From Symbiodinium sp. CCMP2592 (Eukaryota; Sar; Dinophyceae; Suessiales; Symbiodiniaceae): a stretch of 64,000 bases of DNA. Below, piece after piece: positions 1-64,000 of this stretch; the stretch's first letter is position 1; each line of letters begins with the position of its first letter. Under the pieces are notes generated by a model, which was not told the DNA's origin, did no database searches, and saw only the letters and a program-made list of their open reading frames with translations. Where the stretch lies: positions 615,875-679,874 of the forward strand of contig CAJNDT010003435.1 in assembly GCA_905221615.1 (NCBI GenBank), given 5' to 3'. A program made the position numbers and the translations under genes.

Positions 1-2
1 TC

Positions 3-195
3 AGGTCCGGATGAAATAAAAATACTAGTAATAGAAATAATAGTACTGGTCATAATAACAAAAGTAGTACGAACAGTAACTATAGCAGTAACAGTAAGAA
101 TTAGAATAGTGGTAAGAACAAACAGAACAATAATAATCAGAAGAAAACAAGATTGCTAGTACTAACAACCGTAGTAATCGTAATAAGAATAATTC

Positions 196-264
<69 letters not shown>

Positions 265-410
265 CAGCAGCAGCAGCAGCAGCAGCAGTACTACTGCTGC
301 TGCTGCTGCTACCACTACTACTACTAGGAAGAAGAATAACATTAGTAATAACAGTTATAATAACAATAAGAATACCAATAATAGTCCACTTGAAGCGAGG
401 TCCGGATGAA
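3..410. mobile_element. Triplet-repeat palindromic insertion at E7 acceptor, copy 1
   Basis: A roughly 387-bp block of AGT/AAT-like triplets is flanked by a 13-bp direct repeat, aggtccggatgaa, at 3-15 and 398-410. The core is an (AGT)n(AGC)n run followed by (GCT)n(ACT)n, so it can fold back on itself. The repeat lies exactly across the AG|G acceptor of exon E7, so the downstream copy restores a complete acceptor and exon. Copy 3 carries the same insertion at 19,734-20,192; copies 2 and 6 have an uninterrupted site. I infer a target-site duplication made by insertion. The insertion is seen directly; its mechanism is unknown. Confidence 0.7.
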
Positions 411-463
411 GGAGTGGGCCGAGCCCTCAAAGGCTCCGGAGCGGTCGGGAGACACAAAGAAGA

Positions 464-679
464 GAAACTGGGCTCTTGTTGGAGGCTTGATTGGAGGGTT
501 TAGGGCTTAGGGTTTCCTTTGAGGCTCCCTTGAAGGGTTGCTGTAAGGGTTACTCTCGGGTTTGGGGTCTGCGGTTAAGGAACTTATTTTAAGTTGCCAT
601 GCTAGGGATCTAGAATGAACAACGTCGTCTTCTTATTCTGGCAATTGAAATTAATTCCCTAACCCTAACAAGAACCCAG
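464..679 (+). mobile_element. Introner-type intron E7/E8, copy 1
   Basis: This intron starts gaaactgggctcttgtt and ends ctaacaagaacccag, so its ends are inverted repeats (CTGGGYTCTTGTT against AACAAGAACCCAG). The four bases GAAA lie on both sides, consistent with a 4-bp target duplication. Splicing at A|GAAA and CAG|GAAA gives the junction KKRKRPDEE, the same protein as copies 2 and 6. The donor is therefore GA, not GT. The intron is a member of a repeated family also seen at 856-990 and outside the array at 56,916-57,025. Confidence 0.65.
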
Positions 680-855
680 GAAAGAGGCCGGATGAGGAGG
701 AGGTTGAGGAGCAAGGATCAGCCGCAGAGGGACCCCGTGCGCTGCAGGAATGGGCGGCAAAGCCCGCGAAGTTGCCGCGGAACTGGAAGACCCAGTTGGC
801 TCGGGAGAAGCTCAAAGGAGAGCCAAAAGTCATCGCTGACACGTTTACACACAAG

Positions 856-990
856 GCTGGGTTCTTGTTAGGGATTTCAGTTCAGGGTTTAGGACCCTGC
901 TACGGAAAACCGTATTTGCTATCGATCCGTGTATAATGGACACTTGAAGTAACCCTCTTAGCAATAACCCTCTTAGCAAGAGCCCAGAAG
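856..990 (+). mobile_element. Introner-type intron E8/E9, copy 1
   Basis: It begins AAG|GCTGGGTTCTTGTTAGGG and ends gcaagagcccagAAG|GTG. The TIR matches the preceding intron and AAGG flanks both ends. Joining gives FTHKVTLVTSDALEE with a GC donor and AG|G acceptor. The internal sequence (gctatcgatccgtgtataatgg) is shared with the equivalent introns in the other copies. Confidence 0.65.
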
Positions 991-2756
991 GTGACACTGG
1001 TGACCAGCGACGCCCTGGAGGAGGTCCGCCTGCTGGAAAAGACGCTCGTGGCGGACCAGGCTGTCCTGTTCAAGAAGAAGCTGTTCGTCCGGGCGTGCAG
1101 GGCGGCCGACTTCTGCTTAGCACTGGGAGCCTATGAGAAGGATGGCCAGTTTTTTGCTGAATACTCTCACATTGTCGCGAATCGCGGCAAAGTTGGCTCT
1201 CTCGTGCTGGCGGCTTGGCTAATCCCTAACCCTAAACCCTGGACCGTACACGCGCCAAACCTTGAGGTGGCTCGGGACAAAATGACCGGGCGCATCGTAG
1301 GCTTCGTCCATGCGGAAAAGGGCAAAAAAGAGCTGCTGATTGGCCATCTCAAGGCGACGTGTTTCAGACTTTGGGCTTCGGGCCCGGGTATCAGGGCTTG
1401 GGGTTTCGGGTTTCAGGTTTCGGGGTTTGGCTTTCGGATTAGAATAATGATCCTACGAAGGGTTCCATAAGAGAGTTTAAAGTTAGGGTCTGGGGCTTAT
1501 AGGGTTTTGGGCTCCGGATTTAGGGTTTATGGCCTTAGGGGTTCAGGGTTTGACGCTTATGGCTCGGGCTCCCGGGCTCAGGGCTTCGGGTTTGCGGCTT
1601 AGGGCTCAAGGGCGAGGGTTTAAGAACGACCACGTGAGCGCTGTTCGGAAGCAATCAGCCACTCGCATTGTTCCTGACGGTTCCTTACTCGAAGTATAGT
1701 TTAGCGAGTGCCCAAGTTCAGGGTTCTTGAGGGTTCCTGTTTAGTTGCAAGTACAACATAGTTTACAGCCAAAGCATGATTTATGAGGCCCCCTATACAG
1801 GAACCCTAAGGGGAGTAACTATGACTCTCTTAAGGGAGCCCATTTAGCTGCCGCCGGCGCCCGGCGAGGTGCACAATGACCATCAGGGCAAAGGCGTAGG
1901 AACGCTGTTGATCCGCGCTGCCGAGGCTCAGGCCGGGGCAGATTACTATTTTTAATTTCGATGATGACTGTGATTATTATTATCATTATTCGTATCGCTA
2001 ATATTAGTGTTATAATTAGCGTAGTTGTGGTTGTAGTTGTAGTCGTAGCAAGTAGTAAGTAGTAGTAAGCATCGGTGCCAGTGTCAGTATCAGTATCAAT
2101 AGTAGCAGCCGCATTCCTGGTTGTCGCTGTCATCATCTTGAGCATTGTGATGTGGGTTTGTAATCATCATCATCCTCCTGGTGTTCAAGCATCCGATAAG
2201 CCTTTGCGAAGCAATCTTCTTCGTTGCTCTTGCAATTGCCACGAGGGCCAACAAGAAGTTTGCAAAACACACATGAAGCCCGGAGCAGAGCCCAGACATG
2301 AGCAGCAGTGTACATTTCGCAGGCACCTGGACCCTCTTCCAAAGCCCTCTGCTCAAAGAAAGGATCACATGGGGCGTAGTAACAGGCTTATAATGCCTGG
2401 GGGACTCAACTTTGCTTCCGAGGGCCAGGGAGACTCCACGTCGGACATGTTATTATGATCTTGAAGCCCTGCCTGCCCGTGGAGGCGTTGACCGCAGGAT
2501 GGACTTTCGACTCCGTGGCAGTACGTGTCCTATACGTGAACTCGCCAGCGCAGCAGAAATTTTTCCGATGCTTGGGCCGCCACGACTTTAGGGTTTAGCT
2601 TTAGGGTTTCGGGCTTAGCGCTTAGCTTTTAAGGCTCAGTTCTTAGGGTTTATTAGGGTTTAGTTATTAGGTTTTACGGTTTAGGGCTTACTTTTAAAGG
2701 TTTAGGGCTGATCAGGAGAACAAGGGAAAACTGCGTTCGGATCCTGTCGTCGCTCT

Positions 2757-3002
2757 CTGGTTCTCTCTGTCTATCTCTCTATCTCTCCATCTCTCCATCT
2801 CTCTCCATCTCTCCGTCTCTCCATCTCTCTCTATTTCTCCATCTCTCTATGTCTCCATCTCTCCATCTCTTTTTTTATGTCTCTCTCTCTCTCTCTCTCT
2901 CGCTCTCTCTCTCTCTCTATCTCTCTGTCTCTCTATCTCTCTATCTCTCTACTTCTCTACCTCTCTCTCTCTGTCTGTTTGTCTCTCTCTCTCTCTCTCT
3001 CA
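2757..3002 (+). repeat. CT-rich microsatellite upstream of E13, copy 1
   Basis: A tract of TCTCTC and TCTCCA units about 240 bp long ends about 90 bp before exon E13, on the coding strand. All copies that keep this intron have such a tract, but with different repeat units, so it expands independently. A role as polypyrimidine tract is possible but only inferred. Confidence 0.85.
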
Positions 3003-3186
3003 AGTTATACCGGTTGTGCTTTCTGCGCTCTTCTGCAGCTTGTTGCTGGGCTTGTCCTGGCCGTGCTTTCCTTGGCAGCTTGTGGAGCCGAGGAATGGGT
3101 TTCGACATCCACGACGAGCCGGCACCCGAGACGACAATGAGCATGCTCTCGATGTACCTTCGCCAGCACCATTGCAGTTCCGACCC

Positions 3187-3296
3187 TAATGTAGCAACCT
3201 GATTAAGGAACCCTGGGCCTCTAGCCCCAAGGTCGCAGGATTCATAGAGGGAGTCTTTTTCAGGGCACGAGGTTTCTTAATCAGGTTCCTACATTA
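3187..3296. mobile_element. Palindromic element, family M5, copy 1 intron E13/E14
   Basis: Starts taatgtagcaacctgatta and ends ttaatcaggttcctacatta, giving about 20-bp inverted ends around a 70-bp centre. Equivalent copies lie at 13,327-13,436 and 23,151-23,260 in copies 2 and 3. Copies 4 and 6 have no such element at this site. MITE-like. Confidence 0.65.
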
Positions 3297-3372
3297 GCTA
3301 ATGTAAAGGGGCCTTAATAATTAGAATAAGGCGTCTTTAAAGGGGTCTAGAAGGATTGCTATACAATAAAAG

Positions 3373-3457
3373 CCAGAAAGTTGGAATATGATTATCCTAA
3401 ACCCTTTATGGGAAATTATAGGGTATCCTACCCTGAAACCATATTCCAACTTTCTGG
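3373..3457. mobile_element. Palindromic element, family M4, copy 1 intron E13/E14
   Basis: Inverted ends ccagaaagttggaatatg and catattccaactttctgg enclose a short centre with a second inner palindrome (tacccta-type). Copies are found at 13,513-13,598, 23,337-23,421 and 49,378-49,452. A diverged relative may lie at 55,150-55,250. MITE-like; target duplication not resolved. Confidence 0.6.
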
Positions 3458-4474
3458 AGTTCCCTTTAAAGGGGTCCAGAAGGATTACTATAAAGGGCTT
3501 GTAGCCTAACCCTAAACCCTGACGGGCTCTGCGGTCGCTCCGAAGGCCGCCACGATCCCATATGCAAGCTCTCTGAGTCACAAGCATGGGGGTTTGGGGT
3601 ATATCAGAATCTTAATACATAGGGGGTTTGGAGTATATTAGAATCTTAGTACATAATTGTTTTGGGGTATATTTTAATCTTAGTACATAGGGGTTTGGGG
3701 TTCATTACGGTATGCAGGTGCGTGAAGATGGTCCGCCGTGCTCAGCATGCCCCTGAAGCGCCAAAGGAGAAGATCAAGATCGAGCCATATGCTCCTCGGT
3801 TTTAGCAGATATTGGATGTGGTGAGCAGGTTCCCTCTTCAGCTCGTTCAGGATTTAGGGTTTAGGGCCCTGGAAACTCCATGACCTTGCAGCACGAGGTG
3901 CAAACGGCTTTGGCGCCGTGGCACTACAAGGGGCTGCGCGTGAGAAAAACGATCCGGTGCTGCCGCATGGTGGAGCCTCCTAAACGGGATGATGACTCCG
4001 CGACGGATCCGGAGATGCCTGAGTTGATCCCGGTCACGCCGAATTGGTTGTACTCACCGCGGGCTCCCAAGCTGTTTCTTTGCTGGCAGTGCTCTTGCTG
4101 TACTAAGATACTGTGCTCCAAGGTCTCCTGAAGAATTTGTCCAGGTTCAGGGCATCGACTTTTGAATCTTGTGCCGGCTTGGATGTTTCAAGTTCAAGCT
4201 TCACTGACCTTGCCGAAAAGATGGGACAGCGCCGCAAGTTCGGACTATTGCTAATTGCGCTGGATCAGGTCAGGCAGTTTCAACATTCTTTCAGCCTTCG
4301 TCACAAGTGTCTCACCTCTTGGTGAGCAAGAGCAGAACACGACTTCGTACCATCTGGTACCAAACCCTATGAACCCTAACCCCCCCGCACAATAAGCACC
4401 AGCAGTACGGAGGGGTTATTGAAGCTGCCCACAGCTCCGGCGCGTGCTTTCGAAGCCTTGGCCTGTTACTATTC

Positions 4475-4583
4475 CCTAAGGCTCCATGTACCCATGTAGT
4501 ATATACTTAGGCCTTACAGTACCCATATCGGGACCCCCTTTTAAGGCTTAAGTATTTACTATAAAGGCACATGGAGCCTTTGG
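4475..4583. mobile_element. Palindromic element with aaggctccatgtacc ends, copy 1
   Basis: Left end ctaaggctccatgtacc pairs with right end ggcacatggagcctttgg. The same element lies at 14,592-14,702 and, more diverged, at 24,448-24,556. It is seen only inside the array, so it may be a single old insertion copied by gene duplication. Confidence 0.5.
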
Positions 4584-4589
4584 GATTAC

Positions 4590-4790
4590 TATCTATTACT
4601 AGCACTAGTACTATTGCTGTCTCTATTGCTGCTAGTCTTAGCATGAGTATTACTTTTACTGCTTGTTAATTATTAAGTACCATTACGATTACTATTACTG
4701 TTACTCTTTGTCTTCTTATTGTCCTTCTTATTACTATTGCTATTCTGAGTATTCCTAGTAATGTGACTATTAGTGCAAGTGTTTGTTGCT
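4590..4790. repeat. Degenerate ACT/TTA triplet repeat, copy 1
   Basis: Period-3 sequence of the type attactattgctattac without long perfect runs. Homologous stretches lie at 14,705-14,915 and 24,560-24,770. No coding signal. Confidence 0.6.
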
Positions 4791-4805
4791 GTTTGGAGGA
4801 TCCTA

Positions 4806-4928
4806 CTTAAAGGTTCATGGGACTTAGTAACTATGGTTATAAATAAATTAACTATAATACTTGTAATTGGATATAACCCCAGTTAGGGTACTTATAACTG
4901 TACTTACTAAGTCCCATGAACCCCCAAG
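4806..4928. mobile_element. MITE, family M1 (TA target duplication)
   Basis: Ends cttaaaggttcatgggac and gtcccatgaacccccaag are inverted repeats that extend through acttagtaa. TA lies directly outside both ends. Length is about 123 bp with no coding sequence. About ten further copies are scattered through the window; TA duplications and short TIRs recall Tc1/mariner-derived MITEs. Confidence 0.75.
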
Positions 4929-5251
4929 TAGACCCTAAACCCTAAACCCTATAGATCCCTTTTAAGGAACCCTATAGATCCCTTTAAGGAGCCCTTTCAG
5001 AGATACCCCTCTGTGCTCGACGAATCGTCGAGAGCCGGAAATGCAGTCCTGCTACCTCTGTCTGCATTTTCCGTGTCCATAGCCGCTGAAGGCAGCTCAA
5101 GCAAGCCAGAACCGTTTGGTCGCATGCTTAAGTGCATTGCAATACACAGCCGGAGAAGCAGCAGCTTCCGTTTCTGTTGTTCAGATTGGTGCGAAGAGTG
5201 TACTTCTCCCTCCGAACTTTTTTCTAATCACTGACTCCCTGAAACGTCGTC

Positions 5252-5344
5252 ATGGCGACCCGGAAGACGAAGAAGGCACCTGCTGCCTGGCTCGTGGCGG
5301 CAAGGAAGGCTGGCACAAATCTCCAGGATCCGATTCCCTGCTGG
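5252..5344 (+). CDS. Exon E18, copy 1
   Basis: Reads MATRKTKKAPAAWLVAARK and continues to PIPCW. Differences between copies 1 and 5 in this frame are mostly silent or conservative (GCA/GCC, GCG/GCC, GAT/GAG), which supports it over the overlapping frame. The upstream border is uncertain; an acceptor at AAG|GCACCT is also possible. The donor appears to be GA. Confidence 0.55.
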
Positions 5345-5554
5345 GATTTACCTCGTCTTTCAGGGTTTAGGGTTCAGGGGTTTAGGAGTGTGGAGGTTTA
5401 AAAACAACTATCCTGCTCTAAATCCTAGGGCCTCTATGTTAGAGGTTTGTGTGCGAAAACCGGGCAGACTTGCAAAGTAGCCGGGGCTACAGTCACGAGT
5501 TTAGATCCTTGAAGCCTACGATTTAGGAGGCTTGAGGGTTTAGGGGACTGTCAG

Positions 5555-5680
5555 GACGTCCGGCTGCTCCTCAAGATCCGTGATGGAATACAGGAGCTGG
5601 GAAGTGCGGCGCTAGGGATTCGCAACGTCTTTTGCGACGCTGAGCAATTGAACCGTTTTAACTTGCAGTGCAAGTCTTGA
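5555..5680 (+). CDS. Terminal exon E19, copy 1
   Basis: After an AG|G acceptor (tgtcag|GACGTC) an open frame runs DVRLLLKIRDGIQELG to NRFNLQCKS and stops at TGA. Copy 5 has four extra residues in frame (31,611-31,748), and copy 2 is also open. This conservation identifies the true 3' end of the gene. No known domain recognised. Confidence 0.6.
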   Translation, partial: DVRLLLKIRDGIQELGSAALGIRNVFCDAEQLNRFNLQCKS

Positions 5681-6930
5681 ATCCGTACTTGAGTTCGGGT
5701 CTCATGCAGACACCTTCTGTTTAGGCTCATCAACGACATGAACAACAACAAACCACTTCAGGTCTTTGGTCTAAGCCACAGACGCACAACTCTTGAAACA
5801 GGAACAGTTCTTAGGCACTCTCGGGAATAATTAGCCTCCCTGGCGCTAGCCGTGCAAATACTGGCAACGATGAATTATGTTTACTCTGATGAGTTGCAGC
5901 CTACGGCCGAAATCACCGGCCGTGCTTAAGCTGCAATACATACGAACAGCGGTTCCTGAGCCTTTATCACATCACATCAGTAAATGTTAAGACAACACTA
6001 CAGGTCCTAGCCTCCACACAAAAGAGAACAGAACCACCGTGACAGTGCGAAAACCATCAGCACAAAATTTTAGAAATGCGAGTATATAGTTTTACCAACG
6101 TGGACCTGAAAACATATGCTTTCTAACTCTATTGCCAGGCCCGTCAGGGCTATTCAGAATATGCGCCGCAACCACACCACCATGCACGCTATCATCGACG
6201 TCGCACCACAACCGCCACCACGCAGCCCCCACCCTCCCTCCACCCGCCCCACCAGCACGAGTACCAACATTAACACCAGTGCGAACACCAACATCAAAGC
6301 CAACACGAACACGACACCACCAGCCGGCGGCGGCAACATCAACACCAACACCGACATCGGATATCAACATCAAGTCAGCATCATCCTCACGGTCGTCCCC
6401 ACTGTAATAACCAACACCATCGCCATCATCATCATCATCATCATCATCAGCATCATCATCGAGGTCATCATCATCACCAATACCATTAGCATCAGCATCT
6501 CCATCATCATCTATTTAATCTACATCATCATCATCATCACCACCAAGAGCAGCATCATCACCACCACCATCTTCATCACCAGCAACACACACAACAACAC
6601 CCTTCTTCTTTTACTATCATCACGGTCACCACCGCCGTCGTGATGTTCAACATCATGCTCATTGATATTCCCATCGTGATGATGATGATGATGATCATCA
6701 TCATCCTCATCATCAGTGACATCTTCTTCTTCATCATCTTCATCATCACGTTCTGATTCGACATCCTGTTTCTCATCATCATTTCCAGCTTGGTCTTGTT
6801 TGTCACTATGTGCACTGCTTACATCACCCTGCAAAGGGCGATCGTTTTCTTTACCACTTTTTATATAGACTCGCATCACTTCATTTTCCTTCTTTTCGGT
6901 CGTCTGCAGAGTGGATCGCGGTGCCGCGAG
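5681..6930. other. Intergenic spacer between copies 1 and 2
   Basis: About 400 bp after the stop are nearly identical to the sequence after copies 2 and 5 and may be 3' UTR. The remainder is low-complexity: a C-rich CACCA stretch, then (ATC)n-type triplets from about 6,410 to 6,790. No promoter motif, spliced-leader acceptor or start exon could be assigned. Confidence 0.5.
6410..6790. repeat. (ATC/CAT)n triplet repeat upstream of copy 2 E1
   Basis: Imperfect CAT/ATC triplets with an inverted GAT stretch near 6,680-6,700. Units upstream of copies 3 (about 16,110-16,450) and 6 (about 32,350-32,495) hold similar but different-length tracts. Long open frames here on both strands (poly-I, poly-D/H) are artefacts of the triplets. 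Confidence 0.75.
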
Positions 6931-7150
6931 GAGGAAGCCTGGGTCGCCGCCGCGCAGGTCGACCCAAAGTGGAAGTCGCGCCTTGGTCTTGTAGCAAGGC
7001 CTAGGATGCATTCGGTTATGACGTGCCATCGGTGCCCCTTCTGGAAACGCTCCTTCATTATGTTCTAGCTGTTACTTGCACACTCTTCGTGCTGTAAGGC
7101 GCGGGCAGACGGCGCTGTACTTTGCCGCTGCACGGCAGGCGGGCTTTGAT

Positions 7151-8037
7151 GTGATGGCGGCGGCGGGATGGTTTTGGAAGGTTGAGCAAGAAGTTCAGCA
7201 GAATCATCGGCTAGTAGTCGCGATTGCCGGGATCATCACGGATGTTTCAGGCCTTGGCAACGTGAACTGGACCACCTGGGCCCCAACCTTTTTGACCAGT
7301 GGTTACTGTCGGATTTGGATGCAGGTACCATCGCCACAATGAGCTGGATGTGTTAGCAGGGTTTTGACGGTGCCGTAGAGGCATTCGGGACAACACTAGC
7401 GCCAAAGGGTGGGGCTGGGAAGTGTGATGATGGGGTGTCAAGGCTATGACAAGCTGGGGACATAGCAAAAACACACCACCTACCGATGCTGCCAAAGAGG
7501 TCTTGTCTTGCAGCCCAAAGCAAGCTTCTTGAAGGGTCCCTGCACAGGATCCAATCGACGCTGAGAAAATTTGTCGATTCCTGATGAGGCCTGGTGCTGA
7601 CGGGTTGAACGATGGGGTCCGGGAGCATGCTGCATCAACGGTTCATCCGAGTTGTTCCGGAAGAGCCCTCTTCTAGGTGCAGTTGGGGTCTGTCCTAGCG
7701 GTTACATCAGCCCGAACTCGTACACATCTTAGTCTTGGCCTTAGCCGAGCCCTGTTTTCTGCCACGTCTTGACCTCTGTAGGGCTGAAGTAATTGCCAAC
7801 ATGATTCCTTGGTGTTCTTTCAGTATACCCATACTACAATGTACGTACCACGAAAGCCTGGTATGCATAGTAAGGCCCCTATAAGAGCCTGTATTGGAGC
7901 CCGTCGCACAGACTCCCAAACCCCTTAGATTAAGAAATATACCTTGAATTATGCTAGGGATCTCCCTGCAATAAAGGTAGTCCTTAATTTAGGGGTTGGA
8001 GTCTCTGGGCTAACACCCAATATCTGAGCAGCCCAGT
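7151..8037 (+). other. Intron between E2 and E3, copy 2
   Basis: Open but unconfirmed stretches occur at 7,151-7,330 (includes NVNWTTWAP, also found in copies 3 and 6 near 17,055 and 32,975). A conserved small exon here is possible, but the frame shifts between copies. A palindromic element (family M6) lies at 7,906-8,009. Confidence 0.4.
7906..8009. mobile_element. Palindromic element, family M6
   Basis: Left end cacagactcccaaacccctt pairs with right end aaggggttggagtctctg-like sequence. Related copies: 17,654-17,754, 34,056-34,159 and 43,058-43,161. The last has longer, cleaner arms (aatatcccttaat and attgagggatatt). Confidence 0.5.
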
Positions 8038-8087
8038 CGAATGCGCGTGCCGGCAACAAAGAGGGATGACTGGGGCCAAAGCCCTTT

Positions 8088-9577
8088 GTTGCTCGGCTGT
8101 GTGGCAGTTGGGTTCAGGTTTCCTATGGTTGAAGCCATCATGGGACTTAGTCACTGTAACCCCAAGTAAGGTGTTCATGTTCATACTTTCTATGCCGATG
8201 TCTCGTGGTCCCAAAAGGACAGACTGGGTCGGGGGCTTCTACGAGTCGTGTGCTACACTGATCTTCCCTGAGGTTGTTGTCGTATTGTACAGTGGTTCGA
8301 GGCCCTTGATTTTAGTGGTCGCTTTCGGCTAGGATCGTCAATGCCCTGCGGTCCTCTCACACCTCGGCCCTTAAACCCTTTGGGCTTTCAGCTCCAAAAT
8401 CCTACAAAGCACCAAATTATTGAAGCTTATCTAGCCACCTTTTTATCAAATCAAGCTTTGTCCTCAGTTATCTTGATTTCTCTTTCTTTGTCTCCATGTG
8501 TCTTCCTTCTTCATTTTTGGCGTTCGTGGTCCTCTCTGCCTTTATGACTTGTCCTTACTAGCTCTTTTATCCCATTGTTGCTCGCATGCGACTTCGTGAT
8601 CTTGCCTCAGAGCCCCAATCGGCCTTACCCTACTCCCAGTCCTCACCGGCCTCAGCCCCGCCGCACAGTCCGAAGCCCCACAACATAAAACCCAATCCGA
8701 GGGTAACTAGGGGCCCCAGAACTACGGGCCTTGAAAACGTAGCAGGGCTTTAAGCCACGCATGTCTGGCAAACAGGGCCAATAAGATCCTTATCACATCT
8801 TACTGATGCATCTTGTTGAATCTGATGAATCCTTGTTTGAAGTCTTGGAAAAGCTATTGTGAGCCTCATGAATCCTTATGGAAGGCCTTTCAAAACTCAA
8901 ACAATCGCCGCGCTTCCGCAGGGCTCCACGCTGCACCCCGGATCGAGGGCTTACCTCCCTCGCACCCCCAACAGGACTCCAGGGGGGCAGACTGCGCCCC
9001 CTCACCGAAAACTGTGAACGCCTTGCCAATCTTTGGAATTCTTTCGCAGTCTTTTTGGATGTTTAAGGCCTCGTAGAGTTGATTTGAACGCTCTCCATGC
9101 TTGCAAAGCCACATTAATGTTGTTTGAAAGTCGTTTCATGTTTAAGTGTTTGTTTTCTGTTTGAGTGTCTTTTGTCTGGCATCTTTTGTGCAAGCGTTTC
9201 TTCACTTTCCTTGTTTTGTCATTTGTTGTCTCTATTATCATTTGGAATCATTTGTTTGCTTAAGTTTTCAAGCCCCGAGGCTCGAGGTATAAAGGCCCGA
9301 GGTTTGAGAGCCTTGCAAAGCCCCAGTGACAGGGAATGTGCATCAGGACCAAAACATCCCGCTAGAGACTTCCTCACCCAAAACTGCCAGCCTCTGCACC
9401 AGACGGCTGCCATGGCAGCAGGCAACAGAAGCGACAGTTGCACTGCCATTGCAATAGTCGTGATCATCATCATAGGGACCGTAAAAGCACTACCAGCAAG
9501 AGCAAGACTAACAATAACACCAGCGAGGGCAATGGTCTAGTCCGTAAAGTTCGGTTCGACGTGAACTTGCCGATCAG
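8088..9577 (+). other. Long intron E3/E4, copy 2
   Basis: About 1.5 kb. It contains half of an M1 element (catgggacttagtcactgtaacccc, 8,138-8,165) and the open stretch FYADVSWSQKDRLGRGLLR near 8,185, whose counterpart in copy 3 is YYADVSRSQTDTPASGLL near 17,935. It could be an alternative exon. The sequence around 9,410-9,480 is triplet-like. No other feature seen. Confidence 0.4.
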
Positions 9578-10482
9578 GTTCTACGCAGCTAGACAAGGAC
9601 ACAAAGAGCGACTGGGATGCGTCTTTGGGGTAGAGTATGGAATGGGCTTCGCACGGCTTCAAGGCATTTTTGGAGATATTGTCGGGATTCTGAGCCGGAA
9701 CTTGCCTTCATCCTGAAAGTTTGCGCGCGCAGAAGGTTTGGATCCGTGTACTTCAAGTCATGAAGTGTAGCTGAGGCTGTGTGCATACTTCGTCGAGAAG
9801 TTGGGCATGAGCGTCCATCAAGCAGACAAGTGGGGCGAGACCCCCATGTTTTACGCGATGGAAGCGAAAAAGACCGAGACGGTCACTGGGTGGCATTTTC
9901 TGAAACCCTTTGATGCCCCTTGTGGTTCTATAGACTTACTTATTGGTATGTCAGTTTGCCTTGAACCGAAAATCCTAAGTTCCCCAAATCCAGGTCATAT
10001 ACCTCCTCAAGCAGGGCGCGTCGCTCGGCGTCAACAACAAGGGCTTCCAGTCGCCAGAAAGCCTCGCACCGGTTGAGGTGGCTCGCGAGCTGCAGGCGAG
10101 AAAAGGGGTCGGAAGAGGTAGTAAGGGGCCTATAGGGTTTAGGGTTTAGGGAGGTTATAGTCCCCGCTGGTACTACAATGCCCCCTTCATAGTCCCTCTT
10201 TTGTTGCTGATAATGCCCGCTCGTAGTCCTTGTACAAAAGCCACATTGTATTTCTCAAGGCTTTAGTGCACCCCAAACCCAAAACCCAACCCCAAGCCCC
10301 ACACTCCAACCCAAGCCCTGCACCCCAAACCCTGACCCTTAAACCCAGCCCTAAACCCCAAACCCTGCACCCCCAAAGCCCTTTTCTGCTTGTTAAGGCC
10401 CTTGTTCAGGCCCGGATGAAGGAGTGGGCCGAGCCATTGAAGGCCTCGTCTCGGCAGCCGCAGCCGGCAGACTCAAAGAAGC

Positions 10483-10657
10483 GACGCTGGGCTCTTGTTA
10501 AAGGGCTTCCTTTCAAGGTTCTTTTATAGGGCCTATTGGCAGGGTTCCGGGTTAAGGAATTTTGTTTGAGCCGTTGTGATAGGGATCTACAGTATCAGTA
10601 AATCATATGGTCTCCTTATCGTGGCATTTTTTATTTCAGTCCCTATCCAGAACCCAG
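10483..10657 (+). mobile_element. Introner-type intron E7/E8, copy 2
   Basis: Begins GACGCTGGGCTCTTGTTAAAG, with a GA donor after AAGAAGC, and ends agaacccag before GCAAGAGACC. It shares the internal motif gggatctacagta with the intron at 56,916-57,025. The joined frame is SKKRKRPDEEQ, identical in effect to copy 1. Confidence 0.6.
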
Positions 10658-10848
10658 GCAAGAGACCGGATGAGGAGCAGGAGGAGGAGGAGGAGGCTCA
10701 GGAGCAAACATCAGCTGCGGAAGGACCTCGAGCACTTCAGGAATGGGCAGCAAGACCTGCGAAGTTGCCGAGGAATTGGAAGACGCAGTTGGCACGGGAG
10801 AAGCTGCAAGGCAAGCCGGAAGTCATCGCCGAAAGCTTCACTCACAAG

Positions 10849-10960
10849 GCTGGGTTCTTGTTGGGGAGTTTAGTTTAAGTTGCCGTCCATACTACTAGGG
10901 AAAGCCATATTCGCTATCCTTCCCTGTATTATGGCCACGTAAAGTAAACTCCGCCAGAAG
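10849..10960 (+). mobile_element. Introner-type intron E8/E9, copy 2
   Basis: GC donor (AAG|GCTGGGTTCTTGTT) and AG|G acceptor (cagaag|GTCACG). The left TIR is intact; the right TIR has decayed to cgccag. Direct repeat AAGG at both borders. Confidence 0.6.
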
Positions 10961-12021
10961 GTCACGCTCGTGACCACCGACGCCCTGGAAGAGGTCCGGG
11001 GCCTCGAGAAGACACTCGTGGCCGACCAGGCCGGCCTCTTCAAGAGGAAGCTGTTCGTCCGGTCGTGCAGGGCGGCCGACTTCTGCTTAGCACTGGGCGC
11101 GTACGAGAAAGATGGACAATTTTTCGCAGAGTATTCGCACATCGTCGCCAACCGTGGAAAGGAAGGCTCACTCGTGCTGGTGGCTTGGCTGATCCCTCAA
11201 GTGTAGGGTTTAGGGCCTAAACCCTAAACCCTGGACCGTACACACGCCAAACCTTGAGGTGGCTCGGGACAAAACGACCGGGCGCACCGTAGGCTTCGTC
11301 CATGCCGAAAAGGGCAGAAAAGAGCTGCTGATTGGCCACCTCAAGGCGACGTGTTTCAGACTTTGGGCTTCGGGCCCGGGTATCAGGGCTTGGGGTTTCG
11401 GGTTTCAGGTTTCGGGGTTTGGCTTTCGGATTAGAATAATGATCCTACGAAGGGTTCCAGAAGAAAGTTTAAAGTTAGGGTCTGGGGCTTATAGGGTTTT
11501 GGGCTCCGGATTTAGGGTTTATGGCTTTAGGGGTTCAGGGTTTGACGCTTATGGCTCGGGGTCCCGGGCTCAGGGCTTCGGGTTTGCGGCTTAGGGCTCA
11601 AGGTTTAAGAACGACCACGTGAGCGCTGTTCGGAAGCAATCAGCCACTCGCATTGTTCCTGACGGTTCCTTACTCGAAGTCTAGTTTAGCGAGTGCCCAA
11701 GTTCAGGGTTCTTGAGGGTTCCTTTTCAATTGCAAGTACAACATAGTTTACAGCCAAAGCATGATTTATGAGGCCCCCTATACAGGAACCCTAAGGGGAG
11801 TAACTATGACTCTCTTAAGGGAGCCCATTTAGCTGCCGCCGGCGCCCGGCGAGGTGCACAATGACCATCAGGGCAAAGGCGTAGGAACGCTGTTGATCCG
11901 CGCTGCCGAGGCTCAGGCCGGGGCAGATTACTATTTTTAATTTCGATGATGACTGTGATTATTATTATGATTATTCGTATCGCTAATATTAGTGTTATAA
12001 TTAGCGTAGTTGTGGTTGTAG

Positions 12022-12250
12022 TTGTAGTCGTAGCAAGTAGCAAGTAGTAGTAAGCATCGGTGCCAGTGTCAGTATCAGTATCAATAGTAGCAGCCGCATT
12101 ACCGGTTGTCGCTGTCATCATGTTGAGCATTTTGATTTGGGTGTAGTCGTAGCAAGTAGTAAGTAGTAGTACGCATCGCTGCCAGTGTCAGTATCAGTAT
12201 CAATAGTAGCAGCCGCATTCCTGGTTGTCGCTGTCATCATCTTGAGCATT
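12022..12250. repeat. About 120-bp tandem duplication in intron E11/E12, copies 2 and 3
   Basis: A unit starting gtagtcgtagcaagtag and containing gccagtgtcagtatcagta is present twice here and in copy 3 (about 21,791-22,020). Copy 1 has it once (about 2,038-2,160). This groups copies 2 and 3, against the E7 insertion that groups copies 1 and 3. Confidence 0.7.
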
Positions 12251-12879
12251 GTGATGTGGGTTTGTAATCATCATCCTCCTGGTGTTCAAGCATCCGATGA
12301 TCCTTTGCGAAGCAATCTTTTTCGTGGCTCTTGCAATTGCCACGAGGGCCAACAAGAAGTTTACAAAACACACATGAAGCCCGGAGCCTTGTGCTCAGAC
12401 CCAAGAGCCCAGACATGAGCAGCAGTGTACATTTCGCAAGCGTCAGGCACCTGGACCCTCTTCCAAAGCCCTCTGCTCAAAGAAAGGATCACATGGGGCG
12501 TAGTAACAGGCTTATAATGCCTGGGGGACTCAACTTTGCTTCCGAGGGCCAGGGAGACTCCACGTCGGACATGTTATGATCTTGAAGCCCTGCCTGCCCG
12601 TGGAGGCGTTGACCGCAGGATGGGCTTTCGACTCCGTGGCGGTACGTGTCCTATACGTGAACTCGCCAGCGCAGCATAAATTTTTCCGATGCTTGGGCCG
12701 CCACGACTTTAGGGTTTAGCTTTAGGGTTCGGGCTTAGCGATTAGCTTTAAGGCTCAGTTCTTAGGGTTTATTAGGGTTTAGTTATTAGGTTTTACGGTT
12801 TAGGGCTTACGTTTAAGGGTCGAGGGCTGATCAGGAGAACAAGGGAAAACTGCGTTCGGATCCTGTCGTCGCTCTCTGG

Positions 12880-13030
12880 TTCTCTCTGTCTATCTCTCTA
12901 TCTCTCTATCTCTCCATCTCTCCATCTCTCCATCTCTCCATCTCTCTCCATCTCTCCGTCTTTCCATCTCTCTCTATCTCTCTATCTCTCTATGTCTCCA
13001 TCTCTCCATCTCTTTGTTTATGTCTCTCTC

Positions 13031-13086
<56 letters not shown>

Positions 13087-13137
13087 TCTATCTCTCTACT
13101 TCTCTCTCTCTCTCTCTGTCTCTCTCTCTCTCTCTCA
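12880..13137 (+). repeat. CT-rich microsatellite upstream of E13, copy 2
   Basis: TCTCTA, TCTCCA and pure (TC)n units on the coding strand, about 100 bp before E13. Counterpart of 2,757-3,002. Confidence 0.85.
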
Positions 13138-13326
13138 AGTTATACTGTACCGGTTGTGCTTTCTGCGCTCTTCTGCAGCTTATTGCTGGGCTTGTCCTGG
13201 CCGTGCTTTCCTTGGCAGCTTGCGGGGCCGAGGAATGGGTTTCGACATCTTCGACGAGCCGGCACCCGAGACGACAATGAGCATGCTCTCGATGTACCTT
13301 CGCCAGCACCATTACAGTTCTGACCC

Positions 13327-13436
13327 TAATGTAGGAACCTGATTAAGGAACCCTGGGCCTCTAGCCCCGAGGTCGCAGGATTCATAGAAGGAGCCTTATT
13401 CAGGGCACGAGGTTTCTTAATCAGGTTCCTACATTA
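13327..13436. mobile_element. Palindromic element, family M5, copy 2
   Basis: Same insertion as at 3,187-3,296, with cleaner ends (taatgtaggaacctgatta). Confidence 0.65.
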
Positions 13437-13512
13437 GCTAATGTAAAGGGGCCTTAATAACTAGAATGGGGCGTCTTTAAAGGGGTCTAGAAGGATTACT
13501 ATAAAGTAAAAG

Positions 13513-13598
13513 CCAGAAAGTTGGAATATGATTATCCTAAAGCCCTTTATGGTAAATTATAGGGTATCCTACCCTGAAACCATATTCCAACTTTCTGG
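13513..13598. mobile_element. Palindromic element, family M4, copy 2
   Basis: Same insertion as at 3,373-3,457. Ends ccagaaagttggaatatg and catattccaactttctgg. Confidence 0.6.
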
Positions 13599-14922
13599 AG
13601 TTCCCTATAAAGGGCTTGTAGCCTAACCCTAAACCCTGACGGGCTCTGCGTTCCCTCCGAAGGCCGCCACGATCCCATATGCAAGCTCTCTGAGTCACAA
13701 GCATGGGGGTTTGGGGTATATCAGAATCTTAGTACATAGGGGGTTTGGGGTATATTAGAATCTTAGTACATAATTGTTTTGGGGTATATTTTAATCTTAG
13801 TACATAGGGGTTTGGGGTTCATTACGGTATGCAGGTGCGTGAAGATGGTCCGCCGTGCTCAGCATGCCCCTGAAGCGCCAAAGGAGAAGATCAAGATCGA
13901 GCCATATGCTCCTCGGTTTTAGCAGATATTGGATGTGGTGAGCAGGCTCCCTCTTCAGCTCGTTCAGGATTTAGGGTTTAGGGCCCTGGAAACTCCATGA
14001 CCTTGCAGCACGAGGTGCAAACGGCTTTGGCGCCGTGGCACTACAAGGGGCTGCGCGTGAGAAAAACGATCCGGTGCTGCCGCATGGTGGAGCCTCCTAA
14101 ACGGGACGATGACTCTGCGACGGATCCGGAGATGCCTGAGTTGATCCCGGTCACGCCGAATTGGTTGTACTCACCGCGGGCTCCCAAGCTGTTTCTTTGC
14201 TGGCAGTGCTCTTGCTGTACTAAGATACTGTGCTCCAAGGTCTCCTGAAGAATTTGTTGAGGTGCAGGGCATCGACTTTTGAATTGTCTGCCGACTTGGA
14301 TGTTTCAATTTCAAGTTTCACTGACCTTGCCGAAAAGATGGGACAGCGCCGCAAGTTCGGACTATTGCTAATTGCGCTGGATCAGGTCAGGCAGTTTCAA
14401 CATTCTTTCAGCCTTCGTCACAAGTGTGTCACCTCTTGGTGAGCAAGAGCAGAACACGACTTCGTACCATCTGGTACCAAACCCTATGAACCCTAACCCC
14501 CCCACACAATAAGCACCAGCAGTACGGAGGGGTGAATGAAGCTGCCCACAGCTCCGGCGCGTGCTTTCGAAGCCTTGCCCTGTTACTATTCCCTAAGGCT
14601 CCATGTGCCCATGTAGTATATACTTAGGCCTTACAGTACCCATATCGGGACCCCCTTTTAAGGCTTAAGTATTCATTATAAAGGCACATGGAGCCTTTGG
14701 GATTACTATCTATTACTAGCACTAGTACTATTGCTGTCTCTATTGCTACTAGTCTTAGCATGAGTATTACTTTTACTGATTGTTAATTATTAAGTACCAT
14801 TACGATTACTATTACTGTTACTCTTTGTCTTCTTATTGTCCTTCTTATTACTATTGCTATTCTGAGTATTCCTAGTAATGTGACTATTAGTGCAAGTATT
14901 TGTTGCTGTTTGGAGGATCCTA

Positions 14923-15042
14923 CTTAAAGGTTCATGGGACTTAGTAACTATGGTTATAAATAAATTAACTATACTTTTAATTGGATACAACCCCAGTTAG
15001 GGTACTTATAACTGTACTTACTAAGTCCCATGAACCCCCAAG
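14923..15042. mobile_element. MITE, family M1, copy 2
   Basis: Orthologous to 4,806-4,928, flanked by TA on each side. Confidence 0.75.
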
Positions 15043-15790
15043 TAGACCCTAAACCCTAAACCCTATAGATCCCTTTTAAGGAACCCTATAGATCCCTTTA
15101 AGGAGCCCTTTCAGAGGTACATACCCCTCTGTGCTCGATGAATCGTCGAGAGCCGGAAATGCAGTCCTGCTGCCTCTGTCTGCATTTTCCGTGTCCATAG
15201 CCGCTGAAGGCAGCTCAAGCAAGCCAGAACCGTTTGGTCGCATGCTTAAGGGCATTGCAATACACAGCCGGAGAAGCAGCAGCTTCCGTTCCTGTTGTTC
15301 AGATTGGTGCGAAGAGTGTACTTCTCCCTCCGAACTTTTTTCTAATCACTGACTCCCTGAAACGTCGTCATGGCGACCCGGAAGACGAAGAAGGCACCTG
15401 CTGCCTGGCTCGTGGCGGCAAGGAAGGCTGGCACAAATCTCCAGGATCCGATTCCCTGCTGGGATTTACCTCGTCTTCAGGGTTTAGGGTTCAGGAGTTT
15501 AGGAGTGTGGAGGCTTAGAAACAACTATCCTGCTCTGAATCCTAGGGCCTCTATGTTAGAGATCAGGCAGACTTGCAAAGTAGCCGGGGCTACAGTCACG
15601 AGTTTAGATCCTTGAAGCCTACGATTTAGGAGGCTTGAGGGTTTAGGGTTTAGGGGACTGTCAGGACGTCCGGCTGCTCCTCAAGATCCGTGATGGAATA
15701 CAGGAGCTGGGAAGTGCGGTGCTAGGGATTCGCAACGTCTTTTGCGACGCTGAGCAATTGAACCGTTTTAACTTGCAGTGCAAGTCTTGA

Positions 15791-16601
15791 ATCCGTACTT
15801 GAGTTCGGGTCTCATGCAGACACCTTCTGTTTAGGCTCATCAACGACATGAACAACAACAAACCACTTCAGGTCTTTGGTCTAAGCCACAGACGCACAAC
15901 TCTTGAAACAGGAACAGTTCTTAGGCACTCTCGGGAATAATTAGCCTCCCTGGCGCTAGCCGTGCAAATACTGGCAACGATGAATTCTGTTTACTCTGAT
16001 GAGTTGCAGCCTACGGCCGAAATCACCGGCCGTGCTTAAGCTGCAATACATACGAACAGCGGTTCCTGAGCCTTTATCACATCACATGAGTACATGGTAA
16101 GACAACACTACAGGTCACCACCACTATCACGATCACTATCACCACTACCACCATCATCATCCTCTTCTTCATCATCATCATCATCACCATCATCCTTTTC
16201 ATCTTAATCATCATTGTCACCAGCTTCATCATCATCTGCATCATCATCGTCACTATCATCATTATCATCATCCTCATGGTCCGACTTCATCGTCATTTTC
16301 ATAATCGGCATCACCGCCTTCTTCTTCATCATCATGGGCTTCCTCATCACCAACATCCACAACAGAGCAACAACACCTTCACCATCGCCTTTCGCCGACA
16401 CCACTGCCACCACCACCACCATCATCTTCATCACCATCACCATCATCATTTCCCTTGTCTTTGTTTGATTTGCAATCCATTTCACTACTTGCACCACCCT
16501 GCAAAGTACAATCTTTATCTCTGCAAGTTCATACAAACTCGCACCATGTTCTTTCCCTTCTTTTCGGTCGTTTTTTGCGCCGCGCATTGCGTTGCCGCGA
16601 G
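15791..16601. other. Spacer between copies 2 and 3
   Basis: The first 300 bp equal the sequence following copy 1 (likely 3' UTR or downstream region). From about 16,110 to 16,450 it is CAT/ATC triplets. The C-rich block present before copies 2 and 6 is missing. Confidence 0.5.
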
Positions 16602-17653
16602 GATGACGCCTGGGTCGCTGCCGCACAGGTGGATCCAAAATGGAAGTTGCACCTCGGTTTTGTATCAAGTCCTAACGTAGGGGCCTGGGGCCCAATATAC
16701 CACTTATATGAAGGAACCCCCAAAATTATTGTATAGGTCATCATTAAGGCCCCTATATTAAGATGCATTCGTTCATGACGCGCCACGGTGCCACTTCTGG
16801 AAGTGCCCCTTTATTTGCTGGTGTTCGCTGCCCTCTCCTCGTGCTGTGAGGCGCGGGCAGACGGCACTGTACTTTGCCGCTGCACGGGAGGAGGGCTTTA
16901 GCAAGAAATTCAGCATAATCGCCGGCTTGACCGTGGATACTTTGGTCACACGGATGGATACTTGGGTACATGGATGTACTTGCCGCAATGTATTTCGCCC
17001 GGAGTCAAGTCGCTACTAGTCATAATTGCTCACGGATGCTTGAGGTCTTGGCAATGTGAACTGGACCACCTGGGCCCCCACCACTGCGCCCAAGAATCTT
17101 TTAGACCCGTGGTTTGGAGTTGGATGTAGCTATCATCGCCACGATGAGCTGGATGTATTGGGACGGACTTGACAGTGCTGCAGAGGCTTTCGGGATAGCA
17201 CTAGGACCAAAATCTTGGAAGGGCACAGCGGGTGGCGGTGATGAGGCCCCAACGTCACGACAGGCTGGAATCAAGAAAGCAGTAGCCCAGCTTGAAGGGT
17301 CGAAGCGCAGGACGCAGTGGACGCCGAGAAGATCTCTCGATTCCTGATGAGGCCTTGTGCTGACGGGTTGCGCGATGGAGTTGGCTGGGTTCCGGGAGCA
17401 TGCTGCATGAATGGTTCATCCGAGTTGTTCTTCAAGAGCCCCCTTCTCAGTACTGTTTGGGGGCCGTCCTTGCGGTGGCATCAGCAAGAGAGACCCCCGA
17501 ACTCGTACACACCCCTTAGCCGAGCCACGCGTGTAGGCCAGAAGCAGTCACCAACATGATTGATACTTTCAGTGTACCTATAGTACAATGTACATGCCAC
17601 GACAGCTTGTTATACATAGCAATGCCCCTATAAGAGCCTATATCGGAACCCCT

Positions 17654-17754
17654 CCCATAGACTCCAAAACCTTTCAAATCAAGAAATATAAATTATGCTC
17701 GGGATGCGTCGTACCTTAAGGCATTCCTTATTTTAGGGGTTGGAGTCTCTGGGC
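17654..17754. mobile_element. Palindromic element, family M6, copy 3
   Basis: Ends atagactccaaaac and ttggagtctctgg. Same position relative to E3 as in copies 2 and 6. Confidence 0.45.
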
Positions 17755-18138
17755 AAAAACCTAAACCCTCAGCTGCCCAGTCGAGTGCGCGTGCCGGCAA
17801 CAAAGAGAGATGACTGGGGCCAAAGCCCTCTGTTGCTCGGCTGTGTGGCATCTGTGTTCAGGTTTCCGGTACGTTTGTCCATGATGGGACTTAGTAACTC
17901 TAACCCCAATCAGGGTACTTGTAGTCTGACGTACTATGCCGACGTCTCCCGGTCCCAAACGGACACACCGGCGTCGGGGCTTCTTTACCAGTCGTGGGAT
18001 GTGCTGGGCTCTTCTCAGACGGCGTACAGTGGTTCCGAGGCCCCTGTCGCTTCAGGTAAGATCGTTCATGCGGCGCTCTCAAACTCCCAGCCTTCAACCC
18101 TCAGAGCTGTTAGCTCCAGAATCCTACAAGACACCAAA

Positions 18139-18242
18139 TGGGAGTTTCCGAAGATAGGGGACCCAAATATAGTACCCTAAACAGTCGGATCCTTCTTATA
18201 AGACCCCTCAAATAAGGTACCCCTAATTTTCGGAAGCTCCCA
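18139..18242. mobile_element. MITE-like element, family M2
   Basis: Ends tgggagtttccgaagatag and attttcggaagctccca, about 104 bp. AA occurs on both sides, a possible 2-bp duplication. Absent from the equivalent intron of copies 2 and 6. Confidence 0.65.
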
Positions 18243-19733
18243 AATCTTATTGAAGCTTATTCGATCATGTTTTTGTCAAGTCAGCTTCTGTCCTCGGTCC
18301 AGAGCTACGGGCCTTCAAACCTCGTAGGGCTCCGACCCTGTCATGTTTGTCACACAGGACCCTAAACCCTCAACCTAGGACCCTAAACCGTGGGACCCTT
18401 GTAAATCCTTCTTGACATGGTTCTCAAAAAGTTTGCAACTTATAAACTAGGATGCCCAGTAGTACCCTTATTCCTTGCTTGGCATCTTCTGCACAAGCTT
18501 TGTCATGACGTTCCTTCTTTTGGCCAATAGCTGGTAACTCGCGTTGTCTCAGCTTGTCTTCGTGTTGTCCAAGCTTGTCTTAACTTGTCGTCTTAATTGA
18601 GGCTTGACCTCCCCAAAGTCGAGGACTTTAAAGGGTTTAGGGTATAGGGTTTAGGGTTTAGTGTTTGGAAGGGAGGTGCAACAGGAAGGATTCGCTTTGT
18701 TCCCGAAACAACCGCCTAGAGGGAGCCTAACCCCAAAACTTCGGCCGCTAACAGTCGTAACAATGATAACGCATGACAGAAGCAAGAGTTGCAATCACTG
18801 TAGCAATAGTAGTGATCGTGATAAGGGCTCTAACGGCATTATTATTTATCAGCAAGCGCAAAAAGCAAATGCACCAACCAGGGCACTGTGCTAATCCATG
18901 AAGTTCTGCTCGGCATGATCTTGCCGCTCAGGTTCTTCGCAGCTAGACAAGGACACACAGCGCGACTGGGATGAGCCTTTAGGGTAGAGTGTGGAATCGG
19001 CTGCAATCTCGGAATACGGCTTCGAGATATTTGGAGGTTTTGTCGGTGTTATGAGCGGAGACTTCCTTGACCCTAAATGTTTGCGCATGCATGCAGAAGG
19101 TGTGGACCTGCGTACTTTGAGTCATGAAGCGTAGCTGAGGCTGTGTGCGTACTTCGTTGAGAAGTTGGGCATGAATGTCCATCAAGTGGACAGGTGGGGG
19201 GAAACTCCCATGTTTTATGCGATGGAAGCCAAGAAGACCGAGACGGTCACTTGGTGGCTCTTAATGTGCCGAGTGGTAAAACTTCTTGATGAGTCATTTT
19301 GGCTTGAACCCCGAACCCTAAACCTCAAACTCCCACATACCCTAAGCCCCAAACATCTCAATACAGTCTTAAGCCCCGAAACCCCAAACTGCCAACATCC
19401 AGGTCATATACCTGCTGAAGAAGGGTGCTTCGCTCGGGGTGAACAACCACAACTTCGAGTCGCCAGAGAGCCTTGCACCGGTGGAGGTGGCTCGCGAGCT
19501 GCAGGCAAGAATCAGAAAAGGGGTCGGAAGTTCAGGGTTTGGGGTTTAGCATATTGGGTTTATGGTGTAGGAGTCGGAAGAGTTGGTAAGGGTAGTCCTT
19601 TTAGTATGTACCTCGAAACCCCATTCTGCTCATTAGGGCTCGAACGTAAGCCACACCCCAAACCCAAACCCGAAACCTCAAGCCCTAAACCCCAAACCCC
19701 AAACTCCATTCCAGTCAGTCAGGCCCCTCTTTC

Positions 19734-19932
19734 AGGTCCGGATGAAATAAAAATACTAGTAATAGAAATAATAGTACTGGTCATAATAACAAAAGTAGTA
19801 CGAACAGTAACTATAGTAGTAACAGTAAGAATTAGAATAGTGGTAAGAACGAACAGAACAATAATAATCAGAAGAAAACAAGATTGCTAGTACTAACAAT
19901 CGTAGTAATCGTAATAAGAATAATAATTCTAC

Positions 19933-20012
<80 letters not shown>

Positions 20013-20072
20013 CTAGTAGTAGTAGTAGCAGCAGCAGCAGCAGCAGCAGTAGTACTGCTGCTGCTGCTGCTG

Positions 20073-20108
<36 letters not shown>

Positions 20109-20192
20109 GGAAGAAGAATAACATTAGTAATAACAGTTATAATAACAATAAGAATACCAATAATAGTCCACTTGAAGCGAGGTCCGGATGAA
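19734..20192. mobile_element. Triplet-repeat palindromic insertion at E7 acceptor, copy 3
   Basis: Same insertion as at the window start, between direct repeats aggtccggatgaa at 19,734-19,746 and 20,180-20,192. The (AGT)n arm is longer than in copy 1, showing ongoing expansion. Confidence 0.7.
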
Positions 20193-20245
20193 GGAGTGGG
20201 CCGAGCCCTCAAAGGCTCCGGAGCGGTCGGGAGACACAAAGAAGA

Positions 20246-20455
20246 GAAACTGGGCTCTTGTTGGAGGCTTCCTTGGAGGGTTTAGGGCTTAGGGTTTCCT
20301 TTGAGGCTTCCTTGAAGGGTTGCTGTAAGGGTTACTCTCGGGTTTGGGGTCTGCGGTTAAGGAGTTTATTTTAAGTTGCCATGCGAGGCATCTAGAATGA
20401 ACATCTTCTTATTCTGGCAATTGAAATTAATTCCCTAACCCTAACAAGAACCCAG
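20246..20455 (+). mobile_element. Introner-type intron E7/E8, copy 3
   Basis: Almost identical to 464-679. GAAA direct repeat, GA donor, right TIR ctaacaagaacccag. Confidence 0.65.
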
Positions 20456-20631
20456 GAAAGAGGCCGGATGAGGAGGAGGTTGAGGAGCAAGGATCAGCCG
20501 CAGAGGGACCCCGTGCGCTGCAGGAATGGGCGGCAAAGCCCGCGAAGTTGCCGCGGAACTGGAAAACCCAGTTGGCTCGGGAGAAGCTCAAAGGAGAGCC
20601 AAAAGTCATCGCTGACACGTTTACACACAAG

Positions 20632-20751
20632 GCTGGGTTCTTGTTAGGGATTTCAGTTCAGGGTTTAGGACCCTGCTACGGAAGACCGTATTTGCTATCG
20701 ATCCGTGTATAATGGACACTTGAAGTAACCCTCTTAGCAAGAGCCCAGAAG
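20632..20751 (+). mobile_element. Introner-type intron E8/E9, copy 3
   Basis: GC donor; right end ttagcaagagcccagaag. It lacks a 15-bp tandem repeat (taaccctcttagcaa) present in copy 1. Confidence 0.65.
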
Positions 20752-22650
20752 GTGACACTGGTGACCAGCGACGCCCTGGAGGAGGTCCGCCTGCTGGAAA
20801 AGACGCTCGTGGCGGACCAGGCTGTCCTGTTCAAGAAGAAGCTGTTCGTCCGGTCGTGCAGGGCGGCCGACTTCTGCTTAGCACTGGGAGCCTATGAGAA
20901 GGATGGCCAGTTTTTTGCTGAATACTCTCACATTGTCGCGAATCGCGGCAAAGTTGGCTCTCTCGTGCTGGCGGCTTGGCTAATCCCTAACCCTAAACCC
21001 TGGACCGTACACGCGCCAAACCTTGAGGTGGCTCGGGACAAAATGACCGGGCGCATCGTAGGCTTCGTCCACGCCGAGAAGGCCAAAAAAGAATTGCTGA
21101 TTGGCCACCTCAAGGCGACGTGTTTCAGACTTTGGGCTTCGGGCCCGGGTATCAGGGCTTGGGGTTTCGGGTTTCAGGTTTCGGGGTTTGGCTTTCGGAT
21201 TAGAATAATGATCCTACGAAGGGTTCCAGAAGAAAGTTTAAAGTTAGGGTCTGGGGCTTATAGGGTTTTGGGCTCCGGATTTAGGGTTTATGGCTTTAGG
21301 GGTTCAGGGTTTGACGCTTATGGCTCGGGGTCCCGGGCTCAGGGCTTCGGGTTTGCGGCTTAGGGCTCAAGGTTTAAGAACGACCACGTGAGCGCTGTTC
21401 GGAAGCAATCAGCCACTCGCATTGTTCCTGACGGTTCCTTACTCGAAGTCTAGTTTAGCGAGTGCCCAAGTTCAGGGTTCTTGAGGGTTCCTTTTCAATT
21501 GCAAGTACAACATAGTTTACAGCCAAAGCATGATTTATGAGGCCCCCTATACTGGAACCCTAAGGGGAGTAACTATGACTCTCTTAAGGGAGCCCATTTA
21601 GCTGCCGCCGGCGCCCGGCGAGGTGCACAATGACCATCAGGGCAAAGGCGTAGGAACGCTGTTGATCCGCGCTGCCGAGGCTCAGGCCGGGGCAGATTAC
21701 TATTTTTAATTTCGATGATGACTGTGATTATTATTATGATTATTCGTATCGCTAATATTAGTGTTATAATTAGCGTAGTTGTGGTTGTAGTTGTAGTCGT
21801 AGCAAGTAGCAAGTAGTAGTAAGCATCGGTGCCAGTGTCAGTATCAGTATCAATAGTAGCAGCCGCATTACTGGTTGTCGCTGTCATCATGTTGAGCATT
21901 TTGATTTGGGTGTAGTCGTAGCAAGTAGTAAGTAGTAGCACGCATCGCTGCCAGTGTCAGTATCAGTATCAATAGTAGCAGCCGCATTCCTGGTTGTCGC
22001 TGTCATCATCTTGAGCATTGTGATGTGGGTTTGTAATCATCATCCTCCTGGTGTTCAAGCATCCGATGATCCTTTGCGAAGCAATCTTTTTCGTGGCTCT
22101 TGCAATTGCCACGAGGGCCAACAAGAAGTTTACAAAACACACATGAAGCCCGGAGCCTTGTGCTCAGACCCAAGAGCCCAGACATGAGCAGCAGTGTACA
22201 TTTCGCAAGCGTTAGGCACCTGGACCCTCTTCCAAAGCCCTCTGCTCAAAGAAAGGATCACATGGGGCGTAGTAACAGGCTTATAATGCCTGGGGGACTC
22301 AACTTTGCTTCCGAGGGCCAGGGAGACTCCACGTCGGACATGTTATGATCTTGAAGCCCTGCCTGCCCGTGGAGGCGTTGACCGCAGGATGGGCTTTCGA
22401 CTCCGTGGCGGTACGTGTCCTACACGTGAACTCGCCAGCGCAGCAAAAATTTTTCCGATGCTTGGGCCGCCACGACTTTAGGGTTTAGCTTTAGGGTTTC
22501 GGGCTTAGCGATTAGCTTTAAGGCTCAGTTCTTAGGGTTTAATAGGGTTTAGTTATTAGGTTTTACGGTTTAGGGCTTACGTTTAAGGGTTGAGGGCTGA
22601 TCAGGAGAACAAGGGAAAACTGCGTTCGGATCCTGTCGTCGCTCTCTGGT

Positions 22651-22962
22651 TCTCGCGCTCTATCTCTCGATCTCTCCATCTCTGCATCTCTCCATCTCTC
22701 TCCATCTCTCCGTCTTTCCATCTCTCTCTATCTCTCTATCTCTCTATGTCTCCATCTCTCCATCTCTTTGTTTATTTATGTCTCTCTCTCTCTCGCTCTC
22801 TCTCTCTCTCTATCTCTCTGTCTCTCTATCTCTCTATCTCTCTACTTCTCTACCTCTCTCTCTCTGTCTGTTTCTCTGTCTCTCTGTCTCTCTGTCTCTC
22901 TGTCTCTCTGTCTCTCTGTCTCTCTGTCTCTCTGTCTCTCTGTCTCTCTCTCTCTCTCTCAA
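22651..22962 (+). repeat. CT-rich microsatellite upstream of E13, copy 3
   Basis: Here the expanded unit is TCTCTCTG (about 22,870-22,945), a motif not expanded in copies 1 and 2. Confidence 0.85.
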
Positions 22963-23150
22963 GTTATACTGTACCGGTTGTGCTTTCTGCGCTCTTCTGC
23001 AGCTTTTTGCTGGGCTTGTCCTGGCCGTGCTTTCCTTGGCAGCTTGCGGGGCCGAGGAATGGGTTTCGACATCTTCGACGAGCCGGCACCCGAGACGACA
23101 ATGAGCATGCTCTCGATGTACCGTCGCCAGCACCATTACAGTTCCGACCC

Positions 23151-23260
23151 TAATGTAGCAACCGGATTAAGGAACCCTGGGCCTATAGCCCGGAGGTCGC
23201 AGGATTCATAGAAGGAGTCTTATTCAGGGCACGAGGTTTCTTAATCAGGTTCCTACATTA
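23151..23260. mobile_element. Palindromic element, family M5, copy 3
   Basis: Same insertion as in copies 1 and 2. Confidence 0.65.
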
Positions 23261-23336
23261 GCTAATGTAAAGGGGCCTTAATAATTAGAATAAGGCGTCT
23301 TTAAAGGGGTCTAGAAGGATTACTTTAAAATAAAAG

Positions 23337-23421
23337 CCAGAAAGTTGGAATATGATTATCCTAAACCTTTTATGGAAAATTATAGGGTATCCTACCCTGA
23401 AACCATATTCCAACTTTCTGG
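23337..23421. mobile_element. Palindromic element, family M4, copy 3
   Basis: Same insertion as in copies 1 and 2. Confidence 0.6.
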
Positions 23422-24777
23422 AGTTCCCTTTACAGGGGTCCAGAAGGATTACTATAAAGGGCTTGTAGCCTAACCCTAAACCCTGACGGGCTCTGCGGTC
23501 GCTCCGAAGGCCGCCACGATCCCATATGCAAGCTCTCTGAGTCACAAGCATGGGGGTTTGGGGTATATCAGAATCTTAGTACATAGGGGGTTTTGGGGTA
23601 TATTAGAATCTTAGTACATAGTTGTTTTGGGGTATATTTTAATCTTAGTACATAGGGGTTTGGGGTACATTACGGTATGCAGGTGCGTGAAGATGGTCCG
23701 CCGTGCTCAGCATGCCCCTGAAGCGCCAAAGGAGAAGATCAAGATCGAGCCATATGCTCCTCGGTTTTAGCAGATATTGGATGTGGTGAGCAGGTTCCCT
23801 CTTCAGCTCGTTCAGGATTTAGGGTTTAGGGCCCTGGAAACTCCATGACCTTGCAGCACGAGGTGCAAACGGCTTTGGCGCCGTGGCACTACAAGGGGCT
23901 GCGCGTGAGAAAAACGATCCGGTGCTGCCGCATGGTGGAGCCTCCTAAACGGGACGATGACTCCGCGACGGATCCGGAGATGCCTGAGTTGATCCCGGTC
24001 ACGCCGAATTGGTTGTACTCACCGCGGGCTCCCAAGCTGTTTCTTTGCTGGCAGTGCTCTTGCTGCACTAAGATACTGTGCTCCAAGGTCTCCTGAAGAA
24101 TTTGTCCAGGTGCAGGGCATCGACTTTTGAATTTTCTGCCGACTTGGATGTTTCAAGTTCAAGTTTCACTGACCTTGCCGAAAAGATGGGACAGCGCCGC
24201 AAGTTCGGACTATTGCTAATTGCGCTGGATGGGGTCCTGCCAGGTCAGGCAGGTTCAACATTCTTTAAGCCTTCGTCACAAGTGTCTCACCTCTTGGTGA
24301 GCAAGGCAGAACACGACTTCGTACTATCTGGCACCAAGCCCTATGAACCCTAACCCCCGCAAACAATAAGCACCAGCAGTATGGAGGGGTGAATGAAACT
24401 GCGCACATCTCCGGCGCGTGCTTTCGAAGCCTTGCCCTGTTACTGGTCCCTAAGGCTCCATGTACCCATGTAGTATATACTTTGGCCTCACAGTACCCAT
24501 ATAGGGACCCCTTTTATGGTTTACGTATTTACGATAAAGGTACATGTTGCCTTTGGCATTACTACCTCTTACTAGCACTAGTACTATGGCTGTCTCTATT
24601 GCTATTAGTCTTAGCATGAGTATTACTTTTACTGATTATGAATTGTTAAGTACGATACGATTACTGCTACTGTTACTCTGTTTCTTCTTATTGTCCTTCT
24701 TATTGCTATTGCTCTTCTGAGTATTCCTAGTAATGTTACTACTAGTGTAAGTATTTGTTGCTGTTTGGAGCATCCTA

Positions 24778-24897
24778 CTTAAAGCTTCATGGGACTTAGT
24801 AACTATGGTTATAAATAAGTTAACTATACTTATAATTGGATATAACCCCAGTTAGGGTACTTGTAACTGTACTTACTAAGTCCCATGAACCCCCAAG
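24778..24897. mobile_element. MITE, family M1, copy 3
   Basis: Orthologous to 4,806-4,928, TA on both sides. A separate right half of an M1 element (actaagtcccatgatcctttaag) follows at 24,979-25,001, next to the point where homology to the other copies ends. Confidence 0.75.
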
Positions 24898-25002
24898 TAG
24901 ACCCTAAACCCTAAACCCTATAGATCCCTTTTAAGGAACCCTATAGATCCCTTTAAGGAGCCCTTTAAGAACCCTTACTAAGTCCCATGATCCTTTAAGT
25001 AG

Positions 25003-25827
25003 CAGAAGACGCTCTCCCATGGTGAGCGGGCCTTGTGCGACGTGATGAGATCCCGCGCTCCCCACCGGCCCGCCTCGAGATCTGATGCTCAAAGTTTCTC
25101 TTTTAGGGTTTAGGGTATTGGGATTGGGGTTTAGGATTTAGGGGTTTAGGGTTTAGGGTATTGGGATTAGGGTTGAGGGAAAGGGTGGTTGCTTCAGTTG
25201 GTGAAACATGGTGGGTTGAGGGGCACATCGCCGACATCTGAGACCAGGCCCTAAGGTCTTGGAGCCTAGAGCTGTTCACGGCCCCCGGAACTTGCGCCAC
25301 ATCTCCTCTCGCTGGGATCACTGCAGAAGCCATGGCAGCTCATCCACCTCCACCGCCGGATGGGCAAAGCGTCCTGCTCTTACGAAGGCCGTGAGGTCTT
25401 GGCTACTTCGGACTCCCTCCCCACACCCATAATTATCTGTGTGCAGCCGCCTAACGCCAAAATCCTAGACGCCCATACTCAAATATTGTTGTCTGATTTT
25501 TTTGTGCGGAGCGTGTGACGTGGCTTACTGTGTGGCATAACACCAAACCCTAAACCCTGAAGCAAGGCAATCTCCTCGCCAATAAAGCACGGGGCCTGGC
25601 TTCCTGCGTCGAGTGGCAGTTGCCTTCATCATGATACAAGCATGTGGGTCTGTACATGTCTGTACATCCAACTCTGGTGCCAATTGGTGCAATTTAGGGG
25701 CCTTAATCATTTGAGTAGGGGCTTTGGCGTGGAGCTGAAGCTTAACAAGAGAAGTTGGCGCTGGGTTTTACTTTCCTGGTCCCCTGAGGTCTTGTTTGTG
25801 AAACCCGAAAACCATGATGCCATGATG
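25003..25827. other. Unassigned segment between copies 3 and 4
   Basis: Not homologous to the array. An exon-like open stretch (KTLSHGERALCDVMRSRAP) follows an AG at 25,003. TTTAGGG-like repeats lie at 25,106-25,165. A proline-rich open stretch MAAHPPPPPDGQSVLLLRRP starts at 25,332 and ends at TGA. None can be assigned. Confidence 0.3.
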
Positions 25828-25931
25828 TGAGTGGTTGTCAAAATTAGGGTCCCTTTTTGGGTCCTTATTATATTACGGCACCTAATATTTAGGGTACCGA
25901 AAAAGGGGGCCATAATTTTGACAACCACCCA
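25828..25931. mobile_element. MITE-like element, family M3
   Basis: Ends gtggttgtcaaaattag and ataattttgacaaccac; centre contains tattacggcacctaat. Related elements at 48,445, 49,955 and 58,513. Confidence 0.65.
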
Positions 25932-25976
25932 TATGCAAGCCTGAACAGTTGCATCCGTAAGGTTCCTTGTTAGTAT

Positions 25977-26079
25977 TGGGAGTTTCCGAAAATAGGGGAC
26001 CCTAATATAGCATCCGAAACAGTAGGATCCTTATTTTCAGGACCCCCAAATAAGGTCCCCTCATTTTCGGAAACTCCCA
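25977..26079. mobile_element. MITE-like element, family M2
   Basis: Ends tgggagtttccgaaaatag and cattttcggaaactccca; AT flanks both sides. Only 45 bp after an M3 element. Confidence 0.7.
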
Positions 26080-26384
26080 ATTCGACGTAGTCTTATGATT
26101 AAGGTTGTCATTGCCACGAGGGCCAACAAGAAGTTTACAAAGCAAACATGAAGCCCGGAGTCTTGTGCTCATACCCAAGAGCCCAGACATGAGCAGCAGT
26201 GAACATCTCGCAAGCGTTAGGCACCTGAACTCTCTTCCAAAGCCCTCTGCTGAAAGGAAGGATCACGGGGCCTTTTAACTTGGGGGACTCAACTTTGCTT
26301 CCGAAGTCCCGGGAGACTTCACGTTAGACATGTTATGATCTTGAAGCCCTGCCTGCCCGTGGAGGCGTTGAGCGCAGGATGGGC

Positions 26385-26456
26385 TTTCGACTCCGTGGCC
26401 GTGCGTGTCCTGTACGTGAACTCACGTACAGGACACGCACGGCCACGGAGTCGAAA
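26385..26456. repeat. Perfect 35-bp palindrome inside E12 of copy 4
   Basis: Arms 26,385-26,419 and 26,422-26,456 are exact reverse complements with a 2-nt spacer (ac). The left arm is ordinary E12 sequence (cgactccgtggccgtgcgtg); the right arm replaces the part encoding NSPAQQ. Normal sequence resumes after aaatattttt. Confidence 0.85.
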
Positions 26457-26670
26457 TATTTTTCCGATGCTCGGGCCGCCACGACTTGAGGGGTTTAATT
26501 AGGGTTTCGGGTTTAGCGGTTCGCATTTCGGGCTCAGCTCTTAGGGTTTATTCGGGTTTAGTCATCAGGTTTTACGGTTTAGTTATTACGGTTTAGGGTT
26601 TAGTTTTTAGGGTTCAGGGCTGATCTTCAGACAAGGAAAAACTTCGTTCGGATCCTGCCTCTTGTAGTTC

Positions 26671-26689
26671 TCCCTCCCTCCCTCCCTCC

Positions 26690-26721
<32 letters not shown>

Positions 26722-26889
26722 GATCTCTCTCTCTCCCTCTCTCTGCCTCTCTCTGCCTCTCTCTGCCTCTCTCTGCCTCTCTCTCTCCCTCTCTCTGCCT
26801 CTCTCTGCCTCTCTCTGCCTCTCTCTGCCTCTCTCTGCCTCTCTCTGCCTCTCTCTGCCTCTCTCTGCCTCTCTCTGCCTCTCTCTGCC

Positions 26890-26957
<68 letters not shown>
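26671..26957 (+). repeat. CT-rich microsatellite upstream of E13, copy 4
   Basis: (CCTT-like) CTCC units, then about fifteen copies of CTCTCTGC, then (CT)n. The unit differs from the other copies. Confidence 0.85.
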
Positions 26958-26962
<5 letters not shown>

Positions 26963-27968
26963 ATACTGTACCGGTTGTGCTTTCTGTGCTCTTCTGCAGC
27001 TTGTTGCTGGGCTTGTCCTGGCCGTGCTTTCCTTGGCAGCTTGTGGAGCCGAGGAATGGGTTTCGACATCTTCGACGAGCCGGCACCCGAGACGACGATG
27101 AGCATGCTCTCGATGTACCTTCGCCAGCACCAGTACAGTTCCGAGTTCTCTGAGTCACGAGCATGGGGTTTGGGGTATATTATAGTCTTAGTACATAGGC
27201 AGCTTGGGGAACTTTATAGTATGCGGGTGCATCAAGATGACCCGCCGTGCTCAGCATGCCCCTCACGCGCCAAAGGAGAAGATCAGGATCGAGCCATATG
27301 CCCCTCGGTTTTCGCAGCTATTCCATGTGGTGAGCAGGTTCCCTCTTCAGCTCGTTTAGGGCCTAGGGCCTTGTTGGAAACTCCATGACCTTGCAGCACG
27401 AGGTGCAAACGGCTTTGGCGCCATGGCACTACAAGGGACTACATGTGCCGCATGGTTGAGCCCCCAAAACGACGATGATTCTGCGACGGATCCGGGGATG
27501 CCTGAGTTGATCCCGGACACCCAGTATTGGTTGGACACACCGCGGGCTCCCAAGCTGTCCTTCGCTCTCAGCGCTCTTCCTGTACTAAGAAATTGTGCTC
27601 CAAGGTCTCCTGAAGAATTCGTCCAGGTGCAGGGCATCGACTTTTGAGCCTTCCACCGACTTGGAAGTTTCAAGTTTCACAGACCTTGCCGAAAAGATGG
27701 GGAAGCGCCGCCAGTTCGGACTAGTGCTGAAGGCACTGGGTGAGGTCGTGCCAGGTCAGGCAGGTTCAATTTTTTGTAAGCCTTCGTCGCGAGTGTGGAC
27801 CACTGAGGTGAAGCCAAGGGACTGTCTTGAACCATGCTTGTCAGGGGAACGAGAACTGTCACCTCTTAGTGACCAAGAGCAGAACAGGACGTCGTACCAT
27901 ATCGTACAAAGAAAAGCCCTATAAACACAAAACCCCCAATCAATGAGCACCAGCAGTAGAGCAAGAAC

Positions 27969-28069
27969 TGGGAGTTTCCGAAAATAGGGGACCCGAATAC
28001 AGTATCCTAAATACGAGGATCCTTGGTATAAGGACCCCAAAATGAGGTACCCCTAAGTTTCGGAGGCCG
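27969..28069. mobile_element. Decayed M2 element
   Basis: Left end tgggagtttccgaaaatag intact; right end truncated after gtttcgga. Confidence 0.5.
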
Positions 28070-28930
28070 AAGCCCTGGAAAATCCTCAGATCCCAAGTCT
28101 TGTATAAGCAGAAGATCCTAAGACTCAAAGCGGTGCCGCCATGCATTTTTGAACGATGTGAGGGATTCACAGAAGCCGCCCAATTAGGGGTTACGGTTCA
28201 GGGTTTTCAGGGCTCAGGGTTTAGAATTTCGGAGTTTTTTTATGCACGATTCCTGTAAGGGTGGAGGATCCTTTCAGGGTGGTAAAGGGGTGTTGCAAGG
28301 GTTTCGGATTTAGGGTTTAGGGTTTAGGATTCAGCGAACTACGGACCCTCCTGATTGGAATGTAGTTCCTTTGTGGATTCCTTGCTTGCGCTATGAGGGC
28401 TCTCCGGCATAGGGACATTTATGATTAGAAAAGGGTTTTGGGGTCAATTTTCGTATCACAAGATGGGGACCATGAAGGGATATGATCTGCAATTAGTCCG
28501 CCCCCCTACATAATTAATCAACTAAATGCAGGATTGTGGATCGTATTTCTGCCTATTCAGGCCCCCAATTACCCAGATTTGTCGAACCTAGTCCTTTTGC
28601 CTCTGCTTGCATCTTCCGCGTTTGTAGCCGCTGCATGCAGCCCATGCAAGCCAGAACCGTTTGAAAGCATGCTTTAGGGCCTTCCAGTTTGGGGGAGAGG
28701 TTTGGGGTTTAGCGTTTCTGCAGTCCCTCGCATTACACAGCCGTAGAAGCAGCAGCTACCCAATCGGTTGTTCAGATTTGTACGCCAATTGCCTCACTAC
28801 CTTAAACCCAAAACCTGCTATAAGTGCCTAGATAACTATACTAATCCTGTTCCTTGTGAAATCTCACCCCGAACGGTGTTCTAATCGGTGAGGAATCATT
28901 TCTAAACCCTCAGCCCTAAACTTCGACGAG
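28070..28930. other. Unassigned segment inside copy 4
   Basis: Contains TTTAGGG-like repeats near 28,310-28,330, and C-terminal gene fragments near 28,640-28,790 (homologous to the sequence around E17: gccagaaccgtttgaaagcat, cacagccgtagaagcagcag). Otherwise nothing recognised. Confidence 0.35.
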
Positions 28931-29520
28931 TAGCTCCGGAGTGGCCTCATGGCGATGTGGCGACCAGGAAGACGAAGAAGACCCCTCCTGCCTGGCTTGT
29001 GCCCGCAAGGAAGGGTGGCACCTCCCGTCAGGATCCGGTTCGCTAGACATGTGCATGGTCTTGCTTACTTTAGCTGTGTTGGTGCGAATGCTTGATAACC
29101 GCATTCCGTAGGGTTCCTTAATACCAGTATCCTGTTCTAAATGTTAAGGCACATATCTTAGAACTGAGCTGTGCTCGGGCTTGCGAGGCTTGCTTTAAAG
29201 TAAAGCGGGGCGGATTTGCAAAGTAGCATGGGCCACAGTCAAGAGTTTCGAGCCTTGAAGGCTGTGTCCCACTTCTCTCAACAGGATGCTCCACTACTCC
29301 TAAATACAAGTGGCAGGAGCTGGGAAGTGCCAGTGCCGTAATACAAGTATCCTGCCACAGAGGGACCCCGCACACGGCAGGAATGGGCAGCAAAACCCGC
29401 GAAGTTGCAAAAGAGCTGGAAGTCCCAGTTGGCACGTCGGGCCGCATACCAACGGGGTTCTGCCAGCTCTGTTGCAACGACGAAGAGAGAGGTTCAGAGG
29501 CGGACAATTTTGCCCACAAG

Positions 29521-29642
29521 GCTGGGTTCTTGCTAGGGAATTTAGTTTAAGTTACCGACCATACTAGGGAAAGTGCTCATATTTGCTATCGATCCCTTGA
29601 TTGTGGTCACTTAAAGTCAGTTCCGTAACAAGAGCCCGGAAG
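29521..29642 (+). mobile_element. Introner-type intron E8/E9, copy 5
   Basis: Left GCTGGGTTCTTGCTAGG, right gtaacaagagcccggaag; the TIRs are among the best preserved in the array. AAGG borders both ends. Confidence 0.65.
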
Positions 29643-30269
29643 GCGACGCTGGTCACCACCGACGCCCTGGAGGAGGTCCGAGGCCTGGAAGAGACGCTCG
29701 TGGCCGACCAGGCCGGCCTCTTCAAGAAGAAGCTCTTTGTCCGGTCGTGCAGGGCGGCCGACTTCTGCTTAGCACTGGGAGCCTATGAGAAGGATGGCCA
29801 GTTTTTTGCTGAATACTCTCACATTGTCGCCAATCGCGGCAAAGTTGGCTCTCTCGTGCTGGCGGCTTGGCTAATCCCTAACCCTAAACCCTTGGCCGAT
29901 CCCTCAAGTTTAGGGGTTTAGGGCCTAAACCCTAAACCCTGGACCGTACACACGCCAAACCTTGAGGTGGCTCGGGACAAAACGACCGGGCGCACCGTAG
30001 GCTTCGTCCACGCCGAAAAGGGCCTGCTGATTGGCCACCTCAAGGCGACGTCGCTCATGGGGTGTTTCAGATTTTGGGCTTCGGGTATCAGGGCTTGGGG
30101 TTTCGGGTTTCAGGTTTTGGGGTTTGGCTTTTCGGATTAGAATAATGATCCTACGAAGGGTCCTATAAGAGAGTTTGAAGTTAGGGTCTGGGGCTTAGAG
30201 GGGTTTGGGCTTCGGATTTAGGGCTTAGGGGGTTCAGGGTTTGACTCTTATGGCTCAGGGTCCCGGGCT

Positions 30270-30470
30270 TTGAAACACCCCATGAGCGACGTCGCCTTGA
30301 GGTGGCCAATCAGCAGCTCTTTTTTGCCCTTTTCGGCGTGGACGAAGCCTACGGTGCGCCCGGTCGTTTTGTCAATGTACGAATACTCGCTAAAACATTG
30401 GCTGTCTTTCTCGTACGTGCCCAAGGCCAAGCAGAAGCCTGCCGCCCTGCACGACCGGACGAAGAGCTTC
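30270..30470 (-). pseudogene. Inverted E10-E9 fragment in copy 5
   Basis: The minus strand reads KLFVRSCRAAGFCLALGTYEKD (written here only to FCLALG as the core), then SEYSYI directly joined to DKTTGRTVGFVHAEKG and ELLIGHLK. The E9/E10 intron and 16 flanking codons (VANRGK to VLVAR) are gone. The start of the E10/E11 intron is retained (aaggcgacgtcgctcatgg), so this is not a processed cDNA copy. An inversion with an internal deletion is the simpler reading. Confidence 0.7.
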
Positions 30471-31119
30471 CACGTCGTCTCACGCAGACAATCGCGAGAA
30501 AGAGCTGGTGATTGGCCACCTCCTCAAGGCGACTCCTCTCGTAGTTTTTTGGGCTTTGGCTATCAGGGTTTGGGGTTTCGGGTTTGAGGTTTTGGATTTA
30601 GGCTCAATTAGAATGAGGATGGGTTTTGGGCTTCGGATATAAATATAGGGGGGATAAAGGGCTTTGAAGGCTTAGGGTTCAAGGCTGAGGGCTCATGGGC
30701 GCAGCACGAGGTGCAAACGACTTTCGCGCCGTGGCACTTAAAGGGCTGCCGGTGACCAGAATGGTCAGAAGCTGCTCGCGACGGATCCGGAGATGCCTCC
30801 TTTGATCACAGTCACGCCATATGTATTGGTTGGAGTCACCGCGGGCTCCCAAGATGTTCTTTGCTGCCGCTGCTCTTCCTGTACTAATAAATTGTGCTCC
30901 AAGGTCTCCTGAAGAATTTGTCCAGATGATTGGGTCTCCTTTGTCCCCTCAAGAAGACCAGGCGCGCAAGTAAAGCAAAACGACACTGCCTGGAGTGGGT
31001 GAGCCGAGGTACTCGTCGAAAGCCGGAAATGTAGTCCTGCTGCCTCTGCCTGCATCTTCCGTGCCCGCAGCCGCTGGGCAGCTCAAGCAAGCCAGAACCG
31101 TTTGAAAGCATGCTTAAAG

Positions 31120-31190
31120 GCTTTGCAATGCACAGCCGGAGAGGCAGCAGCTTCCGCATCATCTGTTGTTCAGATTTGTGCGAAGAGTGT
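31120..31190 (+). CDS. Exon E17, copy 5
   Basis: AAAG|GCT acceptor; frame ALQCTAGEAAASASSVVQIC. Copies 1 and 2 keep this frame through a 3-nt indel (ASVSVVQIG), the best evidence that it is coded. The 3' border is not determined. Confidence 0.45.
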
Positions 31191-31243
31191 ACTTTTCCTC
31201 CCCCAAACTCTGTTCTAATCACTAACTACCCTGAAACCTGGTC

Positions 31244-31336
31244 ATGGCGACTCGGAAGACGAAGAAGGCCCCTGCTGCCTGGCTCGTGGCCGCAAGGAAG
31301 GGCGGAACGAATCTCCAGGAGCCGATTCCTTGGTGG
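31244..31336 (+). CDS. Exon E18, copy 5
   Basis: MATRKTKKAPAAWLVAARK to PIPWW. The donor appears to be GA (TGG|GACTTT), matching E19, which begins GAC. Basic N-terminal stretch RKTKK. Confidence 0.5.
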
Positions 31337-31610
31337 GACTTTTGCCTCGCCTCTTTTTTGGGGTTTAGGGGTTGAGGGGTTAAGGGTTGAGGGGTTTAGG
31401 GTTTAGGTGCTCAGGGGTGTAGGCTTCAGGGGTTTAGGAGTGTGAATGCTTCATAGCAAGTATCCTGCTCCAAATGCTAGTGCCCCTATATTAGAGTGTT
31501 GTGTGCGAAAAGCAGGCAGACTTGCAAAGTAGCAGGGGCTACAGTCGAGAGTTTAGATCCTTGAAGCCTATGATTTAGGCTGTAGGGTTCAGGGTTTCGG
31601 GGACTGTCAG

Positions 31611-31748
31611 GACGTCCGGCTGCTCCTCAAGATCCGTGATGCAACACAGGAGCTGGGAAGTGCGGCTGGGGCACAGTGCCTGGGGATTCGCAATGTCTTT
31701 CACGACGCTGAGGAATTGAACCGTTTTAACTTGCAGTGCAAGTCTTGA
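31611..31748 (+). CDS. Terminal exon E19, copy 5
   Basis: Starts GACGTCCGG after tgtcag; DVRLLLKIRDATQELG to NRFNLQCKS with TGA. Four residues longer than copies 1 and 2, in frame. Confidence 0.6.
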   Translation, partial: DVRLLLKIRDATQELGSAAGAQCLGIRNVFHDAEELNRFNLQCKS

Positions 31749-32644
31749 ATCCGTACTTGACAGGTCTCATGCAGACACCTTTCTGTTTGGACTCATCAAC
31801 GACGTGAACAACAACAAACCAGTTCAGGTCTTGGTCTAAGCCACAGACGCACAACTCTTGAAACAGGAAGAGTCTGGGGCAATCTCGGGAAGAAACAGCG
31901 GCCGTGGCGCTAGCCATGCAAATATTGGCAACGATATTTCTGTTTACTCTAATGAGTTGCAGCCTAGGGCCTACGGCCGAAATCACAGGCCGCAGTTGAC
32001 CTGCAATACCGACGAACAGCGGTGTCTGAGCCTTTATCACATCAGTAAATAGTAAGAGAGCACCGGAGGTCCCAGCCTCCACACAAAAGAGAACAGGACC
32101 ACCGTGACAAAGCGAAAGCCATTAGCACAAATTTTGGAATGCGAATAGTGCTGGCAACGTTGACTGCAAAAAATAAGCTTTCTAACTATTGCCAGGCCCG
32201 ACAGGGCTATTCAGAACATGTGCCGCCACCACCATGCACGGACACTATCATCGACGTCGCACCACAACCGCCACCACCCAGCCCCCACCCTCACTCCACA
32301 ACACCAGTGCGAACACCAACATCAAAACCAACACGAACACGCCACTCACGGTCACCATCGTCATCGTGATTTTTAACATCATGCTCATCGATATTTCCGT
32401 CATGATGCTGATCATCATCATGATCATCGTCATTGGCATCTTTTTCATCATCTTCATCATCAAATTCTGATTCAACATTCTGTTCGTCATCATCATTTCC
32501 AGCTAGGTCTTGTTTGTCACTAAGTTCACTGCTTACATCACCTTGCAAAGGGCGATCTTTTTCTTTACCTCTTTTCATATAGACGAGCATCACTCAATTT
32601 CCCTTCTTTTCGGTCGTCTGCAGAGTGGATTGCGGTGCTGCGAG
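31749..32644. other. Spacer between copies 5 and 6
   Basis: Post-stop sequence common to copies 1, 2 and 5, then a CACCA-rich block (32,225-32,340) and a shortened (ATC)n tract (32,350-32,495), then E1. No promoter assigned. Confidence 0.5.
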
Positions 32645-32712
32645 GAGGAAGCCTGGGTCGCCGCCGCGCAGGTCGACCCAAAGTGGAAGTCGCGACTTGG
32701 TCTTGTAGCAAG
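32645..32712 (+). CDS. Exon E1, copy 6
   Basis: EEAWVAAAQVDPKWKSRLGL ending VA-R. Acceptor gcgag|GAG; an alternative acceptor ctgcag lies 21 nt upstream in this copy and copy 2 but not in copy 3. GC donor (AAG|GCCTAG). Leads directly into the ankyrin motif of E2. Confidence 0.5.
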
Positions 32713-35700
32713 GCCTAGGATGCATTCGGTTATGACGTGCCATCGGTGCCCCTTTTGGAAATGCTCCTTCATTATGTTCTAGCTGTTTCTTGCACACTCT
32801 TCGTGCTGCAAGGCGTGGGCAGACGGCGCTGTACTTTGCCGCTGCACGGCAGGCCGGCTTTGATGTGATGTCGGCGGCGGGATGCTTCTGAAGGTTGAGC
32901 AAGAAATTCAGCAGAATCATCGGCTAGTAGTCGCGATTGCCGGGGTCATCACGGATGTTTCAGGCCTTGGCAGCGTGAACTGGACCACCTGGGCCCAAGA
33001 ACCTTTTAGACCAGCGGTTACTGTCGGATTTGGATGCAGGTACCATCGCCACAATGAGCTGGATGTGTTAGCAGGGTTTTACGGTGCTGCAGAGGCATGC
33101 GGGATAACAGTAGCACCAAAGGGTGGGGCTGGGAAGTGTGATGAGGGGTGCCAAGGCCACGACAGGCTGGGGACGTAGCGAAAAACGGCGCCTACCGATA
33201 CCGGCAAAGAGGCTTTGTCTTGCAGCCCAAAGCAAGCTTTTTGAAGGGTCGCTGCACAGGATCCAATCGAAGCCGAGAAGATGTGTCGATTCCTGATGAG
33301 GCCTGGTGCTGACGGGTTGAGCGATGGGGTCCGGGAGCATGCTGCATGAACGGTTCATCCGAGTTGTTCGGGAAAAGCCCTCTTGAAAGTGCAGTTGGGG
33401 TCTGTCCTCACGGTGACATCAGTAAGAAGCACCGCCGAGCTCGTGCACATCTTAGCCTTAGCTCTGTAGGGTTGGAATCGGCCGTTCCCACGGCCCAGCA
33501 GGAAAGTCTTCCCGCTTGGACCAGTCCTTCCGGCCGATACTATAGGGATTTGGTCACTACGGGTGTTGGCCGGCACCATTGTGTGCCCCTGGCCTTGACC
33601 CATGTGAGGGTGAATGTGAAGGATAGCGTATGGGGGTCGGGTGATTCCGACGACCAGGTGGGGGCAGTCCAGTCTATGGTTGGGATAGCAGGCCCCACGA
33701 CGACGTGGGTCGTCTTGCTGAACATACCCCTGCCTTGGAGCAGATAATACCTCTTCGGAGAGGGGACGCGGGTCGTGGTGAGGCCGGGTCCGCTTGAACT
33801 GCCTTGCTGGATGCCTTTCTCTGGGGCGGTGGGAACGTGAACTCCAACTGGAGCCCCGATGACGCTTGCGGAGGGGCTGCGAAGGCGGGAGGGATGACGC
33901 CTTACCCATGGCTGTCACACCCCGGCCGCTATCCATCCATCCATCCATCTGTAGCGTTGGAATAATTGCCAACATGATTCCTTACACTGCACCTACCACG
34001 AAAGCCTGCTATGCATAGTAAGGCCCCTACCAGAGCCTGTATTGGAGCCCGTCCCATAGACTCCCAAACCCCTTGGATTAAGAAATGTACCTTGAATTAT
34101 GCTAGGGATCCCCCTGTAATTAAGGTAGTCCTTAATGTGGGGGTTGGAGTCTCTGGGCTAAAACCTAAACCCTCAGCAGCCCAGACGAGTGCGCGTGCCG
34201 GCAACAAAGAGGGATGACTGGGGCCAAAGCCCTCTGTTGCTCGGCTGTGTGGCACTTGGGTTCAGGTTTCCTGTGGTTGAAGCCATCATGGGACTTAGTC
34301 ACTGTAACCCCATGTAAGGTATTCATGTTCATACTTTCTATGCCGATGTCTCGTGGTCCCAAAAGGACAGACTGGGTCGGGGGCTTCTACGAATCGTGTG
34401 CTACACTGATCTCCCCTGAGGTTGTTGTCGTACAGTACAGTGGTTCGAGGCCCTTGATCTTAGTGGTCGCTTTCGGCTAGGATCGTCAATGTGCGCTCCT
34501 CTCACACCTCGGCCCTTTAACCCTTTGGGCTTTCAGCTCCAAAATCCTACAAAGCACCAAATTATTGAATCTTATCTAGCCACCTTTTTGTCAAATCAAA
34601 CTTTGTCCTCAGTTATCTTGATTTCTCTTTCTTTGTCTCCATGTGTCTTCTTTCTTCATTTTGGTGTTCGTGGTCCTCTCTGCCTTTATGACTTGTCCTT
34701 ACTAGCTCTTTTATCCCATTATTGCTCGCATGCGACTTCGTGATCTTGCCTCACAGCCCCAATCGGCCTTACCCTACTCCCAATCCTCACCGGCCTCAGC
34801 CCCGCCCACAGCCCGAAGCCCCACAACATAAAACCCAATCCGAGGTTAACTAGGGCCCCAGAACTACGGGCCTTGAAAACGTAGCAGGGCTTTAAGCCAC
34901 ACATGTCTGGCAAACAGGGCCAATAAAAGCCTTAGCACATCTTACTGATGCATCTTGTAGAATCTGATGAATCCTTGTTGAAGTCTTGGAAAAGTTATTG
35001 TGAGCCTCATGAATCCTTATGGAAGGCCTTTCAAAACTCAAACAATCGCCGCGCTTCCGCAGGGCTCCACACTGCCCCCCGATCGAGGGCTTACCCTCCT
35101 CGCACCCCCAATAGGACTCAAGGGGGGCAGACTGCCCCCCCCCCTCACCGAAAACAGTGAACGCCTTGCCAATCTTTGAAATTCTTTCGCAGTCGTTTTG
35201 GATGTTTCAGGCCTCGTAGAATTGATTTGAACGCTTTCGATGCTTGCAAAACCATGTTAATGTTGTTTGAATGTCTTTTCAATGTTAAGTGTATGTTTTC
35301 TGTTTGAGTGTCTTTTGCATGGCATCTTTTGTGCAAGCGTTTCTTCGCTTTCCTTGTCTTGTCATTTGTTGTCTCAAGTTATCATTTGTGTGTTTAAGTT
35401 TTCAAGCCCCGAGGCTCGAGGCATAAAGGCCCGAGGTTTGAGAGCCTTGCAAAGCCCCAGTGACAGGGAATGTGCATCAGGACCAAAACAACTCCCTAGA
35501 GAGGTCCTAACCCCAAAACTGCCAGCCTCTGCACCAGACGGCTGTCATGGCAGCAGGCAACAGAAGCGAGAGTTGCACTGCCGCTGCAATAGTCGTGATC
35601 ATCATCATAGGGACCGCAAAAGCACTACCAGCAAGAGCAAGACTAACAATAGCACCAGTCAGGGCAATGGTCTATTCCGTAAAGTTCGGTTCGACGTGAA

Positions 35701-38277
35701 CTTGCCGATCAGGTTCTACGCAGCTAGACAAGGACACAAAGAGCGACTGGGATGCGTCTTTGGGGTAGAGTGTGGAAGGGGCTTCGCACGGCTTCAAGGC
35801 ATAGTTGGAGATATTGTCGGGATTATGAGCCGGAACCTACTTTAATCCTGAAAGTTTGCGCGCGCAGAAGGTTTGGATCCGTGTACTTCAAGTCATGAAG
35901 TGTAGCTGAGGCTGTGTGCATACTTCGTCGAGAAGTTGGGCATGAGCGTCCATCAGGCAGACAAGTGGGGCGAGACCCCCATGTTTTACGCGATGGAAGC
36001 GAAAAAGACCGAGACGGTCACTGGGTGGCATTTTCTGAAACCTGTTGATGCCCCTTGTGGTTCTATAGACTTACTTATTGATATGTCAGTTTGCCTTGAA
36101 CCGAAAATCCTAAATTCCCCAAATCCAGGTCATATACCTCCTCAGGCAGGGTGCGTCGCTCGGAGTCAACAACAAGGGCTTCCAGTCCCCAGAAAGCCTC
36201 GCACCGGTTGAGGTGGCTCGCGAGCTGCAGGCGAGAAAAGGGGTCGGAAGAGTTAGTAAGGGGCCTACAGGGTTTAGGGTTTAGGATTTAGGATTTTAGG
36301 GTTTAGGGTATATAGTCCCCGCTGGTACTAACTATATACAATGCCCCCTTCATAGTACCTCTGTCGTCACTGATGATGTCCGCTTGTAGTCCTTGTACAA
36401 AAACCACATTGTACTTCTCAAGGCTTTAGTGCACCCCAAACCCTAAGTCCAGCCCCACGCCCTACACCCAACCCAAGCCCTACGCCCCAAACCCTGACCC
36501 CTAAACCCAGCCCTAAACCCTAAACCCCAAACCCTAAACCCCCAAAGCCCTATTCTGCTTGTTGAGGCCCCTGTTCAGGCCCGGATGAAGGAGTGGGCCG
36601 AGCCATTGAAGGCCCCGTCTTCGCAGCCACAGCCGGCAGACTCAAAGAAGCGACGCTGGGCACTTGTTAAAGGGCTTCCTTTCAAGGTTCTTTTATAGGG
36701 CCTATTGGCAGGGTTTCGGGTAAAGGAATTTTGTTTGAGCCGCCATAATAGCGATCTACAGTATCTACAGTATCAGTAAATAATATGGTCTCCTTATTGT
36801 GGGATTTTTATTTCAGTCCCTATCCAGAACCCAGGCAAGAGGCCGGATGAGGAGCAGATGGAGGAGGCTCAGGAGCAAACATCAGCTGCGGAAGGACCTC
36901 GAGCACTTCAGGAATGGGCAGCAAGACCTGCGAAGTTCCCAAGGAATTGGAGGACCCAACTGGCACGGGAGAAGCTGAAATGCAAGCCGGAAGTCATCGC
37001 TGAAAGCTTCACTCACAAGGCTGGGTTCTTGTTACGGAATTTACTTTAAGTTGCCGTCCATACTAGGGAAAGCCATATTTGCTATCCTTCCCTGTATTAT
37101 GGCCACGTAAAGTAAACTCCGCCAGAAGGTCACGCTCGTGACCACCGACGCCCTCGAAGAGGTCCGAGGCCTCGAAAAGACACTCGTGGCCGAGCAAGCC
37201 GACCTCTTTAAGAAGAAGCTATTTGTCCGGGCGTGCAGGGCTGCCGACTTTTGCTTGGCCTTGGGGGCCTTTGAAAAAGATGGCGCGTTCTTTACGGAGT
37301 ATTCCTTCATTGTCGCCAATCGAGGGAAGGTCGGCTCGCTGGTGCTGGTGTCTCGGCTAAAGCCCCTAAACCCCAAACCCTAGACCCTACACGCCAAACC
37401 TTGAGGTTGCTCGGGACAAAAAGACCGGGCACGTCGTAGGCTTCGTCCACGCCGACAAGGGCGAGAAAGAGCTTGTGATTGGCCACCTCAAGGCGACGTC
37501 GCGCATGTGGTGTTTCAGACTGGTTTTAGGTTTGAGGTTTAGTGTGTGGGATTATTGGAACAAGGTTCCTTCAACGTGTTCTATAAGGGAGTTTAAAGTT
37601 CGGGTTTGTGAGAGTAGTAGGATTGCTCCTGGGGTCCCCCATGAGCCCCAAGCTCACGTATCAGGCCCATGGCAAGTCTTATGAAGATCAGCCAAACTGC
37701 GCGGGAGGGGCTTTCTACCCTGAACCCTCAAACCTAAACCCTAAACCCTAAACCCTGAACCCTGAACCCTCAAACCTAAGCACTAAGCCCTGAGGCCCTC
37801 AAACTCTAAACCCTGAAACTTCAAACCGTAAACCCCGATCTTGAGCTTCGTTTCAAGAGACGAGCGACTGTCGGATGGCACAGGGAGTTTAGGGTTCGGG
37901 GTTGAGGGCTTTTGGGCTTCGGATATAGGGTTTAGCGCTTAAGGCTTAGGGTTCAGGGCTCAGGGCTGGTGGGGTTCGGGGTTTGGGGCTTATGGCGCAA
38001 GGGTTAGGGTTTAGGGCCGACCATGTGAGCGCTGTTTGGGGGCAATCCTCCACTCCTATGGCTCCTGAGAGTTCCTCTATTTCAAGTATAGTAGAATCAA
38101 CACCCAAGTCTCCAAGTTCAAGGTTCTTGAGGGTTGCCTGTATAGTATACAGCCAAGCCATCTTTCATAAAATGCCCCTATATAGCTGCCTCCGACGCCC
38201 GGCGAGGTGCACAATGATCATCAGGGCAAAGGTGTGGGAACCCTGTTGATCCAGGCTGCCGAAGCTCAGGCCGGGTT

Positions 38278-38358
<81 letters not shown>

Positions 38359-40044
38359 CTAGTAGCAGGAGCAGGAGTAGAAGTGGTAGCAGTAGCAGCA
38401 GTAGCAGTAGCAAGCCTCGGTGCCAGTGTCAGGTATCCATATCAATAGTAGCAGCCGCATTCCTTGTCGCCGCCGTCAGCATCTTGAGCATTCTGATGGG
38501 GTCTGTCCTCATAATCATCCTCCTGGCGTCATGAGTTGCAAGCATCCGGTAATCCTTTGCTCGCCAGTCTTCATCATTGCTCTTGTGATTGGCCCGAGTG
38601 TCAACAAGAAGTTCCACAAAAAACCGGATGAAACATGAAGCCCGACCTGGACCCTCTTCCAAACCCTTAGGATCAGGGGCCTAGTAACAGGCATATAATG
38701 TAATGCTTGGGGTACTCAACTTTGCTTCCGACGTGCCGGGAGACTCCAACGACACGTGTGACATGTTACGATCTTGGAGCCCTACGGGCACTGCCCGTCG
38801 AGGCATTGAGTGCGGGATGGGATTTCGAATCCGTGGCCGCACGTGTTCTGTACGTGAATTCGAAAGCGCAGCAGATCTTCTTCCGATGCTCGGGCCGCCA
38901 CGACTTGTGGTTTAGGGTTTAGCTTTCAGGGTTTAGTGTTTAGCGCCTACTTTTGTTAGTGTTTATTCGGGCTTAGCGTTTAGGGTTGTTAAGGTTTAGT
39001 TACTGGGGCTTACGTTTTGGTTATTAGAGATGAGGGTGTTGGTGTTTAAAGGGTTAAGGGCGGATCTTGAGAACAAGGGAAGCTTCGTTCGGATCCAGTC
39101 GTCCTCTTGTAGGTCTCCCTCCCTCTCCCTCCCTCTCTCCCTCCCTCCCTCCCTCTCTCTCTATCTCTCTCGCTATCTCTCTTCCTCTCTTCCTCCCTCC
39201 CTCCCTCCCTCTCTCTCTCTCTCTCGCCCTGCCTCTCTCTGTCTCTCTCTGTCTCTCTTCCTCTCTCTGTCTCTCTCTCCCTCTTTCTCCGGGCTTGTCC
39301 TGGTAGTGCTTTTCTTGGCAGGGTGTGGGGCCGAGGAATGGGTTTCGACATCCACGACGAGCCGGCACGCGAGACGACGATGAGCATGCTCTCGATGTAC
39401 CTTCGCCAGCACCAGTACAGTTCCGAGTTCTCTGAGTCACGAGCATGGGGTTTGGGGTATACCATGTCTTAGTACATCGGCAGCTTGGGGTGCATTATAG
39501 TATGCAGGTGTGTCAAGATGACCCGCCGTGCTCAGCATGCCCCTCCAGCGCCAAAGGAGAAAATCAGGATCGAGCCATATGCTCCTCGGTTTTCGCAGCT
39601 ATTCCATGTGGTGAGCAGGTTCCCTCTTCAGCTCGTTCAGGGATTAGGGCCTTGTTGGAAACTCCATGACCTTGCACGAGGTGCAAACGGCTTTGGCCCC
39701 GTGGCACTACAAGGGACTCCGTGTGAGAAAGATGGTGAGGTGTTGCAGAATGGTGGAGCCTCCTAAACGGGACGATGACTCCGCGACGGATCCGGAGATG
39801 CCTGAGTTGATCCCGGTCACCCCGTATTGGTTGGACACACCGCGGGCTCCCAAGCTAACCTTCGCTCTCAGCGCTCTTCCTGTACTAAGAAAGCGTGCTC
39901 CAAGGTCCCCCGAAGAATTCGTCCAGGTGCAGGGCATCGATTTCTGAGCCTTCCACTGACTTACATGTTTCAAGTTTCACTGACCTTGCCGAAAAGATGG
40001 GGAAGCGCCGCAAGGTCGGACTAGTGCTGATCGCACTGGATGAG
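32645..40044 (+). CDS. Ankyrin-GNAT gene copy 6 (E1-E16, most intact)
   Basis: Sixteen exons with consistent phase give about 540 residues without a stop: ankyrin repeats (E1-E6), linker (E7 basic, E8 acidic with EEQMEEAQE), GNAT fold (E9-E13) and an unknown region (E14-E16). Motifs: GQTALYFAAA, GETPMFYAM, GKGVGTLLI (acetyl-CoA loop in QGKGVG), VLYVNSKAQQIFF (final GNAT strand and helix). In the GNAT family the Q/R-x-x-G-x-G/A loop binds the pyrophosphate of acetyl-CoA. Substrate and cell location are unknown; SKKRKRP could be a nuclear signal. E14 has TCG where copies 1-3 have TAG, and E15 is a clean 246 nt. The first coding exon and the E17-E19 end were not found, and after E16 the sequence departs from other copies. 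Predicted donors mix GT, GC and GA. Confidence 0.6.
32813..32864 (+). CDS. Exon E2, copy 6 (ankyrin)
   Basis: RGQTALYFAAARQAGFD, matching the G-x-T-A/P-L-x-x-A-A helix start of ankyrin repeats. AG|G acceptor, GT donor. Confidence 0.6.
33463..33963. mobile_element. 469-bp insertion with 16-bp target duplication in copy 6
   Basis: The 16-bp repeats tctgtagggttggaat (33,463-33,478) and tctgtagcgttggaat (33,948-33,963) differ at one base. Copies 2 and 3 have a single uninterrupted site (near 7,770 and 17,525). The inserted 33,479-33,947 ends in ATCCATCCATCCATCC. Variable-length long target duplication and a simple 3' tail suggest a non-LTR retrotransposon fragment or SINE oriented +. A long open frame on the minus strand (to 33,355) spans the junction and is probably fortuitous. 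No reverse transcriptase motif is visible. Confidence 0.7.
34056..34159. mobile_element. Palindromic element, family M6, copy 6
   Basis: Ends cccatagactcccaaac and gggttggagtctctggg; same place as in copies 2 and 3. Confidence 0.45.
34186..34235 (+). CDS. Exon E3, copy 6 (ankyrin)
   Basis: RVRVPATKRDDWGQSPL. GT donor after CCTCT; the codon is completed by E4 (CT|G TTC TAC gives LFY). The 5' border is tentative because no AG|G is present; a short exon before it may be missing. Confidence 0.5.
35713..35742 (+). CDS. Exon E4, copy 6 (ankyrin)
   Basis: FYAARQGHKE, the first ankyrin helix pair (AARQGH). Only 30 nt. GC donor (AAGA|GCGACT) joins E5 to give GHKELCAYFVEKLG, a textbook ankyrin spacing. 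Confidence 0.55.
35911..36016 (+). CDS. Exon E5, copy 6 (ankyrin)
   Basis: LCAYFVEKLGMSVHQADKWG then GETPMFYAMEAKKTET. Highly conserved among copies 2, 3 and 6. GT donor; GTCA occurs at both intron borders. Confidence 0.65.
36129..36251 (+). CDS. Exon E6, copy 6 (ankyrin)
   Basis: VIYLLKQGASLGVNNKGFQS then SPESLAPVEVARELQARKG, closing the ankyrin region. The donor AGA|GTTAGTAAG is canonical here; copy 2 reads AGAGGTAG, so the GT is lost or shifted there. Confidence 0.6.
36579..36651 (+). CDS. Exon E7, copy 6
   Basis: ARMKEWAEPLKAPSSQPQP, ending DSKK. GA donor. This is the uninterrupted form of the exon whose acceptor carries the triplet insertion in copies 1 and 3. Confidence 0.55.
36652..36834 (+). 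mobile_element. Introner-type intron E7/E8, copy 6
   Basis: gacgctgggcacttgttaaag at left, agaacccag at right; internal gcgatctacagtat as in copy 2. Confidence 0.55.
36835..37019 (+). CDS. Exon E8, copy 6
   Basis: Acidic start (RPDEEQMEEAQEQTSA), then EGPRALQEWAARPAKFPRNW and a basic helix to AESFTHK. Two residues shorter than copy 2. GC donor. Confidence 0.6.
37020..37128 (+). mobile_element. Introner-type intron E8/E9, copy 6
   Basis: Left gctgggttcttgttacgga; right end decayed (cgccagaag). AAGG at both borders. Confidence 0.55.
37129..37347 (+). CDS. Exon E9, copy 6 (GNAT N-terminal part)
   Basis: VTLVTTDALEEVRGLEKTLV, KLFVRACRAADFCLALGAFE, IVANRGKVGSLVL. 73 codons in all copies. The donor is GT here and in copy 2 but GC in copies 1, 3 and 5. 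Confidence 0.65.
37406..37492 (+). CDS. Exon E10, copy 6 (GNAT beta strands)
   Basis: VARDKKTGHVVGFVHADKG then ELVIGHLK, matching the beta2-beta4 hairpins of GNAT folds (t-G-x-x-V-G-f-v). Follows a short intron of 58 nt. GC donor (AAG|GCGACG) conserved in all copies. Confidence 0.65.
38207..38274 (+). CDS. Exon E11, copy 6 (acetyl-CoA loop)
   Basis: VHNDHQGKGVGTLLIQAAEA then QAG. Contains QGKGVG, the GNAT motif A. The joined sequence IGHLKVHNDHQGKGVG fits strand beta4 running into the loop. Confidence 0.65.
38276..38360 (+). repeat. (AGT)n microsatellite after E11, copy 6
   Basis: About 27 AGT units begin within a few bases of the E11 end, replacing the donor context seen in copies 1-3 (GGG|GCAGAT) with GG|GTTTAG. 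Confidence 0.85.
38803..38896 (+). CDS. Exon E12, copy 6 (GNAT C-terminal strand/helix)
   Basis: ALSAGWDFESVAARVLYVNS then KAQQIFFRCSG, resembling the GNAT pattern L-x-V-x-x-x-N-x-x-A-x-x-F-Y-x-x-x-G. Donor GC (GGGCC|GCCACG). The E11/E12 junction is the least certain in the domain. Confidence 0.6.
39114..39290 (+). repeat. CT-rich microsatellite upstream of E13, copy 6
   Basis: (CCCT)n then CTCTCTGT-like units, ending about 45 bp before E13. Copy-specific composition. Confidence 0.85.
39336..39414 (+). CDS. Exon E13, copy 6
   Basis: MGFDIHDEPARETTMSMLSM then YLRQH. Completes the GNAT fold (FFRCSGRMGFDI). GT donor CA|GTACAG, changed to CA|TTxCAG in copies 1-3. Confidence 0.6.
39508..39634 (+). 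CDS. Exon E14, copy 6
   Basis: CVKMTRRAQHAPPAPKEKIR, IEPYAPRFSQLFHVVSRFPL. Changes from copy 1 are concentrated at silent positions of this frame (tgc/tgt, gtg/gtc, aag/aaa), which chooses it over the alternative open frame. GT donor. Confidence 0.6.
39681..39926 (+). CDS. Exon E15, copy 6
   Basis: 82 codons: VQTALAPWHYKGLRVRK, RCCRMVEPPKRDDDSATDP, ELIPVTPYWLDTPRAPKL and SPEEFVQ. No recognised domain. Copies 1-3 carry one extra nucleotide in the region after APKL. Confidence 0.6.
40015..40044 (+). CDS. Possible exon E16, copy 6
   Basis: VGLVLIALDE between AAG|G and GAG|GTCGTG; conserved as FGLLLIALDQ and FGLVLKALGE in other copies. Very short. The upstream stretch FTDLAEKMGKRR, also conserved, could belong to it. 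Confidence 0.35.
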
Positions 40045-40418
40045 GTCGTGCCAGGTCAGGCCATGTGTAAGCCTTCGCCACGAGTGTGGCCGCTAGTAAG
40101 GGTAACTGCACGCACCCAAACCGGAAGTGGTATGGATGCCCATACCCAAGTCTGGGAAGTGAATTGCTCATGGTTTCGAGAGTCAGGGGTTGTTCTGCTT
40201 GGGGAGGGATACTACTTTGAATCTATCTCCGGTCCACTGACTGTTTTCTTTTGTTCTTTGGATGCTGCGCAAGCTCCTGCACTCTAGACCCTACTACCCC
40301 AAGCCGCAACGCGGTCTAATAGGATCCGATATCCTAAACCCCGTAATGCACTCTGTAATACCCTGTAGTATCCGCACAGGGCTCTTATTCCGGAGTCATC
40401 AGAGCATATAATAACCTG
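40045..40418. other. Unique 3' end after copy 6
   Basis: Homology to the other copies ends near 40,075. An open frame continues to 40,287 (VNCSWFRESGVVLLGEGYYF, stop TAG), which might be a replaced C-terminus. Otherwise unassigned. Confidence 0.3.
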
Positions 40419-40541
40419 CTTGGAAGGGCAGGGGACTTAGTAAGCAGGTTATAAGTAGGGTTATAATTGGGGTAACTCCATTTAGGGTACTTACAACTCT
40501 ACTTAGAACCTACTTACTAAGTCCCCTGCCCTTCTTCCAAG
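40419..40541. mobile_element. MITE, family M1
   Basis: Ends cttggaagggcaggggac and gtcccctgcccttcttccaag, TG on both sides in place of TA. Arms extend through cttagtaagcaggttataag. Confidence 0.7.
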
Positions 40542-40789
40542 TGTGATATCGACACACCGGAGGGTGCCCTCCAGTGCCACGCGCGTATGCGCTGGCCCCA
40601 CATAAAAAATGGGAGAGTCCTAGTGTAACTCTGCGGGGCATAAGTGTGGGAACGGAATGTGTGTCTCGAATGCTTTCCTGCGGCCGTTTCTCCTCAGTTG
40701 TGGAGACGAGGGACGCAGATTTTCTCACGGTACTGCTCGCAGCCGCTTGACCTCAGTGGTGCTGGGGCACTCACAGCCGCTCGGCAGCC

Positions 40790-41870
40790 CATTATGATTA
40801 TCATTGCAATCATCATTACTCTTGCTGCTATTAGTCTGACTAGTATTGTTATCATGAACATGTCTTTTGTTCTTCCTCTTCCTCTTCCTCTTCGTCTTGT
40901 TTTTAGCACTACTATGAGTAATCGTAGCCATCTGTAGCATCACCTGATCATTCTTCATGTTTACTGTTATTCTGCTGTATTTTCTTATTAATACTGAGAG
41001 ATACCGTAGTACCATCACCATCATTACTACTACTAACTACTATTGTTATTATTTGTAATATTATTGCTGTCACTCTTACTATGACTACTTACCACTACTA
41101 GAGCCATGGTTCCTGCTTATATTGCTATTACTCTCACTGTTACTCTTTTACCCTTGCTATTTGTAATGCTATCACTTGTTACTAGTAGTATTCCTGTGAC
41201 TATGGCCTTTACTATCTTACTCCTACTCTTACTATGACTGTTACTCGGTACTGAAGCTGTCACTACTGTTGCCATCATTGTTACGTTTAGTGATCGTAAA
41301 AAATACTATCGGTATTGCTATTATCACTACTATCGTTAGTATGAATTTCATTTTTTCTATTGCTATCACTATTACTGTTACTATTGCTGATTACTATGAC
41401 TCTGACTGTTGCCATTACTACCTTTACCACTTTGGTCATGACTATGACCACGTCTACTACTATTAACTACTCTTGCTGTTTCTCGTACTCTTACTCTTAT
41501 TACTACTCTTACTCTTACTGCTACCGTTACTATTGCTATTGTTACTACAATTATCATCAATACTATTGCTATCTAGAATACTATTATGAGTATGGCCCTT
41601 CTTAGTACTATTTCGATTACTATTGCCCTTGCTGTTAAGTAATATTATTACTTACCATTACTAATGCTATTGCTAGTTGCTATTACTATCACTGCGAGTT
41701 TGACTATTACTATGACTCTGAATATCACTATGATTATTGCAATTGTTATTGGCAATGCTAGTACTGTCCTTGATATGAATGATGTTATTGTTGCACTAGT
41801 ACTATTGTTACTGTTATTACGATTCGTGTTCTTATTACTAGCAGTATTATAGAAACTAAGTGTTGACATA
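40790..41870. repeat. Long degenerate triplet-repeat region
   Basis: About 1.1 kb of ATT/ACT/GCT triplets, e.g. ttactattgctattac. Perfect runs are short, but the period-3 register persists. Open frames through it (poly-Y, poly-T/I) are artefacts. No gene seen. Confidence 0.75.
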
Positions 41871-42109
41871 CACTGATGATTGTTATTTTTGTTATCGTGA
41901 TTACTCGCATGATTTTGTTTGTTGTTGCTGTTGGTTTTCTTACACTTTTGTGAATATTAGTGCCCTCGATCCCGCTCCATCTTTGACGGTCTTCATTGTT
42001 ACCAAGTAGCAAGGCCCGTTGAACTAGATGGATTCGGGGTGCACAGTCGGGATGCCAGGAGTTCAATGGTCTAATGGTCTGTGTGATCGGGCAAATAGCT
42101 GTCTCAACT

Positions 42110-42210
42110 CAAAACCCCAAACCCCTTAGTCCCTCGACGTCCCCTAAACCCCAAACCCCAAGCCTAAAACCCTAAAAACCCAAACCCCAAACCCTAAACC
42201 CCACAGCCCT
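42110..42210. repeat. CCCTAAA-like heptamer array
   Basis: Repeats of aaaccccaaaccct type in telomere-like register, in the CCCTAAA orientation. Confidence 0.7.
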
Positions 42211-42772
42211 TAGTCCCTCAAATCGGATCCCCAGCATGCCAAGCCCTGAAGCCCTCACCCACAAAGTCACGCGACTACGTTCGAACTCGAGACGATTTCC
42301 AAGCCGAGAGTCTAGTCAGCCCTTTCGTTAATACTGCTGCTGTTAGTGATACTTCTGTTCGCAATATTCTTAATAGTTTCTTCCTCTTGTTTGATATATT
42401 TTCTGCCATTAGTATTCTTACTACTGTTGAAACCGTAAACCCGAAACCCTAAACCTTCTGAGGACAAGTGTTGGGGATCAAGCCGTGGGCTTTGTGGTGC
42501 AGCCTCCATGTTGTGGTCGTCTTCCGAGTTACTCAGCCCACGGCCGCTACTACTGAGACCTAAATAATTACCTATATGCTGGGGGTTCCTGAGTCTATTT
42601 GTGCTATACTGGGCCCCTCTATTATAGTACCCTTAAAGATCCCTAAAAGAAGCCCTTGTAGACTCCTTTAAAGGAACCCTAATTCTATTACGGCCCTTAT
42701 ATGACGAATGCAACCGTAACCCCACAAGCCCAAGACTACGGGGATCCTCAACTGCCTCCTTACTTAAAGGTT

Positions 42773-42882
42773 CATGGGACTTCGTAAGTAGGGTTAGAAG
42801 TAAAGTAACTACAGTTATAATTACTTATAACCCCAATTGAGGTACTTATAACCCTATTTACTAAGTCCCATGATTCTCCAAG
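42773..42882. mobile_element. MITE, family M1
   Basis: cttaaaggttcatgggactt at left, aagtcccatgattctccaag at right; TA on both sides. Confidence 0.75.
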
Positions 42883-43057
42883 TAGATCTCGATGGAGAGA
42901 TTTGGCCGTTGCCGGTGATATAATTTACTTAAGGGTTCCTTTAAAGGTGGCCTTTAAAGGGCTACTATAAGGGATCTCTAAGGACACCAGAGTCTAGGAG
43001 CCTGAAAAGATTTTCCCGGAAAGCACTGAAGAGAGCAGATAGGTTGACAGAACAGAT

Positions 43058-43161
43058 TAGAGACCCCAATATCCCTTAATTCAGGAATATTCCTTAAATC
43101 ATATTAGGGGTCCGACTAAAATTTAAGGAATATTCCTTGATTGAGGGATATTGGAGTCTCT
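43058..43161. mobile_element. Palindromic element, family M6
   Basis: gagaccccaatatccctta pairs with gagggatattggagtctc, with an inner pair aggaatattcctta/aaggaatattcctt. Best preserved member of its family. Confidence 0.65.
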
Positions 43162-43165
43162 GAGA

Positions 43166-43845
43166 GGTGGGGAGCCCTGAACACGTAAACCCCTAAGCAA
43201 ACAGGCCTACTCCCTAACCCTCAAACTCTTAACACCCTAAAGACCTCAAGAACCTTAAGCCCTTATAGCCCTAAGTCCTACGAACCCAAAAACCTCAAGA
43301 CACTGCACCCCTCATGTAGGGTTCGGGAGTCAAGTTGTTGTCATGTTGCAACGATGGCTATGTCCGTAGCTATATCATACTCTTTTCGGTCTCAAGCTAT
43401 GTGTTTTCTCCCACCTATTTGCCTAGGACTGGAACGTTATCCCTGCATAGATGTCCCAACCTCTTTGACCGGTGGCCACCATGCCGACCCTTAAACCCTG
43501 ATTCCTAAACCTAAGCGAGAAACCTAAACCCTAAACGCAGAACCCTAATCCCACTACCAGGCCCTCGCCTTAAGCTCCACAATCCCAGGCACCTGTGAAG
43601 TTTCTCAGCCGTGGGTAGGGTATCGTTCGTCCTGGGCAGAACATTGGACTTAGGCGCTTGACTAACTGGTAAAACTATCACGGTTAAGGGTTTAGGGTTT
43701 ATAGGGGTTTGGGGGTTTAGGGTTTAGGGGTTTAGTGGTTTAGGGATCTGGGGCCTATTAGGGTTTAGTATTTGGGGTGCAGTCCGTGTTTTGTCAAGAA
43801 CATACTCCCCCAAGGCATATTCCAAGCCTTGAGGCCGTGGCGGTA
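43166..43845. other. Non-coding stretch with heptamer repeats
   Basis: CCCTAAA-like repeats near 43,490-43,560 and TTTAGGG-like repeats near 43,685-43,770. No gene supported. Confidence 0.5.
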
Positions 43846-43963
43846 CTTAAAGGTTCATGGGACCGAGTAACTATGGTTATAAATAAGGTAACTATACTTA
43901 CAAAATAACCTCAGTTAGGGTACTTAGTATAACTGTACTTACTAAGTCCCATGAACCCCCAAG
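43846..43963. mobile_element. MITE, family M1
   Basis: cttaaaggttcatgggac / gtcccatgaacccccaag, TA both sides. Confidence 0.75.
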
Positions 43964-44144
43964 TAGCGCTCAAGCGGAAATCCAGGGATGGTTTTGAGTT
44001 TGCTCTTTGGGGATGGCTACGGTCATGCCTAAACCCGAAACCCTAAACCTTAAACGCTAGTTTCACGAAAAGGCCCATTGCACTAAAAAAAAAAACAAAA
44101 ACCTAATTTCTAAGCCCTAAACGCTAAACTTGAGCCGGGTGCAG

Positions 44145-44193
44145 GGCTTGCAGATGCTCACATCAAGCAGATGACAGCGAAGAACAAAGCCCG
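44145..44193 (+). CDS. Candidate short exon, unknown gene
   Basis: Between gtgcag|GG and CCCG|GTTTAG the frame reads LADAHIKQMTAKNKA, with AG|G acceptor and GT donor. Codon composition differs from the surrounding heptamer DNA. No family recognised. Confidence 0.3.
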
Positions 44194-44199
44194 GTTTAG

Positions 44200-45360
44200 G
44201 GTTTAGCGGTTAAGGGTTATGGGGCCCCGAACCCGAACGCCCCCAAACCCCTAAACTTGTAAACCTCTAAAGTTCTGAACCCCTCAAACTCCCAAAGCCC
44301 TAAAGCTCTGAATCCCCTAAAACCTCGAAGCCCCCATACCGGTGAACCCCAAGCCCCAGACCTCTAAACCCCTGAACCCCAAAACCATCCTAAACCCCTG
44401 AAGGAACTCATCAAGGAACCCCGTAAAAACACTCTAGGCTACCAGAGCCCTGAAAGGAGCACCGAACTTTCGCAGCGAATCCTTAAACCGCAAATCCTGA
44501 AACCCAAAATCCCAAATCCCAATTCCGGAACCACAGAATCCTATAAAATTTTCGCCGCGAAGCCGGAAGTATCAAAAAGCACGGGCTTGAAACCCAACCC
44601 TAAACAAACGTCCGTTGCACATTTAAGCAAAAATCCCTAAACCCGAAGCCAGGCCTAGCAATGGGCCCGGCTGCGAAAGGTGGGAAGCCAAGACGAATCC
44701 GCGAATTTTGGTTTAGGGTTTCAGGTTAAGGGTTAGACAGTTAGCGTCTTGGGGTTTAGGAATCTGTGCTTCGGAATTCGGGCTCGGGATTTGGGTTTAG
44801 GGCTTTCCTGGGCCCTGAAGAACCTAGCTTTTTGAGACCTGAATATAACAAGGAAAAATAGGGGGGGCTAAAGAAGGTAGGGTCTTCAGGGTCCAGGTTG
44901 GGTTTAGGGCTTTCTAAACCCTAAGCCCCAAGCAATAAACCCTACACCTTACACCCTAAACTCAAGGCCTAGGCCGCCCACCTCCAACCCTAAACCCTAA
45001 GCAATAAACCCTAAACCGGGCTTCGGGGTTTCGGAGTTGAGGTCGAAAGGTCGTACTGCAAGGAAGTTTCGTAGCGGTCCTAAGCTCAGTTGAACGGCCG
45101 AGCTTTACGGTTGAGGGTTTTAGGATTTTAGGGGTTTGGGGCTTCGGGGTTTGGGGTTCAGGGGTTGGGGTTCAGGGTTGAGGGTTCTAGGGTTTAAGGT
45201 TTAGGGTTTTCGAGCTTTCGGGTCTATCTAGGTGGTTCGGGGTGTATTCTAGGGGCTCGAATAGTTCGAACATATTAAGGAGCCAGTTTTTCAGACCCCT
45301 ACTCTTGCAGTTGTGCCCTTCGGAAGTCCGTCATAGGTAAGGTACTGCCCCCATACAGTA
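44200..45360. repeat. Degenerate telomere-like heptamer region
   Basis: CCCTAAA-type repeats (44,230-44,650, 44,910-45,015) and TTTAGGG-type (45,110-45,210) alternate strand. A short open stretch GPAAKGGKPRRIREF lies near 44,665. Nothing else seen. Confidence 0.6.
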
Positions 45361-45363
45361 AGA

Positions 45364-45426
45364 GTCTATAATAGGGCTACGATTAAGGTCCTCATAGGAC
45401 CTTAATAGTAGCCCTATTATAGAATC
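45364..45426. repeat. Near-perfect hairpin
   Basis: ataatagggctac-attaaggtcct pairs with aggaccttaat-gtagccctattat around a 3-nt loop (cat). Related to no other family here. Confidence 0.7.
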
Positions 45427-45577
45427 TATATTATGAATATTATTCAACTATTACTGAGTGGGGACCGTACCCAAGTCATAGGTTCATTCAAGATGCAAGG
45501 CAAGGAAAGCTCCCCCTAAACCCTATTTCCTAAACCCTAAACCGCGGCAACCTAAGAGGCCCGACAATGATGAGCTA

Positions 45578-45798
45578 CTTAAAGGATCATGGGACTTAGT
45601 AAGTAGGGTTATAAGTAAAGTAACTACAGTTATAATAACTTATAACCCCAGTTAGGGTACTTATAACTGTAATTACTAAGTCCCATGAACCCCATTTTAG
45701 AACACTTATAGATCTTTAAGGAACCCTATTTATAGAACCCTATAGTACCCTTAAAAGGAGCCCTAAAGCCTACTTACTAAGTCCCTTGAACCCCCAAG
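45578..45798. mobile_element. MITE family M1, composite
   Basis: A left end cttaaaggatcatgggac at 45,578 and a first right end gtcccatgaacccc at 45,680-45,694, which is cut short. A second complete right end lies at 45,770-45,798 and is followed by TA. It may be one element with a later insertion or two overlapping ones. Confidence 0.65.
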
Positions 45799-45799
45799 T

Positions 45800-46529
45800 A
45801 CATGAGCTCCTCGAGATCGTGCCTTGGATTGCAGGCGCTACCCGAGAAAAGCCAAGACCGAGACCGTTGGATCTCCAGGCACCGGGGGGGGCTAGTGTGT
45901 AGGAGGATTTTCCCGGAGGTGAAAAAACTCCTTCTGTTTCGTGGTTGTGTTTTTTTTTGCTTGCAGTTGGGCCACTTGCACCAAATTCCATTAAAGTTTG
46001 TGGTTTCTCACAGCTTACTATCAGCTGTTTGTTACTTGCGAAGTCATAGTTACATTTATTATTGTACGGTCCCATACTTCATTTTCAAGCAGCATGCATT
46101 CAGGCGTTTCGTCCGTCTGCGGTTTTGCAGTTTCGGGTTTATGGTTTAGGATGTGGGTAGTCCTCTAAATTTGAGTCCGTTTTTCAGTCCCCAAACCTTC
46201 AAACAGGAGCCTAAAAGGGAGGCCCTTATCTGGAGAACTGCCAAACGTAACTTAGAGAACTACCCATGTTACTTGAGCTGCTTCTGATACTGGCGACTGC
46301 GAAGCCAATCCTTCTCCTGCTCGAAAGTAGCAGAGCGTGCGAAGCATTGTTGGGGCCATCATAATAGAATAGGGGTTTGTTTGGTGTGTTATGGTGTACA
46401 TAACTAGAAGCAATTCAGGAATCCTGAGTCACGGTGTAAATGCTCATTCAAACTTCAGTATTTCTCGATTGCCACGGAGGCTCTGCAACTACCACTACCA
46501 GAGTGGTGCCATGACGAGGTGCAGGGGTG
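45800..46529. other. Unassigned segment
   Basis: Exon-like open stretches HELLEIVPWIAGATREKPRP (45,802 onward) and IATEALQLPLPEWCHDEVQG (46,469 onward) are the only candidates, with no homology recognised. Heptamer repeats are scarce here. Confidence 0.3.
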
Positions 46530-46664
46530 CTTGGAGGGTCTTTAGGGGACTTAGTAAGTAGGTAGTAAGTAGCCTTATAAGTACCCTAAAAGGGACCCTA
46601 ATTGGGGTTATGGTACTTATAAGTCCCTAAAAAAATCAGTTACTAAGTCCCCCGACCCTCCAAG
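46530..46664. mobile_element. MITE, family M1
   Basis: cttggagggtc...ggggacttagtaa at left, ttactaagtcccccgaccctccaag at right (partly shown), TG on both sides. Confidence 0.65.
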
Positions 46665-48234
46665 TGCTCGCTTGTGTAAGGCAGTAGGCACTTGGAGGAC
46701 ACACGTGTGATCTTACGCAAGGTGGCCTAGAGGCCAAAGCAGCAGTACAGATCCCGGCCACAACACCTTCACCTTAAACCCTGAACCCTAAACCTGCAAA
46801 ACTCTACAATGCTAAACCCAACCTTGGCCCTGAATAACCTCCCTATAGGGTTCCTTATTATGGTTTCTTTATATAAGTCCTTAAAAACGTAGGTTCTTCG
46901 GGGTTAAGGAAAAGCCCTAGTATAGGGGGGCCTGAAGAACTCGCTTTTCGTATTTCCGTACGACAAGTGTATAGTCAACAGCTGGTCTGTACCCCCAAAC
47001 CCCTCGTATTCTTATGATTAAGGCCCCTATACCGTAAAGCTGTTGTAGAATTCTAGAACCCTTGTAGAGCCCTTGAAAGCAAGCTTCAGTCAAACTTTTT
47101 AGAAGGATCCCTTAATTAACACCGAACTCTACAGCTCCAAGGACCCCCAAAGCTGTACACTTCCTCAAAGTAACACATTGAAAAGGAACAAAACTATAAA
47201 TCCGAAAAGCCATAAAAAGCCCTACCCTAAACCCTCAAAGCCCTAAGCCCTTACCCCTAAACGCCCTAAACCCTAAACGTAAAAGCCCTACAATCCCTTA
47301 ACCGACCCAGCTCGGGCCAGATGCCGGTCCGAAAGACCTTCATCGACTACAGGCGCTTGACCCCCCCGCCCCGACTTCAAGGGTATAGGGTTTAGGGGTT
47401 TGGGGCTTTAAGGTTTAGGGTTTTGGGGTTTAGGGTTTAGGGTTCCCTTCCAGATTCGAACAGTGGATCCGACCGTCAATGGAAGAGTTCCTGCTAGGGT
47501 TCCTTTGCAGGTTCCTGGGAGTCCGTTGTGTGGGGTTTGGGGTGATGTTCAACATCAGTGAACTGGGTTGTGCTTTGGGATAATTTTTTCCCCTATTTCC
47601 TTAAAAAGGGAACCTATTCAGAAATAATTTTCAAAGGGTTTAAAGCACAACTTAAACTGCGGCAAACGCGGTGTTTACTGGATGCGGCTTTGGAGGCCCA
47701 AAAACCCCAAAGCTGATTTAGACCTCTATTTCCGGTAGACTCCACAAGCCGTAAACTTCAAAGCAAGGCTCATAGTGTCGTAGTGGTTGTGGTTTGGGAG
47801 CACTTAACAGCTTCAGGGCTTTAACGATCTGGAATGTCTGATTCCGGCTGATGGTGTTGCCGAAGGTGTGCACAGTAGATATTTCAGGTTTGTTTGGGAC
47901 CGTAGAAAAAGCACGTAAACTTGAAGTTTTGCACGACGGCAGTAGAGTGTATGCGTAGATACCCAGACCTTCCAACATCTCTTACCTGTCTTGAATAAGC
48001 AATCTACCTTAAACTATAGTAGGATCCCCAATATGATTTAGGGCGGGTATACTCCTTAATTAAAGGATTTTGAAAAGTCTGGGTACTCTTGGGGGGCTCC
48101 TGCTGAGGGTTTCCGTGGTCAGAGCTGCGCAGAGCCATGTTCTCAGAGAAATCTGTTTGGCAACGGAGAAGCTGAGAAAGGGCTTGGGGTCTGACGGGTT
48201 TAAGGTTTAGGGTTCGGGTTTAAGGCTGGGTTTA
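46665..48234. other. Non-coding stretch, heptamer repeats
   Basis: A possible exon MPVRKTFIDY at 47,321-47,352 has GC after it but is too short to trust. TTTAGGG repeats at 47,380-47,450. An imperfect palindrome lies near 47,985-48,090. No gene recognised. Confidence 0.4.
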
Positions 48235-48363
48235 CTGGGAGGATCATGGGACTTAGTAAGTAGGGTTATAATGGTTATAAGTACTGTAATTGGGGTTATA
48301 AATAAAGATAGTTGTAGTCACCTTACTTATAACCCTACTCACTAAGTCCCATGATCCTTTAAG
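48235..48363. mobile_element. MITE, family M1
   Basis: ctgggaggatcatgggac / gtcccatgatcctttaag; TA on both sides. Confidence 0.75.
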
Positions 48364-48444
48364 TAGGGTTTAGAGTTCAGGGCTTCGGCCTGGGATTCTG
48401 GGTTGATGCTGTTCATCCAGGGTCCAGGGTCTTAGATTGCAACA

Positions 48445-48546
48445 TGGGTAGTTGTCAAAATTAAGGTCTCTGTTTGGGTACCCTAAATAATAGGTGCCGT
48501 ATTATGATAGGGCCCAAAGAGCGACCATATTTTTGACAACCACCCA
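48445..48546. mobile_element. MITE-like element, family M3
   Basis: tgggtagttgtcaaaatta / atttttgacaaccaccca, with the shared centre taataggtgccgtattatga. Confidence 0.65.
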
Positions 48547-49016
48547 CCTGTTGTTCTGCACGAGGTACACAGAAGAGTCGCCAAGGGCAGGACGGACCGG
48601 GGCTTTGATTGGACTTGCGGATTTGGGACCTCGCAGGAGTATTATGTATGAGGCCGCAAACCCAGAAGCCCAAAACCGAAACCCTTAACCTGAGAGGATG
48701 TTCGCCTAAAGTTACACGAAGTTACTGCTTAGGGGGTGCCCCACAAGGCCTTGAATGAGCGAAAGGACAACCTCGAACCTCTCAGAATCCTCAATCCTGA
48801 AACCTAGAAGCCTACAGCCCAAAGCCCTACTCCTGGTCTTTGCAATCTAGAGTCTCTACAGGACTCGAACCAGTACAGGCGTCTGAGTAGTTACAGTAGT
48901 GACAGTATTCCCTCATAACCAAAAGCCCACTTGGGCCCTATGTAGTAATTATGTGGCTTTCGGGCTTTTGGTTTCTTTGGATGTGCCTCCGGTGCTTGTC
49001 AAGACTTGGGATTGAG

Positions 49017-49140
49017 AGTTTAGTAGACCCTAAACCCGAAACCCTAAACCCCTAAACCCTAAACCCTAAACCCTAAACCCTAAACCCCTAAACCCCTAAA
49101 CCCCCAAAACCCTAAACCCCTAAACCCTGAACCCTAGATT
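49017..49140. repeat. CCCTAAA heptamer array
   Basis: Several perfect CCCTAAA units plus 8-mers CCCCTAAA; the cleanest telomere-like run in this half. Confidence 0.8.
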
Positions 49141-49377
49141 CGGGTTTCGGAGCCCCTGTAAGCCCCTATGGTTAAGCCTTAAACCTTATAGACCCCTAAA
49201 TGCCTCTAAACGCCCCTAATTATGAACCCCCCAAAAACCTTAAATCTTAAAACCCCCTAGACTCTCTAGAAGCCCCTCATTATGAACCACGACTAAAACC
49301 TTAAGCCTCAAAACGCTAAACGCCTCAAGAAGCCCCTACAAGCCCCTATAATACTGTAAGGTAAAAGCCAGAAAGTT

Positions 49378-49452
49378 GGAATATGATTATCCTAAACCCT
49401 TTATGGTAAATTATAGGGTATCCTACCCTGAAACCATATTCCAACTTTCTGG
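49378..49452. mobile_element. Palindromic element, family M4
   Basis: ccagaaagttggaatatg / atattccaactttctgg; outside the array and 48 bp before an M5 element. Confidence 0.65.
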
Positions 49453-49499
49453 AGTTCCCTTTAAACCTTAAACCCCTTAAAGGGCCACAAGATCGCTCA

Positions 49500-49612
49500 T
49501 AATGTAGGAACCTGATTTAGAAACCCTGCGCCCGTAACTCCCAAAATAGTAGGATTTATATAAGGAGCCCTAATAAAGGCCCCAAGGTTTCTTAATCAGG
49601 TTCCCACACTAT
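49500..49612. mobile_element. Palindromic element, family M5
   Basis: taatgtaggaacctgattta / cttaatcaggttcccacac. M4 precedes M5 here, the reverse of the order in the array. Confidence 0.6.
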
Positions 49613-49759
49613 TCTAGTACCCTTATAGGTCCCTGATAGTAACCCTTATAGACCCCTTTAAAGGAACCCTAATGAAGGCCCAAGGTTCCTGCATTAGATC
49701 GCTCATCGGGGAGCCTTTTTGCGGCCGTTAAGCGACGCGACCATGCCTTGAGTGCACTA

Positions 49760-49900
49760 CTGACTTGGGGTTTGGGGTTTTAGGGTTTAGGGTTTAGGGC
49801 CAGAGGGTTTAGGGTTTGGGGTTTTAGGGTTTGGGGTTTTAGGGACTAGGGTTTAGAGGGTTTAGGGTCTGGGGTTTAGGGTTTAGGGTTCTGAGCCCTT
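49760..49900. repeat. TTTAGGG-like heptamer array
   Basis: gggtttagggtttggggtttt-type repeats. Confidence 0.75.
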
Positions 49901-49954
49901 TCGGCCCGATAGGCTCGCGTAGTTGTAGACGACCCCGGATCAACAGAGAAAACT

Positions 49955-50057
49955 TGGGTGGTTGTCAAAATTATGGTCCCTTTTTGCGTACCCTACATTT
50001 TTTTTGCCGTACTATATTCGGGACCCCAACATGGACCATGATGTTTACAGCCGCCCA
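49955..50057. mobile_element. Decayed M3 element
   Basis: Left end tgggtggttgtcaaaatta clear; right end only partly complementary (acagccgccca). Confidence 0.5.
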
Positions 50058-50469
50058 CTTACGTACCTTAAACGGTGGCCATTGCAGGGACCTAAAATAT
50101 CAAGACCCTTTCAAAAGAGGGAGTTTATTGATCGGGTGTGTATTTGTGCTGATCCCAATACAATAGATCCGTGCCTGCAGGGCTGAACACAGCGCATGGG
50201 CCTCAGAAAGAATGGGGCGCAGCATGGCATTTCGTGTTTACGCATTTCGTCGTTGTGGTGGTAGTGGTGGTGGTGGTCGTGTCATAGTGGCTTAGTGGTG
50301 GTCGCCATGTTCGAAGTCGAGGTCGTTCTCGTCATCCTCGTCCTCGTCCTGGTCCTCATCGTCGTAGTACCAGTAGCAATTCTCGTTCCGGTCATCGTAG
50401 CAGGCAAGGAAGGACAAACAATGCTGCTGTCATCCTAGTCTCACAGTAGCAGACTTGGTGGTAGCGGTG

Positions 50470-50690
50470 CAGCAGCTGTTGCTGCAGCTGTAGATGATGG
50501 TGATGATTCATCATCACCATCATCGTCATCTGCATCATCATCAGCACCGTCATCATTACCAGCATCAACATCATCATCGTCGTCATCATCGGCGTCGTCA
50601 TCATCATCATCATCATCACCATCACGGCGATGATGGTCGTTGTGACGGTCTTGGTGGTGGTGATCATGATGACAATGAGGATCTGAACTG
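50470..50690. repeat. ATC/CAT triplet repeat
   Basis: Imperfect CAT/ATC units with a GAT inversion, like the tracts upstream of E1. Confidence 0.7.
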
Positions 50691-50697
50691 ACGATTG

Positions 50698-50870
50698 CCT
50701 CAGCAATATATTCTGTTGAGGATAGCTGTCGCCTATTGCCTCAATGCCATCTCCAATCTCTTCTTCGCATTAGCACGGTGTGCTGCGCAAAGAACCATCA
50801 CCGTCAACGTATTGGGCCCGGGGCTCCCCCTAAAGCCCATAGAGCATCGAATCGGTAAAGCTGACCCTGA
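50698..50870 (+). CDS. Candidate exon, unknown gene
   Basis: Open frame ILLRIAVAYCLNAISNLFFA, LARCAAQRTITVNVLGPG. Of normal composition, unlike the triplet DNA before it, and interrupted by the M1 element that starts at 50,877. No splice sites assigned. Confidence 0.25.
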
Positions 50871-50876
50871 ACCCTG

Positions 50877-50994
50877 CTTGGAGGCTCATGGGACTTAGTA
50901 TGTAGGGTTGTAGGTAACTAAATTGGGTAATAGTGAGTATAACTGCAGTTACTTTACTTATAGCCCTACTTACTAAGTCCCATGATCCTTTAAG
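50877..50994. mobile_element. MITE, family M1
   Basis: cttggaggctcatgggac / gtcccatgatcctttaag; TG at left, TA at right. Confidence 0.7.
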
Positions 50995-51644
50995 TAAACC
51001 ACAAACCCTAAGTCCTCAGCCTAAAACTCCAAACCCTAAGCCCCAAACCCCGTCTAGATCCCTTTAAGGAACCCTTTAAAGGAACCCTGCGTCCTCAGCC
51101 TAAACCTGGGGAACCCTGGCGAAGCCCTGAACGTCCTCATGGCTTGTTAGGCCTGCAGCGATGTGCGGGTGCATGATTGCATCCTTGCAAGAGGCCTCGG
51201 TTGGTTTTAGGGCTGAGGGTTCAGGGGCCTCTTGGGGTTCAGGGTTTGGGGCCTCTTGGGGTTTAGGGTTCAGGGTTTAGGGGGGTTTCAGGGTTTAGGG
51301 TTGGTTTAGGAGCCTCTTGCTGGGGGTTTCTTGTGACATCTCGTGACGGGACGCGCCTTTTCTGGGGCGGCCCACCACCCGGCATCACCTTTCGGGATTC
51401 AGGCTGTCGTAAACAGAATATAGGGGCCCGAATAGTTGGAACAGGGTTTGGGGGTCCATTTTATGCTATGATTAGCTATTGGTAAATATTTAGGCCCCTA
51501 GCGCCAAAACAAGCGCGAAGGGTTTGTTTAGAAGATCAGTTAGTATGTCCTGTTACTCTCTCATGTGCAAGGGCTGCACCTCAGCTCCTTTCGGATATTC
51601 GGACTTCCAGCACCAAGAATTTCCGCTTCATGGTCCAGGTCCCG

Positions 51645-51890
51645 GCTCAGGGTTTAGGGTTTAGGGGTTTAGGGTTGAGGGTTTAGGGTTTAGGGCTGAA
51701 GGTTTAGGGTTTAGGGTTGAGGGTTTAGGGTTTAGGGTTGAGGGTTTAGGGTTTAGGGTTCAGGGTTTAGGGTTTAGAGTTCAGGATTTAGGGTTTAGGG
51801 TTCAGGGTTTAGGGTTCAGGGTTCAGGGTTTAGGGTTAAGGGTTCAGGGTTTAGGGTTTAGGGTTCAGGGTTTAGGGTTTAGGGCTGAGG
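51645..51890. repeat. TTTAGGG heptamer array
   Basis: gggtttagggtt(t/c)agg units, about 240 bp, mainly TTTAGGG with TTCAGGG and TTGAGGG variants. Confidence 0.8.
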
Positions 51891-51899
51891 CCTTTCATC

Positions 51900-52700
51900 C
51901 TACAAACTTCGCAACGCGTGAATTTCCTGAAACTCTTCAGTGCGTACACAGCCCCAACACGGCAAAAATCCTGCACAATAAACGCGAACATACTCAACAG
52001 TTCGGAACCTTGAATGCAACTTTTAACCGTAAACCATAAGCTTACCCCCTAAACCCTAAACCCTAAGCCCTATCACCTTACTTCGGCACATGCTGCACAC
52101 GAAGGCATCTCGATGCTCCTCCGACAATGCAGTGGGTCAATCTTTCGGTGGGTGTCCTATAGGGATCAAAATAGTTACCAATACTATTTTGGGGAGGTCC
52201 TTTTTTGCATATAGTATAATGGGGAAAGCCATATTTTAATTAAGGGCTCTGGATTATCGGTTCTCTTGCACGTCTGGCCTGGTTCATCTGTACGCTGGTC
52301 TTTTTTCTGATGTTTGCAGCTTTTCCCGTTGCCGTCGTGGTTGCTGCTGCTGTTTCCGGCAAGTCATCGTCGTTGTCGTCGTCGTGGTCGTTGATGATCT
52401 TTCTGTTGTTGCTTGTTGTTTATCTTTGGGTAATATGGATCCTGCAGAAGTCGCAAAGTTCCCTCACAGTCCGGATATGATTATGCCCCCCCCCCCCCCG
52501 CCGCGCCTCAAAAACAAACATAAAGCCTAAACCCCAACACGCATACCGTGTGGTCTACGACTCCTATTTTCGGGGTTCCTGTACTTGTACTGACGTAGTC
52601 TAATACTATAATATCCCCCCAACATTTCTGGGTGCAGGATTTTTCTACCACAAGCGGTTTTTCTCTGCATGCTGTCGGTGAGATGACTCTGAAGGATTTA
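51900..52700. other. Unassigned segment
   Basis: GTC/GTT triplets near 52,320-52,420, a poly-C run at 52,487-52,499, no supported gene. Confidence 0.4.
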
Positions 52701-52704
52701 GGAA

Positions 52705-52860
52705 CCCTGAAGCCTGAACCCCTAAACCCCTAAACCCCTAAACCCTAAACACTAAGCCCCTAAACCCCTAAACCCTAAACCCCTAAACCCTAAACCCTAA
52801 ACCCCTAAACCCTAAACCCCTAAACCCTAAGCCCCTAAACCCCTAAACCCTAAAGCCGAT
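52705..52860. repeat. CCCTAAA / CCCCTAAA array
   Basis: Alternating 7- and 8-mer units in the CCCTAAA orientation. Confidence 0.8.
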
Positions 52861-54005
52861 AAGCCCCAAAACCCATCTAAACCCTAAGCCTACATCCCTA
52901 AAGCCCGAAACCCCACAACCCTTTCAAATCATAGAGCCCTGAGAATAATCCGTAGAGAAGCCTTTCATGATCCCCATGTCCTTAATGCCGTAACCTCTCT
53001 AGAAGAAGGCCCTAAACACATTTAAACCCGAAGCAAGTCTTGACACCCGAACACAGAACCATAATCCTTAATTCCTAAACCCTAAGCCTTAAAACCCCAA
53101 CCCCTAACCCTAAACCCCAAACCCTAAACAGCCCTATACGCTCTAAACCCCAAAACGCCAAAGCCAAAAATCCTAAACCCTAGGCCCTAAACACCCTCAG
53201 CGCCGAACCCTAAGCGGCTGCGTTGGAGGCCGCATCTTCTCCGCGATGCAGCAACAGAGGCACGGCAAGGATCTCGCAGAAGCTCCGAAGAAGGGTTCAG
53301 GCGTTGTATAGTGCAGGGGTTAGGGGTTTGAGGTTTTTTCACCAGAACCCGCAAGTCTACACACGAAACCCTAAGCCCCAAACCCGAAACGCCTGTAAAC
53401 CAAAGTTTAGGGTTTGGTTCTTCTCAAAAGGAAGCCAAAGAGCATGAGCCTGACAAGTCGTAAACCGTGTAGCCCTAAACCCAGAACCTTAAACCGTCCC
53501 AAACCCGGAGCCATAAACCCCAACAAACCCAAATCCCAAGCTCCAAAGCCTTAAGCCCACAAAACCGGAGACTCTAAATCCGAAACCCTAGAGTAACCCT
53601 TCTGGGAACCCTTATAGTAACCCCTATACACCCCTTTAAAATGATCCCCGAAGCCCCTAAATCCGAATTCCCCCCTTGCCCCTTGCTGCGAGGCCAAAGA
53701 GAAACAGACGCTCGAGACTTGACGACCAGGGTTTAGGGTTTGTTTTTTTTTGAATAGGGGTTTCAGGGTTTAGGGGTTTAGGGGTTTAGGGTTTGTTTAT
53801 CAGTTTTTAGGGTTTAGGGGTTTCAGGGTTTAGGGTTTCAAGTTTTATGGCGTGTGGGGTTCCCAGGGCTTCGGCTCCCGAATGGAAAGGCAACGCCTCC
53901 AGCGAAGACCCCAGAGTACTGGATTGTGATTGTGAACCCACCTGTGTTACCATGATGAGGTGAGCCCATGATGGGACGTGGTCTGTGAGTGTATGTCGTG
54001 TGTAA
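52861..54005. other. Heptamer-rich stretch with one exon-like piece
   Basis: CCCTAAA-type repeats to about 53,210. An open stretch FSAMQQQRHGKDLAEAPKK lies at 53,238-53,294 followed by GGTT; its status is uncertain. TTTAGGG repeats at 53,730-53,845. Confidence 0.35.
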
Positions 54006-54024
54006 GTGTATGCGTGTGTGTCTG

Positions 54025-54057
54025 TGTGCCTGCCTGCCTGCCTGCCTGCCTGTCTGC

Positions 54058-54094
<37 letters not shown>

Positions 54095-54136
54095 GGTCTG
54101 TCTGCCTATCTGTCTGTCTAGCTGTCTGTCTGTCTA
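54025..54136. repeat. (TGCC)n/(TGTC)n tetranucleotide microsatellite
   Basis: About six TGCC units followed by TGTC units with interruptions. Confidence 0.85.
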
Positions 54137-55149
54137 CGCACAATCAAGCAATCTATCTATTATCCCTATCTGCATCGCTGTCTAGTCAACTCTAGTCACT
54201 CTAGTCCAGACAGACCGGAAAAAACTTGAAGCCCTAAGCCCCCAACGAGCAAGACCCGACCACCCGCCGCCCTGCAACACTCGTGATGAGGTGCTTCCCG
54301 AAGCATGTTCTGCAGCCTCAACTGTCGGGATCTAAGCACCACTCGCTGAGGGCTTCATTTCTTGCTTGTGGTTTGGTGTCGGGGGCCTTGGCCCTATTCT
54401 AATTACCGGCCGCAACATTACATCGTCGGCGAAGGCGTGTATGTGGCTTGGGGTCTAACTGCGGTTCTCGTTGTCTTGCAGAGGTACATAGACATACCGC
54501 TTGTAGCCGAGTTTGACACATAGGCACTGCGAGTGTACATGTATCCTCAATCTTGCTCTGGATCTCTCCATCTCTGCAGAATCATGCATGCATGCATCGC
54601 CCAAACGTATACCGTGCAGGGCTGTAAGGTTTGGGAGTTTCATGACTTGATGCTCGCAGCAGACTTTTGCGCACACACAGCCGGAATCAGAAGAGAATAT
54701 TAGAGGCGCTAAATCAGACTTTAGATCAATCTACATAGAAGGATCCTGAATGCAAGGACACTTCCCCTGCTCACTGCCAGCAATAATAAAGAAGCCCTAC
54801 TTATCTGACACCCGTAGACAGCACTGAAGCCGACGCCTGAAACTTGGCATGTGTTGAAGGCACGGAAGTCTTCCGATTCCTCAAACTCTCCACAGGCTGC
54901 CAGTCCAGTGTTGCGGGGAGGTTCATTCAGGGGCCATATTAGTTAGAATATGGTTGTTGGGTGGAATCTCGTAGACTCTGTAGACTCAAACCAGGAGTAT
55001 GAGGGGACATCACCATACTCCAGAACCACATTCTTACCACAGAATGAAGGCTGCGATATTGATCCTCAAACGGTTCCCGAGTTCAGCGGTAAAGGCTCTT
55101 CCGATCCTTCTTCACATTTTGATGCCTAGCACCTACAGTAGAAGCCCAA

Positions 55150-55253
55150 AAGTTGGAAACCCCGTAGCCTCAATCCTTAATTAAGAGTAATGTACAGGTA
55201 ATCCAAGCACTATTTGGCCTTGATCTGGTTTCCAACTTTGTGGAGTTTACTGT
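55150..55253. repeat. Hairpin related to family M4
   Basis: cccaaaagttggaaacc pairs imperfectly with ggtttccaactttgtgg. Perhaps an old M4-like element. Confidence 0.4.
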
Positions 55254-56575
55254 AAACCCTACACCACCGAAACAAAGCAAGACTGATGTAGAGGTCCTTG
55301 GCCTGTAGCTTTGCATTGTCTAGGGTTGTAGGATTCTTTAGGGTTTTAAATTCAGGGTGATAGAGTTATTACAGGTGATATTCGGTAGGGTCTACCTTCA
55401 CCCTGAATACCCTACTTTTTAGGGTTCCTCGTTATGATTTCTTTTATGATTTCTTTATATAAGTGCTTAAACATATAGGTTCTTCGGGGTTAAGGTAGAG
55501 CATTAATGTTTCGGATTTAGGGTTGCTTTCGGGTTTAAGGGCCAGGGTTTTTGCGCGTCGCATGCGCAGGAACCTAAGCTTCCGCCTTCCGTGAGAGCGG
55601 CGACAACTAATATAGTAATATAGGGGCTTAAGCTCTTAAATAGTCGGCAATACCGATTTGCGGGTTCCTTTTTGCAATTATAGTATAATGGGCCCCGAAA
55701 CCCTACATTACCAAATTCTCGGGCGTCCGGAGCCTCTATTACTGGAGAAACATTCAACAACTGCACCCCTGCACCTTGAACATCTACGACAGGCACCTTA
55801 ATGACTACCACGACTATTCTGGGAGTTCATTATTATAATTATAGAATAATGGGCCCCCAAAACTCTATTCCTTAGGGCCCCTCAATTATAGTATGCCTAT
55901 AGATCCCTTGTAGCAACCCTTATAGCCTTATAGACCCCTTCAAAGGAACCCTACTCTAATTACATTAACTTATTGTAAGTACTCTTATAGATCCCATGTA
56001 GCAGCCCTTATAGACCCCTTCAAAGAAAGCCTACTCTAATTAACACTAAACCCTTCCTAATCCCTAAACCCTAAGCCCTAAACCCTAAGCACTTTAAAAA
56101 ACCCTAAACCCTTCACCGTAATGAGCATCTCGGAAGCAGGCGTCGCAGGCACCGCCTTCGTCTCTTGGTTTGCAAGCAAGGACTTAGGGGTACTTAGAAA
56201 TATTTTTTAATTTTTGGTTGATATAATCCCTAAGAAACAGCTAAAATTATATTTTTGCTAGGGTTCTAAGTTCGGTAAAGTATGGGGGGGGGGGGGGGGA
56301 AGGTTCAAGAAAATTTGGCTCCTTCTTTGGGGGGGGTCTCCTATGCCCTAAATGAACCCTAAAGCTTGTAAGCCCTAAACCTTAAACCTTAAAACCTAAA
56401 GCTTAAACCCGAAAACCTAAAGCTTAAACCCTAAACCCTAAAGCTTAAACACTAGGCCCCAAAGCTTGAACCCTAAACCCTAAACCTCTACTATCTACTG
56501 TCTCGTGAGAGTTTCCTGCCTTCCGGAAGGCCTAAGCCCGGAAAAAAGTCCAACAAACCGTGAAACCCTCAAGCC
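55254..56575. other. Non-coding stretch
   Basis: Heptamer repeats (56,050-56,110, 56,380-56,490), repeated phrases tagatcccttgtagcaaccctta near 55,890 and 55,990, and a poly-G run at 56,286-56,299. No gene supported. Confidence 0.4.
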
Positions 56576-56915
56576 TTGCCTGAATTCGATAAGGCCGACG
56601 TTCCTCAAAGCGACCTAGATGTAGTCTCCAATCTAGCTCCAGTTTTTGGGGTGAGCCGAGCTTTTCAGTTAGTTACCAGTAGCGCCCCACAACAGCGGAA
56701 CGCAATTCGCAAGAACCCTAAACCGGCTACATGGATTTTAGGGCGCCGGGTTGGAGCACTTCCTGGTTACCCGGTCTTTGTTCAGAGCCTGGCCCCTAGG
56801 GTTTAGGGTTTAGGGTGCGGACCTGAATTAGGTTAGTTTAAGCGCTTGCTCCGTAACTTCCCGGGCTGGTTGCTCACGGCTTTCCCTCGGTTTGGGGCGG
56901 AGGTGTTCAGAAAGA

Positions 56916-57025
56916 CTGGGTTCTTGTTAAGGAACTTAGTTTAAGTTACCAGAATGGGGATCTACAGTAAACAATCTGGTTTCCTTATAATGGTAACTTA
57001 CATTAAATCTTGAATTTGAGCCCAG
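56916..57025 (+). mobile_element. Introner-type intron outside the array
   Basis: CTGGGTTCTTGTTAAGGAAC at left and gaatttgagcccag at right, AAGA on both sides (4-bp duplication). The internal motifs ggggatctacagta and ttataatggtaactta match the array introns. Flanking sequence is unrelated to the ankyrin-GNAT gene, so the element has moved independently. Confidence 0.65.
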
Positions 57026-57105
57026 AAGAAGAGCTGGAGCTGTCTTCGTTTTCATGTCCCCGATGTTTTCGGCCTCTTTGGGTTTCAGGGTTTCGGGTTT
57101 GGCAG

Positions 57106-57345
57106 GTACAGGATACCTCCGGAGAAGCGTGCGGCCAAGTCGGTGTTTGTGTTGATGTACGGCGCAGGGTTTTGCATGCTGGGGACGATTTGTTTTGCAA
57201 TGCCTTTAGTGCAGCTCCGACCACGTACCTACTACGCCGGCACAGACCAGTGCCGCTCTTGCAACAGCAGTACCGGCCACGATATATACCTCGATGCATG
57301 CCTCTCACGACGTCCTACACCCTCGCGCTGCATACCCATCCTAAA
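57106..57345 (+). CDS. Candidate exon with a membrane segment, unknown gene
   Basis: After ggcag|G the frame reads YRIPPEKRAAKSVFVLMYGA, with the hydrophobic stretch FCMLGTICFAMPLV and then cysteine-rich DQCRSCNSS. Lies 80 bp after the introner above, which supports a real gene here. The 3' border is unknown; the frame ends at TAA near 57,350. Confidence 0.35.
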
Positions 57346-57921
57346 CCCTTAAACCCAAACCCAATAACGGCAAACCGACCGGCCATGTTGCTATCTGGTT
57401 TCGCAAAATTCCTGTTTTCGAACCGTCCAGATGGTGGCTTCTCGTCTTGCCGGACATATTCCAGGTATGCTCATATTAGGGTTTGCTGTAATGATTGGTA
57501 TTATGTGTTCCAGTTCCAGAGCTTCATGACGCGTCATGACTAGAACTGAGTCTGTTGAGAATGCCGGAGCCTGCTTGCGTCTCTTAGATTGGGGTCCCAC
57601 CTTGTCTTAGTCTTGTTTCGATCGCTAGCAAGTTGCAAGGCTTCCGTGTATGATGCTTCCTGGATGAAGTTTTGACAACTCATTTGGGATATTTGTTTAG
57701 TTCCCACTCTATAAACCCTAAACCCTACAACCCCTAAACCCTAAATCGTACATCCCAAACCCTAAGGCCTTATTGCTTAATATAGAGCTCCAGAAACAGC
57801 TTTGATGGGGACTGCTGAAATCAACACCTAGTCCAAGGGTTGGAGGCCGGGACTTGCCTTGAAGGAGGACTGTTTTAAGGTTTAGGGCTTATAGTGTTTT
57901 TCAGGGTTGATAGGGTTTATG

Positions 57922-58026
57922 TGGGAGTTTCCGAAGATTAGGGGTACCTTGTTTTGGGGTCCTGATAACAAGGATCCTATTATTTGGTGTACTATGTTTG
58001 GGTCCCCACTTGTTCGGAAACTCCCA
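57922..58026. mobile_element. MITE-like element, family M2
   Basis: tgggagtttccgaagatta / cttgttcggaaactccca; TG on both sides. Confidence 0.7.
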
Positions 58027-58512
58027 TGTAGGGTTTGTAGGGTTTAGGGCCTTTAGGGATTCAGGTTTTAGGATGTAAGGTTTAGGGTTTATAGGGTTTC
58101 GGGTCAGGGGTTTAGGAGTTTAGGATTTAGGAGGTAAGCTTTATAGGGCTCAGGGGTTATAGGGTTTAGGCTTTAGGTTTTCCTGTGCAACACTTCTGGC
58201 AGCCTGCTGTTCTGGACACGGTTCAGCAGCATAGTGACGGTGGCCGCGGCGAGATTCAGTAGATTGCTTGTGCGTCAGGGGAAATGACGGACGACCGACT
58301 ATAGGGCTGTTCCTTACACAAGGTTCAATCATCCGCAGCCCTGAAAATGATCTCTAGACCTTGAACCCCAAACCCCTGATCCCCTAAACCCTAGACCCCT
58401 GCACCCCTAAACCCCTAAACCCTAAACCACAGCAAGTCACCTTCGCGTGCCTGAGGTCAGCAGGCCGCCCTGACGCTGCAGGGAGAAAAGAGGCTGGTTG
58501 GCTTGTGTCATA

Positions 58513-58615
58513 TTGGTGGTTGTCAAAATTAAAGTCCTTTTTTGGGTCCCTAGTATAATACGGCACCTAATATTTAGGGTACCCGAAAAGGGACCTTAAT
58601 TTTGACAACTACCCA
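58513..58615. mobile_element. MITE-like element, family M3
   Basis: ttggtggttgtcaaaatta / taattttgacaactaccca; TA on both sides. Confidence 0.7.
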
Positions 58616-58619
58616 TAAT

Positions 58620-59700
58620 ATAGGTTTAGGATTAGGGTTTTAGGGTTTAGGATTTAGGATTTAGGGCTTATGGTTGGCTTGTGTCAGAGAGAAGCCTTAC
58701 CAATCTTGCTCCTGAGGTTTCGGTTGTTTGTTGTTTTTTGTAACCCCAAAGCCCATTCAAGTGATTAAGGCCGCTAGATTGCATTTTTGTCTGCATCATG
58801 TTGCTTAGGAAGTCCGCCATCTGTCTGGATTTTACGATCCGTACTCTGCTCGACTGCTATATTTTTCGATGCTGAGGGCCACCACCAAAATCGGGATGGT
58901 GAGAATGTTGATCTGGATGTAATGTCAACGATGCTTATGAGCTTTGACCCTGATCCGCGCAGAGTGATTCTGAACATGGCGTGCTAATGAGATTTCTGTT
59001 GATGAGACGAAGATGCCGATGGTGCTGAGTTGAAGGCTGCGATGCTCCTGATGCAGATCATGATTGCCATGGCGACGATCATTCATGATGGCCATCACAC
59101 GGGGTTTACGTGTCCGACCTGCACGGAAAGCTTCTCAGAAACGGCACGCAGACAACCTTGGCCAGACCTCAAGCAAATATGAGCAGAACTTCCTGTCCTG
59201 TCACCCTACCGTAAAACCCTGATGGGCGCGAGCCACGATGCAGGAGTCAACTGGCAAGCTGCACATCCACAGCATCTCCACCGATGAGGTCGACAGGGTT
59301 GCATTTGACTTTCGGGGTTGTTAGGCCGGTGTCTGTATCGAGTTTCAGCCCTAAGCCGCACTCAAGATCCGCTCTGAGCTGTTCTGTGTCTGCTGCTTCG
59401 TTACTTATTATAGATGAGAGCGGGCAAGGCGAAGAACTAAACGAAGGTGTTCATCCTTGATAGGTTGCATGGTCAGGTTCTCATCATACTTCTGGGTCTT
59501 AGCACACGTTTCTCGGCTCGAAGATTTTTGGAAACATGAGGTCAACATTAACATAGCTCAGCCATAAAAGAGATATGCACATGGAGTTTTTTAGGTCTGA
59601 GCGCGCCCCAAGATCTGGATTTGCAGGTACGCAGCATGCTTGTAGGGGTGGGTGTTTCACCGAGAGGGGTGCTACACCTTACGGACAGCCTCTTGCGAAG
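58620..59700. other. Unassigned segment of normal complexity
   Basis: Few heptamer repeats. Open stretches (e.g. 58,787-58,987 and 59,240-59,325) have no recognisable motif. It may contain exons I could not identify. Confidence 0.3.
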
Positions 59701-59950
59701 AGAAGAAACACTATTAAGGCCCAACATTACAGTGCCCTTATAGGTCCCTTAGAGTAACTCAAACACTATTAAGGCCCTACATTAAGGTACCCCTATAGAT
59801 CCCTTAGTAGCCCTCATAAGGAAGCCTTTACATTTAAGGCCCTACAGTATAGTACTCTTACAGATCCCTGAGAGTAACTCTCATAAGGAACCCTTTCATT
59901 AAAGTACCCTTATGAGTCCATGAGAGTAGCCCTCATAAGGAACCCTAAAC
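59701..59950. repeat. Short tandem-like block
   Basis: Four diverged copies, about 60 bp each, of a unit with aaggccctac, agtaccctta, agatccct and agagtaactc, ending in ctcataaggaaccc. Confidence 0.6.
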
Positions 59951-59986
59951 CCTAAACCCTAAACCCTAAACCCCCTAAACTGCGAG

Positions 59987-60060
59987 GATTGCGGGTCCTC
60001 CCCGGATGAAGACGAGGAGGAGGCCCTCCTGGAAGAGAGCCTACGGCATGCGTCGTGCGG
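59987..60060 (+). CDS. Candidate acidic exon, unknown gene
   Basis: Between gcgag|G and CGG|GCGTGG the frame is DCGSSPDEDEEEALLEESL then RHASC. AG|G acceptor and GC donor as in the array gene. Embedded between heptamer arrays, which makes the coding composition stand out. Confidence 0.4.
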
Positions 60061-60079
60061 GCGTGGGGTTGAGTGTTTG

Positions 60080-60262
60080 GCTAGGGCTTAGGGCTTAGGG
60101 CTTGGGGCTTAGGGCTTAGGGCTTAGGGCTTAGGGCTTAGGGCTTAGGGCTTAGGGTTTAGGGTTTAGGGCTTAGGGCTTAGGGCTTAGGGTTTAGGGCT
60201 TAGGGTTTAGGGTTTGGGGTTTAGGGTTTGGGGTTTAGGGTTTTGGGTTTAGGGTTTAGGTG
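60080..60262. repeat. TTAGGGC / TTTAGGG heptamer array
   Basis: More than ten units of the variant CTTAGGG, switching to TTTAGGG and TTTGGGG downstream. Confidence 0.85.
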
Positions 60263-60476
60263 GGAGGTTGAGGGGTTGGTGGCAGGATCAGGGTATCCAG
60301 CTCGCCACTGCATTGGACAGTTTGGGCCCATGTGCTGAAGTTCAGGTTTTGCTGGCCAAGCCGAGGTGAACATGGAGCCAGACTTCACACCCCGAATCCG
60401 AACCCCCGAGCATTATATTCTGCATCTCTGGGAAGCCGCAAACCCGAGAACACCCTACAAAACCCCAAGTCCTGAA

Positions 60477-60590
60477 TCCAGGATGCCCAGTAGTACCCTT
60501 ATTCCCTTTTTGTAGTCCTAGGTTCCTTATAAAGGCACCCAATACCAAAAAGGGAGCCCTTTTGATTCCTAGGTTACTGGGCATCCCAGG
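60477..60590. mobile_element. Palindromic element with ggatgcccagta ends
   Basis: ccaggatgcccagtagtacc pairs with gttactgggcatcccagg; inner arms ttccctttttg/caaaaaggga. A half copy lies at 18,447-18,475. Confidence 0.65.
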
Positions 60591-61184
60591 AATCCTCACC
60601 CCTGAACCCTTTTCCCTAAACGCTCAACCCTGAAGCATGTGCTCTGAACCCTAAACCCTAAAATCCCAAAACCCTAGAAGACCCAAAACCCTAAACCCTA
60701 GGCCCTTATCCCTAAACCCCTTAAGCGGACAAAGGGAGCCATTGCACTTAACAAAAAAGACACCCTGAAGCCTGAGCCCTTAACCCCCGGAGAGGATCTC
60801 AACATTTGCCCGATCTACTCGGCCGACGCGGCCGGAGGCTTTGGTGTCACAGGCATTTCAGGGCCCTGCGACTGACTTTATTTAGGGTTTAGGGTTAAGG
60901 TGTACGATTTAGAGTGCAGGTATTCGGTGATGGAAGCTTGTCCTGAATTGGCGAAGACATCGCGCTAAATGCGAAACTCCAAACTCCTAACACCCTAAAA
61001 AAATGAACCTAAACAAAACAGGGCTTGGGATTTAGTTGCAGCAAGGGGCTCGATTTCTTTAGTTTGGGCTGAGGAATGCAACGACCGCGATTGGTTTGCC
61101 TTCTGAGGTGGGTGAAGGCTCGAGGATGGTTTGTGGACTGTGAGGCCCGGTGGCTCTATGTAGTAGATGTACCATCAACAGCAC

Positions 61185-61490
61185 CAATGCCATCATTCAC
61201 ACCATCATCATCATCATCGTCATCATTATCATCATCATCATCATCGCCAGCATCACAATCTTGATCATCACCACAAAAATTATCACCACGACAGTCATGA
61301 TGATGCTCATCATCATCCTCATCATCGTGCTCATGACCGCCAGTTTCGTCTTCTTCGTCACCACGAACACGTCACTTCGACCATCATCACCGTGATGATA
61401 ATGTTCTTCATCATCGGCAACAGCCATCCGCTTACCAGCTTAGCCGGCATCATCGTCATCAGCATCATCATCATCACCAGCAGCAGAACA
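61185..61490. repeat. ATC/CAT triplet repeat
   Basis: Imperfect CAT/ATC units. Long open frames (poly-I, poly-H) are artefacts. Confidence 0.75.
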
Positions 61491-61789
61491 TCGCTTCATC
61501 CTCCTGATGCCGCTCATGCTCATGCCGTAGCCTCGTGCCCTGATCCTGCTCCGCTTCATACCGCAAAACATCGGGGTCTATCACTGACATTTTTGTGTCC
61601 TGTTTCCTGTCTTGCCAGGTCCGTAGTGTGCATGCGAATTTAACCGTTCTTTCTGTTTATTGCCATATAACTTTCACGTGTCATTAGCCACAGTATTTCT
61701 GTTTGGGTATATATAGCTTCGAGGAGTGATTCCCGATACGATGCCTGCTAATTTAATGATGATACTAAGAACAGTGAAAATTGTACTAC

Positions 61790-61902
61790 TTTTGCGAATA
61801 ACAATAATACTAGTGATACCCCTTCTCCTCCTCCTCGTCCTCCTCCCGCTCCTGCTCCTACTACTACCGCTCCTACTACTGTTACTCCTACCACTACGAC
61901 TA

Positions 61903-61934
<32 letters not shown>

Positions 61935-62250
61935 ACTGCTACTTTTGCTACTACTGCTGCTACTACTACTACTACTACTGCTGCTACTGCTACTGCTACT
62001 GCTACTGCTACTGCTACTGCTACTGCTACTGCTACTGCTACTGCTAGTACTACTAACTACTACTGCTACCGCTACTGCTGCTGCTGCTGCTGCTACTGAT
62101 GCTGCTGCTGCTACTGCTACTGCTACTCCTACTCCTCCTACTCCCTCTCCTACGCTACTCCTACTGCTACTGCTACTGCTACTGCTACTGCTACTGCTTC
62201 TGCTGCTATTACTGCGAATAACAATAGCAAGAACAATCATAAGAATGATA
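61790..62250. repeat. (CTA/CTG)n triplet-repeat region
   Basis: About 450 bp of CTA, CTG, CTC triplets with perfect ctactgctactgctactg runs, bordered by AAT/AAG-rich triplets. It resembles the (AGT)n(AGC)n insertions in copies 1 and 3 on the other strand. Confidence 0.8.
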
Positions 62251-62668
62251 AGAAGAATAGTGATAGTGACAAAGAGAACTCATGATTACTAACTGCAAGA
62301 AGAATTATCAGAATAAATCAGACGAAGAAGACGAAGAAGACTAATAAAGAGAGCTCATTAATGCTATCGCGATAGCACTGAACGGCCCAGGCCTTACCAT
62401 CTATCGGCTCGGCCAAGCACGGAGAGGGTGCATGCAGGCAGACATCCAGAAGCCTACCAGAACCTACTTTTCGTAAGGACCCTACAAACCCCATATTAGG
62501 GTTAGAATAAGAACCTACAGAGAAGTAGGGCGTAGTAGGGGCAGGTAGACGCCTACAAACCCACGAACCCCCAGACCTGAACCCCTGAACCCTTACACCG
62601 CCAAGCACGAATCCGAATCCGTAAATGCCATAGTTCCAGACCAGGGTTTCAGGGATAGGTCGGAGATT

Positions 62669-62772
62669 TGGGAGTTTCCGATAAATATGAGTACCTTAGT
62701 TTGGTGTCCATATAATCAGGATCCTAATATTTAAGGTACTATGTTAGGATCCCCTATTTTCGGAAACTCCCA
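62669..62772. mobile_element. MITE-like element, family M2
   Basis: tgggagtttccgataaata / tattttcggaaactccca; TT on both sides. Confidence 0.7.
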
Positions 62773-62900
62773 TTTGTCGTGTCTTGGAAACACCAGTGGG
62801 ACAAGAAACTCTTGTTCCCTTGGTGTCAGAACTCCAGACTGCTTCATCCGCAGTTCAGCTCAGGGCTTCTGGAAGTGTAGTCGGCGTGTGATTTTACCAG

Positions 62901-63094
62901 GTGCTGCCAGCAACTTTTGCCAGACTCGCTTATCTTTGCTTCGCCTGTTGTTTCGAGGGCGTTTCGGAATTTGTTGTTCGGGGCTTCGACAGCATCCATC
63001 GAAAGCAGCAGCGCCCTGCAAATAATGAGAAGAAAGAAGCCTGTGCACCCCCGACGACACCAGCAGAGCTTGAAAGGATATGCGTTGCTAGCAT
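62901..63094 (+). CDS. Candidate exon, unknown gene
   Basis: Acceptor tttaccag|GTG, then VLPATFARLAYLCFACCFEG, VSEFVVRGFDSIHRKQQRP, NNEKKEACAPPTTPAELER. Good composition and length. The frame runs into a palindromic element at 63,095, so the 3' border is unclear. Function unknown. Confidence 0.35.
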
Positions 63095-63217
63095 ACCCAG
63101 ACGCCCGGGAGGATCCCAAAAGTAGATCCCTTAATGGGGGTTCCTATAAAGTACCCTTAGTCGTATAGGGCCCCAAATTAGGGGATCTACTTTCTAGATC
63201 CTCCTGGGGGTCTGGGT
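63095..63217. mobile_element. Palindromic element directly after candidate exon
   Basis: acccagacgcccgggaggatc pairs with gatcctcctgggggtctgggt (each partly shown); inner arms aaagtagatccctt and ggggatctacttt. No second copy in the window. Confidence 0.6.
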
Positions 63218-63356
63218 AAGTCTTTTGTGTAGGAGTTTCAGAAATATGTTAAGGGCTCCGAAAGTAGATCCTTGGCTGTCACATCCTGATTACTGGGCTC
63301 GTAAGCGGGCCCTGGGGTAAGCCTCGATCAAATTATGTGACGCCCTGATACGTAAG

Positions 63357-63390
63357 GTTTAGGGTTTAGGGTTTAGGGTTTAGGGTTAAA
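63357..63390. repeat. Perfect TTTAGGG run
   Basis: Four to five perfect TTTAGGG units. Confidence 0.8.
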
Positions 63391-63700
63391 GTCCCATAGT
63401 CGTCGGACGCTTTGACGTGTTTAAGCCCTTGGCCATAACTTCCTAGTTCAAGATATGAGGAATGCAGGGTTGCACCAGCCAGAAGAACAGCTTGTGGCCC
63501 GAAACCCTGAGCCTCAAGAGCCTTGCACCCTAAACCGAAACCCTTAAACCCTAAGCCCTAAATTTAATCCCTAAATCCTAAACCCTAGCACCCTAAACCG
63601 AACCCCCTAAACCCGAATCCGCTTTTTGGGGTGAGGCGGTGCTGCTTCTTCCCCAAGGGGAGATGCCACAACGGCCAGGACGCAGCCTCAGGGGCTGTTA

Positions 63701-63822
63701 CTTAGAGGCCCAAGGGACTTAGTAAGTAGGTTATAAATAGGGTTCTAAGTACCCTAAATGGAGTTGCCCCAAGAATAGTAACCCTACTTTAACCTACTTA
63801 CTAAGTCCCCTGGGCCTCTAAG
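63701..63822. mobile_element. MITE, family M1
   Basis: cttagaggcccaagggac / gtcccctgggcctctaag, TA on both sides; arms run on through ttagtaagtaggttata. One of the cleanest members. Confidence 0.75.
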
Positions 63823-64000
63823 TATTCCATGCGTAGTTTGGGTTCAGAGGGTTTGGGTTGAGGGTCGGGGGTTTATTCAGAGCTTTAGCGCCAGGGCATT
63901 GCGGTAGCTGCCGAAGCCGAACCCTAAACCCGAAACCCGAATACCAAGGACTGCCTTTTCTGCCACTTCTCGCACGAGAAGCGGGCTCCTCGTGAGAGCG

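Follow-up and report, generated by a model that had tools for sequence, protein, structure and literature searches.

Introners described in dinoflagellates

The closest described relatives of the introns reported here are the introners of Symbiodinium microadriaticum, for which Gozashti et al. (2022, PMC9860276) describe terminal inverted repeats (TIRs), a 4-bp target-site duplication (TSD), a 3' splice site carried by the element, and a 5' splice site drawn from the TSD; an example of their family 1, at 86725-86839, is 115 nt long. Recent intron-making transposable elements have also been described in further dinoflagellates with intron-rich genomes (Roy et al. 2023, as cited in PMC11453091), introner elements are given for 3-5% of genes in the Symbiodiniaceae groups covered by the Effrenium paper (PMC11114475), and Prorocentrum has them as well (PMC10666404). 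In Amoebophrya, introner elements have inverted repeats of 8-20 nt and direct repeats of 3-5 nt at the exon-intron borders, and form a hairpin (Farhat et al. 2021, PMC7789003).

The window analyzed here is a stretch of 64,000 nucleotides (C3435:615875-679874) from a Symbiodinium sp. CCMP2592 assembly of 1,098,105,373 bases in 5383 contigs, the whole of which was searched. Its introners share with those described for S. microadriaticum the genus, the 4-bp TSD, the TIRs, the carried 3' splice site, and the TSD-derived 5' splice site, the last in the first window intron and at six further loci. The 115 nt of the published family 1 example equal the 111 bp of the present element plus 4. The second window intron also draws its AG from the TSD, a mode that PMC9860276 reports for other families. 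As the same anatomy has been published, the kind is already known. The initial annotation had suggested that the family, by its TIR sequence and GA/GC donors, may be undescribed; it may instead turn out to be the published S. microadriaticum one. The papers matched by a literature text search for forms of the TIR sequence were unrelated by title. The families of Roy et al. are the same kind of element in other species, likened here by description only. The Amoebophrya elements are similar in their inverted repeats, the direct repeats at their borders, and their folding into a hairpin, but their splice dinucleotides are described as varying widely and their inverted repeats as not specific to a family, whereas the introners here share one TIR and have G[ACT]...AG|G boundaries. 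They were not assigned to an Amoebophrya type with highly variable non-canonical splice motifs, as every introner boundary that was modelled has the form G[ACT]...AG|G. The principle has been published; the present analysis adds a young subfamily, copies used in both orientations, and a contrast between young and old copies. It is a genome-wide worked example, with very recent copies, of a coral symbiont in which a DNA transposon probably gives rise to introns.

Two probable introners in an acetyltransferase gene array

Positions 1-40000 of the window hold a tandem array of ~10-kb units carrying acetyltransferase exons. In unit 1, two predicted introns on the forward strand each consist of an element with 13-bp TIRs (CTGGGYTCTTGTT...) and one copy of its 4-bp TSD. 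Intron 1 (464..679, 216 nt, GA...AG|G) is made up of the left TSD copy, GAAA at 464-467, and an element at 468-679 with TIRs CTGGGCTCTTGTT and AACAAGAACCCAG; the second GAAA copy, at 680-683, is retained in the exon. Intron 2 (856..990, 135 nt, GC...AG|G) contains an element at 857-987 with TIRs CTGGGTTCTTGTT and AGCAAGAGCCCAG, flanked by AAGG at 853-856 and 988-991, the right copy of which supplies the AG. Reading the sequence directly confirmed the flanking repeats on both sides of each element, and with them the common ends and 4-bp repeats that the initial annotation had pointed out (GAAA in units 1 and 3, AAGG at the second intron). The TIRs among the intron ends that it quoted are present, but the right end of 857-987 is unlike the quoted one. 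Its proposal that the donor G comes from the duplicated flank and the AG from the right TIR or flank fits both introns. The surrounding exons, all on the forward strand, lie at 406..463 (the model starts at an internal ATG, and the protein continues upstream), 680..855, between the two introners, and 991..1209, which runs into the GNAT domain and is followed by a modelled intron of 57 nt (1210..1266) outside the introner family. The product of the exons on either side of the elements is a GNAT acetyltransferase (Acetyltransf_7, 41.3 bits against a cut-off of 27).

Further copies, again on the forward strand, occur along the array. In unit 3, intron 1 (20246..20455, 210 nt; element 20250-20455, GAAA) and intron 2 (20632..20751, 120 nt; element 20633-20748, AAGG) are consistent with the TSDs of unit 1, as is the intron 2 element of the rearranged gene copy in unit 4 (29522..29639, AAGG). 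The first introns of unit 2 (10483..10657, 175 nt), an older copy whose model retains a GA donor, and of unit 5 (36652..36834, 183 nt) contain elements at 10487-10657 and 36656-36834 with non-matching flanks, GACG/GCAA. In the second introns of unit 2 (10849..10960, 112 nt, GC...AG|G, left TIR present) and unit 5 (37020..37128, 109 nt), the right TIR has decayed and was not recognizable in the sequence as read. The rearrangement of unit 4 lies near 29-30.4 kb, and the unit holds an inverted piece at 30271-30373. Because the units are repeated in tandem, the gene copies in the window count as two independent insertions and the rest as paralogous copies, while a third insertion lies at 56916..57025 (forward strand, AAGA at either side, 83.8% identity to a 111-bp consensus). 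The latter had been taken for the same element; it is a family member with AAGA duplications, but its right TIR has decayed to AATTTGAGCCCAG and its TSD permits no exact G[ACT]...AG excision. The window contains 24 13-mers that differ from the TIR by no more than 2 mismatches, compared with a mean of 4.28 after shuffling, and none of 100 shuffles reached 24.

When the element and one TSD copy are removed, the acetyltransferase frame is open in all four modelled units (1, 2, 3, and 5; the rearranged unit 4 was left out of the modelling). The ratio dN/dS is 0.09-0.18 in all six pairs of these units, and the differences between units 1 and 2 fall 14, 16, and 60 at the three codon positions. Intron lengths vary freely across units 1, 2, 3, and 5, being 216, 175, 210, and 183 for intron 1 and 135, 112, 120, and 109 for intron 2. 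Two database proteins, P0001 (330 aa) and P0002 (339 aa, from a 1603-bp contig), join both junctions without an insert; P0001 may derive from a gene model, whereas P0002 probably derives from a transcript because its contig is short. These observations bear on the reading that the elements are an ordinary, unspliced MITE family whose genic copies mark pseudogenes or sit within larger introns. The 56916 copy, with no suitable splice sites, would suit such a family, but purifying selection spans both elements in four paralogues, the frame is preserved even where intron lengths differ by amounts not divisible by 3, and database proteins, including P0005 (see below), join the junctions. We consider an unspliced family very unlikely.

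A genome-wide family of short inverted-repeat elements

Exact 13-bp TIRs occur 4,172 times in the genome (2083+2089), compared with 93 (51+42) for a reversed control pattern. Perfect TIR pairs number 305 with a gap of 65-95 and 43 with a gap of 96-126, while the reversed controls gave 0 and 0. From these we read 90 pairs, namely 50 of the 305 in the shorter class and 40 of the 43 in the longer one. An exact 4-bp TSD was found in 47 of the 90 (30/50 and 17/40; permuted mean 1.5), 5-bp flank identity in none, and 43 had no exact 4-bp TSD; among the first 50 pairs, the flanks match over 3 bp in three more and over 6 bp in two. The genome-wide paired ends and 4-bp flank repeats foreseen in the initial annotation are thus present, including copies outside the acetyltransferase family. 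Around early-listed single TIRs, for which a partner was not required, 20 stretches of 10 kb were also inspected: the chosen TIR had a partner and flanks duplicated over exactly 4 bp in 5 and over 5 bp in 1, and in the remaining stretches the partner was absent or flanks of that length did not match. That so few single TIRs have a partner and matching flanks suggests that many copies have decayed. MITEs are short, non-coding elements of high copy number with TIRs and a TSD of fixed length. The present element is MITE-like in its TIRs and in the fixed length of its TSD (4 bp in 47/90 and 5 bp in 0/90), and differs from MITEs generally in that part of its copies appear to act as introns.

Seventeen of the first 50 pairs have at least 97% identity to the 111-bp consensus, and there are at least 29 identical full-length 111-bp copies genome-wide, a lower bound, as 40 of 2425 candidates were scored in the consensus search. 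By their identity, these copies are judged to be very recent. Each matches its own opposite strand at 86%, so that the element is nearly palindromic and presents the same ends in either orientation. One near-identical young copy (L042) has inverted flanks (TTCAATA / TATTGAA) and not a direct 4-bp repeat. The telomere-like motif TTTAGGG occurs in two or more units inside the element in 7 of 40 long copies (L086-L125); the young consensus already contains AGGGTTT, and telomere-like repeats are scattered through the window. Viral contigs were also scanned, with 7 stretches matching the TIR plus AAGG, a count that carries no chance baseline.

How an insertion could become an intron

The introns in the window are very probably introners, that is, inserted copies of a short DNA element that is close to a full palindrome, presumably non-autonomous, and flanked by a 4-bp TSD, with splice sites coming from the element and the target. 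This was also how the initial annotation had read them, and the reading is borne out by a dispersed TIR family, its 4-bp TSD, the copy number and recent copies, exact frame restoration, copies in unrelated genes, and donor letters drawn from the TSD, which are linked to open frames and to copy age. The young element, 111 bp long with the TIR CTGGGTTCTTGTT, would duplicate a 4-bp target on insertion. As its end reads ...CCCAG on both strands, each insertion would supply an acceptor. The 5' splice site, which may be GT, GC, or GA, would be formed by the two leading letters of the target copy where these read G[ACT] on the gene strand, as for GAAA in intron 1; less often, the donor would combine the last G of the target with the C of the TIR, and the AG would come from the right duplication, as for AAGG in intron 2. 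In sequence, the predicted splice sites combine letters of the element with letters of the duplicated target, which offers a rule, open to testing, as to which 4-bp targets could turn into introns. Since removing the element and one TSD copy restores the coding sequence exactly, an insertion would be nearly silent and could be kept as an intron whichever way it is oriented. We infer that the element moves by DNA transposition, with a transposase acting in trans on a non-autonomous TIR element. Removal is presumably by the spliceosome, given the G[ACT]...AG|G boundaries and the GC and GA donors that are known in these algae (PMC11453091). The ORF lists around seven loci, six of which have no close partner end, contained no autonomous partner or transposase. 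In the ORF list of L027, an uninterrupted frame of 938 aa (6703-9516, forward strand) is unusual here and perhaps of viral origin.

Excision dependent on a hairpin and not on the spliceosome, as proposed for the Amoebophrya introner elements, would remove the paired ends together. The young element does fold as one long hairpin (-72.6 kcal/mol), but in old copies with donor-giving TSDs the arms do not covary (42 double changes, 19 of them pairing, against permuted values of 38.2 and 16.9), two other old groups are also inside the permuted range, and the modelled boundaries are G[ACT]...AG|G. The covariation test indicates that the arms of diverged copies decay independently; hairpin-aided removal was dropped as unsupported, and we regard it as highly improbable.

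Copies in unrelated host genes

To gain insight into the genes that carry the family elsewhere, 20 junction frames were submitted to Pfam and the curated cut-offs were applied. Three (L031, L093, and L124) scored above the cut-off, 16 had no match, and the match of L072 was below it. The joined frame of L031 matches the MLH1 C-terminus at residues 47-109, with the junction near residue 64 (27.1 bits, cut-off 25); among matches to solved structures, MLH1 accounted for 5 of 6 (E about 0.001), and a pyridoxal kinase scored slightly higher. In L093, a protein kinase domain covers residues 7-120 with the junction near 62 (59.4 bits, cut-off 31.7). The L124 frame matches MIP (aquaporin-like) at residues 52-106, past the junction near 43 (32.3 bits, cut-off 25). 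MLH1-like and kinase domains that span junctions are a further argument against unspliced MITEs.

For L032, a dinoflagellate gene, the homologue P0005 crosses the junction at 81% identity with no insert, and P0006 and P0007 have additional residues near the same point. P0008 covers half of the query, at 98% identity, and follows the frame into the element (...RTSIWVLVKGFSVSYQNRDL), similar to the run ...RTSIWVLVKEASSSYRNRDL that raw L032 DNA would give. This suggests, from the protein sequences alone, that a related copy or genome has the element at that site. At these four loci and at two others (L050 and L063) whose coding appearance was judged by eye only, the modelled excision is GT or GC...AG|G in phases 0, 1, and 2, and a retained element would introduce in-frame stops. 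At these six loci and in the window units, excision leaves the predicted mRNA length unchanged. We conclude that family copies are predicted introns in unrelated genes, namely the acetyltransferase array, L031, L093, and L032. The element has the same orientation as the gene in L031 and L032 and the opposite one in L093 and L124. A single sequence family of introns in unrelated genes could also arise if spliced RNA were reverse-spliced into new positions, with no DNA transposition. The presence of TIRs, 4-bp TSDs that lie outside the element, the use of both gene orientations, and recent insertions at donor-less sites (see below) speak against intron copying of this sort, to which we assign almost no probability.

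Donor supply, open frames, and copy age

At the first 50 loci, frames across the junction were not longer than at random points (at least 100 aa in 14/50, compared with a control fraction of 0.277). Junction-spanning ORF length thus failed as a direct test of genic insertion, random points being equally open, and only strand- and TSD-specific frame comparisons proved informative. For these, a TSD was termed donor-competent when it gives G[ACT] (or NAGG) on a given strand, and both strands of the 47 TSD loci were scored with the TSD masked. The mean junction frame was 95.3 aa on competent strands (n=32) and 74.7 aa on the others (n=62), a difference that none of 20000 permutations reached. At the 22 loci where just one strand is competent, the means were 100.2 and 81.5 aa, with the competent strand longer in 14 and shorter in 7 (Wilcoxon p 0.009). 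Trimming the right flank of these paired loci by 1 or 4 nt, which give the same frame, yielded 100.6 and 100.2 aa, compared with 92.6-93.4 for other numbers.

Donor competence also varies with the divergence of the copies. Competent TSDs were found in 2 of 10 copies with an inner identity of at least 0.95, in 16 of 24 between 0.80 and 0.95, and in 9 of 13 below that; stated otherwise, 25 of 37 copies with diverged interiors and intact ends have a donor-capable TSD, compared with 2 of 10 young ones, and competent copies are the more diverged (permutation p 0.007). Most of the young copies lie at A/T-rich sites from which no donor can be drawn. The expectation that most hits would be spliced introns gains no support from these sites or from the frames of the first 50 loci. 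Both results would suit an unspliced MITE family, but the strand-specific effect on the frame goes against it.

Tentatively, and at slightly less than even chances, we propose that the element is still moving, with fresh identical copies landing mostly at unspliceable A/T-rich sites, while diverged copies with perfect ends mostly have a TSD that supplies G[ACT] as the donor to a coding strand, whichever way the element is oriented. This difference with age applies to copies picked for perfect TIRs, that is, with their ends retained, and a shift in target preference between subfamilies would look similar. If the proposal is true, selection for splicing after landing at random, and not gene targeting, would explain why surviving copies are introns, and the birth of introns and the sieve they pass through could be observed in progress.

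Other short inverted-repeat families in the window

Three other short repeats with TIRs were seen in the window. One (GGGAGTTTCCG...CGGAAACTCCC) is found at 18136-18243, 57923-58025, and 62670-62771, with relatives at 25977-26080 and 27969-28064; the copies at 57923-58025 and 62670-62771 have exact 4-bp TSDs, and AAAT was seen by eye on both flanks of 18136-18243. Another (...CATGGGACTTAGTAA...TTACTAAGTCCCATG...) has eight copies, three of them within the tandem units, with coordinates that approximate the true ends (4803-4931, 14920-15045, 24775-24900, 42760-42885, 43844-43966, 45575-45693, 48216-48367, and 50874-50997). A further repeat (GTGGTTGTCAAAA...TTTTGACAAC) has four copies, at 25827-25938, 48437-48547, 49955-50037, and 58509-58617.
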